A stretch of 64,000 nt of DNA, taken from the NCBI GenBank assembly GCA_016215025.1, contig JACRMI010000028.1, positions 1-64,000 on the forward strand. Direction: 5' to 3'. Within the stretch, counting starts at the first letter, position 1, and each line of letters begins with the position of its first letter. The position numbers and the translations under genes are program-made. Under the pieces are notes generated by a model. That model did not search any database. It was not told the DNA's origin and worked only from the letters and a program-made list of their open reading frames with translations. Positions 1 through 64,000 of this stretch are shown piece after piece. The stretch comes from Chloroflexota bacterium. GTDB lineage: Bacteria; Chloroflexota; Anaerolineae; UBA4142.

Positions 1-188
1 GCCTCCTTACAGAAGCAGTATGAACGAAAAGATTCGATTATGCGATTGTTAATCCGATGTGCGGATGTGACGACTCAGCAACAATGTGTACGATGTCTCT
101 GGACTTTTTTGTGTACGATGTCCTTGGACACGACAATTAGGCGTTAACAGGCACAGAATTTTCAAAATAAAGAAATCCAGCATTTCGT

Positions 189-2705
189 TCAAATTGGATT
201 TGCCGATACGACGCGATTTCGTCCGCTGGATTTAGCCTGATAGAGTGCCACGTCCGACGCGCGCAAAACCTTTTCCGCCGTTTCGCCGTGTTGGGGAAAG
301 ATGGCAACGCCGAACGACGCCGTGATATTCACAAAAGGTTGTCCGAGATTCGACAGCGTAACTGTTTGGACGTGTTGCCGCAACTGTTCCGCCCGCTCAA
401 CCGAGTCCGCCAGCGAAGCATCGGGTAAGATCACGGCAAATTCCTCGCCCCCATAACGACAGACCACATCTTCTTTCCGCACTTGGCTTTCTAACTCCTC
501 GGCTAACGAGCGCAAGACCATGTCGCCTACATCATGTCCATAGGTATCATTAAACGCCTTAAAATGATCGACATCGATCATCAGAATGCCCACTTGCCTC
601 TTATGCCGTTTCGCGCGATGCAGTTCGCGTTCCAAGGATTGCGCGAAATAGCGTCGATTAAACAACCCCGTGAGCGGATCGCGGATTGCCATTTCCTGGA
701 GCGTCTCCCGCAATTGAATAGAGGCAAGCACCAAAGCCAAATGTTCGGCGACGGTCTCGGCGAGCTGTTGTTTCTCGACCGCGATGCCATTTATTTGACT
801 TTGCAACTGGAGCAATCCGACCACTTCACCTTGGGCAAGCATCGGAATACAAAGGGCACTGCCCACCACGCCCAGTTCCACATTTCTCAACACATGTTGA
901 CAGACAAGACCCGTTTCCACATTCTGAACGAGATGGACCTGCCCCCGGCGGAGGGCCCAACACTGGTCCGGGTGGAACATGTTGTCGGTCAGACAAACCG
1001 GCGGATTTCCCCATGCCGTCACGGTTTCGGTTTGATCGTGTAAATTAGAAATCCTGTACACGACGCCACAATCACCGTCGAACAATAGAGTCCCAAATTC
1101 GGCGATCACACGGTACGCCTCCTGAAGCGTTTGACAGGACTCTAAGAGTCCACCCATCTTGTTGAGTAACGCAAATTTGGAGTTGCGGTCTTCCAATTGC
1201 TTCGCTCGTTCTGCCAATTGCTCATTCACGCGCGCGAGTTCACTTTCGGCACGCTTGAGGTCGGTAATATCAATGCCGTAGACATTGACATAGTCGCCTG
1301 GCATCACAGGGACAAGCGTAAAGTGATACGTCCGATCTTCGGCTTGCTCCACTAACTCCTTGGGCATGGAACTGGCAAGCGTCCGGTCGATGAGCGCACG
1401 CCAAAAATCGGGAACCGGCTGACCGGCTACCAACTGCCAAATACGCATGACCGGCGCAGCGGCGGCGTTGGCATAGCGGATTAGCCCATTGGAACTTATT
1501 CGGAGAATGGGATAAGGATTCTCATCGGGGAAACGAGCAAGTTGTGCGATTTGCGCTTGGGCGGTCTTGAAATCGGTGATGTCGCGTACAATCGCCACTG
1601 AGCCGGTGATTTTGCCCTCCGCATCGCGCATGGGCGCAGAACTGTACTCGCGATACCGCAGCCTCCCCGTCTCGCGATGCCGCATGATCTCTTCCCCCCG
1701 CACAATCTTGCCCTGGACTGATCGCAAGAGTGGCGCGTCTTCGACAGGGCGGAGTGTCCCATCGAGATTCAAGATGTCAACCTCTTGATAGAGTTCTTCA
1801 ATCGTCTTGTTCTCGAATTCCTCCAAACCCATGGGCGTCACCGAGGGCAGATTGATTAAACTTATTTTGCCATCGGGAGTGCAAATCCAGACTTCGTCGG
1901 CGATTCCTTCGACGACACCCTGCCAGCGCATTCGCTCGGCTTCCAGTTCCTGAATTCGCTTTTCGAGAGCTTGGTTGAGTTGCTTGAGTTGGGTTTCTGT
2001 GCGAGTGCGCTCCGTGATGTTAATCGCGTAGATCGCAATCCCTTCCGATGAGGGATGTACTCGAATTTCATATTTCGCTTCGGTCATAACACCTTTGGCT
2101 TCAAAACGCACAGGGATACGCTGGGTCATAACAGCGCGATAGTGCGTCTCAATAGGTGTACCGAGTAGAGCGGGGAATTGTTCCCAGAGGTTCCGTCCAA
2201 TTAATTCTCCCGGCAGAACGCCAATGAATTGGGCAGCCGGTAAATTAGCATACGTAATGCGCCACGCACAATCCAGCGTAATCAATCCATCCTCAATGGT
2301 ACCAATAAGTTCTAACATACGTTGGTTGGTTTGATGGAGTCGATGTGCACCGTCTTCGCCTTGCCCTTGCTGGACAGAGACCGCGAGACGGATCACCTCT
2401 GCCAATTCTGACTCGTGGATTTCGTCCGACAGCAGAATAACAGGTACGTCGGGACACTCTCGCTCGGCGATTTGCATTGCGTTCCATTCATCGCTGGCAG
2501 AGAAGGAATCATCCACCAAGACTAGGTCGGGCTGAAACGTCTGGCACTCCTCCAATAGCGACTGGTCGTTATTCACAAGTCTGAATTCAAAAGGCAAGCC
2601 GTTTTTTTCTAACGCGCGCGCGACGTGGTCGGCATCGCTTGAAAAAGTATGTAAATAGAGAATCTTGGTATTTTTCATCGTTCGCCTTTCGCTCAGGACG
2701 AGCAC
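189..2705 (-). CDS. Multi-sensor diguanylate cyclase (N-terminal REC-like, PAS repeats, GAF, GGDEF)
   Basis: 838-aa ORF; GGEEF active site in RYGGEEFAVILPDA, with RxxD I-site (RKED) five residues upstream; PAS and GAF-like segments. Confidence 0.9.
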   Translation of the reverse strand: MLVLSERRTMKNTKILYLHTFSSDADHVARALEKNGLPFEFRLVNNDQSLLEECQTFQPDLVLVDDSFSASDEWNAMQIAERECPDVPVILLSDEIHESELAEVIRLAVSVQQGQGEDGAHRLHQTNQRMLELIGTIEDGLITLDCAWRITYANLPAAQFIGVLPGELIGRNLWEQFPALLGTPIETHYRAVMTQRIPVRFEAKGVMTEAKYEIRVHPSSEGIAIYAINITERTRTETQLKQLNQALEKRIQELEAERMRWQGVVEGIADEVWICTPDGKISLINLPSVTPMGLEEFENKTIEELYQEVDILNLDGTLRPVEDAPLLRSVQGKIVRGEEIMRHRETGRLRYREYSSAPMRDAEGKITGSVAIVRDITDFKTAQAQIAQLARFPDENPYPILRISSNGLIRYANAAAAPVMRIWQLVAGQPVPDFWRALIDRTLASSMPKELVEQAEDRTYHFTLVPVMPGDYVNVYGIDITDLKRAESELARVNEQLAERAKQLEDRNSKFALLNKMGGLLESCQTLQEAYRVIAEFGTLLFDGDCGVVYRISNLHDQTETVTAWGNPPVCLTDNMFHPDQCWALRRGQVHLVQNVETGLVCQHVLRNVELGVVGSALCIPMLAQGEVVGLLQLQSQINGIAVEKQQLAETVAEHLALVLASIQLRETLQEMAIRDPLTGLFNRRYFAQSLERELHRAKRHKRQVGILMIDVDHFKAFNDTYGHDVGDMVLRSLAEELESQVRKEDVVCRYGGEEFAVILPDASLADSVERAEQLRQHVQTVTLSNLGQPFVNITASFGVAIFPQHGETAEKVLRASDVALYQAKSSGRNRVVSANPI

Positions 2706-2747
2706 CCCTCATCAGGATTCATGCACTTGCGATAAACAAAAAGGGCA

Positions 2748-2790
2748 TCGACTGCATGTGTCAAGTGCACTGCAATTGATGCCCTGAATT
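2748..2790 (-). promoter_or_regulatory. Imperfect hairpin upstream of the GGDEF gene
   Basis: gggcatc...gatgccc inverted repeat with further pairing (gactgcatgtg / gtgcactgcaatt). Confidence 0.4.
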
Positions 2791-2977
2791 GGCGGGATAT
2801 ATTTAACCCTCGCTCCGCTGGAGAATCAAGGGGACGAAGCGGGCACTAATTCTAATCAAGTGACGAAAAAATTATAGTAAGTCCGTTGACGGTTGTCAAG
2901 GGGACGCAGTTGATTTCAGTCAATCGGAAATCTCCCGGTTTCTTTGGCGGCACAAAGCATTTGATGACACCCGCTCT

Positions 2978-3574
2978 TTATGGGTGCTCACCTATCATAT
3001 CGACAAAGGTTTCCAAGAGCGAAGGATCAAAGCAATGGCGATTTTCCTGAAGCACTTTTAAGGCTTCCGCCGAACCATAGACCATCTTGGGTCTGTAAGC
3101 ACGGTGACTCGTAAGAGCGTCATAGAAATCAGTGATCCTGATAATACGTGCCACCAGAGGAATCGCATTGCCTTTCAAACCTTCGGGATAACCACTCCCA
3201 TCGTAGTTTTCATGATGGCTACGAATCGCCATCATAATCATGAAGTGCATCTTCAATGGTTGAATGAGTTTATAGCCCAATAACGTGTGTTGTTGGACCA
3301 TTAGAAATTCAGCGCGTGTCAAGCGGGCCGGTTTATTGATCACCGATTCATTGATAGCGACTTTGCCCACATCATGTAAGGTGGCAGCGTGGTGCAACGC
3401 ATCACGCTTGTCGGAATCCATGTGGATTCGCTCGGCGAGTTTTCTGCTGAGATGGGCTACGCCTGCGGAGTGTTTTTCGGCATTCGGGTCGCGCAAATCG
3501 ACTATACGGACAAGAAGCTGGGTAAGGTCATTGAGAGACGCCTCGTCCAGCCAGTGCTTCTTTGTGCTTTTCAT
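2978..3574 (-). CDS. HD-GYP domain protein (c-di-GMP phosphodiesterase family)
   Basis: HDVGK, HHENYDGSGYPEGLKG and ARIIRITDFYDALTSHRAYRP motifs. Confidence 0.92.
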   Translation of the reverse strand: MKSTKKHWLDEASLNDLTQLLVRIVDLRDPNAEKHSAGVAHLSRKLAERIHMDSDKRDALHHAATLHDVGKVAINESVINKPARLTRAEFLMVQQHTLLGYKLIQPLKMHFMIMMAIRSHHENYDGSGYPEGLKGNAIPLVARIIRITDFYDALTSHRAYRPKMVYGSAEALKVLQENRHCFDPSLLETFVDMIGEHP

Positions 3575-4067
3575 CTTATCTTCTCCTAAAGACTATCCTT
3601 TTTATTATACGCAGCCCTCAACTCGTAATCAGACGGAAGACTGGAAACCGAGACCTTCCCAAGTGGGTATTGGAAATATACTGATCGGGAAGGCTCGCAA
3701 TTCTCCAATTTACATTTTGCTCGACCGCTACCTCATCAAACACTGAACCCGCACTCGTCATCTCCTAGTGCGGGCGCATCGGGTACAAGATCATTGTTCG
3801 AGAAGATCACCATTTTGCGATGACATTCCCGGGCTTGGCAACGTCACAGTGTTTTTATTGGTGTTGGGAAAGATTATAGCGCGTGCCGTATGCAGCGTCA
3901 ATCACTTGTATCTAGAGTTCAGACAGGAGTTCGGACAGGAGATTGAACTAACCTCGTAAATGGCAAAACCTGACGATAAATTTTACGACGACGATGGGGT
4001 GGCAGATCCAATTTTTGTTTCAACAAAATGATCTTTCAGAAATAGGAAAACAAAATCCAAACGAGTT

Positions 4068-4125
4068 AAAATACAGTGCGTGACCGAAATTGGATAGTGC
4101 CAACTTCGGTCACGCACTGTATTTT
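4068..4125. terminator. Perfect 21-bp stem hairpin, probable terminator of the 4277-5380 gene
   Basis: aaaatacagtgcgtgaccgaa / ttcggtcacgcactgtatttt with 16-nt loop; T-tract on either strand. Confidence 0.7.
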
Positions 4126-4197
4126 TGTCTCTTTTTATCACGTGACCATGTCAAAAAAAACTTGATTTACTAGGCATCAATGGAAAAAATTAACACA

Positions 4198-4214
4198 GCG
4201 GGAGCGACGGGCGT
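4198..4214 (+). repeat. Copy 1 of GCGGGAGCGACGGGCGT dispersed element
   Basis: Same motif at 46308-46324 and 58239-58255; downstream similarity to copy 3 (cagcggYaaYtttt...). Confidence 0.7.
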
Positions 4215-4276
4215 CGGTTACTCAGCGGCAACTTTTCATTCGTAATTCTGACCGCTACTTGATTGCAGATCGCCGG

Positions 4277-5380
4277 TCAGCTTTCCACTTGGCTTGCACC
4301 GCGCAGCCGGTCCACGGGTGGCAAATTTGAGACGGTGCGTGTAGTGCCTGATCCCTCAATGGCTTTGACCGCAATCTCCTGCACTTGGCCGTAGGATTTT
4401 TCAATCTGGGTCGAAAGCCTAACGATCTGCTGCTGCTGTTCTTTCACCGTCTGCTGCAGTGACTCGATGCGAGACTGAAGCACTTTTTGCTCACCCTCAA
4501 ATTCTTTCTTCACGAGCGCTTCGTGTGTCTCTGATTCTCGGCTCAGGCGGGCAGTGGTTTCTTTGACGGACTTGTCGACAGCGGCAGCCAGTTCCGCGGG
4601 GAAGGCAGCTGTCGTTTCGCGGAGCTTGACGAGTTCGGCTTCTTTCGCGGCCAGAGCTTGCTCGCGCACCTTCAGGTCTCGCTCCAACTCCTCGCGATGG
4701 AGTTGGGTTTCACGCTCCATCCGAGCCTTTTCATATTCGAATTGCTCTTGCGCCAATCGTTTTTGCCTCTCAAAAGCGTAGGTATATTCTTCCGCCTCGC
4801 GTTCGCGCTTTCGCTTCTCCGCTGATTCTCGGGTCTGGACTTCGCCGTCATGCACCTTCTGCTCTTCCTTCCAAGCCAGACGGGTAGAAGCGATCTCGGC
4901 TTCGAGCGATTGCTTCTTCTCAGCCATCTCGTTTTCGAACCGCTCCCGTTTTTCCTTCTGCGCTTCTAAAAGCGCAGCCAGCGACAACGCTTCTTTTTCA
5001 ATGGTCGAAAGCTCCGTAAGTTCTTTCTCGCGGGCCTCCACAGCTCGTTTGAGATGCAGGTATTTCTCGATTTCTTCTTCCATGCGGTCCGAAAGCTCAA
5101 TCAAGACCTTGCTGATTTCTGACCGCAAATTACTTACTTCGCGTGCGATTCCCTCCGTGGACAAGGACTCGGCAACCTGCATAGCTTCTTCTCTTTGCTT
5201 TTCCTCCGCTCTTTGCTGCGGTTTGAGCTCGGTTTCCCGTTTTTCCTTTAGCCGTTTCACCATCTCTTTGTAAGCGGTCAGCATTTCCTGTTTTGTGCTG
5301 GACGCGGTAATTTGAGGGATTGGGGAATCCGAGGGTTGTTCGTCTGGCATCGTTGTCTCCTTCCTTTTTGTTTCAGTCAC
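4277..5380 (-). CDS. Long coiled-coil protein of unknown function
   Basis: 367-aa ORF dominated by Glu/Lys/Arg/Ala heptad-like sequence. Confidence 0.75.
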   Translation of the reverse strand: MTETKRKETTMPDEQPSDSPIPQITASSTKQEMLTAYKEMVKRLKEKRETELKPQQRAEEKQREEAMQVAESLSTEGIAREVSNLRSEISKVLIELSDRMEEEIEKYLHLKRAVEAREKELTELSTIEKEALSLAALLEAQKEKRERFENEMAEKKQSLEAEIASTRLAWKEEQKVHDGEVQTRESAEKRKREREAEEYTYAFERQKRLAQEQFEYEKARMERETQLHREELERDLKVREQALAAKEAELVKLRETTAAFPAELAAAVDKSVKETTARLSRESETHEALVKKEFEGEQKVLQSRIESLQQTVKEQQQQIVRLSTQIEKSYGQVQEIAVKAIEGSGTTRTVSNLPPVDRLRGASQVES

Positions 5381-5579
5381 AACGGCGTCGGCTTAGATTC
5401 TTTTCGACAACTGAAAGTGTCGAAAGAGCAATAGTTCCGCTTGTAGTATAGGCGATTCCCCGTGCCTGTCAACAGTGTTAGGCATCACCACATCAAAGCG
5501 TAGAGTGACTTGTTGAAATCGAAGGCACGAAGAAACGCGAATCGCAAGTGGCAACTCCGTTACTATGTGACCAACTCAT

Positions 5580-6840
5580 CGAATCCTTTGCCGTGGCATT
5601 CAATGCCATCATTTCTTCTGCGGATTGGCGCGCGACATCCAGCTTGCCTGCGCGCAACTAGGCGAGCGTGAGATCGTACAAGTCCGTTCCCAAATCGGCG
5701 GGCTGTCCCAGCGGACGACGAAGCGCAAGCCCAGCTTGCCTGTGCTCGATGGCTTGAGGCAACTCGCCCAACTCGCGTTCTGCTGCCCCCAGGTTTGCGA
5801 GCGCGTTTGCTTCCATCACCGGACTGTTTATCGCATGCGCCAGTGTCAAACCGCATTCGCCCGCCGCTTTGGCTTCTGCAAAGTTTCCGACAAAAAACGC
5901 GGTCATTCCCAGGTTGAGCACACTGATGAGTTGTCCACGCACATTGTTCATCGCTTTGAATAATGCCTGCGCACGCCAAGATTTTTCCAATCCCTCCGTG
6001 TAACGCCCAGTCAATTTGCCGCGAGCAATTCGGAATTGATCAACACTGCCGCTTGTCCCTGACGTTTGCCCATTGGTAGGGCTGGGGTTCTAAGGTTGCG
6101 CCACCCCACAAGACGCGACCGCCTTGAGTTTGGGCGTTGAGCGCAAGTTCAGAAAATCGTCGGCAATTTGGATCAGCGGTACTTTGGTCGTCAAGCGCGC
6201 ATGGCGCACTATGCTTTCGTACAGCGCAGTTGTGGCATCGGCTCGACCGCAAGTTCTTGGCGCAACCGGCGGGCGAACTATTCGAACTCGAATAACGCTC
6301 CCGAGCGGTCGCCGGTTTCGTAACGCAGCGCAATCAGTTGGCGCATCGTATCTTCGCGCAAGGGAGCGCGCGCGCGCAATTGACGTGCGTATTCCAAGGC
6401 GCGAACGTAATCGCGCTCAACGCGGTAGTGCAAAATGAGTTGATTCAAATCAGTGAAGTAAAGCGCACGGAGTTGTTCACGGGGATAAAAGAGCCAATCG
6501 GCGTAGACACTTTTGAGAAGATCGCCAGAGTAGAGCGCAACTGTATCTGCCAATCGATCGGAGTTTGCACTCTGTTGTTTGAACTCAGCGACATCGAACC
6601 AATAATTCGACCCAGGATTCCATTGTGCATTCTCAGCGTCCACGATCAACCACGGTCCATCTTCACACGCGGGTGGCAGAGCGTGCGCAAGTTGATGGAG
6701 ATGGCGACACACATTCGCGCGCGTTCGCCTCAGTTTCGTCGGGCCACATGGAGCCGCAACATATCCATCCTCACGGGTAAATCATTCTGGTCTGCCGCTA
6801 ACCCACAGCCAGCGAACCGCACCTCTGAGATTGGTTGAAT
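5580..6840 (-). pseudogene. Decayed SARP/BTAD-TPR transcriptional regulator
   Basis: BTAD-like piece (GPWLIVDAENAQWNPGSNYWFDVAEF...ALEYARQLRARAPLREDTMRQLIALRYETGDRSGALFEFE) in one frame; TPR-like piece (MTGRYTEGLEKSWRAQALF...) in another; frameshifts between. Confidence 0.7.
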
Positions 6841-7068
6841 GGTACAAACGTCTTTGCACCGGCAATCTCATTCTCCGGATCAGCCATCATCGCGTGCGTA
6901 GGTTCAATCAGAGGATAATCAGAAGGCAAGTCTATGTCAAGAGCTAAAAATCACTTTGCACATTGGAAAATTGACAGAACTTCATAGTCGATGCTACAAT
7001 GTTGCTAGAGGTATAGGTGTCTAATGATGGGCATTTGGTCGTGCCATGTTCATCTCTGATGGAGGGCG

Positions 7069-10000
7069 ATGAATGCCGCGATTCAGTTAATCTCCAAGAA
7101 CTCCCTCATCCTCACCAAACTTCAACCGCCTTTGTTACGCCGCACGACGTTGCTGCGTGAACGGCTTGCCACCATTGTACGCGCTGCCATCGACCGTCGT
7201 CTGACGCTGGTTTGCGCCGGAGCGGGTTATGGCAAGACGACCCTCATCGCCAATAGTTTCGACGATGCGCCTCATCCGATAGTTTGGTATAGTCTCGGTC
7301 GCAGCGATAACGATCTCATCACTTTTTTCTCCTATTTGACTACGGGGTTGGACGCCGAGTTCCCTGGTATTGCTCAAGCCATCCGTGAGGCGCTCGACCA
7401 AGTTTCCGAGTCTCCGACGCGGGCTTTGATCAGCGCATGTGTGAACGAACTGGTCGCGTACGCTCAGCGCGACTTTGTCCTCGTCCTCGACGATTTCCAA
7501 TTGGTCGAACAAACTGCGGCAGTTGTAGAGATGCTCGATCAATTGATTTGTCACGCACCTCCCCAAGTCCATTTCGTCATCGCTACCCGCGCCGCACCGA
7601 CGTTCGCCTGCTTGCCTCGACTGCGTGCAGAGGGGCAAGCGATCGAAATCGGCGAGCAAGATTTACGTTTCCAGTCGGAAGAAGCCGATGCGCTGTTCGA
7701 TCAATGTCTCCAGTTGCAACCGCTCGATGTGCAGATGCGCGCGCTCATCGAACAGATCGAAGGATGGGCATTGGGTCTCTTGATGGCAGGACAGTCCCTC
7801 AAAAGCAATAGTCACTCTCCCGTGACGTCGCTGGAAAATGTGACTGACCGACGTGTTCTATTCGGTTATCTGAGTGAAGAAGTCATGCGCCAACAGCCCT
7901 CCGATCTCGTCGATTTCTTGACGAGCTCGGCAATTCTTTCGTGGCTGGAATCGTCGGTGTGCGACGCCGCGCTCGGTCGAGTGGATTCGGCGAAACATCT
8001 CAAACGGCTTGAACAGCAATGCCTCTTTGTGATTCCGACCTCGGACGGCTATCTGCGCTATCATCGTCTCTTCCGCGAATTTTTGCTGCAACAACTCGCG
8101 AACGACCCAGCCCGTGCCGAGGCCCTGCATCGACGAGCAGCAGTCTATTTTGAAGAGCATCAAGATTTCGAAACGGCGATCTTTCACTGGTTCGAGTCGG
8201 GGGATCATCGCCAAGCCGCGCGCCTCATCTCAGCGATCTCGGAAGAGATGCTGCGGGCAGCACGCTTCGACACGTTAAGCTTTTGGTTTGGACGATTGTC
8301 GGAAGCCGAGTTCGCGGAATTTCCAGAACTCATCGTTCGCCAGGGGCAATTGTGCGAAGCGCGCGATGAGTGGGATCATGCCTTGGAATACTATGAACGC
8401 GCCGTGCAAGCGTACACCGCGCGCGGAGATTTGATTGGATTGAGCCAGGTTCTCCGGAGTAAGGGGTATGTGCTCGATTGGCGCAAAGGCGAACATATCG
8501 AAGCCGAGCGATTGCATCGGGAGGCGCTCAGCTATGTGGGCGATGAGTATCGGCGACAGCGCGCGGCACTCATTGCCAGTCTCGCCCGCGATCAACTTTC
8601 GGCGGGCAACACGGCGGCGGCGCAAACCCTTTATCAAGAAGCGCTCGCTCTCCACGGCTCGGACCGTCAGGGACAACTGGATACGCTGCTCAATCCTGGG
8701 TCTTGGCTCTTTCATAGTCTGGGCGATTTCACGCAAGCGATTTCGGTCTTGCGCCGCGCCGAGCGGTTGGCGTACGAGTTGAACAATTCGTGCCAACTAG
8801 CGGAAACCTACAACAACCTCAGCGTGAATCTTTATTTTCTCGGACGCTATGCTGAATCGCTCGACTATGCCGAAAAGGCGCTCGCGCTCGGTCGCGCGTT
8901 GGGCGATCCGCACCAAGAAGCCTATGCGTTAATGAACCAGGCGAATGCATTCGAGATGACGTGCCGCATGAGCTATACTGATCTGTATCAGCAATACGAG
9001 CACACGTTGCGTATCGAACAGGCACTGGGCGATCGTCGTTTTAGCATTGCGATCCTCGTCTTTATGATGATCCTGTCGCGGCGCGGCGGCGATCCCGCGC
9101 AAGCCGCACAGTACGGCGCGCAAGCGCTCACACTCGCGCGGGAACGGGGTCTGCGCTGGCTGACCGGCTTTGTGCTAGTTCAATTAGGCGCGGCGCGAAT
9201 TTGGTTGGACAGCGACGATGCCTCGACCGCATTGGAACAAGCCCTGCAAATCTTTGTCGATTGCGGCGACCAATTCCATTCGATGGTCGCGCATTTCTGG
9301 TTGGCGACCCTTTATCACTCTGAAAGCAACTCTGCCTTTCTTCCACATTTGCGCGAGTGCCTGCAGATCGCGGTCGCGCATCAGTACGATTATTTCTTTC
9401 GCACGGAAATCCAGGCAAGCATTCCGCTTTTGGTCTCGGCGCTGGAAAACGATTTGTGGTCGGCGTACGTCGTTCCGATTTTGGTCAAGCTCGGACCTGC
9501 CGTGGCCGATTCGTTACGCCCGCTTCTCTCTCACTCGAACAAGTCAGTCCGCGATCATGCTCAAGTTGCACTGAAAGAGATGGGAATCACTCTGCCGACC
9601 TCGCGCCGCACGCAGGCATTTGTTCCTCAGTTGACAATTCGCGTGTTTGGAAATTTTTGCGTATGGCGAGGCGAGCAGCTCATTGAGGAACGTGAGTGGG
9701 GACGCCGCAAGTCCAAGCGCCTGCTCAAGATTCTCGCGCTCAGCCCCGGACATGCTCTGCCCAAAGATATGATCGTCGAACTGATGTGGGGTGATGCCGA
9801 TCCGCAGGCAGCGAATGCGAATTTCTATCGCACGTTGTACAATCTGCGCCGGGTGCTCGAACCCCTTGCGCCGCACTCAGGCGCAAACTATATTACGCTC
9901 GACGGCGGCGTGGTGGCGTTGACGAACGAGTTGATCGCCAGGATCGATGTCGATGAATTTGTTTTTGGGGTGGAAGAGGCGCGCAAATTTGCGCGCCTGG

Positions 10001-10398
10001 GGAATCGAACTATGGCATTGAACACGTTCGTCTCGGTCGCCGAATTATACAAAGACGATCTCTCGACGGACGATCTTTACGACGATTGGGTGCAGCCAAA
10101 GCGCGAGCAATTATTGCAACTCTATCTCGGCGCGCTCAAGGAGATGGGCAAGCTCGCGCAGGCGACCGGGGATGTTGAGCGCGCGATAGAATATTTGCGG
10201 CTGGCGTTTCAGCGCGATAGCACTTCCGAACAACTTTGTCTTACCCTGCTGCAATGCCTGGTCCAAGTCGGCAGGCGTTCCGATGCGCTACAATACTACG
10301 CCACCTGCGAAAAAGCCCTCGCCGATCTTGACCTGACACCTTCGGCAGAATTACGAGCGGCAAAGCGCGCCCTCTTCGATACGCGCGCGCCCGCCTAA
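7069..10398 (+). CDS. MalT-like ATPase / TPR / C-terminal BTAD transcriptional regulator
   Basis: Walker A GAGYGKTTL, LVLDDFQ, TPR region, C-terminal winged-helix plus BTAD (LTIRVFGNFCVWRGEQ...KSKRLLKILALSPGHALPKD). Confidence 0.88.
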   Translation: MNAAIQLISKNSLILTKLQPPLLRRTTLLRERLATIVRAAIDRRLTLVCAGAGYGKTTLIANSFDDAPHPIVWYSLGRSDNDLITFFSYLTTGLDAEFPGIAQAIREALDQVSESPTRALISACVNELVAYAQRDFVLVLDDFQLVEQTAAVVEMLDQLICHAPPQVHFVIATRAAPTFACLPRLRAEGQAIEIGEQDLRFQSEEADALFDQCLQLQPLDVQMRALIEQIEGWALGLLMAGQSLKSNSHSPVTSLENVTDRRVLFGYLSEEVMRQQPSDLVDFLTSSAILSWLESSVCDAALGRVDSAKHLKRLEQQCLFVIPTSDGYLRYHRLFREFLLQQLANDPARAEALHRRAAVYFEEHQDFETAIFHWFESGDHRQAARLISAISEEMLRAARFDTLSFWFGRLSEAEFAEFPELIVRQGQLCEARDEWDHALEYYERAVQAYTARGDLIGLSQVLRSKGYVLDWRKGEHIEAERLHREALSYVGDEYRRQRAALIASLARDQLSAGNTAAAQTLYQEALALHGSDRQGQLDTLLNPGSWLFHSLGDFTQAISVLRRAERLAYELNNSCQLAETYNNLSVNLYFLGRYAESLDYAEKALALGRALGDPHQEAYALMNQANAFEMTCRMSYTDLYQQYEHTLRIEQALGDRRFSIAILVFMMILSRRGGDPAQAAQYGAQALTLARERGLRWLTGFVLVQLGAARIWLDSDDASTALEQALQIFVDCGDQFHSMVAHFWLATLYHSESNSAFLPHLRECLQIAVAHQYDYFFRTEIQASIPLLVSALENDLWSAYVVPILVKLGPAVADSLRPLLSHSNKSVRDHAQVALKEMGITLPTSRRTQAFVPQLTIRVFGNFCVWRGEQLIEEREWGRRKSKRLLKILALSPGHALPKDMIVELMWGDADPQAANANFYRTLYNLRRVLEPLAPHSGANYITLDGGVVALTNELIARIDVDEFVFGVEEARKFARLGNRTMALNTFVSVAELYKDDLSTDDLYDDWVQPKREQLLQLYLGALKEMGKLAQATGDVERAIEYLRLAFQRDSTSEQLCLTLLQCLVQVGRRSDALQYYATCEKALADLDLTPSAELRAAKRALFDTRAPA

Positions 10399-10424
10399 CC
10401 TCCCGGAATCGGCGAGCGTTCTCT

Positions 10425-10475
10425 ACGCGCTCCCTCGCCCTGCAAGGGAGAGGGTTGGGGTGAGGGTCGATCATC
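10425..10475. repeat. PHPNPLP-type dispersed repeat
   Basis: gctccctcgccctgcaagggagagggttggggtgaggg; minus strand reads DPHPNPLPCRARE, a commonly seen intergenic repeat in bacterial genomes. Confidence 0.6.
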
Positions 10476-10716
10476 CTCCCGCAATCGGCGACCACAGCGC
10501 GATCCTATCCCCATCACTCAATCGATCCGCGTCCTGGCGCTGGACTCCGTTGACCAGCACGATGGCAACCTCTGCGCGCGGCAAGCCCAACCTCTCGTCG
10601 ATCAAACCTGCGATGGTGGTGTCCTCCGGAATCTCACACGCGAACGACTCGCCGATTCCCAACTCCGGACGGTACCGCCGCAAATCGGCGAACAGTTTCA
10701 CCTGAACTCGAATCAT
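10471..10716 (-). CDS. MoaD/ThiS-family sulfur carrier-like protein
   Basis: 81 aa, ubiquitin-like pattern (VKLFADLRRY...LVNGVQRQDADRLSDGDRIALWSPIAGG) with terminal GG; next to AOR. Confidence 0.85.
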   Translation of the reverse strand: MIRVQVKLFADLRRYRPELGIGESFACEIPEDTTIAGLIDERLGLPRAEVAIVLVNGVQRQDADRLSDGDRIALWSPIAGG

Positions 10717-10743
10717 CGATTACCAATTTCCACTCTCTAGTCT

Positions 10744-12576
10744 CTACTCCACGACTCCCCACAAATCCTCCAGCCCCAACTCGTCTAACTTTTGTCGCGT
10801 TGGCACTCCGCGTTCATCCCAACCCCGTAGTTGATAATAAGTCTGGAGATTTTCGTGCAATTGCGCCCGGCTGCCCGCACGCGGTCCGCCGGTCACCGGT
10901 TCCAACATGCGCGCAGGCAAGGTATCGTCCGCCACTGTGAAACCGGCGCGCAAGTTAAAGAGTCGTTCCAAATTCCAAATGCGGTCGCCCTGCGCAATCG
11001 ACTTGTCGAACGTGAAATCGATGCCCGTCGCAGGCGCCATCATCGCCACAATCTCACGGTGCGTGATCGCGAATTTCGAGAAAAGACAAATGCCGGTCGA
11101 ATCGACAAAACCGGTGGAATTTTGGAACGGACGGCGCACCAATTCTTCTTTGCCTTCGAGCGTGTCGGGCGGCACATATTTTGGAATGCCGTACAATTCC
11201 GCGGCGACGGTGTTCCCTCGCACGTGACACGCACCGCGATTCGACGTCGCGTAATGCAGCGCCATGCCCTGGAACACACGCGGACTATACGCCGCCATCT
11301 CCAATTTCTTGACGCCCATAAAAAGTTCCGGATGCCCATAATGCTGCGCCAATCGATAGCTGCCATCCGCGAGCAAAGCGCCGAACTCGCCATCGCGTTC
11401 GCCCATCATCGTCACCGCGCGCAGCATCGCATCGTGATCGCCAAAAACAAGTGGAAAACCAATGTCGCTCTTTGGCACGTACCCTTTTTCGTACAGCTCC
11501 ATCGCGCACGCCACGGTCGAGCCAGCCGACATTGCATCGAGTCCATAATCACCACAGAGATAATGTGCCTTCGCAATCGCATCTAGATTCGACACGCCGC
11601 ACAATGCGCCAAACGACCAGGTCGTTTCGTACTCCGGTCCTTCGCCATGACTTTTATACGGACCATCCTTGACCTCGGTCACGCGCGTACATGCAATCGG
11701 GCAGGCAAAGCAAGCACGGTTTTTGATGAGTATTTGTTCACTCATCGCTTCGCCGCTGGTCGCCGCTGCACCCTGAAAGACCTCTTCCAAAAAGTTGCGC
11801 GTCGGATACGCGCCCATTTCGTTGATCAGATTCACAAGATTCGCCGTGCCGTACGCGCGAAAACTGCCAAACGACACCGGATCGCTCACGATTTTTTTGA
11901 GCACGTCGAGCGCCGCGTACCAAAAGCGCTCCGCGTCCGCTAACTTGATCGACCCCGTGCCGTGAATGGCGACCGCTTTCAAATTCTTGCTGCCCATGAC
12001 CGCGCCCACGCCGGAACGCGCCGCAAAACGATAGCGGTCGTTGACGATGCCGGCCAAGAGTGAAAGTTTTTCGCCGCCGGGACCGATGCACGCGACTTTG
12101 GCGTGAGGACTCGTTTCCGCTCGAACCAGTTCATCTGTTTCTGGCGGCGTCTTGCCCCACAATCTTTCCGCAGAACGAAATTCGATCTTGTCGTCTTCGA
12201 TCCAGAGATAGGTCGGCTGGTCTGCCTTGCCCTCGATAATGATCACATCATACCCGGCGAATTTCATCTCAGGTCCAAAGAATCCGCCGGAATTGGAACA
12301 CGCGATGGTTCCGGTCAGCGGCGCTTTGCACACGACCACATAACGCGACGCAGCAACTGCTCCCGTGCCAGTCAATGGTCCCGTGCCGAACATCAATTTG
12401 TTTTCGACGCTCAACGGATCGATTGCCGGATCGATTTCGCGATAAAGCAGATACGACGTTAGCCCGCGTCCGCCAACAAACTTTTCCGCCAATTCCAGAT
12501 CGAGTGGCTCGCGTGTCGCCCGTCGATTCGTCAAATTTATTCTGAGTATTGTTCCCGTGTAGCCAAAAGTTGTCAT
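10744..12576 (-). CDS. Aldehyde:ferredoxin oxidoreductase (AOR family, tungsten/molybdenum)
   Basis: GYTGTILRINLTNRR, VGGRGLTSYLLYRE, GTGPLTGTGAVAASRYVV, GPEMKFAGYDVIIIEGKA; ATG at 12576 preferred over the ORF start at 12618. Confidence 0.93.
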   Translation of the reverse strand: MTTFGYTGTILRINLTNRRATREPLDLELAEKFVGGRGLTSYLLYREIDPAIDPLSVENKLMFGTGPLTGTGAVAASRYVVVCKAPLTGTIACSNSGGFFGPEMKFAGYDVIIIEGKADQPTYLWIEDDKIEFRSAERLWGKTPPETDELVRAETSPHAKVACIGPGGEKLSLLAGIVNDRYRFAARSGVGAVMGSKNLKAVAIHGTGSIKLADAERFWYAALDVLKKIVSDPVSFGSFRAYGTANLVNLINEMGAYPTRNFLEEVFQGAAATSGEAMSEQILIKNRACFACPIACTRVTEVKDGPYKSHGEGPEYETTWSFGALCGVSNLDAIAKAHYLCGDYGLDAMSAGSTVACAMELYEKGYVPKSDIGFPLVFGDHDAMLRAVTMMGERDGEFGALLADGSYRLAQHYGHPELFMGVKKLEMAAYSPRVFQGMALHYATSNRGACHVRGNTVAAELYGIPKYVPPDTLEGKEELVRRPFQNSTGFVDSTGICLFSKFAITHREIVAMMAPATGIDFTFDKSIAQGDRIWNLERLFNLRAGFTVADDTLPARMLEPVTGGPRAGSRAQLHENLQTYYQLRGWDERGVPTRQKLDELGLEDLWGVVE

Positions 12577-12649
12577 TGGTTCGCCCAGTCGAGTTGCGTG
12601 GTGTGTGTTCCGACTCACAAATCACGTTTCACGCATCGTGCATCACGAT

Positions 12650-14338
12650 TCACTTGATCCCCTGCACCAGCAATTTTGATTTTTCACTCGCATTCGTCTT
12701 CATCCGTTCCATCATCGAACCGGTAGGAACACGAAAACGAATCGCGCCCGGCGCGCAATACGCCGCGCACGCTGGCTCGCCGTTGCACAAGTCGCATTTG
12801 ATCACGCAACTCTTGTCGTCCGCGTACGTGATGCCGCCATATGAACACGCCTCGATGCACAACATGCACGACGTACAATTCTCATCGATGACGCGAATGA
12901 TGCCCAACGCTTCATCGCGCACGAGCGCATCGAACGCGCACGCCGCCAGGCAGTGCGCTTCCGGACAATGAATGCAGGGCACGGGCGAGAAAGAATGATC
13001 GCTTTCGTACGCGACCTTGATTCGCAATTGCGTGGGTCGCGCAAGTTGATAGTGATGGATCGAGCATGCCATCTCGCACATGCGGCATCCCGTACACAAC
13101 TCTGCGTCAATTACCAATAACCGATTACCAACGGCCTCTTCTTCTGATTCGATTTGAATCGATGCAGTTTTTGATGCGCCGACCACTTGTTTCGATTCGA
13201 CGGCGAGTGCCGCTTCAAATGAACCGGACGGCGTCCACTTGGTTTGCAGCAGCGCGCCAAATCGATTGCGGCGAAACGCATCGAACGCTTGCGGCTTGTC
13301 GCCGGAGACAACCCACTCGGCGAGATGGCGACCGATCACGGGACCAAGCGCAAAGCCGTGTCCGCAAAATCCGCTGGCGACCAAAACATTCTCGTTGAGC
13401 CGGTCGATGATTGGAATACCGTCCGGGGTCGATGGATCGAGTCCGCCCCAGGTTCGCACAAGATTCACGTTTTCCAAAAATGGAACGAGCCGAACAAGGT
13501 GCTCAGCAGCAAGCTGCAGGTTTTTGCTCGTCGTCGCTTCATTCTCGGCTTGCTCGATCAGCCCACCGCCGAAATGCACGCCGCCATGCTTCGTCTGTCG
13601 AAAAAATAAATCCGCCGCACCCACGCCGAACATTTGCTGGAACAGCGGCGCCGTCGCTTCGGTGACGAGCGACTCGTAGCGCATGTTGGCGAGCGGCAAA
13701 TCGAAACCGAGATTGAGACAGAGCGCGCGTGTGCCTGCGCCCGCGGCGATAATCACCGTTCGCGCTTGCATTTCACCGCGCGTCGTTTCGATCACGGCGC
13801 TACCGGAATCCGTCTGACGAATGTTGCGAACTTGACAGCCAGTTATAAATCGCGCACCCAGCTTGCTTGCAGCTTGCGCAAAACCGGAGGTGAGCTTGAG
13901 CGGATTCGAGTGCCCGTCGGTCGGACAAAAACTTGCACCGAAAACACTTTCGCGACGCAGTGCAGGGACCATTTCGCAGGTTTCCGCTTGACCCAGCCAA
14001 CACACGTCGAGACCCTGGGACTGTTGGCGCTTGATGTCAACTTGCATCGGGCGAATATGATCTACGGTTTCGACAAGGCGTAGATTACCGCGCTGAACGT
14101 ATTCGATGTCAACGCCGAGTTCATCGGACAACGTCGGAAATAGCACCACACTTTCCACGGCAAGCGAAATCTCAGCCGACACGCGCGCCGATTGTCGCAC
14201 TCCGCCGCCCGACCGTCCCGATGCGCCGCTGCCAATTCCGTTCCGTTCGAGCAACATCACATCGACGCGGTGTTTCGCCAAAAAATATGCTGCCGCGCAG
14301 CCGACGATTCCGCCGCCGACAATCACTACATCTGTCAC
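12650..14338 (-). CDS. DAO-family FAD amino-acid/N-alkyl-amino-acid dehydrogenase fused to a four-cluster [4Fe-4S] ferredoxin domain
   Basis: N-terminal VVIVGGGIVGCAAAYFLAK and C-terminal DAO pattern (GGLDPSTPDGIPIIDRL...ASGFCGHGFALGPVIG), then CTGCRMCEMAC, CIHCPEAHCLAAC, CTSCMLCIEAC, CDLCNGEPACAAYC; GTG start at 14338 preferred. Confidence 0.88.
   Translation of the reverse strand: MTDVVIVGGGIVGCAAAYFLAKHRVDVMLLERNGIGSGASGRSGGGVRQSARVSAEISLAVESVVLFPTLSDELGVDIEYVQRGNLRLVETVDHIRPMQVDIKRQQSQGLDVCWLGQAETCEMVPALRRESVFGASFCPTDGHSNPLKLTSGFAQAASKLGARFITGCQVRNIRQTDSGSAVIETTRGEMQARTVIIAAGAGTRALCLNLGFDLPLANMRYESLVTEATAPLFQQMFGVGAADLFFRQTKHGGVHFGGGLIEQAENEATTSKNLQLAAEHLVRLVPFLENVNLVRTWGGLDPSTPDGIPIIDRLNENVLVASGFCGHGFALGPVIGRHLAEWVVSGDKPQAFDAFRRNRFGALLQTKWTPSGSFEAALAVESKQVVGASKTASIQIESEEEAVGNRLLVIDAELCTGCRMCEMACSIHHYQLARPTQLRIKVAYESDHSFSPVPCIHCPEAHCLAACAFDALVRDEALGIIRVIDENCTSCMLCIEACSYGGITYADDKSCVIKCDLCNGEPACAAYCAPGAIRFRVPTGSMMERMKTNASEKSKLLVQGIK
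13108..13132. repeat. TTGGTAATYG-type low-complexity repeat inside the fusion linker
   Basis: caattaccaataaccgattaccaac lies between DAO and ferredoxin domains; similar ccaattacc tract at 10717-10740. Confidence 0.5.
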
Positions 14339-14340
14339 AC

Positions 14341-14449
14341 TCAACTCCGGATTGGAGGTTGGAAGTTGGAAGTTGGAAAGTAATCGACAGTTCGTGTCCA
14401 ACCTCCAACTTTTAACTTTTAATTTCCAACTTCCAACTTCTAACGTCTA
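14341..14449. repeat. Inverted low-complexity TTGGAAG repeats between two operon genes
   Basis: ttggaggttggaagttggaagttggaaag opposite ccaacctccaac...ccaacttccaacttc. Confidence 0.75.
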
Positions 14450-15882
14450 GCATATCCATATCCAACATGATCTTCCATCGCCACAGCGGCTAAGCCAGTC
14501 GCCCCAACGATGCTGAGCGGTACCGGCTTGACTGGCGTACGCGCGGTGAATATGCCAACCGATTCGACGCTCGTGTTTGTTTCTGCCGCGATGATTTGCG
14601 CCGCGACCGGTCCGCAGATGCGCCCCTGGCAGCGTCCCATGCCGCAGCGATTGTACGTCTTGAGCGCATTGAGTTGCATCACGCCAGCGCGCGCGGCCTC
14701 GCGAATTGCGCCCGCGGTGATTCCTTCGCAGCGACAAACGATCACATCGCTCGCGATGGAAGAGAACAAGCCGGACTTGATTGTAAACATCGCGCTCAAC
14801 GATTCAACATCCGCGCGCGTTTTTTTCCACTCGCGACGCTGCGTGAAATCGTGTCCATTCTCTGTGCGCCGCGATGCGTAACCTAACTGCCGCGCCGCCG
14901 CCAATCCCGCAATGCGCCCTTCGAGCAACGCAACCTCAACGCCGCCGATACCGCGCACTTCACCCGCCGCAAAAATCCCTTCTCGACTCGTCTCAAGGTC
15001 GTCGTTCGTTTTCGTCGCCAGTCCGCCAAAATGCGGATCGAAATATTGATCGCAGCCAGCCAGGCGTGTCAACTCCGTCGCGGGGATGAAACCATAGTTG
15101 ATGCAAATCGTATCGACGGCGAGTCGTTCCTGGGTGCGTGAAGCCGGTCGCCCGCTTGAATCGACTTGAGCGATGATGGCTTCTTCGACTTGATCTTTGC
15201 CCGATACTCCGATCACTGCATAGCCGTACTTGATCGACACGCCCGTTTGCATCAGGCGCTTTTGATGCGCCATGCCCTGTCCGATCTTGCCCCACTGCCC
15301 GAACAATTTCGATGCGTGCGAAAAAAATTCGGTGCGCGATTGCAATTCCAAGATCGCGACGATGTCCGCGCCCGCGTCGAGCAGTTGCACAGCAGCAAGT
15401 TGCAACAGTGGTCCCGTCCCTGCGATCAACACGCGCTGTCCAACGACCAGTCCTTGCCCTTTGAGCAACAACTGCGCCGCGCCAACCGTTGTTACGCCCG
15501 GCAGGGTCCATCCCGCAAAGGGCACGATGCGCTCGTACGCGCCGCTCGCGATGATTATTTTTTTGGCCTGAAGACGTTGCGCGCCGTCAGGACCGTAGAG
15601 ATCGAGCACGCGGTCAGAGGTGATGTTCCAAACGAGGGTGTTGCATTTGAGGTGAATCTGGGGGTGATTTAGTTTGTCGAGCAGTTCGCGTCCATGCTCG
15701 GTATTCTCGGCGAGCGAGTTGGGGAGTTGTCGCGAATTAAATGATGCCGCAGGTTGCTTGAAATATTGCCCGCCCGGTCGCGCGTACTCATCGATGAGCG
15801 TAACATCCGTGCCTGCTTCTGCCGCCGCGACCGCTGCGGCGACACCCGCGGGGCCTGCGCCCACAATCGCGATCTCGGTCAC
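14440..15882 (-). CDS. HcnB/sarcosine-oxidase-alpha-like FAD/NAD(P) oxidoreductase with BFD-like [2Fe-2S] domain
   Basis: VTEIAIVGAGPAGVAAAVAAAEAG; VLIAGTGPLLQLAA; CRCEGITAG...NRCGMGRCQGRICG; GTG at 15882 overlaps the previous stop. Confidence 0.9.
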   Translation of the reverse strand: MTEIAIVGAGPAGVAAAVAAAEAGTDVTLIDEYARPGGQYFKQPAASFNSRQLPNSLAENTEHGRELLDKLNHPQIHLKCNTLVWNITSDRVLDLYGPDGAQRLQAKKIIIASGAYERIVPFAGWTLPGVTTVGAAQLLLKGQGLVVGQRVLIAGTGPLLQLAAVQLLDAGADIVAILELQSRTEFFSHASKLFGQWGKIGQGMAHQKRLMQTGVSIKYGYAVIGVSGKDQVEEAIIAQVDSSGRPASRTQERLAVDTICINYGFIPATELTRLAGCDQYFDPHFGGLATKTNDDLETSREGIFAAGEVRGIGGVEVALLEGRIAGLAAARQLGYASRRTENGHDFTQRREWKKTRADVESLSAMFTIKSGLFSSIASDVIVCRCEGITAGAIREAARAGVMQLNALKTYNRCGMGRCQGRICGPVAAQIIAAETNTSVESVGIFTARTPVKPVPLSIVGATGLAAVAMEDHVGYGYARR

Positions 15883-16166
15883 AGTGTTTCTCTCAATTCG
15901 ATCTTGTTTCCATCGCGCGCTTCGGTCATGCACGCGCGCACGTTCGGCACACCATCCACCGTGACGAGACAATCGAAACAAATGCCCATGCCGCAAAATA
16001 ATCCGCGCGGCGCGCCGCTCACATTCGTTCGAAACGCACGTCGTCCGCTTGCCATGAGCGCCGCGGCAATACTCTCGCCTGCGAATGCGGACACCGGTTC
16101 TCCATCCACTTGAATCGTAATCCGCGTTCCACGTTCAACTGTTTCCAATCGTCTCGCTACTGCCAT
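15879..16166 (-). CDS. HcnA-like plant-type [2Fe-2S] ferredoxin subunit
   Basis: 95 aa; CGMGICFDCLVTVDGVPNVRAC (C-x4-C-x2-C-x11-C); 4-nt overlap with next gene. Confidence 0.88.
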   Translation of the reverse strand: MAVARRLETVERGTRITIQVDGEPVSAFAGESIAAALMASGRRAFRTNVSGAPRGLFCGMGICFDCLVTVDGVPNVRACMTEARDGNKIELRETL

Positions 16167-16200
16167 TATCTCTCCAAAACTGTCCGCGAATCAAAGCCCT

Positions 16201-16366
16201 TGTCATTCTGAGGAGCGATACAAAAGAGTGAATCTCGAAATGAATCCGATTAAGCGACGAAGAATCTTCTTCTTCCGATATTGGAGATTCTTCGCTTCGC
16301 ATCCTTCGACGCCACTCCGTTTCGCTCCGTTCCGCTCACGCTCCGCATGCTCCGCTCAGAATGACA
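16201..16366. repeat. TGTCATTCTGAG...CTCAGAATGACA palindromic element inside the operon
   Basis: Terminal inverted repeats tgtcattctgag / ctcagaatgaca, with outer ccgcgaatca / tgattcgcgg arms flanking. Confidence 0.75.
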
Positions 16367-16403
16367 CTTTAGCGGACATTCGCGTGATTCGCGGATAAAA
16401 GTC

Positions 16404-17807
16404 TTATCCAAAAAATCCGAACGGCTCGGTGAAAGTGTAATCGCTGCCGACGAACGGGATGCCGGTCATGGCACACGCTTCGAGCGATACGGCGCGCAGG
16501 TCTTCGCGCTCCAAGTTGTGAACGTTGCTCTTGCCACACGCTTTTGCCATGATCACCAACTCGTTCGTCATTGCCGTTATCAGATTCGCAACGCGCTGCG
16601 CGGCGAGTTTCACCTGCAATCGCTCGCGCAGTTCCGGCTTTTGCGTCCCGATGCCAAACTCACATTCGCCTTTTTCGCACTGCAAACAAACGGTGCAGCC
16701 CATCGCTACGAGCGCCGCCGTTCCGATATACACCGCATCCGCGCCAAGTGCAATCGCCTTCGCCACATCTGCACCATCGTGAATGCCGCCCGCGATGATG
16801 AGATTCACTTCGTCCTTCACGCCCATGTCTTCGAGCGCGCGTGTGGACTGCACCACCGCCGCGAGCGTGGGCATACCCAGATGATCGATGGCGATTTTCG
16901 GCCCCGCGCCAGTGCCACCTTGCATTCCATCGATCACGATCCCATCGACACCCACTTTCGCCGCAATTTTCACATCCTCGTAAACACGACCTGCGCCGAC
17001 CTTAAGAAAAATTGGTTTTTCGTAATTGGTGATTTCGCGCAGCTCCGCGAGTTTTACCGGCAGATCGTCCGCGCCGAAAATATCGCCGTGCCGTGGATGC
17101 GATGCGAGATCAATGCCGACGGGCAACTGTCGAAACGCCGCAATTTCGGGCGTGACTTTTTCCGCCATCAAGTGACCCGATAAACCGGGCTTGGCTCCGA
17201 TGCCAAACACCAACTCGATGGCGTCGGCTTGTTCGAGCGTGTGGAGCGAAAAACCAAATCGACTGGGACAGACTTGAATGATTTGGCGATACGAGTTGGC
17301 GCGCTCTTCGGGGAGCAAGCCGCCCTCGCCATTGTTCATTGCTGTCCCGACACGCGCGCTGCCCACCGACAAGGCGATCTTGGCCTCTTTGCTGATCGCG
17401 CCGTACGACATCGGCGCGATCATGATCGGCGTTTCGAGCACGAGCGGATTTTTGGCGAAGCGCTTGCCCAACACAGTGCGCGTGATGGCATCTTCACGAT
17501 ACGTATCGACGGGCATCCGCGAGAGACCGGCCGAGAGCAAGATCAAATCGTCGAAGGTTGGAAGTTTGCGAGTGGTGCCGCAGCCGCGCACGCGATGCTT
17601 GCCCGACCGCGCCTTCTCCTGAATCTCTTGCACAGTTGACGAATTCCAACCACCGCCGGTCAGCCGCGTACCGGTCGATCCTGCACCATTTCCACCTACG
17701 GTCGCGACGGCATTATCAATCGCATTGGCAACGCGCAGCGCTTTGCTGGGACAGACGTTGATGCACTTTTGGCAATCGTTACAAAGATTGGGATCGCAAA
17801 GAATCAT
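16404..17807 (-). CDS. Glutamate synthase FMN-domain protein with N-terminal 4Fe-4S motif (MgsC/archaeal GltB-core-like)
   Basis: CDPNLCNDCQKCINVCP; APMSYGAISKEAKIALSVGS; GIDLASHPRHGDIFGADDL; DGIVIDGMQGGTGAGP. Confidence 0.92.
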   Translation of the reverse strand: MILCDPNLCNDCQKCINVCPSKALRVANAIDNAVATVGGNGAGSTGTRLTGGGWNSSTVQEIQEKARSGKHRVRGCGTTRKLPTFDDLILLSAGLSRMPVDTYREDAITRTVLGKRFAKNPLVLETPIMIAPMSYGAISKEAKIALSVGSARVGTAMNNGEGGLLPEERANSYRQIIQVCPSRFGFSLHTLEQADAIELVFGIGAKPGLSGHLMAEKVTPEIAAFRQLPVGIDLASHPRHGDIFGADDLPVKLAELREITNYEKPIFLKVGAGRVYEDVKIAAKVGVDGIVIDGMQGGTGAGPKIAIDHLGMPTLAAVVQSTRALEDMGVKDEVNLIIAGGIHDGADVAKAIALGADAVYIGTAALVAMGCTVCLQCEKGECEFGIGTQKPELRERLQVKLAAQRVANLITAMTNELVIMAKACGKSNVHNLEREDLRAVSLEACAMTGIPFVGSDYTFTEPFGFFG

Positions 17808-18508
17808 GGCGACACACTTTCACGCGGCGTGAATTCCGGTTTGAACAAATGAAACGTATGCTTGCCCAATCGCGGAACCAAACACTCGAATTCATTCGGG
17901 TCGGCTTGAATGTCATTCTCCTGGAAAAGTGAATTCAACGCTTGTACATCCGCTGGTTCGAGCGGTCGCACGCGAATATTGTTGCCGATGCTCGCGACTG
18001 CGCCGCGGCGATAGATGATCATGCCGCCGTACATCGATTCGCCGGTGCGCTCGCCCACTCGGCCGAGCAACACGACCCGTCCGCCTAGCATTTGCTGCCC
18101 GGTCAACATTCCGACATTGCCGCAAACGATCACCGCCCCGCCTTTGAGTCCATAGCCCACGCGACTCCCCGCCGATCCGCGCACGATCACCGTGCCGCCA
18201 ATCATCGACGGCGCGAGATTGCTGCCCGCGTTGTTCTGCACAATCAGTTTTCCGCCAAGCATATTATCGGCGGCGTACCAACCGACGTTGCCTGTGACCA
18301 ACAGGCGCGGACCGTTCATAAAACCACCGCAGTAAAAACCTGCGCTCCCTTGGACTTGAATCTCCAATTCACCGCTCACATTCACTGCGATATTGTGTCG
18401 CGCGTGTGTGTTGCAGAGAACCACCTTGTTGCCGTTGCCAGTGAGTGCTTGCAATCGCGCGTTCAATTCGCGCTCGCCGATCTTTTCGAGGTCTAGCTCT
18501 TCGACCAT
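17804..18508 (-). CDS. Glutamate synthase GXGXG-domain protein (MgsB/GltB-alpha-like)
   Basis: Repeated G-x-x-x-x-G beta-helix pattern (GGKLIVQNNAGSNLAPSMIGGTVIVRGSAGSRVGYGLKGGAVIVCGNVGMLTGQQMLGG). Confidence 0.92.
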   Translation of the reverse strand: MVEELDLEKIGERELNARLQALTGNGNKVVLCNTHARHNIAVNVSGELEIQVQGSAGFYCGGFMNGPRLLVTGNVGWYAADNMLGGKLIVQNNAGSNLAPSMIGGTVIVRGSAGSRVGYGLKGGAVIVCGNVGMLTGQQMLGGRVVLLGRVGERTGESMYGGMIIYRRGAVASIGNNIRVRPLEPADVQALNSLFQENDIQADPNEFECLVPRLGKHTFHLFKPEFTPRESVSP

Positions 18509-19401
18509 ACCCGCACCTCCCCTGGTGTCAATTCGGACGCAAAGATATCAGGATCGACCGCTTCAAACGAAACTTGCTCTGAGCCAAGCAGCAACAAATC
18601 GTCATTTTGATAGTACAGCACCGGCTTGATGCCGAGGCGATCACGCACCGCACCAATCTCCGATCCAGTCGCGACCAGACAACTGAACACGCCATCGAAA
18701 TCGTCGAGCGTCGAGCGCAGGGCTTGCTCCAACGTTCGCCCCTCGCGTTTGATTTTGTACGCGAGATAGTGCGCGATGATCTCCGAATCATTAAAGGTCT
18801 TGCATTGAATGCCCTTGCCTTGCATTCGACGGCGCAGCGTAAAGTAATTCGTGAGTTGTCCGTTGTGAACGACCGTGAGTTCCGGATAAAGCTCGGAGGC
18901 AAAAGGATGAGCAAAATTGATGTTGTCGATGCTTTCAGTTGCCAGGCGGGTATGCCCAATCGCGTGACGCGCTTTGAGATCGCGCAGATGAGCGAACTCG
19001 TTCAAGTATTCCGCCGTGCCAACATCCTTCATAATGTCCATGCGATCACTCATGCTATGAACACACAACGATGGCTCGGCGTTGATATGGCGGTACAGCC
19101 GGTCGAGGTCTGGCTTGTCGGCTTGGAGCGTGAGGCGTGCCATCGTGTACGGCGAGTTGGTCCGCTGTAAATCGCATTCCCCCAACTCGGCGTGTTCGCT
19201 GACAATGCGTCGCAACAGCGGCAAGTCTTCATTCGGATGCCGCAGCGACACACGTGCGACGACATGATCGCGCGGATGATCAAGATAGAGCGCGGTGCCC
19301 GTCGCATCGCAACCGCGATGCCGAATTTCGTACAGCATTCGGTACATCGCATCGCCTACGTTATTCTCATGCTTGACCATGATCCCAGCAATACCGCACA
19401 T
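18493..19401 (-). CDS. Class II glutamine amidotransferase (MgsA/GltB N-terminal-like)
   Basis: N-terminal MCGIAGI (Cys2 nucleophile), IGHTRLATES, VVHNGQLTNY. Confidence 0.92.
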   Translation of the reverse strand: MCGIAGIMVKHENNVGDAMYRMLYEIRHRGCDATGTALYLDHPRDHVVARVSLRHPNEDLPLLRRIVSEHAELGECDLQRTNSPYTMARLTLQADKPDLDRLYRHINAEPSLCVHSMSDRMDIMKDVGTAEYLNEFAHLRDLKARHAIGHTRLATESIDNINFAHPFASELYPELTVVHNGQLTNYFTLRRRMQGKGIQCKTFNDSEIIAHYLAYKIKREGRTLEQALRSTLDDFDGVFSCLVATGSEIGAVRDRLGIKPVLYYQNDDLLLLGSEQVSFEAVDPDIFASELTPGEVRVWSKS

Positions 19402-19472
19402 AATTTCTCCTCAAGACCTTCCAGGTCACCTTGGCTCTGCAAGGAGCCGTGACCTGGAAGGACTAAAACTCT

Positions 19473-21035
19473 CTAGTTCGTCGGCGCGTTCGGATCGTAA
19501 TTGAACCGCATGTCGACCGGCTCGGCGACATCCAACGTACTCAAGTCGCGTCCGATCTGAGCGACGACGCCGGGCTTGGTCGATTTCAAAAAGACGATGT
19601 ACAATAGACCCAGGACGATCCATGCCAGGGCGACGTACGGCATTGTCTGCATGAGTGGATCGGGCGCGGGCTGAAGCGAACCGTAGAGTGCTGCGCCTGC
19701 GCCGATGATCGCGACGATTGGGATAACCAAGTGCTTGAGAATTGAGTACTCATTTTTCAATTCGCGGCGGAACCACACAATCGCAGCCAACGAAACGAAC
19801 GTGTAGATCACTTCGATGGTAATGGCGCCAATGCCCGCCAGAAATCCGAATTCGGTATCTGAACCGGAAGTAGCTCCCGTCGGCAAGACAGCCGCAAAAA
19901 CTATCGCGACAATTGCGGCAAGCACGAGGACTGCGCCATTGGCAATGTAGGGCGTCTTGTAAGTCGTATGGGTACGACCAAGCGCACGGGGCAGCGCACC
20001 ATCGCGCGCAATGGCGAAAGCGACACGTGCCGATGTGGTCAGACAACCCAACGCAACTGCAAACCCATCGACAATCGCTGCGAGAAAGACAAGCGCGACG
20101 AGCCAATCGCCGCCATAAATGCCGGCGATGCTGAAGAGTGCGGGCTTGGTCGGGTCTGCCCAGTCTTTCGTGTCGTTCACGCCAAAGCCGATTGAATAAG
20201 CGTACGTCACTATGGTGTAGATCAGCACGGCCGCCGCAACCGTGCCGACAATCGCAATCGGCATCGAGCGTTTGGGATCTTGGGTTTCTTCCGCAAGCAC
20301 GGCCGAGGATTCAAAGCCAGTGTACATGAGAATGGCGAAGATCATTCCGTACGTAAGACCTTGAAGACCGCCAGCGGCATCGAGCGAGAATGGCACGGCG
20401 CTGTGTCCTGCGGCGCCGCCGCGAATGATGACGTAGAGCGCGAGCAGGACCACCAAGGCAAGCGAAATGAATACGAGCCATAACTGAGTACGAGTCGAGA
20501 TGCGCACGTCAAAGTACGTAAGAAGGAATAGAGCAATGCACTCGACCACGACCAAGGCGATCCACAAGTACGGGACCGGCTCGGCGAGAAAGCCAGCCAT
20601 GGCAAGAAATTGTGTGATCCATCCCGCCACTCCACCAATAATTGCAATCGTGAGCAAGAGCGTCGCGAACAAATAGATCCAGCCACCCATGAAACCAATT
20701 TCTGGCCCGAACGCCTTGGCCGCATAATTGTAGATCGCTCCGGCGGCATGAACGCGACTCGCAAATTGTGAAACGACGTAACCGAGCGCGACCATGGTCA
20801 AGCCGCCGAGAAACACGGCGAGCGGCGTCGCTGCGCCTGCCGCAATGGCAACGTACCCGGTCAAGAATGCCATGCTCATCACCGGACCCAGGAACGCCAA
20901 CGATTGCGAGATAACGTCCCAGGTGTTGAGAGCATTTTTCTTCAGTTGAGTGTGCGTCTCAACTGCAGTGCCCACTGCTTGTTTCCCCACTGCTTGAGGA
21001 ATGCTTTCGACTGACATAGTCCCTCCTTTGGACAA
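19473..21035 (-). CDS. APC-superfamily amino acid/amine permease
   Basis: About 12 hydrophobic segments; AILMYTGFESSAVLAEETQDPKRSMPIAIVGT typical of APC. Confidence 0.9.
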   Translation of the reverse strand: MSKGGTMSVESIPQAVGKQAVGTAVETHTQLKKNALNTWDVISQSLAFLGPVMSMAFLTGYVAIAAGAATPLAVFLGGLTMVALGYVVSQFASRVHAAGAIYNYAAKAFGPEIGFMGGWIYLFATLLLTIAIIGGVAGWITQFLAMAGFLAEPVPYLWIALVVVECIALFLLTYFDVRISTRTQLWLVFISLALVVLLALYVIIRGGAAGHSAVPFSLDAAGGLQGLTYGMIFAILMYTGFESSAVLAEETQDPKRSMPIAIVGTVAAAVLIYTIVTYAYSIGFGVNDTKDWADPTKPALFSIAGIYGGDWLVALVFLAAIVDGFAVALGCLTTSARVAFAIARDGALPRALGRTHTTYKTPYIANGAVLVLAAIVAIVFAAVLPTGATSGSDTEFGFLAGIGAITIEVIYTFVSLAAIVWFRRELKNEYSILKHLVIPIVAIIGAGAALYGSLQPAPDPLMQTMPYVALAWIVLGLLYIVFLKSTKPGVVAQIGRDLSTLDVAEPVDMRFNYDPNAPTN

Positions 21036-21048
21036 AATTCCAAACTCT

Positions 21049-21080
21049 AGAAACCAGGTTTTTCAAAAAACCTGGTTTCT
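21049..21080. repeat. AGAAACC..GGTTTCT hairpin repeat
   Basis: agaaaccaggttttt / aaaaacctggtttct 15-bp perfect arms; related element at 61916-61979. Confidence 0.75.
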
Positions 21081-21083
21081 GGT

Positions 21084-22442
21084 TTATAGATGGAACGCGT
21101 ACTCGTTGAATTCCCAGTCGGTCACGTGTGCGCGGAAACGTTGCGACTCGAGCCGCTTGACCGCACAGAATGCTTTGACAAAGTCCGATCCCATTGCTTC
21201 ACAGATGACCGCATCCTCTTCGAGTGCAGTAACCGCTTCGTGCAAATATTGTGGAATGATCGGAGTATCTGAGCTAGCAGTCGAGTAAGCATCGCCAGAA
21301 AATGGCACGCCGGGATTGAGATGATTTTCAATTCCATCGAGACCGGCGGTGAGCGCAGCGGCGAACACAAGGTAGGGATTGGCAACCCCGTCCGCGGTGC
21401 GATTTTCGACCCGCGTGCCGCCTTTGCGTTCAGGAGGGATGCGGATGTAGCAGGTGCGATTATCGAATCCCCAGACGACAAAGTACGGTGCGAATGCGCC
21501 GGGCACAAAGCGCTTGTACGAATTGACGGTCGGCGCTAACACCGCCGTGATGGCGCGCGCATGTGCGATCTGTCCGCCGATAAAACCGCACGCTAAATCC
21601 GAAAGTTGACCGTCGCCGCGTGGATCGTAAAACAGGTTTTCGCGCGTCTCGGGATGGGCGATACTCATGTGTGTGTGATAGCCGCTGCCGCCCAGATCGG
21701 TGCGCGGTTTTGCCATGAACGTCGCCATCAATCCATTCTGCCACGCGATTTCCTTGACAGCTTGCTTGTAGAAAAACGTGCGATCCGCCATATTCAACGC
21801 TTCGCCATGATCGAGATTGATTTCGAACTGACCGGGGAAAAATTCGTGACTGACCGCAAGCGCGCGGTGTCCCATCTCTTCGACCGCGTCGCAAATCTTG
21901 CGTGTGATGCCGTCGGGATCGATAGTTGCATTCCACGTGTAGACCATGCTGGGCCTTTGGGCGTAAGTGCGCCATGTACCGTTATCGCACTTGAGCAAAT
22001 AAAATTCTAATTCGCTGCCGACAATCGGCATGAGGTGGTGTTGGGCGTATTGATCGAGCACGCGCTTTAAAATATTGCGCGGCGCAAGCGGAATCGGTTT
22101 GCCCTCGTAGTACAAATCGGCGATGACGGCGGCGGTGTGCGGCTCCCACGGCAAGACGGTGAACGTGCTGAGATCAGGAATCGCGGTCATATCGGGAAAG
22201 CCCACTTCTTCGGCGGTACCGGTTCCTGCAGCGCCATTGCCGGCTAGATCGAGTGAGAACGTAGGCAGAGCAAATTGAATGCCGTGTTCGAGCACATGGG
22301 GAAATTGGCGCGCGGGAACGGCCTTTGTGCGCGCCACACCATAAAAATCGGGGAACTGGACCTTGATCGTGCGAATATGCGCTGAATCGATTTGGCGGAG
22401 GATGGCTTCTTGATTGCTGTCTGTCTGAGACTTGATCGTCAT
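21084..22442 (-). CDS. Glutamine-synthetase-fold ligase, PuuA/GMAS-like (gamma-glutamylamine synthetase candidate)
   Basis: GS-fold motifs (SELEFYLL, GSGYHTHMSI, APTVNSYKRFVPGAFAP, NRTCYIRIPPERKGGTRVENRTADGVANPYLVFAA); lacks MFDGSS hallmark of true GlnA; ATG at 22442 preferred. Confidence 0.85.
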   Translation of the reverse strand: MTIKSQTDSNQEAILRQIDSAHIRTIKVQFPDFYGVARTKAVPARQFPHVLEHGIQFALPTFSLDLAGNGAAGTGTAEEVGFPDMTAIPDLSTFTVLPWEPHTAAVIADLYYEGKPIPLAPRNILKRVLDQYAQHHLMPIVGSELEFYLLKCDNGTWRTYAQRPSMVYTWNATIDPDGITRKICDAVEEMGHRALAVSHEFFPGQFEINLDHGEALNMADRTFFYKQAVKEIAWQNGLMATFMAKPRTDLGGSGYHTHMSIAHPETRENLFYDPRGDGQLSDLACGFIGGQIAHARAITAVLAPTVNSYKRFVPGAFAPYFVVWGFDNRTCYIRIPPERKGGTRVENRTADGVANPYLVFAAALTAGLDGIENHLNPGVPFSGDAYSTASSDTPIIPQYLHEAVTALEEDAVICEAMGSDFVKAFCAVKRLESQRFRAHVTDWEFNEYAFHL

Positions 22443-23137
22443 CGCTTGTCTTCCTCTCTTTTGCTCTGTTTGAAATATCACAAGCGCGGATGCGCTGCGT
22501 GTCAACCGCAGATATTTTACAAGATGCATCTCCCAAATTTCTCCCTTTGCCATGACACGACACACCGCCCTGTCCTAGACAAATCCCCCCTGTGCCTCTG
22601 TCCGTCCCGGATTGGACTCTCATGTAGGGCAAGATACACTCCCAAGACAATTTGTGACCGCTCGAGTCCAGTCACATCCTCAACATCAACTCGGGCGAAA
22701 AGCTTGGTTCTTACTTGTGTATCGACTGTCATCCATCTCGGAGTAATATTCTGAACATTAACAATTATTTGATGAAGTTTTATGATTTTCTAACTTGCAC
22801 GATGTATCAATCCCTATAATGATTTTGCTCTTATAAAATTAGAGACAATCATAGACACGGTCGCTCGTTCGTGCTACAGAATCAAAGGCGCACCTAGCTC
22901 ATGTTGAATCCACACACAACCAATTCAACTGCGCGACCTGGTAGCCAGCTTATGAGGCAGGATGAGATACGTCTGCCTCATTCTGTTTTCACCCTCTTTA
23001 GGATCTTTCCGAAAAATACCGCTGCATAGCCCCTGACCGGCGAGACGCGGCGCTACTTTTCACACAACATGCAATACCATTGTGACCGGTTTTGTCATCG
23101 CGTGACATCGCGATGTCAAGATTTAGCGAGATCAAGT

Positions 23138-23428
23138 ATGGACCTTTTACAAATCACTGCCTTCTTACTTGACATTCTCTTGGTCTTTGCCGCCATTGTG
23201 GCTTTTCAGACCCGCCCCCGAATCGGCGGTGAATTGGCCAAGGGCTTGAGCATTCTCTTGATCGGGGTCGTGATTCTTGGGTTCGCGCACTTTATCGAAA
23301 GTGTCCTGTTCGCCTTTCTCGACGTAGACCTCGAAATCAACGAAGTAATCCATCGCTTGCTGGTTGGGTTCGGATTTCTTTGGGTGATTTTTGGCTTTGT
23401 CACCATGAATCGCGCCTTTCGCGAGTAA
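23138..23428 (+). CDS. Small multi-pass membrane protein
   Basis: About 96 aa with three to four hydrophobic segments; ATG at 23138. Confidence 0.6.
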   Translation: MDLLQITAFLLDILLVFAAIVAFQTRPRIGGELAKGLSILLIGVVILGFAHFIESVLFAFLDVDLEINEVIHRLLVGFGFLWVIFGFVTMNRAFRE

Positions 23429-23472
23429 TACAGCTGAATCACGGATTTCTTCGTGCTAGATAGCATCCATCA

Positions 23473-24459
23473 ATGGAAGATGTTGCATATTCCAAGGTTC
23501 TCACGGCAATCGTTCAACGATTTGTTCGCCTAGTGGGCGTCCCTGCCGCCTTGAATATCGCACGGCGAGTGCCAAACCTAAAGGTAGATAGCGATGGCAA
23601 TGTCGTCGATTACGATCGCGCCAATCCTTTGGCTACCGTCGTGCTATTGATCGATCAATACGGAACTGTGTTTGGCGATGTTGCCGATACCCTTGCTCAA
23701 CAAGCTACCCAATCGCTGCGACCATTGCCCCTGCGCGCTCCGCTACCCCCAAAGACCGATGGCGCTGCATCGTCCCGACCAATTACGCTCCTCATTGTGG
23801 ACGATCATATTCTGTTCCGCGAAGGTCTGGCAAGTTTGCTCTCCTCTCAGCCGGATTTTCAGATTGTAGGCCAGAGCGCAACTCTCGAAGATGCGGTCAG
23901 TCTGAGCTGCGCTCTTAGGCCGAACGTGCTTTTGTTGGATTTTGATTTACCTGCCGACGATGGCGCAGACGCGACGCGCGCGATCCTGGACGAATCCCCC
24001 GAAACGCAAATCGTGTTCCTCGGCGTCCACGAAGACACCAATCGGCTGTTTCAAGCCATTCAAGCCGGCGCCGTTGGATTTTTGTACAAGACCGTGCGCT
24101 CCGCCGAATTGTTTGGCACGGTCCGCGGGGTCACGCGTGGCGAAGCCGGAATCTCGCGCACGATTGCCCGCCGCCTCCTGCAAGAATTTTCCCAGTCACC
24201 AGTCCTAGCTTACGACAACCTAACCTCTGACGATTCCAAGCAACTTACTGCGCGTGAGATCGAAATCCTCCGCGAATTGGCACGCGGAGCCAGCAACCGC
24301 GAAATCGCCAAACGGCTGGTGATCAGCGAGAATACCGTCAAGAATCATGTACGGAATGTGCTTGTCAAACTGCACTTGCATAGCCGACGTGATGTTGCGG
24401 GCTATGTTCGTCGCAACGGTATCCAACCCTGGCGTTCCTCCAAACGCTCCGCCAATTAA
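23473..24459 (+). CDS. NarL/LuxR-type response regulator with an extra N-terminal domain
   Basis: ITLLIVDDHILFREGLASLL...VLLLDFDLP REC domain, LuxR HTH (LTAREIEILRELARGASNREIAKRLVISENTVKNHVRNVLVKL), about 95-aa N-terminal extension. Confidence 0.88.
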   Translation: MEDVAYSKVLTAIVQRFVRLVGVPAALNIARRVPNLKVDSDGNVVDYDRANPLATVVLLIDQYGTVFGDVADTLAQQATQSLRPLPLRAPLPPKTDGAASSRPITLLIVDDHILFREGLASLLSSQPDFQIVGQSATLEDAVSLSCALRPNVLLLDFDLPADDGADATRAILDESPETQIVFLGVHEDTNRLFQAIQAGAVGFLYKTVRSAELFGTVRGVTRGEAGISRTIARRLLQEFSQSPVLAYDNLTSDDSKQLTAREIEILRELARGASNREIAKRLVISENTVKNHVRNVLVKLHLHSRRDVAGYVRRNGIQPWRSSKRSAN

Positions 24460-24815
24460 CCTCCCAACTTGATTCCGGCGCATCCATTGGCTCATCCGAA
24501 AATCCAGTCCTCATCCAGTTCCTGGGTCACGGGCCTGCTGAATCTATCCGGTCGCTCGAGTTATAAAATTGTCCCAGGCGCCGAGCGGTCGCCCCGTAAC
24601 ATTTCTTCAAGACCTTAGGTACTTTTCCACTAGAAAATAAAATAGTCCTCTTCTAGTTCCTGGAACTAGTCCATTAACTATAGACACAACGACTAAAACA
24701 AAATATATTTTTATATAAATCGCTCTCGCATGCAGACCAGCTTTGCAGCCAGAGAGTATTTGTTTTCCTCTGTGCCTTTGCACAAATTGCCCCACCCAAA
24801 TCTGAGAGGTGTGCA

Positions 24816-24917
24816 GTGGCAGTATTCACTCTGCTCGTCGTTTACACAATCTTTATCGGACTGACTCTGATGATTACCCTCTGTGCTATTGGATTTGTCC
24901 AAGGCAACAAAAGCTAG
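24816..24917 (+). CDS. Candidate 33-aa single-TM small protein
   Basis: GTG start after gagaggt; translation VAVFTLLVVYTIFIGLTLMITLCAIGFVQGNKS; too short for the supplied ORF track. Confidence 0.4.
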   Translation: MAVFTLLVVYTIFIGLTLMITLCAIGFVQGNKS

Positions 24918-25071
24918 CCCATCGGATAAAGAAAAATCTAAACCACTTACGCACGCAAGAAATTATCTAGCCGTCTGTCATAGAAAGTGTCGAGCGATTC
25001 TCTCCGACCGGCAGCTAGTGGGGGGACTTGCCTGCGTACAGAAAACATTTCACCAAAGAGGAGGAGGAGAC

Positions 25072-28000
25072 ATGCTACATCGAAAACGGATGCTGGTGGC
25101 TCCGTTTCGCATTTCTACGATACTCGTCATTCTGTTAGTCATTATGGGGGCCGTTTCGCAGAGCGCCGTAATCTCTGCCAGCGGATTAGATTCCAATCCA
25201 TCCCGTCGATCATCAACCTCGGCAATCCCGGCCATGGTCACAAACACCCTACGCCTGCGGGTGGTCAGCGCACGCACAGCAGGTTCGGTCACTCAAGGGC
25301 AAGTTGTGTCCGACTATGATTACATCATCGTCCGCGACGACACCGGCAATTCCACGCAACCACGCACTCCCAATTGTTCGCCCGCTACAGACGCAAACTA
25401 TCCGGCGAATTGTGAGTGGCCCTCGATTCACGCGATGTCAGGCGGGTCGGCCGGCCAAGTCGTCACCCAGGGCTCCCAGGGCAACCTCAACGAAACGACG
25501 GGTATCAATCTTCCGAACGGTCGATACATGATCTCCGTCATGGCAGAAGGTTTCAAGATCGATGGTCAGTGGTTTACCGTCCCTCTCGCCGACCCAGGCC
25601 TAGTCACCGTTTCGATGCAGCCATTCCCCATGCCGCTCGGAACGCTCCGCATCCAAGTGTTTGAAGACAGCATGACCAACGGTCAATACGATCCCAACTC
25701 CGGCGAACGCGGTCTCGCCGGTTTCGTCGCACACCTCGACGATGTGCTGGGCGAGGTGACCACCGATTGGTTCGGCAATCCGCTCTGCACGCGCTATGAC
25801 ACCAATCAGAATCCCATTCCCGGTTCCGGTGGGCAATGCGTGAGCGATGCCACCGGTCAAATCGCCATTCCCAATTTGGGTCCAAATCGGTATGCCGTGA
25901 GCGTTGTGCCGCCGAATGGGCAAACGTGGATTCAAACCACCACGCTCGAAGGCGGCCACGATTGGGATGTGTGGCTGCACGAAAACTATACCGGCTACGA
26001 TCCAGAATTGATCGTCGGCGGCGCGCAAGTGCCGGAGGCAACCTTTGGATACGTCGCGCCCAAGTCGATGCCAGCAAGCGCCGCAACCGCACACATCACC
26101 GGACGCGCGGTTGGAATTCGCGAGTACGTTCAACAAGCTGGCGGATCCATGCCCGAAGGACCGCTCCCGCGTCCCTGGGTCGCCTTAACCGATCTCCTCA
26201 ATGGCGATCTGCTTGTCTATGCCGCACAAGGCAACGCCGATGGCACGTTCGATATTCCCAATGTGCCGAATGGCGATTATCAAATTGCGGTGTGGGATGC
26301 GCCGCAAAATTATTTGCTATCGATCAAAAACGTTACCGTTCAAAATAATCAGATCGCGTCGACAGGTGACATCCTGCTGGCGCATTGGTTTGGCATGCTT
26401 GAGGGTTATGTTTTCATCGATACTAATGAAAATGGCATCCGCGATCCGGGCGAAGCCGGTTTGCCCAACCAAGGCGTCGTCTTGAAATCGCGCGAAAACT
26501 CTTTGCTCGATCAGGGCAACAACAGCACGACCACCAACAATCAGGGTTATTACACTCTCCCGCTCACATACGAATATGGTTGGTGGACGGTGCTGGAAGT
26601 TTACAACGATCGTTTCTACACAACAGGTGTGACCTGGCAAACCGATAATCAACCTACTCCAACCACCGTACTTGGTGCGGGTGTGGATGTGGCCGTATTC
26701 CATCTGGCCGGTTTACGCACCCGTGTAGACTGGGGCGTACTGCCGTACAAACCCGGCACCAACGGCGGCATCGTCGGCACCGTCGTTTATAACGCGACCC
26801 GCAACGAACTCGACGCACGCTTTGCCGCCACCGAAGATTACGAAGGTGGCATCCCAGGTCTCACCGTCAATCTTTATGCGCCGATCCCTTGCACGCTCGA
26901 TCCCAATGATGCGACCTGTGTCCAAAATCCGAACGGCTTGGGCGGCTATCGTACCAACGTCGATGGCTCGCTTGCGAAAGGTCCCCTGCTCAACACGTAC
27001 CTCACCGAAACGTTTGAGCGCCCCAAAAACTGTGCCGCCCGTACGAGCAGCGGTACTCCACTCTCTCAAGCATTCCTGCCGCCCACGACCGGCGATCACG
27101 ATTGCATCGAAGCGCCCGTGATGGGCAATCAAGTCCAAACTGGATTTTCGACGGTCAACGGCAACTATGGTTTCACAACCATTTTGGCCGATCCCGTCAC
27201 CGGCGCGCAGATTCCGGAAACCCCGATGCCGCCCGGTGATTATCTGGTCGAGGTCGTGTCGCCGAACGACACATCTGGCAGACCACTGTTTCAAGTGACC
27301 AAAGAAGAAGATGTCAACGTGTTCGGCGGCGATCAGTTTGTGCCACAGGTTCCGCCGCCCGCGTGCGTCGGACCCTTGCATACAGTCCACGTCGTCGCCA
27401 ATCGCACCCTGGCCTTGTTCTCGCTCAACAATCCTTCGACGACGAGCGGCGTGTACAATCCCAGTTTTGCGGATGCCGGGGGTAGTTCGTACCAAGGACA
27501 ACGCAAGCCCATGTGCAATGTGCGTTTGGTAACTGTCCAAAATGGTCGCTCGATTGCGCCGATCTTTTCGTACTTTACCGATGTGCCGTTGCCGGGGCGC
27601 TTGTTCGGCACCGTGTTCGACGATCTTGCGCTGTCCGTCGATCCACAATCGTTGTGGTACGGCGAAAAAGCTGGCATCCCAAACATTCCGGTCGGCGTGT
27701 ACGACTATAGCGGTCGCTACATTACGACGCTAACCTCGGACGCGAACGGCGTCTTTGAAATTCTTCTGCCTTCGACTTCGACGTACAACTGTCCATTGCC
27801 CGCAGGGCCCTGTCCGGGAATGTATCGACTCGTCGGCAACGACCCAGGACAGCCCAATCGTCCCAATGCCAACTACAATCCACGCTATCGAACGCTCGTA
27901 ACGAATTGGCAGATTTGGCCCAATCTAACTCTGCTCGCAGACGTTGCCCTAGTCTCGTCTGCAACCGTCATCGAATTTCCAGGCACCCAGCAAGTTCGCG

Positions 28001-30927
28001 CGGCCCAATGCCAACTCGATCCGGCGACCACACCGCAAATCTTTGCGGTCTCGCGACCCTATGTGAATCTACCCAACAATCAAGCCGGGCGCTCGTTTAC
28101 GATTAACGGTCAAGGTTTCGGCGCGACCCAGGGCGATAGTCGTCTGACGCTAGACACGGTCGTGTTGGATATAACGTCGTGGAATGATCGACAGATTGTG
28201 GCGCGGGTGCCAGAAACCATGGAACCCGGCGCGTACCAGTTACGCATCAGCCGCAGCAACGGACAAAATACCGTGAATAGTTTGACGTTCCATGTGCGCG
28301 GCGCTGGTTATAATCCCACCTTGTTTGAAGTTGGCCCCGGCAAACCGTATGCCACGATTCAGTCCGCACTTGAAGCGGCGGCAGGTACGGCGCGCGCTTT
28401 GGTCGTCGTCTATCCGAACACACCGGGACCGTTCACCCCGCTCGGTGATTATTACGAAAACATTGTCATCCATTCGCCGGTCAGACTGCAAGGCGTTGGA
28501 CCCGGCGGCACACGGAGTGACGGAACGTTTGTCCCCGGCTCGATCATCAATGGCTTGGGCTTTACGACGAACCGCGCTGCCGCGTGGCAAACACTCATCG
28601 CGGGACTGCAAAACAATCCGGCGACGCAATGGAGCGGCAATCAAAACGTGTACGAAGGCCAAGTAATCTATGTCCTCGCACGCAATGGGCAATTCACGCC
28701 CGCGTATCGCGCCGCCATTGACGGATTTACGATTCTCAACGGCGAAGAATTTGGCACACCCGGACCCACCCCCGCCTTTCCGGCCGGGGTTGCAACGCAA
28801 GGCGGCGGCATAATGCTCAACGCCTTTGCGCGCAATATGAACATTACGAACAATGTCATTTGGGGAAATGGCGGCGGCTACGGCGGCGCGATCCGCGTCG
28901 GCACGCCGTATGTCGGCAGCAACAATAACGGCAATCTTCGCATCGCGAACAATCGCATTCTGGACAATGGCGGTACCAATCTCGCCGGAGCGATTGCGAT
29001 TTTTGCTGGCGCGAATAATTACGAAATCGCCTACAACGATATTTGCGGGAACTTTTCCGCTGAATACGGCGGCGGCATCAGTCACTTTGGTCTCAGCCCA
29101 AATGGCGCGATTCATCACAACCGCATCTACTTTAACGAATCGTACGACGAAGGCGCGGGCATCATGATCGCCGGCGAATTGCCGCAAAATCCTGCCAACC
29201 CATCGCCCGGTTCCGGTGCCGTGGACATTTACGACAATGTCATCGAGGCGAACTTGGCGAACGATGATGGCGGCGGCATTCGCTTTTTGATGGCGGGCAA
29301 TTTCCCGATCAACGTGTACAACAATCTGATCGTGAACAACGTTTCGACGCACGAAGGCGGTGGCATCGCGATTGACGACACGCCCAATCTCCGCATCTAC
29401 AACAACACGATCATGAAGAATATCACGACGGCAACCGCGGTGACCAGCTTGGGTCAGCCGATGCCGGCGGGTCTCTCGACGATGCGGAACAGTGCGCCTT
29501 TGCAAGCGACCTTGCCTGCCGATTCGCCGATCTTTAGCAACCCTGTGCTGTTCAACAATATCTTTTGGGACAATCGCGCCGGTAGTTGGAATGGCGCGCT
29601 GATCGCCGGCATCGGTCAAGCCGGAGATGCGACACCGATCAACTCCTGGGACCTAGGCGTGCCCGATGGCTCCGGCACACTCAGTCCGACGAATTCAATT
29701 CTGCAAGCAGCGCCCAGCGGCGCCCACCCCTATGTGGCAGATGCATCCAACATCGTCGGCGTTGATCCGCAAGCGGTGAATCCATACAATCTCACGATTG
29801 CCGCCTTGCCCTGGCGCGGCGAACCCAACTTTGTGGACAATATCCTCGTCGCGTTGGACGTGCCGCCCAATCAGATGGGCAACTATCACATCGCGCTCAC
29901 TTCACCGGCGCAAAACACAGGCGCGCAACAAAAAGCCGGTGTCTATGCTCCGATCTCGGACATTGACGGCAATTATCGCCCATCGTTCGGCGGCTTTGAA
30001 ATTGGCGCGGACGAAAGACAAGGACCGATACCCTTGCTCGATACCTTCAATCGCGCGAATGGCAGCGTGAACAGTGGCAGCATTACGCTGTGGCGCGGCA
30101 GCACAAATCAAAACATCTTCCGCGTATTCGTCACTGCCTTGCAAGCTCGCGCGAGCGGCTATCTCTTCTGGGATCCGGGTTTTGGCGTTGACCAAGAAGT
30201 GTTCTATACGTTCCGTCGCGTCTCGCCAACTGCAACCAAACAAGGTCTCTTGCTCAAAGCGGCCAACCTGTCTCCGAGCGGCGGCAGCATCGGCGCAACC
30301 ACGCACTTTATCGAAGTCAGCTATCGCACGGGGCCGAATACGGTGACAATCGAAACCGTTGCGCCGGCGCCTCAAAACCGAGTCTTGCGCGCGACGATCA
30401 ATGGCGTAACGTTTGACCGAGGTGACGAGTTCGCGGCGCGCACCTACTCGAATGGAACGGTGAATGTGTACAAGAACGGAATCCTCATCGGCAGCACGAA
30501 TGTGACGAGCGGTCCCAATCCGTGGCCCTCAGCCTACGTGACCGGTGGGGGGCAGATTGGTATCTGGATGCAAGGCAATCTCGCAGCACCCAACGATACG
30601 CGGTTGGATCGCTTTGGCGGCAGCACGTTGCCCGCCATCAGCCCGGCAGTGATTACGTTAGGGATAAATCCGACGGCGACCATCACTCCAACTGCGACGC
30701 GCACGATTACACCAACGGTCGCGCCATCGGCGACGCTCACGGCAACCCAAACACTTACGCCGACCAAGACGATAACCCCAACGATTGCGCCGACCAAAAC
30801 CATCACGCCAACGGTCACGCCGATCAAGACCACTTTGCCAAGGCGTACGCCAACGGCGACGCCATCACCCACGGCCACACCGATCAAAAAACCGGCGACA
30901 ACCTCTAGTCCACAACCGGACAAGTAA
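25072..30927 (+). CDS. Giant secreted protein: SdrD-B-like domains, IPT/TIG, parallel beta-helix, LamG-like domain, Thr/Pro-rich C-terminus
   Basis: RBS gaggaggagga then signal-peptide-like MLHRKRMLVAPFRISTILVILLVIMG; EGYVFIDTNENGIRDPGEAGLPNQGV; NPTLFEVGPGKPYATIQSALEAA; TPTxTxTPT tail. Confidence 0.85.
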   Translation: MLHRKRMLVAPFRISTILVILLVIMGAVSQSAVISASGLDSNPSRRSSTSAIPAMVTNTLRLRVVSARTAGSVTQGQVVSDYDYIIVRDDTGNSTQPRTPNCSPATDANYPANCEWPSIHAMSGGSAGQVVTQGSQGNLNETTGINLPNGRYMISVMAEGFKIDGQWFTVPLADPGLVTVSMQPFPMPLGTLRIQVFEDSMTNGQYDPNSGERGLAGFVAHLDDVLGEVTTDWFGNPLCTRYDTNQNPIPGSGGQCVSDATGQIAIPNLGPNRYAVSVVPPNGQTWIQTTTLEGGHDWDVWLHENYTGYDPELIVGGAQVPEATFGYVAPKSMPASAATAHITGRAVGIREYVQQAGGSMPEGPLPRPWVALTDLLNGDLLVYAAQGNADGTFDIPNVPNGDYQIAVWDAPQNYLLSIKNVTVQNNQIASTGDILLAHWFGMLEGYVFIDTNENGIRDPGEAGLPNQGVVLKSRENSLLDQGNNSTTTNNQGYYTLPLTYEYGWWTVLEVYNDRFYTTGVTWQTDNQPTPTTVLGAGVDVAVFHLAGLRTRVDWGVLPYKPGTNGGIVGTVVYNATRNELDARFAATEDYEGGIPGLTVNLYAPIPCTLDPNDATCVQNPNGLGGYRTNVDGSLAKGPLLNTYLTETFERPKNCAARTSSGTPLSQAFLPPTTGDHDCIEAPVMGNQVQTGFSTVNGNYGFTTILADPVTGAQIPETPMPPGDYLVEVVSPNDTSGRPLFQVTKEEDVNVFGGDQFVPQVPPPACVGPLHTVHVVANRTLALFSLNNPSTTSGVYNPSFADAGGSSYQGQRKPMCNVRLVTVQNGRSIAPIFSYFTDVPLPGRLFGTVFDDLALSVDPQSLWYGEKAGIPNIPVGVYDYSGRYITTLTSDANGVFEILLPSTSTYNCPLPAGPCPGMYRLVGNDPGQPNRPNANYNPRYRTLVTNWQIWPNLTLLADVALVSSATVIEFPGTQQVRAAQCQLDPATTPQIFAVSRPYVNLPNNQAGRSFTINGQGFGATQGDSRLTLDTVVLDITSWNDRQIVARVPETMEPGAYQLRISRSNGQNTVNSLTFHVRGAGYNPTLFEVGPGKPYATIQSALEAAAGTARALVVVYPNTPGPFTPLGDYYENIVIHSPVRLQGVGPGGTRSDGTFVPGSIINGLGFTTNRAAAWQTLIAGLQNNPATQWSGNQNVYEGQVIYVLARNGQFTPAYRAAIDGFTILNGEEFGTPGPTPAFPAGVATQGGGIMLNAFARNMNITNNVIWGNGGGYGGAIRVGTPYVGSNNNGNLRIANNRILDNGGTNLAGAIAIFAGANNYEIAYNDICGNFSAEYGGGISHFGLSPNGAIHHNRIYFNESYDEGAGIMIAGELPQNPANPSPGSGAVDIYDNVIEANLANDDGGGIRFLMAGNFPINVYNNLIVNNVSTHEGGGIAIDDTPNLRIYNNTIMKNITTATAVTSLGQPMPAGLSTMRNSAPLQATLPADSPIFSNPVLFNNIFWDNRAGSWNGALIAGIGQAGDATPINSWDLGVPDGSGTLSPTNSILQAAPSGAHPYVADASNIVGVDPQAVNPYNLTIAALPWRGEPNFVDNILVALDVPPNQMGNYHIALTSPAQNTGAQQKAGVYAPISDIDGNYRPSFGGFEIGADERQGPIPLLDTFNRANGSVNSGSITLWRGSTNQNIFRVFVTALQARASGYLFWDPGFGVDQEVFYTFRRVSPTATKQGLLLKAANLSPSGGSIGATTHFIEVSYRTGPNTVTIETVAPAPQNRVLRATINGVTFDRGDEFAARTYSNGTVNVYKNGILIGSTNVTSGPNPWPSAYVTGGGQIGIWMQGNLAAPNDTRLDRFGGSTLPAISPAVITLGINPTATITPTATRTITPTVAPSATLTATQTLTPTKTITPTIAPTKTITPTVTPIKTTLPRRTPTATPSPTATPIKKPATTSSPQPDK

Positions 30928-30940
30928 GCGTTGAACTAGG

Positions 30941-30969
30941 TTGGTGCAGGAACAAAACTCCTGCACCAA
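30941..30969. terminator. Hairpin between the giant protein and the first MCO gene
   Basis: ttggtgcagga / tcctgcaccaa 11-bp perfect stem. Confidence 0.6.
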
Positions 30970-30995
30970 CGATCACGACACAAAGGAGCAACGGT

Positions 30996-32336
30996 ATGAA
31001 TCGATCTTCGACTTGGGGCCATCTCACGCGGCGGAATTTTCTGAAATTGGGAACCAGTCTAACGCTCGCGGCAGTTGGCACGCATCTCATTCCACGCTGG
31101 GCGGATCCGTCCCAGACATTGATCGAAGCTGCCAATCCGCAAGTTAACATTCATCTTGCGGCAACCGATGGATTTATTTATCTTCCGGGAACCGTGCCCA
31201 CGTTTCATCCCGATCCGCTTGCGCCTGCGCCTTTTACCAACTGGGGCTTTGGGTTTCGCAACGTGACCGGGCTGACCGCGCAACAGGTACAGGATCAACG
31301 CAACAAGTTTCAAACCTCGGCGCCCATGCTCGCCGTGGACGAACTCGATGACGTACGGATCACCCTGACCAACCTGGGTCTCGCCGTTCGACCTGATCTC
31401 ACCGATGGACACACGATCCACTTTCACGGTTTTCGTAACGCGATTCCCTTGTTCGACGGTGTGCCGGAATTGTCCATCGCGGTTCCGACCGGACGCGATT
31501 TCACCTACTTTTATCACCCGCGCGATCCCGGCACGTACATGTATCATTGTCACTTTGAGGATGTCGAACATGTTTCGATGGGCATGACCGGCATTATCTT
31601 TGTGCGCCCAGCGCAAAACAAAACCGGCGCAAGCGGCGGGCCGGTCGCGCGCCTGGGCGGCAATGCAAGTTCGCCGGTCCTGGGTTATGTGTACAACGAT
31701 GGCGTCGCGCCGAGTAGTCCGTACTCGACCGCGTATGATCGCGAATACGGAATGTTTCTGAGCGAGGTGTGGGCCGAAGAACGCTATCGCGGCGCGCACA
31801 TTCAGGAACACGATTGGAGCGAATACAACCCGGACATTTGGTTGTTGAACGGTCGCTCGTATCCGGACACGCTTGCGCCAAACGGCGGCGGCACCGATAC
31901 GATGACGGGCGATTTGATTCCGCCGCCCGGACGACCCGAGTTGCAATACCAGCCCCTCTCGTCGCTGGTCGAATGCAATTCCAACGATCGCGTTTTACTG
32001 CGTTTTGTGAACCTGGGTTATCAACAACACGCGATGCGGCTCGACGGCATTCCGATGAAAATCGTCGGCAAGGATGCCACCCTATTGCGCGGCCGCGATG
32101 GCACGTTCAACTATCAAATGACAGACACCATCTACGTCGGACCCGGCGAAAGTGTAGACGCGCTCTTTGTTGCGCCGGTCGTTTCGACACAAACCACTTT
32201 TCTGCTCTACAACCGGAACTATAACTATCTCCACAATCCCGGCATACCGGGCTTGGGTGGACAAATGACCGAGATTCGCGTTTCACCCTCCGGCATCGCG
32301 CCGCAACGCATCAATCGGACGATGCAGGTACGTTAA
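30996..32336 (+). CDS. Multicopper oxidase homologue A (Tat-like signal, copper ligands in domain 1)
   Basis: TRRNFLKLG; HTIHFHGF and YHCHFEDVEHVSMGM. Confidence 0.88.
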   Translation: MNRSSTWGHLTRRNFLKLGTSLTLAAVGTHLIPRWADPSQTLIEAANPQVNIHLAATDGFIYLPGTVPTFHPDPLAPAPFTNWGFGFRNVTGLTAQQVQDQRNKFQTSAPMLAVDELDDVRITLTNLGLAVRPDLTDGHTIHFHGFRNAIPLFDGVPELSIAVPTGRDFTYFYHPRDPGTYMYHCHFEDVEHVSMGMTGIIFVRPAQNKTGASGGPVARLGGNASSPVLGYVYNDGVAPSSPYSTAYDREYGMFLSEVWAEERYRGAHIQEHDWSEYNPDIWLLNGRSYPDTLAPNGGGTDTMTGDLIPPPGRPELQYQPLSSLVECNSNDRVLLRFVNLGYQQHAMRLDGIPMKIVGKDATLLRGRDGTFNYQMTDTIYVGPGESVDALFVAPVVSTQTTFLLYNRNYNYLHNPGIPGLGGQMTEIRVSPSGIAPQRINRTMQVR

Positions 32337-32359
32337 GGCCGTTCAAGGAGAAATCAATC

Positions 32360-33652
32360 ATGCGACCCCAAATTCTCAAATTGAGCACGCGGCTGACGCT
32401 GTTTATCTGTCTTGCCTTCCTGATCGTCCCGCTGCCGTTCGCGCACGAGGCGGTCATTGCCGCGCCGCCGCAATCGGGCTTGGTTTGCACGACAGGCGCC
32501 AGTCCCAACCCAAACTTTACGCTGACCACGCGCGCCGATTACATCACGCTGCCTGACGGCAACACAGTCTTGATGTGGAGTTTTGCGCCGGGCAATGGCT
32601 CATTCCAATATCCTGGTCCGAACCTGTGCGTGCAACAAGGCGACACGGTAACGATCACGTTGAACAATACGCTCTCCGAACCGGTCTCGCTGATGTTTCC
32701 TGGAATGGAAAATGTGCAGGCGAACGGTGTGCCATCGCAACCGCAATTTAACGCTGGGACGCTGGCCTCGCTCGCGCCCACGGCGCCGACGGGCGGAAGC
32801 GCGACGTACTCGTTTGTCGCGAGCCAGCCCGGCACCTATCTGTATGAAAGTGGCACATCGATGGGCAAGCAGGTTCAGATGGGTTTGTTCGGCGCATTGA
32901 TCGTGCGCCCCAGCATCGGCGCGCAGTACGCGTACGATGCCAGCACGCGTTTTAATCCCGCCGCTGAATTCATCATGCTCTTTTCCGAAATCGATCCTGC
33001 GCTACACCAAGCCGTCGAACGGAATCAGCCATACAACGTAACGACGTATCACCCGCGCTATTGGATGATCAACGGGCGCGCCTTTCCGGACACGATTGCG
33101 CCCAACAACGCTGCCTGGTTGATCGGACAACCGTACGGCGCGCTCGTCCACATTCGCCCGCGCGACGCCTCAAATCCAGACCCTGCGCTCGTGCGCTATC
33201 TCAACGTCGGCAATTTGAATCATCCTTTTCACCCGCACGGTAATCATGGCCGCGTGATTGCTCGCGACGCGCGCGTGCTGCGCGGTCCAGCAGCCCAGGA
33301 CCTGTCGTACGAAAAATTCGCCGTAACGATTGGCGCGGGACAAACCTGGGATGCGCTGTACGATTGGGCGGACGCGGAAGGATGGAAACCCAACACCAAT
33401 CCGATTCCGGTCGTCATCCCGCAGTTGCAGAATCTGCAATTCAAAGATAACGCGACCTGGTATAGTGGCAGTCCCTACCTGGGTTATCAAGATGACCTTC
33501 CGTCCGGTGTGGTGTCGTACAACGAATGTGGCGAGTATTATATGGTGTGGCATAGTCACGCGTTGAACGAAGCCGCCAACTTTGATGCCGGGTTTGGCGG
33601 GATGATGACGTTGCAACGGATCGATCCGCCGTTGCCCAATGCGTGTCCATAA
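32360..33652 (+). CDS. Multicopper oxidase homologue B (ligand motifs in domain 2 only)
   Basis: HPFHPHGNHGRV and MVWHSHALNEAANFDAGFGGMM; RBS aaggag. Confidence 0.85.
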   Translation: MRPQILKLSTRLTLFICLAFLIVPLPFAHEAVIAAPPQSGLVCTTGASPNPNFTLTTRADYITLPDGNTVLMWSFAPGNGSFQYPGPNLCVQQGDTVTITLNNTLSEPVSLMFPGMENVQANGVPSQPQFNAGTLASLAPTAPTGGSATYSFVASQPGTYLYESGTSMGKQVQMGLFGALIVRPSIGAQYAYDASTRFNPAAEFIMLFSEIDPALHQAVERNQPYNVTTYHPRYWMINGRAFPDTIAPNNAAWLIGQPYGALVHIRPRDASNPDPALVRYLNVGNLNHPFHPHGNHGRVIARDARVLRGPAAQDLSYEKFAVTIGAGQTWDALYDWADAEGWKPNTNPIPVVIPQLQNLQFKDNATWYSGSPYLGYQDDLPSGVVSYNECGEYYMVWHSHALNEAANFDAGFGGMMTLQRIDPPLPNACP

Positions 33653-33662
33653 GGAGACGAAC

Positions 33663-35519
33663 ATGGAAACCAATATCCAGCGTACCCGCAACGGACGATC
33701 CGTCAAGCTATTAATTATTGTCGCCATGGTTTTGATTTTCGGCACGACGAGCCGGTTCTCACCAGCCGTAGCCGCGCCGCGAGGCAGTGGTCTCGCCGCC
33801 ACCTTGCCGGCCGCCACTTGTGCGCTCGTTTCTGGAACGCGCACTTGTGATGTGTGGGCCAAGACCGGCACACTCACCTTGCCCGGCGCTGTCACCGTCC
33901 CGATTTGGGGCTATGCGGACTCGTCGGGTGGAGCCGCATCGTTGCCAGGTCCGACACTCATCGTCAATCAAGGCGAGTCAGTCAATATCGTTTTGCACAA
34001 CGTCAACCTTCCCAATGCGACGGCATTGACCTTTCCGGGACAGACCCAGGTTCCCGATATCACCGGCGTGACGGCAGGCAACAGCAAAACATACAGCTTT
34101 GGCGCTGGCGCATTGTCCCCCGGCACCTACTTGTACGAAGCCGGCTTGACCTCTACCGGTCCAATTCAAACCGCGATGGGTTTGTTCGGCGCGCTCATCG
34201 TGCGACCAACCGGCTGCGTTAACTGTGCATACAACGCCGCCACAACCTTTGACGATGAAGCCGTGGTTGTGCTTAGCGAAATCGATCCCGCGTTCAATGC
34301 CGCACCGACGACCTTCAACATGCGGAATTTTGCGCCCAAGTATTGGCTAATCAATGGCAAATCGTTTCCCGATACTGGCACGATCAACACCACGGCTGGC
34401 AATCGCGTGTTGTTGCGCTATGCCAACGCCGGCGTAACCCAGCATTCGATGGGCGTGCTGGGTCTGCGGCAAACGGTTCTGGCAAACGACGGCAAACCTC
34501 TCAACTATTCGTATCAAACGGTCGCGGAAACAATTCCGGCGGGCGCAACCCTAGATGCGTTGACCACCATTCCCGCATCCGCGCCAACCGATTCGCGCTA
34601 TACGCTCTACGAAGCTGGGAATCATTTGGATAATAATGGGACGCGCACCGGCAACATGATCAACTTTGGCGGAATGTTAACCTTCTTGACAATCCCAGCG
34701 TCCGCGCCGATTCCGACGCCAACGAACACCCCGACCACCGCACCCATCAATACCCCCACCAACACACCCATCAATACGCCCACCAACACGCCGACGAACA
34801 CGCCCACCAATACGCCGACGAACACGCCCACGAACACGCCCACCAATACGCCGACGAACACGCCAATCAACACGCCCACCAATACGCCCACCAACACACC
34901 CACCGCGGCTCCCAATCAAATCTTTACGAATGGATTTGAATCCGGCAATTTTGCGGCTTGGTCTTCCGCAGTGAACTCGCCAAGCCGGATCACGGTTACC
35001 ACGACTGCCGGCATCAGCAGCACATTCGGAATGCGCGCGTTGATTAGCGGCGGCACCTCCGGTTATGTGCAAGACACCTCGCCTACCAGCGAGACGCAAT
35101 ACCACGCGCGATTCTACTTTAATCCAAATGGCGCGACCATCCAGACCGGCAATCCGCAAAATATTCTGGTTGCGCTCAATGCCTCTAACCAAAATGTCTT
35201 CCAAGTGCAAACGCGCCGCAACAATGGACAATATCAAATTCGCGCATCCGTCGCGCGTGTTGGCGGTACGACGATCACCAATTGGTACACCATCAGCAAC
35301 GCGTATCACTCGATTGAAGTCGCATGGCAAGCTGGAACGAGCGCCTCGATCTCGCTCTACATTGATGGCACACTCCGGCAGACCCTGACCGGTTTGAACA
35401 CCAACGCATTGCGCGTTGACACCGTGCGGCTGGGTCCGCAATCCAATCTTGGCGGCGTGACCGGGGCAGAGTACTTTGACAATTTCGCATCGACCCGCAC
35501 GACATACATCGGGCCATAG
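33663..35519 (+). CDS. Multicopper-oxidase-like cupredoxin protein C lacking copper ligands, with NTPT-repeat linker and LamG-like C-terminal domain
   Basis: Cupredoxin pattern ([13 protein letters not shown]...[11 protein letters not shown]) without HxH motifs; (NTPT)n tract; C-terminus [14 protein letters not shown] at 33663 with aaggag RBS. Confidence 0.8.
34716..34912 (+). repeat. In-frame 12-nt tandem repeats encoding NTPT
   Basis: Repeated aacacgcccacc / aatacgccgacg units. Confidence 0.9.
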
Positions 35520-35527
35520 CCAAAGCA

Positions 35528-35564
35528 AGAACCGTGCGGAGGCGAATAACCTTCGCACGGTTCT
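35528..35564. terminator. Hairpin after MCO-C
   Basis: agaaccgtgcg / cgcacggttct. Confidence 0.6.
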
Positions 35565-35578
35565 CGGAGTAGCACACT

Positions 35579-36085
35579 ATGAATCAGACCGTAGCCAAAA
35601 TCAAATCGCTCGGCCGGTTTGCGCCAATCCTTTTGATTGTTTTGCCGCTCGTGGTATTGATCGCCCTGCTCGGACTTTATTTCGCGAGTCACGTCTTTAC
35701 CGCTTCGTCGCCGACCGCTCTCACGCCGCCGACCAATCCGGTAATCGAAGAGCGCTGGGGTGTGCGCGTAACCCAGATCGGCGTGACGGCGGATGGCGGT
35801 TTGGTAGACGTGCGCTTTGTCGTAATCGACCCTGACAAGGCGCTGGCGATGATGCAAGAAGAAAAGAATCTACCGGTATTGGTCGCAGAAGAGAGCAACG
35901 CTTTAGTCAACTCGGCAGCGATGATGTCGGCGCGCCACACGTTGCAACCTGGGCGAACGTACTTTTTGCTCTATCGCAACACGCGCAGCGCGATCAAACC
36001 GGGCGCGCAAGTGTCTGTCTTTTTTCGCGACCCTCTTTCGAATGACGGCAAGACCATTCGGCTCGAACATTTCATCGCACAGTGA
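35579..36085 (+). CDS. Membrane-anchored protein of unknown function
   Basis: 168 aa with one N-terminal TM; 4-nt overlap with CopCD gene. Confidence 0.65.
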   Translation: MNQTVAKIKSLGRFAPILLIVLPLVVLIALLGLYFASHVFTASSPTALTPPTNPVIEERWGVRVTQIGVTADGGLVDVRFVVIDPDKALAMMQEEKNLPVLVAEESNALVNSAAMMSARHTLQPGRTYFLLYRNTRSAIKPGAQVSVFFRDPLSNDGKTIRLEHFIAQ

Positions 36086-38031
36086 CCTTGATGGCGCAAA
36101 GCGTGATGAAACGAATTTTTCTGGCTGGCTTGCTTGGATTTGTCGCCGCGATTGGTTTGCTCTCGCCTGTTGATGCCCACGCCATCGTCGTTCGCACCGA
36201 ACCTGCCGATGGGGCCGTGTTAGATCGCGCGCCGTCCGAGATCAAGCTGTGGTTCACCGAAGCGATCCTGCTCGATTTCACCACCATCGAGATCGTGGAT
36301 GGCGAGGGCAAGCACATGCCGGCGCTAGTCACACGCGCGCTGCCCGATCAATCCTCCGATCGAACCTGGTTCGGCGTTCTTATTCGGCTGCCCGAACTCG
36401 CACCCAACGCGTATCGCCTGAGTTGGCGCGCGATTGCGAATGATGATCTGCACGCCAGTTCCGGCGCGATAGTGTTTGGCGTGCAACATGCGGTTGAACG
36501 CTCGGCAGATACACTGATGGTTCCCACACCGTCGCCGCTTGAAGTGGGACTGCGCTGGCTGAATTTGGGCGCGCTGGCCGGAGTAATCGGCGCGCTTGCA
36601 TCGCTTGGGTTAATTTTTCCGACCTTGCCCTTGACCGATGCGCATGAGACGTTCGCGATGTTGCGCCGTCGCGTAATCACCATCGCGCTCATGGCAACGG
36701 CGATTGCGTTTTTTGCCGGGATCGGAATGCTGTTGACGCAAGCGGCCACGGCCGGAGATGCGTGGTGGTCAATCGTCACTCAAACCGGTTACGGCTGGCG
36801 CACGATGGCGCGCGCCGGTGTGATCGTTGTGCTTTTTGGTTTCCTCGTGCGCCTTGCCCAACCATCGGCCGCCGTTGCGCAATCCTCCGATTCGACGGTC
36901 AATCGAATCGCCGCGTTCGCGTGCCTTGGCATACTCGCAATCCTCGAATCGTTGAACAGTCATGTTACGACTGGCAACTCATTCGTCTCAGTCCTCGCCA
37001 ACACCGCGCACCTGCTCGCGGCAGGTGTTTGGGGCGGCGGACTGTTGATTTTTGCGCTGACGCTTGTGCCTTTGCTGCGCGGCAATTCGGCAGAGCATGC
37101 GCTCGCGCGTTCGGTGCTGCGCAGGTTTGGCGCACTTGCGGCAACCAGTCTTGGCGTGCTCGTCGTCACCGGCATTTATATCAGTGGCATCCAAGTTGCC
37201 TCGGTGGACGCGTTGCTCGTCACACTGTACGGCCAAACGTTGCTCATCAAAGTGGGATTGGCGCTGACCATCGCATCGATCGGATTGGGCAATGCAATGA
37301 CGCTGCATCCACGGGTGGCCGAAATTCTCCGCGCCGTTTTGCATCGTCCGGCAAATAAATCAGAGCGTGAATCTCGTCGGCTTGGTGGAATGGTATTGCT
37401 CGAATCCATCGGCGCGTTAGGCATTATCTTGTTGGCTGCGTGCTTGGGTGCAACAGCGCCCGCGCGGGGTCCGGAGTTTGATCCGCCTGGCGGACAAGCC
37501 GCGCTCATTCCGAGTTTATCCACACACGTCGCCGATTTGTTTGTGACATTCTCGATCAAGCCCAATCGGCCGGGCCAAAATTTTATCGATGTCGGAGTCT
37601 TCGATACGCGCCGCCCCGCGCCCGCGCCGATCGAGCGCGTAACATTGCAACTCCGCGCGCCCGGTGCCCTGAACGATACGATCACACTTGATGCTACGCG
37701 GCGCGATAATGCGCATTATGAATTTAGCGGCGACGCGATCAACATTTCCGGCGCATGGAATGTGGACCTCGTCATCGTACGTCGCGGGTTGCCCGCTGTG
37801 ACGAAAACAATTCCTTGGACTGTGTACGAATCGCCCGCGTCGAACCAGACGCGCCCAGTGTGGATTTCGAACCAGCCGCTTGCGCCGATTCTGACCTGGC
37901 TCGCGTCAGCCATACTGTTTTTGTTGAGTGGTGTTTTTGTCGTTTGGGGATTGCGACGACCAACGCTGTTGCCGCGATCAGTACTGGGGTTTACCTTCAA
38001 ATTCGCAGAGCGCGAAAAGGATCAACGATGA
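36082..38031 (+). CDS. CopC-CopD fusion copper resistance protein
   Basis: Signal peptide then DAHAIVVRTEPADGAVLDRAPSEIKLWFTEAI (CopC), multi-TM CopD region; start may be 36106. Confidence 0.85.
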   Translation: MTLMAQSVMKRIFLAGLLGFVAAIGLLSPVDAHAIVVRTEPADGAVLDRAPSEIKLWFTEAILLDFTTIEIVDGEGKHMPALVTRALPDQSSDRTWFGVLIRLPELAPNAYRLSWRAIANDDLHASSGAIVFGVQHAVERSADTLMVPTPSPLEVGLRWLNLGALAGVIGALASLGLIFPTLPLTDAHETFAMLRRRVITIALMATAIAFFAGIGMLLTQAATAGDAWWSIVTQTGYGWRTMARAGVIVVLFGFLVRLAQPSAAVAQSSDSTVNRIAAFACLGILAILESLNSHVTTGNSFVSVLANTAHLLAAGVWGGGLLIFALTLVPLLRGNSAEHALARSVLRRFGALAATSLGVLVVTGIYISGIQVASVDALLVTLYGQTLLIKVGLALTIASIGLGNAMTLHPRVAEILRAVLHRPANKSERESRRLGGMVLLESIGALGIILLAACLGATAPARGPEFDPPGGQAALIPSLSTHVADLFVTFSIKPNRPGQNFIDVGVFDTRRPAPAPIERVTLQLRAPGALNDTITLDATRRDNAHYEFSGDAINISGAWNVDLVIVRRGLPAVTKTIPWTVYESPASNQTRPVWISNQPLAPILTWLASAILFLLSGVFVVWGLRRPTLLPRSVLGFTFKFAEREKDQR

Positions 38032-40190
38032 AGAAAATTGCAATTGCCCTGTTATTCACCCTCTTTGCCATTTTGTTGCTTGGGAATAGCGCCACCATCG
38101 CGCGCGTGGACGCACGCGTTCATTCGCCGCTTGATCCAGCGCTGGCCGAGTTGCTCGCCGCGCAACCGGCCGGGCAAACGCGAGTGATCGTCGTATTGAA
38201 GGATCAACTTGCCCCGCGCACGATCGGCGGACGGGATCGCGCCGAGCGACGACGACTTGTCGTGCAGAATTTACGCGCGCATTCGGATCGAACACAGGCC
38301 AATGTACGTGCGCTGCTCAATGCGCGGTCGAATCAAGGACGCGCGCGCGGGGTCACGCCGCTGTGGGTGCTCAACGCCATTGCGCTGACCGCCGACAACG
38401 CAGTGATCGCCGAACTCGCGCGATTGCCGGAGGTGAGCCGTATCATTGCCGATGCAACGATTGCCGCACCACGTCCGATGGCTCAAACGTCCGCGGCGGC
38501 CGAACCGAACATCAACCTGATCGACGCGCCAGCTTTATGGAACCTGGGTTATCGCGGGCAAGGCGTCGTCGTCGCGAATATGGACACGGGCGCGGATTAC
38601 GCACATCCCGATCTTGCCGCGCAGTGGCGAGGCGGGAGCAATAGTTGGTATGATCCGTATGGTCAGCATCCTACGACACCCACCGACATGAACGGACATG
38701 GAACGTGGACGATGAGTGTGATGGTCGGGCGCGACAACGGCGGCAGTTCAATCGGCGTTGCGCCGGATGCAAAATGGATCGCGGTAAAAATATTCGATGA
38801 CAGCGGCAATGCGACGTTGAGCGGAATTCACCTCGGATTCCAATGGCTCCTCGATCCGGACGGCAACTCGCTGACGGCCGATGCGCCTGATGTGGTAAAC
38901 AATTCGTGGTCGTTCAACAGTATCGGCTGCTTTCTCGATTTCGAACCAGACTTGCAGGCGTTGATTGCAGCGGACATTACGCCGGTTTTTTCCGCCGGTA
39001 ATTTTGGACCGAATAGTTCGACGAGCGCGAGTCCGGGCAACAACCCCAGCGCTTTCGCCGTCGGCGCGACAGGCAATAACGATGCGATTGCCAGCTTTAG
39101 CAGTCGTGGTCCCACCAATTGTGGACGAAGTACGAATGTTACTTTTCCGGCAGTCGTTGCGCCCGGCGTGAACGTTCGCACCGCCGATTTGTATGGCTTG
39201 TATACATATGTCTCAGGCACATCCTTTTCCGCGCCGCACACCACTGGAACCTTGGCGTTGTTGCTGAGCGCATTTCCGAATCTTACAGTCGCGCAACAAG
39301 AGAACGCACTCGTCTCGACTGCGACGGACCTGGGTTCCGCTGGCTCCGACAACACATTTGGCGCCGGACGCATCAACGCACTTGCCGCGTACAACGCGCT
39401 TGCCAATGGCAACGGGAATAACGCAACGCCAACTCCCAGCGTTGCGCCAACGAATACGCCAACCCCGCTTGCGACCTGGACGCCGACTCGCACGCCAACT
39501 GCAACCCCGTTACCAACTCAAACTGCGACGCCGTTACCCACCGCAACCGCAACGCCCAGTCCGACACCTACATCAGCGCCCAATGCAATTTTTTCCGATG
39601 GATTCGAATCGGGTAATTTGAGCGCATGGTCAAGTGCGACGACTGGGGGCGGTCGCCTCAGCGTAACAGCCAACGCGACGCTGAACGGCGCATTCGGTAT
39701 GCAGGCGGTCATCACCAGTACGACCGCGATCTATGTAACGGATAATTCGCCGACCAATGAAGCATCGTATCATGCGCGATTTTATTTCTCGCCCAACGGC
39801 ATCACAATGGCGAATGGGACCACTCACGAACTTTTGGTTGGACGTTCCACTGCGGGGACAACCCTCTTTAGCGTGCAGATGCGGCGTTCGTCCGGGAATT
39901 ATCAAGTGCGCGCGCTAGTACGCAATAACAGCGGCTCAAACCTCGCGACCAATTGGTACACGATCAGCAACGCGAGTCACGCGATTGAAATCGCTTGGCA
40001 AGCCAGCGCGAGTGGCTCACTTGCTTTGTGGCTCGACGGTGCGCTCAAGCAAACGCGCAATGGCATCGCGAATGGCAACCACCGGCTAGACCAAATCCGA
40101 TTGGGCGCAATGAATCTGCCTTCGGGTATCTCCGGCACCGAACATTTTGACGGATTTGTTTCGACGCGAACGACGTATATCGGACCCTAG
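38028..40190 (+). CDS. S8 family subtilisin-like protease with Thr/Pro linker and LamG-like C-terminal domain
   Basis: Asp (NMDTGADYAHPD), His (DMNGHGTWTMSV), Ser (VSGTSFSAPHTTG) motifs; ATG at 38028 overlaps the previous stop; ends [11 protein letters not shown]. Confidence 0.92.
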   Translation: MKKIAIALLFTLFAILLLGNSATIARVDARVHSPLDPALAELLAAQPAGQTRVIVVLKDQLAPRTIGGRDRAERRRLVVQNLRAHSDRTQANVRALLNARSNQGRARGVTPLWVLNAIALTADNAVIAELARLPEVSRIIADATIAAPRPMAQTSAAAEPNINLIDAPALWNLGYRGQGVVVANMDTGADYAHPDLAAQWRGGSNSWYDPYGQHPTTPTDMNGHGTWTMSVMVGRDNGGSSIGVAPDAKWIAVKIFDDSGNATLSGIHLGFQWLLDPDGNSLTADAPDVVNNSWSFNSIGCFLDFEPDLQALIAADITPVFSAGNFGPNSSTSASPGNNPSAFAVGATGNNDAIASFSSRGPTNCGRSTNVTFPAVVAPGVNVRTADLYGLYTYVSGTSFSAPHTTGTLALLLSAFPNLTVAQQENALVSTATDLGSAGSDNTFGAGRINALAAYNALANGNGNNATPTPSVAPTNTPTPLATWTPTRTPTATPLPTQTATPLPTATATPSPTPTSAPNAIFSDGFESGNLSAWSSATTGGGRLSVTANATLNGAFGMQAVITSTTAIYVTDNSPTNEASYHARFYFSPNGITMANGTTHELLVGRSTAGTTLFSVQMRRSSGNYQVRALVRNNSGSNLATNWYTISNASHAIEIAWQASASGSLALWLDGALKQTRNGIANGNHRLDQIRLGAMNLPSGISGTEHFDGFVSTRTTYIGP

Positions 40191-40215
40191 CCAATTTCTT
40201 TAAGGGGAAACGCAA

Positions 40216-40917
40216 ATGGAACGCCAACGATTGATGATTTTAGCGCTCTTGATATTATGCTTTGGATTCGGTTGTCAATTTGCGAATATGTTCGCTGCGA
40301 CTGCTGAAGATGAACCCATCAGCGAAGAAGAAGCTTTTGAGATCGAACCGGTGGCCCCCGCCGAGCCAACCGAGCTGTTTGAGACGCCAACCCTGGCCGC
40401 CAAAGTGCCGACGGTTGTATCGATTTTGCCTGTCAAGACGCCAACGCGTCAGGTGGCGACACCGGCAAAAACACCCACCAAGAATACAAGTTCAACCCGT
40501 GTGGCCGTTGGTCCTACGCTCCCTGTATTAAAAACTCCGGTTCGAACCGTGGTGGCGACTACCATACCGTTTGCCCCTGTCGCCGGTAGTTCGTTCGTGC
40601 CGCCTCCGCCACCCTGTCGCAGCCCCAACGCCAAGATTACGTTCCCCACGTCCGACCGCAGTGTGTCCGGCACCATTGAAATTCTCGGGACCGCCAATCG
40701 CTCCGATTTGAAATTGTGGAAGGTAGAATATCGTCCGGCTTCAACAAGCGCATTCACCGAGTTGAATAAATCGGACAAAGGTATTTCGAACGGTGTGCTG
40801 GGACGCTTGGCGACCAAGAATTTGCCCAATGGAACCTATTGGCTTCGGCTCAGCGTCCTAGGCAAAGAACATATCTTTCTTGCGCCCTGCCAAGCGCGAT
40901 TCAAGATAACCAATTGA
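40216..40917 (+). CDS. Thr/Pro-rich probable lipoprotein
   Basis: N-terminal hydrophobic stretch ending FGFGC; low-complexity Pro/Thr stretch; C-terminal beta domain. Confidence 0.65.
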   Translation: MERQRLMILALLILCFGFGCQFANMFAATAEDEPISEEEAFEIEPVAPAEPTELFETPTLAAKVPTVVSILPVKTPTRQVATPAKTPTKNTSSTRVAVGPTLPVLKTPVRTVVATTIPFAPVAGSSFVPPPPPCRSPNAKITFPTSDRSVSGTIEILGTANRSDLKLWKVEYRPASTSAFTELNKSDKGISNGVLGRLATKNLPNGTYWLRLSVLGKEHIFLAPCQARFKITN

Positions 40918-41075
40918 CCCTTCTCGATTTGCATGTTCCTGCTTTTCTCGGCAAAGGACTCGCGCTGGCAATCTCATTGGTCGGCACCCTCCTGACGCTC
41001 AACACGGTTAGTGACTTTTTGATCCATCCCGCGATCGATTCAGTTGGCGACCGTACATCATCTGCAAAACACGCA

Positions 41076-41106
41076 AAACTCCCACCGGCAATGCCGGTGG
41101 GAGTTT
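41076..41106. terminator. Bidirectional terminator hairpin
   Basis: aaactcccaccggca / tgccggtgggagttt between convergent genes. Confidence 0.8.
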
Positions 41107-41111
41107 GCAAT

Positions 41112-42461
41112 TCAGTCTCCCGTTTCTGTACTGCTCGAAACCGGTAGAGGATTCGTCTGGAGCCGCAAGGTCTCCGGCATGTTGATCAGCAATGGCAAAC
41201 GAACTACCAAGTCGAGCGCGATAAAGAAGAGAAACACATATTGAGGTCCGACCTTGTCCCAGATAATGCCTGCTAGAAAAGTGGCTGTTGCATTGAATAC
41301 CATTTTAGTGAATCGAGCAATGCCCAGCCACCGCCCCATCTGCTGCGCGACCACGAGTTCGCGTTCCATCGCTGCTGCAATTGGGCCGCCGATATAGAAA
41401 AAACCTTGCAGCATTCCAGCGACGAGCAGTACGGCGGGATGTGGCGAAACGATGAGTAGAATCAGGGACAGCCAAAATAACGGAATGGACAAATAGAGAA
41501 TACGTTTGCGCCCGACCTTGTCTGCAAGACGCCCCAGGGGAATTGCAAAAATTATAGAGGTGAGGGCGGCACTCGTCACGACCGCGCCCAAGACAAGTTC
41601 GTCTGCGCCCTTAATCTCATGCGCGAAAACCGGCACAAAGGGAAAGATCATCCCCAGAGGCAAACTGCCAATCGAGGCAATCACGAGCCAGCGTTTCAAG
41701 TTCTTTCCTTCGCGCAGCACCTCGGAGAGATCACGGATCAGATTGGGCGTATACACCCCAGGCGCATGCCACCGTCGATTGGACAACTGCGTTGCAACGA
41801 TGCCGAAAGTGAGTCCTGAGAACAGAAACGCCACAAAGAAAAGCGGACGGATCCCAGCCGTCGTGACGCCGCCGAACAGCGTCACAAGCCAAGCGCCGAT
41901 GAGTGGACCGGCCATCCCCAAGAGTCCCGCGCCGAAGGTTTCGCAGATCATCATGCCGGTGGCGCGGTCTTCATTCACCAGACAATTTCCGCAGATGGTC
42001 GCGCAGCTGTGAGTGCTGATCGAGTAGCCGAGCCAATAGGTCGCCATGGCGATAAAGGCAAACATCCAATCATTGACCAAGCCATACGTCAGATAGGAAC
42101 ACGCCACCAACCCAATGCCAAGCAAGTAGATCTTGCGAGGACCAATGCGATCAATGTACCAACCGGTGAACGGTCCGATCACGCCGGCGAGAAACATCCC
42201 CAGACTAATGACCATGCCCAACTGCGTTGCCGTTGCGCCAAGCGAAACAATGTAGAGAGAAAGATACGGAAAAACAATCTGGTACGCTAAACGATCAAGG
42301 GAGGTGCGCATTACTGTAACGCGCCAATCGCGCGCCTGCCGAACGAGGAAAGCCATCCAGCTTGAGACAAAGAGTGTGTTCACTTTCATCGTAAACATTA
42401 TATCCCAAGCCGCAAGTTGTCTCAAATAATGACCTAGTGCCGTGCCTCCGGTCCGTTCCAA
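41112..42461 (-). CDS. MFS transporter
   Basis: About 12 TM segments; GRLADKVGRKRILYL motif; true start uncertain. Confidence 0.85.
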   Translation of the reverse strand: MERTGGTALGHYLRQLAAWDIMFTMKVNTLFVSSWMAFLVRQARDWRVTVMRTSLDRLAYQIVFPYLSLYIVSLGATATQLGMVISLGMFLAGVIGPFTGWYIDRIGPRKIYLLGIGLVACSYLTYGLVNDWMFAFIAMATYWLGYSISTHSCATICGNCLVNEDRATGMMICETFGAGLLGMAGPLIGAWLVTLFGGVTTAGIRPLFFVAFLFSGLTFGIVATQLSNRRWHAPGVYTPNLIRDLSEVLREGKNLKRWLVIASIGSLPLGMIFPFVPVFAHEIKGADELVLGAVVTSAALTSIIFAIPLGRLADKVGRKRILYLSIPLFWLSLILLIVSPHPAVLLVAGMLQGFFYIGGPIAAAMERELVVAQQMGRWLGIARFTKMVFNATATFLAGIIWDKVGPQYVFLFFIALDLVVRLPLLINMPETLRLQTNPLPVSSSTETGD

Positions 42462-42850
42462 CGCCTGAATAAATCGGGATGCGCGACACCCAATAAATCC
42501 AGCACGCGCCCGACGGTCTGATTCACAATGTCGTCAATCGTCTTGGGCTTGTGATAGAACGCCGGCATCGGCGGCGTAATGATCGCGCCTATCTCGGCTG
42601 CCTGGGTCATCAAGCGCAAATGCCCCACGTGCAACGGAGTTTCGCGCACGACGAGAACGAGGCGGCGTCGTTCCTTGAGCGTCACATCGGCGGCGCGCAC
42701 CAATAAATTATCGTTGAACGAATTAGCAATGCCGGACAAGGTCTTGATCGAGCAAGGGACCACGACCATTCCATCCGTGTGAAACGAACCGCTCGCAATC
42801 GAGATAGTAAATATAGGCAAGCCTTCAAGCGGGTCGCCGTGGGTTCGTCT
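42434..42850 (-). pseudogene. UbiX/Pad1-like prenyl-FMN synthase family, N-terminally truncated
   Basis: IASGSFHTDGMVVVPCSIKTLSGIANSFNDNLLVRAADVTLKERRRLVLVVRETPLH matches UbiX core; N-terminal Rossmann part absent. Confidence 0.75.
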
Positions 42851-42854
42851 ATCT

Positions 42855-43150
42855 AAGTCTTGAAGACCCTCTATCGTGCGCCCAAGGCAAATGCAATTTA
42901 TGAACGGTTTTTGGGTGGCGTACGAAGAAAATGTCTCGACCGCATCCTGGTCTTGGGAGAGCAACATTTGTATCGCGTGATCCGGGACGCGAAGTGCGTG
43001 GAGTATTTTAACCACGCGCGGCCACACCTGGGGATTGAGCAAAGAATTGCGGAGGGGCTTGGATCAGAGAGAAAAGAGGAACGAAAGGGAAAGATTATCG
43101 CGTTTCCAGTGCTCAATAGGCTGCATCACGATTACCGGCTCACCGCGTAA
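42855..43150 (+). mobile_element. Transposase C-terminal remnant (rve/integrase-core type)
   Basis: RAPKANAIYERFLGGVRRKCLDRILVLGEQHLYRVIRDAKCVEYFNHARPHLGIEQRI. Confidence 0.8.
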
Positions 43151-43541
43151 GACACCCAGGGCCGATAAATGGGAACGGACAGGGTTTTCAGCCAACACAG
43201 GTTAAATCTTATGGGTGTGCAGAGTCTATTAAGGTTGTCCCCCAACAGTCCAGTGATAAGCGTGCCCCTAAAACGCGAGGGAAAGTTGGACCGGTTGCTG
43301 GTCAACCGGAATTGGCGTGCCTAGTCCAATAATGGTGGACACATCCAGCCCACGTGCTGGATAGCGTCTCACCGCTCGGGTAGTCTGCGCATCACCGAAA
43401 ATAAAATCGCGCGTCTTGGGAGCGAAACGAACATCGATTGTTTTGCCTGCTTAGGTCGTACCGACACCACATTGATAATCCTAAATCGGAAGATGCTACG
43501 TCTTACGCTTGAAAGACGAGCGCATGGACCCGAGACCGTTT

Positions 43542-44735
43542 TCACAAGGAACCTAAGGGGAGCTGCCCAGCTTTGAGAGCTGTGGTTTGGTCGAGGGTGA
43601 ACGGTGGTTCGAAGAGGTCTGCGGTTTCTCCATAACAACGGAATAGATCCGCAATAAAGTGAAGCCGCTCCGCCAAGTTAGACCAATCGACCGCTCCGGT
43701 CTCACTCAGACTGTCCGGCGTGGGATCGATCTCTTTGAGCAAAACCAATAAATCCGGGTTGGCGACCTGCTTGATCAAGGCAGGAAATTCGGCATGCAGA
43801 TCCTCGCCTAATCGGAGGCAGACGCCGTGCGGGAGCGTCAGGACCATCATATGCTCAGTGACGAGCGATCGGAGCTGCTGGCGTATATCCACGCGCAATT
43901 GGTTCATGGCGAGATCGAACAACGTCGGTCGCCGAAACACATGCCGGACGAGCAGGGTGAGATAGAGAAACCAGCCGCGCCCTGGAAACAAGGCTTGGAG
44001 TAGACGAAGCGTAAACAGACGGGGCTTGACCCAGCCGGCTTCGAGCGCCGCGGTAATTTCGGGTTGCAAGCGGGTCTGCTCGTGCAGACCAATTTCGAGG
44101 TTGGCGAGTAGCATCGCTTCCGCACGCACCTTGGGATCCCGCTCGAAAAGGGCTTGATAGTAGCGTGCAAAGGCTTGCCGCAATAAGCGCTGCCCTTCGG
44201 GCGGCTCGCCCGGTCGCAAGGATGCGCAAAAGTGTGCTAGGTGATCGGCGTTGAAGGACGGATCATCGAGACAGGTTGCAGCAAAACGTGCGAACTCGCG
44301 TCCAATCTCCGCAAACACTTTCAAGTTTCCCCGCGCAACGGAATCGCTCGCTCGCTCCATCGCACCCAAAGGATTCAGCACCGCCCACGCTTGTTGGCGA
44401 ATCTCGTTGGGTTCGCGTGGACTATCCAGGGCTTGAGCAAGTGCAACCACGTTGTCCGTCGTTGGCTCGGTCCGCGATTCGCTTGTCAAGAAACGCTCCA
44501 AGGTGCGGCGCATATCTTCTTTGCGAATGGTCTGTCCAGCTTGTTTGGATGCCCAAGTCGCAAAGGTGCACCAATTGGCAGCCGGAGCAGTACGCGCCGC
44601 GACCACGAGTGAAAGCTCGTGATAGCATTGTGTGATTTGCAGGTTGCGCAGAACGGGATCGCGGAGAGCCGCGATGCGCTCTACATCGGTCGGGGAAGGT
44701 CTGTCGGTGCGCTCGGTTTGAAGGTACATGGTCAA
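43542..44735 (-). CDS. Conserved-looking hypothetical protein
   Basis: 397-aa ORF with coherent composition; no family recognised. Confidence 0.55.
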   Translation of the reverse strand: MTMYLQTERTDRPSPTDVERIAALRDPVLRNLQITQCYHELSLVVAARTAPAANWCTFATWASKQAGQTIRKEDMRRTLERFLTSESRTEPTTDNVVALAQALDSPREPNEIRQQAWAVLNPLGAMERASDSVARGNLKVFAEIGREFARFAATCLDDPSFNADHLAHFCASLRPGEPPEGQRLLRQAFARYYQALFERDPKVRAEAMLLANLEIGLHEQTRLQPEITAALEAGWVKPRLFTLRLLQALFPGRGWFLYLTLLVRHVFRRPTLFDLAMNQLRVDIRQQLRSLVTEHMMVLTLPHGVCLRLGEDLHAEFPALIKQVANPDLLVLLKEIDPTPDSLSETGAVDWSNLAERLHFIADLFRCYGETADLFEPPFTLDQTTALKAGQLPLGSL

Positions 44736-45119
44736 TCCTCAATCACATGTGCCGTTGTCGCTATGCCACCTCGGTGCCATCGGCTTGGCGAAACCCGATG
44801 CGTTAGCCGGTTTGCTGTTCGCGTGATGGATTCCCGATCTATCCCAAATGGGTGTGCGGGAAGGCCTCGCAATGCTTTAGCCCGTCTCCGAAAAACCCGA
44901 TCGAGGCTGGCATGGGCGAACGGAATCACTCCCACCCAAGACACGCTGCACAGATGCATCAGCATCCGTTCTAGTTCGCGCGCGCCAGAACCAAAAATCT
45001 CACGGCACTTTCCAAGGTCTGACGTGGTCCACCCGCTGTCCTTGCCCATTTCAAATCGTGTTGTGGGGATCGAGTATAGAGTGCCTCCAAAATCAAGTCA
45101 ATAGGGGGGCGACATAGTG

Positions 45120-45221
45120 TTTGATGACACCCGGTCTTTATATGTGCTCGTCTATCATTTCGACAAAGGTCTCCAATAGCGAAAGGGCAAAGCAGTGGCG
45201 ATTTTCCCGAAGCACTTCTAG
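45120..45221 (-). pseudogene. Duplicated 3' tail of an HD-GYP gene
   Basis: ALEVLRENRHCFALSLLETFVEMIDEHI vs ALKVLQENRHCFDPSLLETFVDMIGEHP at 2978-3574; nucleotide similarity extends past the stop. Confidence 0.85.
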
Positions 45222-46028
45222 GGCATGCTGGGACTGGACGAATTTGCCCTGAAAAAGAGGCATCGCGATTTTGTCGTGATTGTCACGGCGCGGCTGCCGA
45301 ACGACCGCCTTGCGATTTTGGCCGTGTTGTCCGACCGCGACAAAGTGACGGTCAAAGCGTTCTTGCAAAGTATTCCTCCGGCTTTGGCGGCGATGCTCCA
45401 TACCGCGTGCGTGGATATGTACGAGAGTTACATCCAAGCAGTGCGCGAAGCCTTGCCCTGGGTCCAAATCGTTATTGACCGATTTCACGTCGCTCAGAAG
45501 TATCGCGCAGCGGCGGACAACGTGCGCAGACAGGAACTCAAACGTCTCAAACACGAACTGCCCAAGCCGGAATACCAGCAACTCAAAGGGAGTATGTGGC
45601 CGCCGACTTGACCCCCGAAGAACAAGCCTGCTTGGCGCGACTCTTCACCTATTCGCCCGAGTTGGAAGCCGCCCATCTCTTGCGGGACGAGTTGACGGCG
45701 ATCTTTGAACACGTGCCTAGCCCGCCCCAAGCTCAAGAGCGGATTCGCGCGTGGCAAGAGCGGGTGCGACACAGCGGCTTGAGTTGCTTCGATGATTTTC
45801 TGAACACGCTGGATCACGGGTGGAACGAATCCTCAACTACTTTGTCCGGCGGAACTCCAGCGGCTTTCTCGAAGGATTGAACAATAAACTCAAGGTCCTG
45901 AAGCGGCGTTGCTATGGTCAATTCAATGTGGGGCATCTGTTCCAGCGCATTTTTCTGGATTTGGAGGGCTATCGTTTGTTCGCTCGACGCACCACTATAT
46001 GTGCCGTCTATCACAGCTATGCCCAATG
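45222..46028 (+). mobile_element. Degenerate ISL3-family transposase
   Basis: LGLDEFALKKRHRDFVVIVT...VDMYESYIQAVREALPWVQIVIDRFHVAQKYR..., then frameshifted pieces ending GFLEGLNNKLKVLKRRCYGQFNVGHLFQRIFLDLEGY. Confidence 0.88.
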
Positions 46029-46408
46029 AACCAGAATCGTTACGCGTGTTTCGCGATTTTCGGAAGGTGTGGGAAGAGGGTGATCTCTATCAGCGCAAGC
46101 ATTTGTTGGGGCTTGTAGTCGAAAAAGTGTGGGTGAAGGGATACGAAATTTCGGCAATCACTTTGCGACCATCGTATCATCTTGTGGTTACGGGATTGAA
46201 GAAAGCAGTTGAGGACAGTGGCATCTCGGCTGAAGGGACTCAGGACGGTAATGATAATGAAAAAGAAAAAACCATCCAGAAAGATAGCACAATTTCCAGA
46301 TGGATAAACGGGAGCGACGGGCATCCAGCCCTTATAACCCTCTGGAAACTACTTGTCGCTCCAGCAACATTAATCGCCAATCCATTTCAAGGCTGTGTAG
46401 AAGATTAG
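46019..46408 (+). pseudogene. Recombinase-like C-terminal remnant
   Basis: LRVFRDFRKVWEEGDLYQRKHLLGLVVEKVWVKGYEISAITLRPSYHLVV resembles serine recombinase C-termini. Confidence 0.5.
46308..46324 (+). repeat. Copy 2 of GGGAGCGACGGGC(G/A)T dispersed element
   Basis: acgggagcgacgggcat; a GTCGCTCC arm follows at about 46358. Confidence 0.65.
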
Positions 46409-46498
46409 AGCATGTCCCTGAAATGATGGCAAATCGAATTTCGACTTATCAAAAACGCACGCGCGTGATCAAGAATCGCACGCGCGCGTTTATTTGCC

Positions 46499-46681
46499 TC
46501 ATCCGCGCGTTTTTTCAACACGCTCGTCGTATGTGCCTCGATCATTACCGACCCGTTTCAACAAACCGCGCTCGGACATACCCTTGAGCAAGCGGAAGGC
46601 CTGTGATTCGGATAGGTGACATAGTTCAGCCGCTTCGGCACGAGTGATTTTGCCATGTGCCTGAACGAACTGGTTCACCAT
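46499..46681 (-). pseudogene. Winged-helix DNA-binding fragment
   Basis: KITRAEAAELCHLSESQAFRLLKGMSERGLLKRVGNDRGTYD; probably a truncated larger protein. Confidence 0.5.
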
Positions 46682-46968
46682 CGCTTCAACCTACATCGGA
46701 TCACATCTGCGCACGAACGTACGCTGACGAGAGACCTCATGCGCGATAAACCGCCAGCGAGAAACGACCGAGGTCAGCTTGGTGATAGATGCGTCGTTTT
46801 TTTCTCTCCCCACGCTTCAAGCAATGCGAGTTCTACCATATCTTCCATGCTGACACGTACCTTTGCTGTAAGTTTCTGCGTTGATTCGAGATGATGGCGC
46901 TATTCGTGCGCTCTGCCCATCTTGGAGTATAATTGACCTCGCTGATTCTCGAAACGAAAGGAGCGCTT

Positions 46969-48900
46969 ATGCCTCGCTCATCCGCACACGGTTTGTCTCA
47001 ACTGCCGCGCTTGTCTGAGACCTGGTTCATTGCGACAGCACAACTGCGGACCTGGATCGCTCCGCATGAGGAAGCGCCGTATCGTCCCTATCTCATTCTA
47101 ATCGTGAGTGCGGAGCAAGGTTCTATGCGCGGTTCGAATATCGTCCCGAAGCCGCCAACGCCGCGCCAAATGTGGGATACGCTCACGCAAGCGATGCAAC
47201 ACCCCGCACCCAAAAGCGGCAAGCGCGGTGTGCCGCAGAGAATCGTCATAGCGGACCCCTCGCTCGCCGAAGGCGTCATGCCTTTCTTTGGGGATGCCAA
47301 ACTCGAAATGGACGTTTACGAACAACCCTTGCCCGATGAGGTCAATGAGATTATTCGCGATCTCGAAAATCATCTGCGCGGCGACAAGCCCGAACATCCT
47401 GGGTTGCTCTCCGTATCTGGCGTCACGCCCGAACTCTTGCGCGGTTTCTATTCTGCGGCAGCAGAATATTATCGCGCCGCGCCCTGGGTGCATCTGAACA
47501 ATTACCAGGTAATCGCGCTCCGTCATCCCATGGAGAAAGAATATCGTTACGCGATGAGCATGGGACAGGCGGGCGTCGAGTATGGGCTAGCGAGCTATTT
47601 GCGCTGGTCCGACGTCGTGCGCCAGTTCACCGAAGACGAAAATCCCATGACGATGTTGCCTGCGGGTGGCTTGCACTCGCTTTTTTTCGATGACATCACC
47701 AAACCGCCCTTTGACGAACTCGAGGCGATTCAACAATACGGTTTTGAGATCGCGTCGCCCCAGGCATACCCGATTCCGTACATCGTTGCAAGTCCCGAAA
47801 AAATTCGGCGACCCTCGCGCCAAGACCTGTTGTGGTACGAAGCCGCGCTGCGCGCAATTCCGATTCTTGTGCGCGATTACTTAAAGCCCAATGGACGCGG
47901 CGATTACGAACCATTCGAAACGACGCTCGATGTGCCGACGCACGCAGGAACGATTGCGGTCGCGGTCAAATATCCTGCGGGCGAAATCCCGCTCGCCGCG
48001 CAACCTGCGCAGCGACTTGATTGGTCGGAAAAAGATGACGATGAATTGCCCGCGTTCGACCGCCGCGCCATGGAAGGTCCGATGCAGGAACTCGCGCGGC
48101 AGCTCGGAGCAGAGGAAGAATGGGGCGATCCCAACTTGCAACGTGCTCAAGAATTGATGTATCGCGCGTTCGAGACGACGAATCCCGCAAAGCGGATCGC
48201 GCTCGCGCACGACGCGCTGGCGATTTCGCCAAATTGCGCGGATGCGTACGTGTTGCTGGCGGAAGAAGAAGCCGATACGGTTCAGCGTGCGATGGAATAC
48301 TATCAGCAAGGCGTCGCCGCGGGCGAGCGCGCCTTAGGCAAAGAATTCTTTGAGGAGAACGCGGGACACTTTTGGGGCATTCTCGAAACGCGTCCGTACA
48401 TGCGCGCGCGCCAGGGACTTGCGGACACATTGTGGCGCTTGAAGCGCAAAGAGGAAGCGCGCGATCATTTCCGCGAGATGCTACGTCTGAATCCAAATGA
48501 TAACCAGGGCATCCGCGATCTGCTCCTGGCTTTGTTGTTGGAAATGGAACGCGACGACGAGGCGCGAGGACTGCTCAAGCAATATCCCGATGACTGGACG
48601 GCGACGTGGTTGTACACGCGGGCGCTTTTGGAGTTTCGGCAAAGCGGCGCGTCCCCCTCCACGAGCAAGTCACTCGCCGATGCGCTCGAAGAAAATCCGT
48701 ATGTGCCTGCGTACTTGACGGGACGCAAACGCATTCCAAATCGTTTGCCGTCACTCGTCGGCTGGGGCGAGGAAAGCGAAGCGATTGCATACGTGTCGGA
48801 TCATCTCAATCATTGGCGACGCACACCCGGCGCGATTGAGTGGTTGAACGAAGCGAAACCGCCGAAACCCAAAGCGCGCAAACGCAAACACTCACGATAG
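46969..48900 (+). CDS. Hypothetical protein with C-terminal TPR-like region
   Basis: Long ORF with TPR-like C-terminal half; ATG at 46969. Confidence 0.7.
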   Translation: MPRSSAHGLSQLPRLSETWFIATAQLRTWIAPHEEAPYRPYLILIVSAEQGSMRGSNIVPKPPTPRQMWDTLTQAMQHPAPKSGKRGVPQRIVIADPSLAEGVMPFFGDAKLEMDVYEQPLPDEVNEIIRDLENHLRGDKPEHPGLLSVSGVTPELLRGFYSAAAEYYRAAPWVHLNNYQVIALRHPMEKEYRYAMSMGQAGVEYGLASYLRWSDVVRQFTEDENPMTMLPAGGLHSLFFDDITKPPFDELEAIQQYGFEIASPQAYPIPYIVASPEKIRRPSRQDLLWYEAALRAIPILVRDYLKPNGRGDYEPFETTLDVPTHAGTIAVAVKYPAGEIPLAAQPAQRLDWSEKDDDELPAFDRRAMEGPMQELARQLGAEEEWGDPNLQRAQELMYRAFETTNPAKRIALAHDALAISPNCADAYVLLAEEEADTVQRAMEYYQQGVAAGERALGKEFFEENAGHFWGILETRPYMRARQGLADTLWRLKRKEEARDHFREMLRLNPNDNQGIRDLLLALLLEMERDDEARGLLKQYPDDWTATWLYTRALLEFRQSGASPSTSKSLADALEENPYVPAYLTGRKRIPNRLPSLVGWGEESEAIAYVSDHLNHWRRTPGAIEWLNEAKPPKPKARKRKHSR

Positions 48901-48913
48901 AAGGATACTCATC

Positions 48914-51148
48914 ATGTCCAAACCCAAATCGAGACCTTCAGGAAAAAACTATCGCTCTGAAGAGTATGTGATGTTCATTCTCAACGCAGAGATCGCCATT
49001 CAAGAAGCCACTTTGATCGCGCCCTCTATCCGCGACGGCGATGTGACGAACGCGCTGAATCGTTTGTTGCGATGGTTGGAAACGAACTCTGAGTTGCCAC
49101 ACATTCCCGTCGGCGAAGTGAAGGACAATGTGTTGACGATTGACGCGGACAAGGTGAATCTCAACGATCTCATCGCCGCGCGAATCGTCAACAATTGGCA
49201 TATTGCGATGGACGAGCACGGCGAACGGAGTAACACCGAGCTAGCGGGTTGTTTGCGCGTGATCCTCGATTCGATCCATACCTGGACGCGTGGTCCGAAA
49301 TCGCGCGGCTATCTTGCTTATGCCGCCGAGTTCTTGAAAAAAGGCGGCGTCGAAACGAAACTCGTCGCGTCCGACGAACACGGCAAACCCATGCCCAATG
49401 CCCCGGTGGAAATGCCTGAATCATCGCCGACACTCGACGATCTTTCACTCGAAGATTTGACAGCGCGTTGGCTCGCACGACCCGACGACGAAGATGTGTT
49501 CAACGCGTTTCTGCATCGCGCGCTGAAATATCTCGTCACCGCGCGCGGCGAGGAATTGATCGCGCATCTGACGCCACTTGTCTCGCAAGCAAAAAACGAT
49601 ACGCAGCGCGCACGAGTGTTGTGGGTGCTCGGACGCGCCCATTTGAAACTCGAACATGGACTCGCCGCGGTAGAGCCACTCCGCCGCGCGGTCAATCTGG
49701 ATGCGCGTTTCATCGAGGCATGGATCGCGCTCGCCGAGGCATATCAAACAATTGGCAGCCATCGCGCCGCCGCGCTGGCGTGGGAGCAAGCGCGCACACT
49801 CGACCGCAAACGCATCGAAATCTATCCGCCGCTCGCGGAAACGTATCGCGCGCTCGGCGATATGACATCCGAAATCGCAACCTGGGAACGATTCGTTGCG
49901 GCGGCAGGGCGCAGTCTTTTCGCTCACTATCAACTCGCACAGGCATACCGCCGCGCGAAACGCGATGCCGATGCCGCGCGTGAATTGGCGCGTTTGCACA
50001 AGATGGAACCCGCCGCGCGCGGCGCATCGCCCGCGGATTGGGCGGTGTGGCTGCGCATGCAAATCGAAGCGGGACGCACTCAGCAAACCGCTTCTACTTT
50101 GGAACGCGCGCATCGCCGTGAACCAGAAACGAATTGGTTCATTCCATTGCTCCTCCTTATCGTTGCCGAAGTGCGCGGTGATGCGAATGCCGTCCAGGTC
50201 GCACTGGACGAAATCATGAGCCAGAACCAACCCTGGGACGCGCCGCGGCGCGAGATCGAAAAAATTTTGCGCGACATTTTGCCGCCGACGAGTCGCATCC
50301 TGCAACCTTTGCGCGCCGATGTGCCCGTTGAACCAACATTAGAATTATCGCCGCGCAGGTCCAAGCAGACTGACGAGCCGACGCTCGATCGTTTGGAAGA
50401 AATCACGCAAGAGGGTTTTGCTTTCATTCAACGCAAAGATTTCGCCGCCGCCGAGCGTTCTTTTCGTCGCGTTCTCGCCGTGGCGGAGGGAGACGCGGCG
50501 GTGTACGGGTTGGGCATCGTCTGCGCGATGACGAATCGCACGGAGGAGGCATTTCATCTCTTTAATCTCGCGGTCGAGATTTATGGGGAAGATGCGGACT
50601 ATTGGTGTAACCTGGGAATGGCGGCGGAGCATACGTGGCGAGTGAGTCGCGCGCTACAAGCTTTTGAACGATGTTTGGAGCTGGGACTGAAAGAACGCGA
50701 TCTGAAGCGCGAAGTCGAAGAACACATCCGCCTCTTGCGGCAAGGCGTTGCCGACTTGCAAAAAGAATGGGGCAAGCCATTGTCGCGCGAGGAGATGATT
50801 CGGCACGAAGACTTGTTCGCACGCGGCGTACAAGCGATGGAACAGGGCAAGACCACACGCGCAATCGAATTGTTCCGCGAAGCCGTGACCGTCAACGAGC
50901 GACACCATCAGAGTTGGGGCAACCTGGGTGCGTGTCTCTTGCAGATCGGTGAACTGGACGAAGGGGAACAGGCGTTGCGCCAGGCGCTCGCCGTCAAGCC
51001 CGATTATGAATTCGCGCAATTCAATCTCAAGGCACTTGCCGAGGTCAGAGCCAGCGGGACTCTATCCAAACTTCCAATGCTCATTTCTAACAAACCGATC
51101 TTGAAGCAACCTGGGTTGCGCTTTCGCGATCAGAACAAATCGAATTGA
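48914..51148 (+). CDS. TPR-repeat protein
   Basis: Several TPR units (e.g. AIELFREAVTVNERHHQSWGNLGACLLQIGELDEGEQALRQALAVKPDYEFAQFNLKAL). Confidence 0.75.
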   Translation: MSKPKSRPSGKNYRSEEYVMFILNAEIAIQEATLIAPSIRDGDVTNALNRLLRWLETNSELPHIPVGEVKDNVLTIDADKVNLNDLIAARIVNNWHIAMDEHGERSNTELAGCLRVILDSIHTWTRGPKSRGYLAYAAEFLKKGGVETKLVASDEHGKPMPNAPVEMPESSPTLDDLSLEDLTARWLARPDDEDVFNAFLHRALKYLVTARGEELIAHLTPLVSQAKNDTQRARVLWVLGRAHLKLEHGLAAVEPLRRAVNLDARFIEAWIALAEAYQTIGSHRAAALAWEQARTLDRKRIEIYPPLAETYRALGDMTSEIATWERFVAAAGRSLFAHYQLAQAYRRAKRDADAARELARLHKMEPAARGASPADWAVWLRMQIEAGRTQQTASTLERAHRREPETNWFIPLLLLIVAEVRGDANAVQVALDEIMSQNQPWDAPRREIEKILRDILPPTSRILQPLRADVPVEPTLELSPRRSKQTDEPTLDRLEEITQEGFAFIQRKDFAAAERSFRRVLAVAEGDAAVYGLGIVCAMTNRTEEAFHLFNLAVEIYGEDADYWCNLGMAAEHTWRVSRALQAFERCLELGLKERDLKREVEEHIRLLRQGVADLQKEWGKPLSREEMIRHEDLFARGVQAMEQGKTTRAIELFREAVTVNERHHQSWGNLGACLLQIGELDEGEQALRQALAVKPDYEFAQFNLKALAEVRASGTLSKLPMLISNKPILKQPGLRFRDQNKSN

Positions 51149-51150
51149 CT

Positions 51151-52188
51151 TTACAATTCCTTCAATGGCAAGATCAGCCCCTGTTCGACATCCGCTGGGA
51201 TTGGAACGTGCGCGATGATTTGGGGCCACAGCACGATCGGCGGCGCGGCGATCAATTCCTTCGCGAGGCGAATTGTTTCGAGGTCATCGTGCAAGTAGTG
51301 ACGCCTGCCGCAGTGCAGCGCATCGCACCTCATTCGAATGCCTGGAGCACATTGCTTCCATGGACAAGTGCGACCCAGATAGTTATCCTGGGGGTCTGCC
51401 AAAAAGACCTCGCCACCCCGATTGAACCCTTGAGCATGTCCTTGCAATTTCCGTCCCAGTGTCGCCAGGGGCGCAAGATCAGCATCGTCAGTCACTGTAA
51501 CAAGCAGGTCGGCATCCTTCGGTTCTGGCTCATCGGTGGTCAATGAACCAATGAGTGCAATGCGCGTCACGCCAGGAACTCGGCGAGCTGCGCGCACGAA
51601 AGTGAGCACCTCGGCGATGAGACGTGTGCGAGCAGGCGGAGTTGGCGTAGAGGATGGTGGTGGAGATAGTGGCTCAATGATCGGCTCGATACCTTCTCCC
51701 GCCAACCAATCGAGCACGCGCTGGCGCACTTGGGCATCCTTGAACTCGAACCAGCGTTCGCGCTCGTGCCAGTTCTCGTCTAGCACATCCTTGAAATGCC
51801 GAAACGCGCCGCGACCGCTGATCGCGCGCCTGAGGTAATCTCGCAAACGCTGATCCTGCACGGTCGCGATGAAATCCTCCATGTCGCGATAGCCCGCGTG
51901 CGGGTCAAGCGATTCGACGCGGATATAGCGCGTGCCATAACCTGTTTCCACCTGATCGGCGAGGAGTAGGTCTTCCTTTTCCCAGTCCTGCATCTCCCGC
52001 TGCTGGATTGCCTCTGCCGTATTTGCGTCTTCAGGTAATTCGGCATAAAGGTCTTCCAATTCGCGGTTTGTGTCGTCGGTGATCAAGACGACCTTGCCTG
52101 TTTCGAGATCCAGGAAATAGCGACGCTCTGGGAATGCGTTGTCGAATGCCGTCTCCAACTCTCCCAGGTCTACTTTGAGTTTGCGCAT
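51151..52188 (-). CDS. UPF0158-like domain fused to a nucleotidyltransferase-like domain
   Basis: YRDMEDFIATVQDQRLRDYLRRAISGRGAFRHFKDVLDENWHERERWFEFKDAQVRQRVLDWLAGEGIEPI; RIALIGSLTTDEPEPKDADLLVTV; ATG at 52188, ORF upstream is out-of-frame read-through. Confidence 0.75.
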   Translation of the reverse strand: MRKLKVDLGELETAFDNAFPERRYFLDLETGKVVLITDDTNRELEDLYAELPEDANTAEAIQQREMQDWEKEDLLLADQVETGYGTRYIRVESLDPHAGYRDMEDFIATVQDQRLRDYLRRAISGRGAFRHFKDVLDENWHERERWFEFKDAQVRQRVLDWLAGEGIEPIIEPLSPPPSSTPTPPARTRLIAEVLTFVRAARRVPGVTRIALIGSLTTDEPEPKDADLLVTVTDDADLAPLATLGRKLQGHAQGFNRGGEVFLADPQDNYLGRTCPWKQCAPGIRMRCDALHCGRRHYLHDDLETIRLAKELIAAPPIVLWPQIIAHVPIPADVEQGLILPLKEL

Positions 52189-52219
52189 CGGTGTTTCTCC
52201 TTTGCTGAACTCGACTACC

Positions 52220-54817
52220 TCATCTACCGTGACAATGCTTGTATTTCTTGCCGCTTCCGCAAGGGCACGGATCGTTGCGCCCAACTTTGGAAGTTGCCCG
52301 CGGCGCACGTGGAGATGGAACGAGTGTGCCTGGCTCCGACGCAGTACTCCACGATGGCATGATGTGGTCATGGGGTTTGGATTCTCCCAGGTGGCGTTCT
52401 TCTTCGGCGCGATAGATTGGATCGCGCGCAATCCGATCCAGGTGCGCCAATGCTGCGCGCGCGTTCTGCACGAATTCGGCGCGCATCTTCGCGGAACCGC
52501 GTCCTTGTGCGGCAAGCGCGAGCACACGCTCGAACAACGGGCGACTCTCTGCCCAATGCCCCAATCGCTCTTCAATCGTCGCCAGGTTGTAGACGGCTTC
52601 GAGGTCATCAGGTGCAAGTGCAACGGCTTGCGCGTATTCTTCGCGCGCTTCTTCAAAGCGTTCCATAAAGCGCAAGACGTTGCCGAGGCGAACGCGGCGC
52701 GAGACATCCTGGGGCGCGGCTTCTGCCTCTTGCTGCAACACCTCCAGCGCGCGACGCGGCGGCATTTGTCTGCCATCGGTCAACCCGAAACGATAGAATT
52801 TCAAGCGCGGAGTGCCCTGCTGGGTATCAATTGTTTCTTTGGATGCCAAGTGCATCTTCATCTGCTCGGCGAGTAAGGCGATGTTTGCTTCGCCCGTCAA
52901 GGCGTATTCGTCCACCGCCCCGCACTTTTTGCACACAACGCGTTTCTGAAACCAGAATTCGTCACCACTGGACTTGTCTCTACGAGACCTTTGGTCTTTG
53001 GATTGATCCAGGGCGTTGAGATCGTAGTAGACCGTGCCGACATCGTAAGTGTATTCGCGCCGACAGCGTGTGCAACGCAACTTGAGCAACATGCCTTCGG
53101 ACGATTCGGCTTCGCGCTGCAAAATCTCGTCCCATCCGCCTGCGCTTTCCATCAACTGCATACGCTCGGCGGTGCGAGCTTGTTGCTGTTCGTACGACGC
53201 GCGCAGTTCGGGCAGTTCAGGAATTTGCACGTCGTTGAGTTCGCACAACAATAAAAGCGTTTCGTCCAGCACCACTTCTCCCGACACGCGCTCTGCACGC
53301 AGCGGCTCAATTGCCGACGCACATCCCAGGTCGCGCAACGCATTGAACGTCAGTTCATCATGCGCGATGAGCAGTGACTCTAGATGATCGAGAATGAGTT
53401 GCGCCGAACCTGCGTACGGGATGTCGCCCAATGCGCCCAAGAGATAAATCTGTTGCCTGGAATTCTGTCCAGGCATCACCGCCGCGATTGCATCCAGACT
53501 TGTCTCGCCGAGCGCAACCAAAATATCGCGTCCTGCTTCCAAGATCATATCAATCGCGTCGTGTGCGAGCCATTCGACCGCAATCGGCGCGAGCATAGCA
53601 GCATCTTGGGGTGTGGCACGCGCAATCTTCGCAAGCGTTGTCGCCGCGCGCTCTCCGCCCCAGGTGAAATGCTCGGGCTGCACCATGGCGGCGAGACGCG
53701 GGATCGCCGCTGCGCCCAGCGCGGCAATTTCATCGCCGAGATCATCGGGCACGAACGGATCGTCCGCGAGCCAGAGTTTCCAGAGTGCCACGACGCGATC
53801 TGACACCGATTGTATTTCGGTGTGATAATCGCGCGAGCCACCTGCGAGCGTCGCAGTCACAATCAAAAACGTTTCCAGCTCTCGTGCGCCCGCGTCATCC
53901 AGCTTTGTAAGCTGGTCGCGAGACACCTGCACTTGCGTGCGGTGCAAGTGTTGCGCAAAAGCATCAAGGGCGGCGAGCCACCGCATACTCTGTCGGGCAA
54001 ACTTCGACGATGCTGTTTCGAGTCCCCGTCGTCCCACCGCCTCACGCGCGACTTGCGCGTAAATTGCCGCACGCTCTGCTAGCCCGCGTGGTTTACTCCA
54101 ATCGCGCGCCAGTTGAGCGCGTGCCTCTTCGCTGAATATCTCTTCCATCGGCAGATGATACTCTTCGCGCAACTCCGTGCACACCGCGTCCAAGTCACGT
54201 TTGACAGCATCCGATAGGTTTTCGCAAATCCAATCGATCTGAAGCGTGTGGCGCAGGTCTTTCAGCAATCGGTTGTATTGCGGAGGCGCTTGCAAATACT
54301 TAGCCACAATGAGCGCGATCACAGTGTCATCGTCGAGCGTGAGCAGTGCGCCCGCTACCGCAGATACTGCCATTTCATTCTCTGGTGCGTTGGTCCACTC
54401 TTTCAGGAGTATCGCGCGAACTCGATCGCCGCCGAACTGTGCAAGCGCAATCACGTTACCCAGGTACTCGGAAAAATCTTGCGGCTGTTGAAGGCGTTCC
54501 AATAACATGGGCAGTGAGGGCGCATAGCGCAGGCGACCAAGCGCCATCATCAGATTGCCCGCTGTGTTGCCATGATAACGCGGCAGCACGTCAAGCAGCG
54601 CCGGTCCGGTGTGTGCATCGCCAGTTTCGCGCACATGCACGGCGCTGAGACTGACGATCTTTTCGTCTGGGTCATTGAGCAATCGGAGCAGGATGCGCGA
54701 AGCATCCGGCCCCAAAGGCAGATGTTCCACGCGGTCGCGCACCCAATCCCGCACGAGATCCGAGGGATGCGTGGTCAAATGTTCCAGGTCTTGCAAACGC
54801 CATAATGGTTCACTCAT
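52220..54817 (-). CDS. HEAT-like/TPR protein with C-terminal SEC-C zinc motif
   Basis: [21 protein letters not shown] at C-terminus; TPR region; ATG at 54817. Confidence 0.85.
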
Positions 54818-54925
54818 TCTTTTCCTCGAATACGCCTTCTTGGTTTTCTTCAGCCAATTCACCATGGCAGAATAGTTCTTGCTCTTGATTTGCCATCACC
54901 AAGGTGACCTCGGTCAGCCGTTTGC

Positions 54926-55972
54926 TTAGCGGTCAATCCAAATCGTCTTGAATGTTCCGCCCGGCGCTTTGGGCGGCGCACCGACTAGGCGGCGATATTC
55001 ACGATACTCGGCGATAGGCATCCAATTCGGAGAAGCCAGATCAACGGGGAGGACATTCGCTACGCCCGTCACCGCAAAGCCCAACAAGCCCGACATTGCC
55101 ATGTAAACGCCCAAATCACGACCGACTCCTGGGTTGCTGTATAAGAGAGCGGTTAGTTTCACCGGTACAAGTTTTTTCGTTATGGGATGTGCGGTCAGCG
55201 CGCGGAACGGGAATTGCAGACGGTCAGCCAGCCAAGCATTCCAATCGCGCTGATACCACTCACGCAGATACCTCTGCTGCGCGACGGAGGTCGTCTTCCA
55301 CGGTAGTGGTGTGACGACCAACGCTGGCAGATGCAGGTTCAAGAGGAGTTCGAATGCTTCCGCCTCCTTGATCTTGGGCATGACGCAATAGCCCATCGAG
55401 CAATACAAATTCTCGGCGGGCTTCCACGGAGCAATGTATCCAATGTGAATGTCACCGCGCAGATCGCGAAACGGTTGGACGCCGCCCATCCCAAGCGAGA
55501 TGACTCTGAAAGGTTCGCCAATAACCACGCGCTGCTCGGTGTCCCATTCTTCGAGTAGCATCGAGTCACCCTGCACAGAGCCGATCCGAAAGGCGCCGAC
55601 CCGCGCTTGCTTCCATTGGCGCAATTGCGCCTTGCCCGTCTCCGACAGACGCTCCCCAACAAACTCGAGATAGGCTTCCAGCGGGTCCCAGTCATCACCA
55701 GGGACGCCGTGCCAAAAGTATTCTTCGAGTGCCCAATGGCGAATATCCGGAATCTCATGGAGTGGACCGCGTTCGGCGTCGCGTTCCATGCGGTCGGCTT
55801 TGCTCTTGCCCGGTTCAAAGTCGGTGATGTAGGTGCAATACTGAAACTTGATCTGATCTGGCCGGGCAAGATCAGCATCCGTGCATTTGAGACGATGGAT
55901 GTCGCCGCCGAAATAGGCACTGGCAAGCGTGTTCCAGCGCGCTGAGTTTCGTTGGAGTTTGTGTTTGCCCAT
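54926..55972 (-). CDS. Hypothetical protein
   Basis: 348-aa ORF, coherent composition. Confidence 0.6.
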   Translation of the reverse strand: MGKHKLQRNSARWNTLASAYFGGDIHRLKCTDADLARPDQIKFQYCTYITDFEPGKSKADRMERDAERGPLHEIPDIRHWALEEYFWHGVPGDDWDPLEAYLEFVGERLSETGKAQLRQWKQARVGAFRIGSVQGDSMLLEEWDTEQRVVIGEPFRVISLGMGGVQPFRDLRGDIHIGYIAPWKPAENLYCSMGYCVMPKIKEAEAFELLLNLHLPALVVTPLPWKTTSVAQQRYLREWYQRDWNAWLADRLQFPFRALTAHPITKKLVPVKLTALLYSNPGVGRDLGVYMAMSGLLGFAVTGVANVLPVDLASPNWMPIAEYREYRRLVGAPPKAPGGTFKTIWIDR

Positions 55973-55975
55973 GGC

Positions 55976-56329
55976 CTATCGATGTTTCCGTCTTGGTTTC
56001 CCAAGTATCAATCTGAAGGCAGACTCACCAAAGCTGTCGTATTCCTCGACAATGATATTACGCGGCTTCCCAACAAGTATCCAGTTCATCACTCCGCGAG
56101 ATTTGTTTTCAAGCTTCGCCCGGTCAATAATCAGTCCGATGATTTCACGTGCCAGCATACGATCATCTAGCACATTGCCAATCCCTGTACTGCCAACCAG
56201 CGTAGATATTTCGAGTCCCTCTGGTGCGTATTCCAGTTCGATAGAATCTGCCCCACCTTCTGCCGCTTCTTCCAGAATCTGTTGTAACTTTTCACGCGCC
56301 GCATCTTTCCGACCATGGTTAGTTGTCAT
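55976..56329 (-). CDS. Hypothetical protein
   Basis: MTTNHGRKDAAREKLQQILEEAAEGGADSIELEYAPEGLEI...; upstream part of ORF not convincing. Confidence 0.6.
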   Translation of the reverse strand: MTTNHGRKDAAREKLQQILEEAAEGGADSIELEYAPEGLEISTLVGSTGIGNVLDDRMLAREIIGLIIDRAKLENKSRGVMNWILVGKPRNIIVEEYDSFGESAFRLILGKPRRKHR

Positions 56330-56385
56330 TAGCAATGCCTCCCATCTCTTAAAGCTGCTTGCCATTTGATCACATGAAAGATTAA

Positions 56386-57696
56386 CTAACGTCCCAGCCA
56401 TGTCCAGATGCCGGGCTTGTACGGTGGCACGTTCGATATGTCGCCTCCCACACTTCGCAACGCCCCTTCCATTTCCCGCACAATCTCGTCGTCGATGCAA
56501 TCGGGCCACTGGTGCAGTTGCCAGTATGCTTTCTGCAGCGCCAATCCGTACTGCTCGCGCGCCTCATTTTCCTGCCCACGCTTTTGGAGGAGTGTCCCCA
56601 GGCAATAGTGTCCCCAGTGATCGTCGTGGAACCGGCGAATCGCTTGGCGGTACAGTCCCTCAGCCTCATCCCCTCGTTCCAACCGCGTCAACAACTGTGC
56701 CTGGTTAAAGTACGCATCCGAGTCGTCGGGATCATGCTGGATCATGCGGCGATAGATCGCGATGGCTTGATCGTATTTGTGCTGACTTTCCAAAGTCAAG
56801 ACCAAGTGGGAGTCGATGCTCTCGCCGCGTGGCCCAGTCAAGTCGGGAGCAACTGACTGTGCCAGACACAATCGCCGTTCCATCTCCTCCAGATCGTGCG
56901 GAGCGAGCAGGCCGAAGTAAAAGTTCACGATTGGGTTGAATGGCTCTTGCTCCAACATTGGGCGAAGTAGTTCCAGTGCGCGTGCCCATCCATTCCGTCC
57001 CCGTTGATACAATGCGATCACCTGCTCCAGATGACGCGGGTTACTGGTTTGAAGATAGGCGCTGCGGCGGGCGCGCTCCAATGCTGGCACATAGCGAACG
57101 TTCCCAGGTCCGGATCCTCGTTGGTCAAGTTCATTGATGTAGCCTGGGATGAACTCCTTGAGCTTCGACGGCCAAGGTGCGAGCGCTCCGGTGAAGCGCC
57201 AGCCCTCCGGCAGCGGTAGGATATGTGCAGAGATGATGAATCCGACTTGCAGTTGGTGAGTAGCGCGTCGCTCAGTTACTTCATAGACCTGTTCACTGGA
57301 CAAGTCACGTATGGTCACGGACTGATCGCGTTGAACCTGATTCACTTGGAAAACACCAAACACCGACTGTTCCAATTTGCGATAGGCGGCAGCTTCCTCA
57401 GGGGTTAGGCGACCTTGGTAAGCACTGAGGAAAGTCTGGAGTGGAGTAAGACCGGTCTTGAGGGGTCGGCAATACATGAACCAATCAGCCCAAAAGACCA
57501 TGCTGGGATCGATCCCTTGAGTTAGTTGGGGAATGTTGGCTCCCCAGAACTGTCGCTTGGATTTCTCTGTTTCGACGTTGAATCGACCACTCTCGAGTGC
57601 AAAGGCAATCAGAGACTGGTTATAATCTTTCGATAGCGGCGGCAGAGGTGCTTCGGTTGGACGGATCGGTCGGGTTCTTTTGCTCTTGGGCATCAA
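56386..57696 (-). CDS. TPR-repeat hypothetical protein
   Basis: C-terminal TPR units (YDQAIAIYRRMIQHDPDDSDAYFNQAQLLTRLERGDEAEGLYRQAIRRF). Confidence 0.7.
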   Translation of the reverse strand: MMPKSKRTRPIRPTEAPLPPLSKDYNQSLIAFALESGRFNVETEKSKRQFWGANIPQLTQGIDPSMVFWADWFMYCRPLKTGLTPLQTFLSAYQGRLTPEEAAAYRKLEQSVFGVFQVNQVQRDQSVTIRDLSSEQVYEVTERRATHQLQVGFIISAHILPLPEGWRFTGALAPWPSKLKEFIPGYINELDQRGSGPGNVRYVPALERARRSAYLQTSNPRHLEQVIALYQRGRNGWARALELLRPMLEQEPFNPIVNFYFGLLAPHDLEEMERRLCLAQSVAPDLTGPRGESIDSHLVLTLESQHKYDQAIAIYRRMIQHDPDDSDAYFNQAQLLTRLERGDEAEGLYRQAIRRFHDDHWGHYCLGTLLQKRGQENEAREQYGLALQKAYWQLHQWPDCIDDEIVREMEGALRSVGGDISNVPPYKPGIWTWLGR

Positions 57697-58186
57697 TTGA
57701 TATTCCTAATCGGGTCATCGCTGCAGTTGGCTCCTGGCTCACCGATTTGTGCTGTTGCGTTGAGCGTGACCTGCATTTTGGGGGACAGTCTGAAGAGCGT
57801 GATGGTTGTGATTATATTCGTATTCGCGTGATCTGCCAATTGCCTGCGCTGCTCTTTTCCCATTCGTTCGAGCTGATGAGAAACGTAACTTCTCGCCAAA
57901 CCTATTCCATGCGGAGACAAGAGCGAGAAGAAGCTCTTGTTGAACCAAATATTGGAGAGCTCGAGTATTCGGGCATGCGATCAGTGCAATCAATTTGCAG
58001 TCAGCGTACAATTCCCTGGTGGGGCTAGCGAGGAACGTGGCAGTGAATGCGAAGGGACGAGTTGTCGCCCAACATCGCCGATCAAGCGGAAAAGCGCGGC
58101 GAGGACCGATGAGCAGTTTGTGTTGCGGGGTCGAAGGTGGTACTATCCAACTTTATCCTATCAACAGAGCTGGTCGAAAAATGCAG

Positions 58187-58222
58187 AAAACGACCGATGT
58201 TTTACCGAAAATCGGTCGTTTT
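58187..58222. terminator. Hairpin terminator
   Basis: aaaacgaccgat / atcggtcgtttt 12-bp perfect stem. Confidence 0.7.
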
Positions 58223-58238
58223 CACTTGTGATGGTTCA

Positions 58239-58255
58239 GCGGGAGCGACGGGCGT
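58239..58255 (+). repeat. Copy 3 of GCGGGAGCGACGGGCGT dispersed element
   Basis: Identical 17-mer to 4198-4214. Confidence 0.7.
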
Positions 58256-58438
58256 GGGGCGTCCAGCGGTAATTTTTTCCTCGTGTTCCTGCTGATTCCC
58301 GCAACTAATTCTCAGTGACATCAGCGCCGCATTACCACGCCCGCTGAACTACCCCAAATATACCACAGCCCCGAGCAAGTGGCAAATCGCTTCGTTCAAG
58401 AAAACAGTATAGCAAAACGAGATTGCATAAACATTGAC

Positions 58439-59497
58439 TTACGACTTGACCTTTCCAGGATTGCATTCGGCACAATGCAACACACCAAAGTGATTCACCT
58501 GCAATTCAAACGTCGGACGTTGGCAATTGGGACAAGCCAGTGCGTCCGTTTTTTCAGTGAACGGATCCCAGGTCAAGGTGAGCGATCCAGGGCGAATTAC
58601 TGGCACGCTACGCGGTTTCGCGGCGACGTGCGTGCGAATGAACAAGCGTGGAATTTTGATATGCAACAAATTGACGAGTTTGATCTGCACGCGAATTTTT
58701 GCTTTGCGACCCAGGTCGTCAAGCCGCAGTTGCTCTTCGCGATTGAGTGCGTCTTGGCGCAAACGCAATGATTCTGTTTCATCCCCGCGCGCATTCGCTT
58801 TCTTGATACGCTCGTCGAGTTCCGCGCGCAAATCGGCATAGTATTTTTTCATCCGCGCGGTCTGCTCAGCCAAATGTGTTTGCGTTTGATGTTGCCGCGT
58901 ATTGATTTCGGCGCGCACGGTACGCACAATCCCCTCGCGCGCGGCGACATACGCTTGATCGGGCGGCAATGCTTTCGCGTCGGCAAACGACCAGCGGCGC
59001 GTGTCGTTCAAGCGTTCGCCGTTCAACAACTCATTGAGGTAACGTACCGGGCGAACGTAGTAGCGATCAATCGCTAATGGAAACAACGCTTGTTCTTTCT
59101 CTTCACCCAAGTACGTGACCTCGAACCAAAAAACGGAATGCGTCACGTAGAGCGGACGAATGTTTTCGATTCGCAACGTGATCGCTTCGGGCAAAACCAG
59201 GTCGCGTGTGATGCGTTGCGCGAGCGCGTGCGGTTGCAAATGCGCGTCGTCGAGAAACGCCAAGCCGATTTGTCCGCGCTGTTGCGCGCGCGCCAACAAC
59301 TCGTCGAGCAAGGCACTGCCGAACGTGAGCAGTTGTGCTGACGGGTGTTCGGGTAAGGCATCCGGATCGAACGCGATGCGTTGGGGCGTCGCCGCGTCAG
59401 GCATCAACACGTCGTACACCTGCGGCTCGATCTCGTCTGCCAGCCCGCCGACGGCGTCCACATATTCGATTAGGAATTGTTCCAACGGATCAGGCAT
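58439..59497 (-). CDS. Coiled-coil protein with C-terminal zinc ribbon, helicase partner
   Basis: CPNCQRPTFELQVNHFGVLHCAEC; 77 nt after the helicase stop. Confidence 0.7.
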   Translation of the reverse strand: MPDPLEQFLIEYVDAVGGLADEIEPQVYDVLMPDAATPQRIAFDPDALPEHPSAQLLTFGSALLDELLARAQQRGQIGLAFLDDAHLQPHALAQRITRDLVLPEAITLRIENIRPLYVTHSVFWFEVTYLGEEKEQALFPLAIDRYYVRPVRYLNELLNGERLNDTRRWSFADAKALPPDQAYVAAREGIVRTVRAEINTRQHQTQTHLAEQTARMKKYYADLRAELDERIKKANARGDETESLRLRQDALNREEQLRLDDLGRKAKIRVQIKLVNLLHIKIPRLFIRTHVAAKPRSVPVIRPGSLTLTWDPFTEKTDALACPNCQRPTFELQVNHFGVLHCAECNPGKVKS

Positions 59498-59573
59498 ATA
59501 GTCGTGTGGTCGAATAGTCTTGGGGTCAAATCGTCGTCGGACAATGCGACTATCCGACTACGAGATCACAAGA

Positions 59574-61655
59574 CTATTCAGGTGCAAACTTTTCGCCAAA
59601 CAATTTTTCTTCCTGTGCGCGCTGACGTAGATAATTTTCTTTTGCCGCGAGCAATTGATCACCAAGACGGTCAAGCGCGGAATGAAAATCGGCATCGTCG
59701 CGCGACTGCGCCCACAGATCGGTAACGACCTCTTCAAATTCTTTTTCTTCGTCGAGGTTTCCCAGGATCATATCGATCTCGCCGATCACAAGTTCGAACA
59801 TTGCGATTTTTGCTTCGAGCAAATGTAACACGGCAGCTTCGAGCGTATCTGCCGCCGCAAGGTTGAACACGAACACATCGCGCGCTTGCCCGATGCGGCT
59901 CAAGCGTCCGACACGCTGTTCGATCTTCATCGGATTCCAGGGCAAATCGAAATTGCAAATGGCGTTGCAAAATTGCAGATTACGCCCTTCACTGCCCGCA
60001 TCGGTGCTGAGTAAAATGCGCGCGTCTTTTTGAAAGTGGCGAATCGCCTCTTCTTTTTCCAAGCGCAACATGCCACCATGGAAGGCGACGACGCTTTCGC
60101 CCGCGTCGCGCAAACATTTCTGCAACCATTCCTGAGTCGCACGAAATTGGGTGAACACCACCATCTTGTCAGGAAAATCTTTGAGCAACGCAAGCAAGTG
60201 GTCGGCTTTGCTGTTGGTGGTCAGCGCACGCGCCGTATCCGCGAATTGTGCGAGCATCGCGCGTTCGGTTTCGGGCAAGCGTTCATCCATTGCGATTCGC
60301 TCAAGCGTCGGTGCGGCGGCTTGGCTCGCGCTGCCCAGTTCTTTTTGCAAGGTGATGAGCGACATCCGCGATAAGGCGCGTTTCGTGCGGGGCGGGGCGT
60401 CGCTCGACGTGTTCAACTGTTGGCGCACGAATCGCGAAATGGCAACGTACAGTGCACGCTCGTTTTCATTCAGCGTGACCAGATGCGTCTTGGCAATGCG
60501 GCGCGTGAGTGCAATCCCCACGGTCGAGCGGCGATTGCGGACCATCACTTCGGCAAGCAGGCGATGCAATTCGTCCACATTGCGCGGCATCAGTTTGTCG
60601 CGGCGATCCACAAATTGTTTTTGAAACGAACGCGCAGTGCTGAGCAACCCAGGTTGCAACAGCGTGACGAGGTTGAACAATTCTTCGAGATCGTTTTGCA
60701 CGGGCGTCGCAGTAAGCAGGAGAATATATTGACGACGCAACTCGGATGCCATTTGCCACAAGAGCGTGGCGCGATTGCGAAAGTGATGCACTTCGTCGAC
60801 GATCACCAAGTCCCAGTCTTGCTTGAGAATCGCGGTGCGGTGCGGCTCTCGCTTTGCCGTGTGGTACGACGCGATGATGCGATCGTGCGTTGCCCACGCT
60901 TGCGCGCCTTGCTCGCGAAAACCAGGGTCGTCGTGGACGATGAAATCCAGGTTGAACTTACGGCGCATCTCGCCCTGCCATTGTTCGACCAGCGACGGCG
61001 GCGTGAGGATCAACACGCGCCGCGCGAGTCCGCGCACGACGAGTTCTTCGAGAATGATGCCGGCTTCAATCGTCTTGCCTAAGCCAACTTCGTCGCACAA
61101 GAGCGCGCGTCCACGCAAACGACGAAGGACCGTGCGCGCTGTCCGCAATTGGTGTTCGAGCAATTCGACATCGCGCAGCCAGGGCAGACACAAGAGTTGA
61201 TCGAACCCGGCGACCATCGCGAGGCGCGTCGCTTGCAACGCCAAGCGAAAATCGCGCCATCGCGCAAGCGCGCCGCGATTTTCCAAGAGCGCGGCATCGT
61301 CCGCGCTAAACGCGATCGCCTCGTTTGATGTAACTGGAATTTGAATGGGCGTCGGCGGTTCGACGCGAAGATAAAAACGCGCGGGAGATGTGCTGACACA
61401 TTCGAGGAAGATCGAACTGGGATGTTTCGCGAGCGGGCGGAGATGTTTGACGCTCTTGAACGCGCCTTGTGCGGCATTGAACTTGAGCGCGGCTGACTCA
61501 TCATTATCGACGACGAGAATCTCCGCTTGACTGAGCGTGCCCGCGAGGACAGGATCGAGCGGCAACAATCCTTGACGCAACGTGTTTGCATCGACATTCA
61601 TTTCGATGCGATCGCCAATTTCAAACCCAGGTTCGGTGATCGAAGCAATACTCAC
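59574..61655 (-). CDS. SNF2/RapA-like DEVH-box helicase
   Basis: LLCDEVGLGKTIEAGIILEEL, LVIVDEVHHFRN, LLTATPVQND, STDAGSEGRNLQFCNAICNFDLPWNPMKIEQRVGRLSRIGQ; GTG at 61655 preferred. Confidence 0.9.
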   Translation of the reverse strand: MSIASITEPGFEIGDRIEMNVDANTLRQGLLPLDPVLAGTLSQAEILVVDNDESAALKFNAAQGAFKSVKHLRPLAKHPSSIFLECVSTSPARFYLRVEPPTPIQIPVTSNEAIAFSADDAALLENRGALARWRDFRLALQATRLAMVAGFDQLLCLPWLRDVELLEHQLRTARTVLRRLRGRALLCDEVGLGKTIEAGIILEELVVRGLARRVLILTPPSLVEQWQGEMRRKFNLDFIVHDDPGFREQGAQAWATHDRIIASYHTAKREPHRTAILKQDWDLVIVDEVHHFRNRATLLWQMASELRRQYILLLTATPVQNDLEELFNLVTLLQPGLLSTARSFQKQFVDRRDKLMPRNVDELHRLLAEVMVRNRRSTVGIALTRRIAKTHLVTLNENERALYVAISRFVRQQLNTSSDAPPRTKRALSRMSLITLQKELGSASQAAAPTLERIAMDERLPETERAMLAQFADTARALTTNSKADHLLALLKDFPDKMVVFTQFRATQEWLQKCLRDAGESVVAFHGGMLRLEKEEAIRHFQKDARILLSTDAGSEGRNLQFCNAICNFDLPWNPMKIEQRVGRLSRIGQARDVFVFNLAAADTLEAAVLHLLEAKIAMFELVIGEIDMILGNLDEEKEFEEVVTDLWAQSRDDADFHSALDRLGDQLLAAKENYLRQRAQEEKLFGEKFAPE

Positions 61656-61662
61656 AGAGGAA

Positions 61663-61691
61663 ATTATAGCGGTATTCGAGTATTCTGCCAA
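61663..61691 (-). promoter_or_regulatory. Near-consensus sigma70-type promoter of the helicase gene
   Basis: Minus strand TTGGCA - 17 nt - TATAAT; expected start site close to GTG 61655. Confidence 0.6.
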
Positions 61692-61910
61692 TTCGCAGAA
61701 CGCGAGTTGATGATATTGGCTGAGCGCAGTTAGTCGATGATGCAACCCTTGCCCAGTTAAAAAATGGCCGTGCCTGGTGGCATGCGTCTCGCCGACTTGA
61801 TAGGTGATCACGTCACGTTGGATGAATTGCCAGCCCATCAACTGATGTTTCCGTTTGGGTAATGAGCGGTTCCCAAATAACATTTGGGAGGGGCACGACT
61901 TTCTGCCATG

Positions 61911-61995
61911 GTCGGAGAAACCCGTTTTCTGCGCTTTTTCAACGCGTTTCCCGCCGAATTTGCAAGAAAACGGGTTTCTGAGACGCCTCTCCGAC
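61911..61995. repeat. Nested inverted repeat, AGAAACC..GGTTTCT family
   Basis: gtcggaga...tctccgac enclosing agaaacccgttttct...agaaaacgggtttct. Confidence 0.75.
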
Positions 61996-62028
61996 AAGCT
62001 GCTAGAAGGCATGAGTTAATGATAAGGC

Positions 62029-62391
62029 TCAGCTCCAATTCCACGCATACCAGATCGTGACCCCATTGAACCCCATGCTGACCGCCAGCAGGAATTTGTC
62101 ATATAAGGATGCGTAGGTGGGCAGTCCAACCAAGTTGAAGAGGAAAAAGAAGGCGGCCACGATGACATTCACCCAGCGACTCACAGACTGGGGCAATACC
62201 AGGGCCAGGAAAACCATCAGGATGGGCGTCAACATCAGAACCGCGATTCCCAGCCAAACGAACTGGTTGAGATTCATGTTGGCCATAGGTTTTCTTGCCA
62301 AGTCGCCGCTGCAGATGCGCAAGACATCGCCATAAAGATAAATCAGCGTGACGACCACCCAGGTTGCGGAAAGAATAATTTTCGTATCCAT
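62029..62391 (-). CDS. Small membrane protein, paralogue of 63466-63894
   Basis: MDTKIILSATWVVVTLIYLYGDVLRI...SVSRWVNVIVAAFFFLFNL...WYAWNWS. Confidence 0.75.
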   Translation of the reverse strand: MDTKIILSATWVVVTLIYLYGDVLRICSGDLARKPMANMNLNQFVWLGIAVLMLTPILMVFLALVLPQSVSRWVNVIVAAFFFLFNLVGLPTYASLYDKFLLAVSMGFNGVTIWYAWNWS

Positions 62392-62398
62392 GTTTTGA

Positions 62399-63382
62399 TT
62401 ACTCCTGCGCCGCGATTGTAATGACCACTTTGCCTCGGGCGTGTCCTTTTTCAAAATACCGAAAAGCTTCAGCGGTTTTACTTAACGGGTAGCATTCATC
62501 AATAACCGGCCTGATCTTTCCGTCTTCCAAAAGGTCTCTCATGAAAAGCAAATCTTTTTGATTTGCTTTTTTCATTACGCTTGTCATCTTCCTGCCATCG
62601 CTTTTTGACATTAAGGGTCCCAGGAACAGTGACTGGAACGTTTGCGCTGGCAAGCCTCCCGTGAAGACGTAAATGCCCTGGGGAGTTAAAGCACGCTTAT
62701 ACGCGGAAAGCGGTTGATATCCATTCACGGCAAGGATGAGATCATACTGCCGTCCATTTTGGGTGAAATCCTCTTTGGTGTAGTCAATGACGTGGTCTGC
62801 GCCGATCGAGCGCACCATCTCCAAATTTCGCGTGCTGCACACGGCAGTCACTTCCGCTCCAAACGCCTTGGCAATCTGTACCGCAAACGTCCCCACACCG
62901 CCGGACGCCCCGTTGATCAGAACTTTTAGCCCGGGCTGGATATGCCCTTGATCGCGCAAGCCTTGCAGGGCAGTGACGGCTGCCACGGGTACAGCCGCAG
63001 CTTGCTCAAATGAAACATTGGACGGCTTTAGCGCCAAAGCGCTTTCAGGGACAGAAACATATTCGGCAAAACTGCCACTGCCAAGCCCAAAAATATCTCC
63101 AAACACCGCATCCCCTGGCCGAAACTGCTTGACGTTTCTGCCAACTGCTTCCACGCACCCCGCAATGTCAGCGCCGAGGATGGTGTTTTTAGGTTTGAAC
63201 AACCCAGCGCCTATCAGACGCATTGGGAAGGGGTCAGCAGTCAGGAAATGCCAGTCGCTCGCATTGATGGATGCGGCATAGACTTTTACCAGCACTTGAT
63301 TTTCATTGAGGGCAGACTTTTTCACTTCTTCGAGATGAAGAACATCTGGCGGTCCATATTTTGTGTATACAATCGCTTTCAT
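62399..63382 (-). CDS. Zinc-independent MDR / quinone-reductase-like NAD(P)H oxidoreductase
   Basis: MKAIVYTKYGPPDVLHLEEV, VLINGASGGVGTFAVQIAKAFGAEVTAV; ATG at 63382. Confidence 0.9.
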   Translation of the reverse strand: MKAIVYTKYGPPDVLHLEEVKKSALNENQVLVKVYAASINASDWHFLTADPFPMRLIGAGLFKPKNTILGADIAGCVEAVGRNVKQFRPGDAVFGDIFGLGSGSFAEYVSVPESALALKPSNVSFEQAAAVPVAAVTALQGLRDQGHIQPGLKVLINGASGGVGTFAVQIAKAFGAEVTAVCSTRNLEMVRSIGADHVIDYTKEDFTQNGRQYDLILAVNGYQPLSAYKRALTPQGIYVFTGGLPAQTFQSLFLGPLMSKSDGRKMTSVMKKANQKDLLFMRDLLEDGKIRPVIDECYPLSKTAEAFRYFEKGHARGKVVITIAAQE

Positions 63383-63465
63383 TTTTGTCTCCTTGAGTAA
63401 CACAATACCTTCGCCAATCCATTCCTGAGCGAAGGTATTGTGTTCATAAGACTTTATTTTCAGGG

Positions 63466-63894
63466 CTAACCTTCAGGGTTAGTCCATTTCCAAGCGTACC
63501 AGACAACCAGTAAGGTAAACACGAGTTGTGCCGTTGCCCAAACGAACTCATAGCTCGCAGATCGCAATACAAAACATAAAACCAAAAAAGCAAAAGTAAT
63601 CAGAGCATAGAGTATGCCTATGATACGGTTTGCCCAACGACTCACGGAAGACTTCAATATCAGGGTTAAGGCACTCATAAGTATGGGAACTACAAATATC
63701 ATTGACATTGTCAACAATAATCCGGGGGTTGTTACGATAGATCCTGTATTCTCAAGCATAGACTTTAGTGTAATCGGATCACTTAAGCGGTACGTATCCC
63801 CGTTTAAAGAACTTAACACTTCAGCTATCCATAGTGCTGCAAGGACTATCCTCACATCAAGCAGATTTCTTGCAGTCTCTTTGTTTGTGTTCAT
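63466..63894 (-). CDS. Small membrane protein, paralogue of 62029-62391
   Basis: DVRIVLAALWIAEVLSSLNGDTYRL...SSVSRWANRIIGILYALITF...VVWYAWKW. Confidence 0.75.
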   Translation of the reverse strand: MNTNKETARNLLDVRIVLAALWIAEVLSSLNGDTYRLSDPITLKSMLENTGSIVTTPGLLLTMSMIFVVPILMSALTLILKSSVSRWANRIIGILYALITFAFLVLCFVLRSASYEFVWATAQLVFTLLVVWYAWKWTNPEG

Positions 63895-64000
63895 TTTTGA
63901 TCTCCTTTTTTTGAACTATGTGGATGTGTTTCATTGAATTGGACTTGAATAAAATTGTGGTCGCCACCCGGTTACCGGGGGTTGAAATGGGCTAGAAATG

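Follow-up and report, generated by a model that had tools for sequence, protein, structure and literature searches.

Ten consecutive genes in a 64,000-nucleotide stretch of an Anaerolineae contig (Chloroflexota, JACRMI010000028.1; hereafter the window) raise the question of whether a glutamine synthetase (GS)-fold ligase, a permease, a glutamate synthase-like complex, a flavin-dependent dehydrogenase and a tungsten aldehyde oxidoreductase (AOR) serve a single pathway, and what that pathway would degrade. The original prediction had described a same-strand run with tight or overlapping junctions, and the description holds: the window ORF and family analysis places all ten ORFs on the minus strand (10471-22565), with junctions that are short or overlapping except that between MgsC and HcnA. 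From the ligase to MoaD, the start-stop spacing calculated with the listed ORF starts is 48, 71, -16, -4, 237, -118, 38, 31 and 27 bp. The ORFs of the ligase, the DAO fusion and the AOR open at 22565, TTG 14401 and GTG 12618, with likely starts at ATG 22442, GTG 14338 and ATG 12576, respectively, and the probable HcnB start (GTG 15882) gives a 4-bp overlap with the HcnA stop. The families predicted for all ten genes were upheld by domain searches (Table 1).

Table 1. Features of the ten-gene run and the matches on which their assignment rests.
Feature	Position	Strand	Basis
GS-fold gamma-glutamylamide ligase, PuuA/IpuC side	21084..22442	-	PF00120 359 bits; residues; tree and AU test
APC-family permease, probable amine importer	19473..21035	-	AA_permease_2 124 bits
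MgsA/GlxB-like class II glutamine amidotransferase	18493..19401	-	GATase_6/7; N-terminal Cys, starts MCGIAG
MgsB/GlxC-like GXGXG protein	17804..18508	-	PF01493 70 bits
MgsC/GlxD-like FMN synthase core	16404..17807	-	PF01645 345 bits; N-terminal 4Fe-4S motif
237-bp gap, widest operon junction	16167..16403	-	Imperfect inverted repeat inside
HcnA-like [2Fe-2S] subunit	15879..16166	-	PF13510 (Fer2_4) 104 bits; TIGR01372, SoxA residues 11-94
HcnB-like FAD/[2Fe-2S] subunit	14440..15882	-	Pyr_redox_2, SO_alpha_A3, Fer2_BFD; TIGR01372, SoxA residues 165-595
DAO (SoxB/proline dehydrogenase beta-like) fused to AorA/WorS-type domain	12650..14338	-	Domain and structure matches
AOR/WorL tungsten aldehyde oxidoreductase	10744..12576	-	AFOR_N/AFOR_C; clade of AmWOR1/PfAOR/AORAa
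MoaD/ThiS-like small protein, WorX-like	10471..10716	-	PF02597/PF14451

The wide junction could separate two transcripts; within the window, Rfam gave no match and the promoter and terminator scan returned counts close to shuffle expectation. In a second Anaerolineae genome (G014) a single contig (L040/L056) carries all ten genes on the same strand and in the same order, with unrelated genes inserted. These take up roughly 4.4 kb and 3.2 kb between HcnB, the DAO fusion and the AOR, so that co-transcription is not universal. The two halves of the operon lie on separate, broken contigs in G448, G449 and G450. In G450 the break separates MgsC from HcnA, and in G448, whose assembly lacks HcnAB, it separates the synthase set from the DAO fusion, while in G449 HcnB is more diverged (50%) and has no adjoining HcnA. 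A reduced cluster in G016, which belongs to the same genus as G014, has a damaged permease and is devoid of the DAO fusion, AOR and MoaD. The permease position between ligase and MgsA and the MoaD-like gene after the AOR are conserved in relatives, and all five genomes with the full-length fusion carry an MgsC (50-84%) as well as the orthologous ligase (63-79% outside the window genome). The genome co-occurrence search proposed with the original prediction found the full-length fusion in three genomes of a 396-genome Anaerolineae sample, all of them among the five with an orthologous ligase (hypergeometric 1e-6), and a phylum-wide sample of 400 genomes yielded no additional fusion or ligase. 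The shared ten-gene order in G014 and the co-occurrence of fusion and ligase are more than chance. The claim that the modules form one set is thus supported, and gene order places the AOR in the same unit, as had been predicted. It could be argued that two unrelated operons merely adjoin, the ligase and MgsABC handling amine nitrogen and an opine or amino-acid dehydrogenase working with the AOR, as the 237-bp gap, the inserts in G014 and the HcnB without neighbouring HcnA in G449 would suggest. Such an arrangement appears clearly unlikely in view of the co-occurrence in five genomes and of the contiguity of MgsC, HcnA and HcnB both in G014 and in the reduced G016 cluster. The reading considered moderately probable is that of one operon through which a primary amine, R-CH2-NH2, would be broken down in a glutamate-tethered form.

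The score of the ligase falls below the gln_synth_III cut-off, and its alignment revealed that the catalytic residues are kept while Asp50', Glu327 and Tyr179 are lost. The ammonium site of glutamine synthetase is altered in all seven cluster ligases, with Asp50 and Ser53 not conserved and Glu327 replaced by Phe. The absence of the ammonium-site Asp50' and of the flap Glu327 indicates that the enzyme probably uses an amine rather than ammonium; an amino-acid-like acceptor may also be compatible with the sequence. In RhGmaS the equivalents of Asp50 and of the flap Glu are Ala48 and Trp300 (PMC7948447); the cluster ligases have also lost Asp50 and have Phe at the flap. In the phylogeny the enzyme groups with PuuA/IpuC/aniline-type gamma-glutamylamide ligases (support 100/98 for that side of the tree), and the AU test rejected its placement in a clade with GlnA (p=1e-4) or in one clade with three glnT from N-methylglutamate (NMG) clusters (p=0.0007). 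The latter result does not agree with the analogy to GMAS drawn in the original prediction and disfavours methylamine, which was rejected as substrate on ligase phylogeny; the amine is probably larger.

This phylogeny also bears on the ordinary NMG pathway for methylamine, in which the AOR would replace folate in the disposal of formaldehyde. The pairing of a GS-fold ligase with MgsABC characterises NMG clusters, and the AORs include the formaldehyde-oxidising FOR, but besides the position of the ligase, the ten genes comprise no T domain, SoxD/G or folate gene, and the AOR resembles broad-range AORs (682 bits) far more than it does FOR (297 bits), which makes this explanation quite improbable. 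The grouping of the ligase with PuuA/IpuC-type enzymes could instead point to Puu-type catabolism of polyamines or amino alcohols with the AOR in place of the aldehyde dehydrogenase, the more so as its nearest plasmid relative adjoins genes for an APC permease, a PuuD-like hydrolase and an aldehyde dehydrogenase. This alternative is held to be highly improbable: PuuD, PuuB and PuuC are absent here, and Puu oxidation retains the gamma-amide, whereas MgsABC and an opine-type dehydrogenase are encoded in this cluster.

The three synthase subunits are present in the order typical of MgsABC/GlxBCD. MgsC is 47-50% identical to its NMG-cluster counterparts and keeps a C-x2-C-x2-C-x4-C cluster motif, while in the alignment two NMG-cluster homologues are without the C-terminal cluster Cys. 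An MgsABC set of another phylogenetic lineage takes the place of this one, or occurs alongside it, at the same cluster position, which argues that such a synthase is needed, and the two lineages seem to back its predicted participation in the pathway.

The dehydrogenase departs from the original prediction. HcnA and HcnB cover just the two SoxA portions given in Table 1, out of 996 residues, and the T domain is absent; moreover, none of the ten genes encodes SoxD, SoxG, a T domain or a folate enzyme, unlike the control loci L124, L125 and L129. A [2Fe-2S] HcnA, an HcnB with FAD and [2Fe-2S], and an FAD-dependent DAO are encoded together, as in HcnABC, and the best solved homologues are 1y56_A/B, HcnB having as best PDB match 1y56_A, the partner chain of 1y56_B. 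Genes for octopine dehydrogenase and saccharopine dehydrogenase adjoin those of unfused HcnAB-DAO relatives. Judged by its predicted domains, the enzyme is therefore an opine/proline-type HcnABC trimer without a folate domain and not the folate-linked MgdABCD-like enzyme initially envisaged; its family acts on secondary-amine amino acids.

The DAO protein had been regarded as a fusion with a ferredoxin. The fusion is real, but the partner is no generic ferredoxin: residues 427-569 contain 16 cluster Cys in motifs for four [4Fe-4S] clusters, as in the WorS subunit of AOR classes II-III (WorLS, WorN), and resemble most closely AorA of 8c0z and the small subunit of 9mqx. Stand-alone homologues of this domain lie directly before AOR genes in archaea and Bacillota; its occurrence as a fused domain is unusual. 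The fusion is confined to genomes carrying this AOR; in G641 and G577, whose DAO orthologues (53-60%) are unfused, no AOR adjoins the gene and the ligase is absent, and the neighbourhoods of unfused DAO orthologues (L102, L103) offered no substrate clue. The AlphaFold model of the fusion (five sequences) is poor, with a pLDDT of 38; a C-terminal helix, the element of AorA by which AORAa polymerises into filaments (nanowires), is seen only in this low-confidence model. The motifs and matches identify the predicted domain as the AOR's own electron-transfer subunit, of AorA/WorS type. 

The best PDB match of the AOR itself is 9mqx_D (686 bits). The ACFACPIAC, GPEYE, CHVRG and GICLF motifs, with the FeS Cys and the active-site Glu and His, are conserved as in WorL, and tungsten is predicted as the metal. 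The neighbouring MoaD-like protein corresponds to WorX, described as ThiS-like (PMC13328260). AORAa acts in the degradation of phenylalanine, benzylamine and benzyl alcohol (PMC10413684), and an aryl-alkylamine such as 2-phenylethylamine or tyramine could be converted to the arylacetate and then by PaaK to arylacetyl-CoA. A PaaK-family ligase gene, of which there are just 3-5 copies per genome, lies upstream of the cluster ligase, directly in G448 and at 8.6 kb and 2.2 kb in G014 and G016 (two cases that are not independent, both being from one genus), and in G448 MoaD is followed by an acyl-CoA dehydrogenase and a PaaX-like regulator. Nevertheless, the window genome has no PaaK near the operon, PaaK copies of G000 and G448 reside in clusters of their own, beside genes for Liv-type transporters and 2-oxoacid oxidoreductase-like proteins, and the position of the pi-stacking Tyr468 in AORAa is occupied by Asn in every cluster AOR that covers it, although Phe511 and Phe514 are kept. 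The proximity of PaaK in three genomes is thus a weak hint of an aryl acid, the aryl route is considered rather unlikely, and phenylethylamine is kept only as a lead because of the Tyr468 replacement.

Returning to the glutamate-tethered amine pathway, gene content, conservation, the fusion and the residue losses of the ligase are the grounds on which we infer its reactions, channelling and electron route. The amine would be imported by the APC permease and converted by the ligase, with ATP, to gamma-glutamyl-NH-CH2R. MgsABC would then free the amine from the gamma-amide, channel it to the FMN site and build N-(CH2R)-glutamate on 2-oxoglutarate, electrons probably entering via its Fe-S clusters. 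Oxidation of this opine-like secondary amine by the HcnA-HcnB-DAO trimer would yield glutamate and RCHO. Bound to the AorA/WorS domain of the DAO fusion, the AOR would convert RCHO to RCOOH, with MoaD/WorX aiding cofactor maturation. As the fusion would couple both oxidations physically and electrically, the aldehyde may be handed on while the four-cluster wire carries low-potential electrons away, possibly towards the ferredoxin-type synthase. A metabolon, in which the N-alkylglutamate dehydrogenase with its fused AOR wire passes the aldehyde directly to the tungsten enzyme and electrons return via ferredoxin to the Fe-S synthase, is a tentative and still doubtful extension. If true, it would represent a redox-self-supplied amine-to-acid pathway and a new class of WOR complex.

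The literature searches found no paper on the ten-gene set and no described pathway with the link between DAO and the AOR wire, in line with the original statement that none was known, and the 2026 WOR survey (PMC13328260) makes no mention of fusion, amine or glutamate in its main text. We consider the DAO-AorA fusion undescribed and the gene set a new variant on pathways of the N-methylglutamate type. According to the same survey, a metabolic role has been defined for at least one member in just 5 of 92 WOR clades. Here the AOR is tied to an upstream enzyme by gene order, co-occurrence and fusion, and its substrate should therefore be findable by working along the pathway. If the proposal is true, glutamate-tethered amine oxidation would extend beyond C1 amines and folate, and the locus would provide a genetically fixed case in which an amine dehydrogenase is wired to a tungsten enzyme.

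The system shares with the N-methylglutamate pathway (GmaS, MgsABC, MgdABCD) a ligase, MgsABC and a flavin dehydrogenase that would regenerate glutamate, as well as the order glnT-amidotransferase-glxC-FMN synthase of NMG clusters, but it differs in having a ligase outside the GmaS clade, an MgsC with an N-terminal 4Fe-4S motif, an HcnABC-like dehydrogenase without folate domain and a product predicted to go to an AOR. With the Puu, IpuC and TdnQ routes it has in common the ligase subfamily and the loss of ammonium-site residues; however, no gamma-glutamyl hydrolase is present, and oxidation would take place only once the amine had been moved to the alpha nitrogen to give N-alkylglutamate. Opine oxidases, HcnABC and the dye-linked proline dehydrogenase (1y56) present the same [2Fe-2S] subunit, FAD subunit with BFD-type [2Fe-2S] and DAO, and relatives likewise adjoin octopine dehydrogenase genes, whereas the DAO here carries a fused AorA/WorS domain and is linked to an AOR. 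Finally, AorABC of Aromatoleum (8c0z), AmWOR1 (9mqx) and WOR classes I-V (PMC13328260) also combine WorL, a four-cluster WorS-type subunit and a ThiS-like WorX, but in this cluster WorS is the C-terminal domain of the predicted amine dehydrogenase.

The original prediction of a ten-gene same-strand run was borne out, each family being confirmed with Pfam and NCBIfam, and there is good support both for the operon and for its coherence. Taken from the listed ORF starts, successive junctions measure 48, 71, -16, -4, 237, -118, 38, 31 and 27 bp, with the likely HcnB start giving a 4-bp overlap with HcnA. Most junctions are thus short or overlapping as proposed, except for a single wide gap between MgsC and HcnA, which contains an imperfect inverted repeat.

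Features of the window and of related loci (G000, source genome; G448, a genome with the full-length fusion)
Feature	Location	Strand or remarks
Operon, in this order: ligase, APC permease, MgsA, MgsB, MgsC, HcnA, HcnB, DAO-Fd (DAO fused to an AorA-type domain), AOR, MoaD	window 10471-22565	minus
Imperfect inverted repeat, MITE/REP-like	window 16203-16364	MgsC-HcnA gap; TCATTCTGAG...CTCAGAATGA
TPR/BTAD regulator and LuxR-type response regulator	window 7069-10398 and 23473-24459	opposite strand, flanking operon
2014-aa SdrD_B/CarboxypepD_reg repeat protein, then three multicopper-oxidase-domain proteins	window 24883-35519	strand shared
Two different MgsABC sets in tandem	L093 8752-14748 (G448:C4)	one cluster
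AOR paralogues of G000	C68, C138, C76, C73, C176 (two), C156, C59, C29, C188, C89, window 10744-12618	
Second, unrelated AOR neighbourhood	L097 (G000:C89) 1332-5440	MoaD-like gene and unfused DAO gene (28% identical) upstream of AOR
Possible aryl-2-oxoacid clusters	L144 (G000:C55); L142 (G448:C4:33000-52000)	

The modules also occur together in relatives. Anaerolineae bacterium DTUCFX8 (G014; contig JAJTXZ010000029.1; L039, L040, L056) carries all ten orthologues in order on one contig and strand, with an AOR 89% identical to that of the window and unrelated genes interposed at HcnB/DAO-Fd and DAO-Fd/AOR. Full-length DAO-Fd followed by AOR was found in three further genomes (L057, L058, L059), with MoaD next in L057 and L059 and the L058 contig stopping within AOR; whole-genome searches recovered an orthologous ligase and an MgsC in each, and the order ligase-APC-MgsA-MgsB-MgsC was found in regions of these genomes. 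One contig of G450 stops about 60 bp past MgsC and another starts within HcnA, while in G448, in whose assembly HcnB was not found, one stops after the synthase genes and another starts at the DAO start; these breaks lie at or near the place matching the window's inverted repeat. Among 396 genomes sampled from the class, the full-length fusion occurs in 3, the ligase orthologue in 5 and both in 3 (hypergeometric, 1e-6). The ligase-only genomes are G011, whose partial cluster meets a contig edge after MgsB, and G016, of the same genus as G014, whose cluster has a damaged permease and MgsC-HcnA-HcnB, with DAO-Fd, AOR and MoaD all missing.

The cluster ligases retain the catalytic residues and have lost the ammonium-binding Asp50' and flap Glu327 in seven of seven cases; RhGmaS has Ala48 and Trp300 at the matching positions (PMC7948447). 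When placed in a tree alongside GlnA and PuuA of E. coli, IpuC, an aniline-type dioxygenase-cluster ligase and three plasmid NMG-cluster glnT sequences (NMG, N-methylglutamate pathway), they fall on the PuuA/IpuC side (support 100/98), and a single clade with either NMG glnT (AU p=0.0007) or GlnA (AU p=1e-4) was rejected. Together, residue losses and tree indicate that the enzyme is likely an amine ligase, as predicted, but not of the GMAS lineage, and methylamine would not be the favoured amine.

The window MgsC represents a separate lineage (47-50% identity to NMG-cluster MgsC). In G450 another MgsABC lineage occupies the equivalent cluster position, G448 carries the two lineages one after the other, and such interchangeability argues that the synthase step would be required. 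This MgsC has a 4Fe-4S motif at its N terminus and, at its C-terminal end, the cluster cysteines that are lost in the Acinetobacter and Rhizobium homologues, and we infer that its electrons may enter from ferredoxin.

The dehydrogenase is not of the folate-linked MgdABCD kind. HcnA matches residues 11-94 and HcnB residues 165-595 of the 996 in sarcosine oxidase alpha, both in its N-terminal portion and ending short of the folate T domain, and the DAO part matches the beta subunit. The closest solved homologues are 1y56_A and 1y56_B, from a dye-linked L-proline dehydrogenase, and in related genomes unfused HcnA-HcnB-DAO triplets adjoin octopine and saccharopine dehydrogenase genes. Both observations point to an opine-type dehydrogenase for which N-alkylglutamate, as a secondary-amine amino acid, would be a suitable substrate. 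Triplets beside octopine dehydrogenase in L042, L043 and L044, in some cases close to genes for saccharopine dehydrogenase or MmgE/PrpD, apparently form opine catabolism clusters in Chloroflexota.

The predicted DAO-ferredoxin fusion is real, but its C-terminal 140 residues, with sixteen conserved Cys, constitute an AorA-type domain, best matching AorA of the Aromatoleum AOR (AORAa, 8c0z) and the small subunit of 9mqx. Stand-alone homologues immediately precede AOR genes in Methanogenium, Thermoplasmata and Bacillota. DAO orthologues of G641 and G577 have neither the fused domain nor an adjacent AOR, and the ligase was not found in either genome. The window's cluster AOR groups with broad-range enzymes (682 bits to 9mqx_D versus 297 to FOR), and its orthologues form one clade (100/100). 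Where AORAa has Tyr468 for aromatic stacking, there is a conserved change to Asn, while Phe511 and Phe514 are retained. The source genome has an unusually large set of 12 AOR paralogues.

A PaaK-family ligase, of which these genomes have 3-5 copies each, lies upstream of the cluster ligase directly in G448, at 2.2 kb in G016 and at 8.6 kb in G014, and in G448 genes for an acyl-CoA dehydrogenase and a PaaX-like regulator follow MoaD. As a possible substrate hint this is a lead only, since none lies near the operon in the window genome, two of the three cases belong to one genus and Tyr468 is lost. L144 and L142, judged from sequence starts, carry genes for a PaaK-family ligase, an indolepyruvate-oxidoreductase-like putative two-subunit pair and a Liv-type ABC transporter.

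A glutamate-tethered amine oxidation pathway is the best explanation and, with each reaction read from sequence, a reasonably probable one. Oxidation of amine to acid would yield four electrons, of which the synthase would use two, provided that it acts on 2-oxoglutarate as glutamate synthase does, a need that low-potential electrons from AOR could supply. Compared with glutamate-tethered amine oxidation as known, the cluster is a new variant: its ligase is not a GmaS, its dehydrogenase is of the opine type, and a DAO-AorA fusion links that dehydrogenase to a tungsten enzyme.
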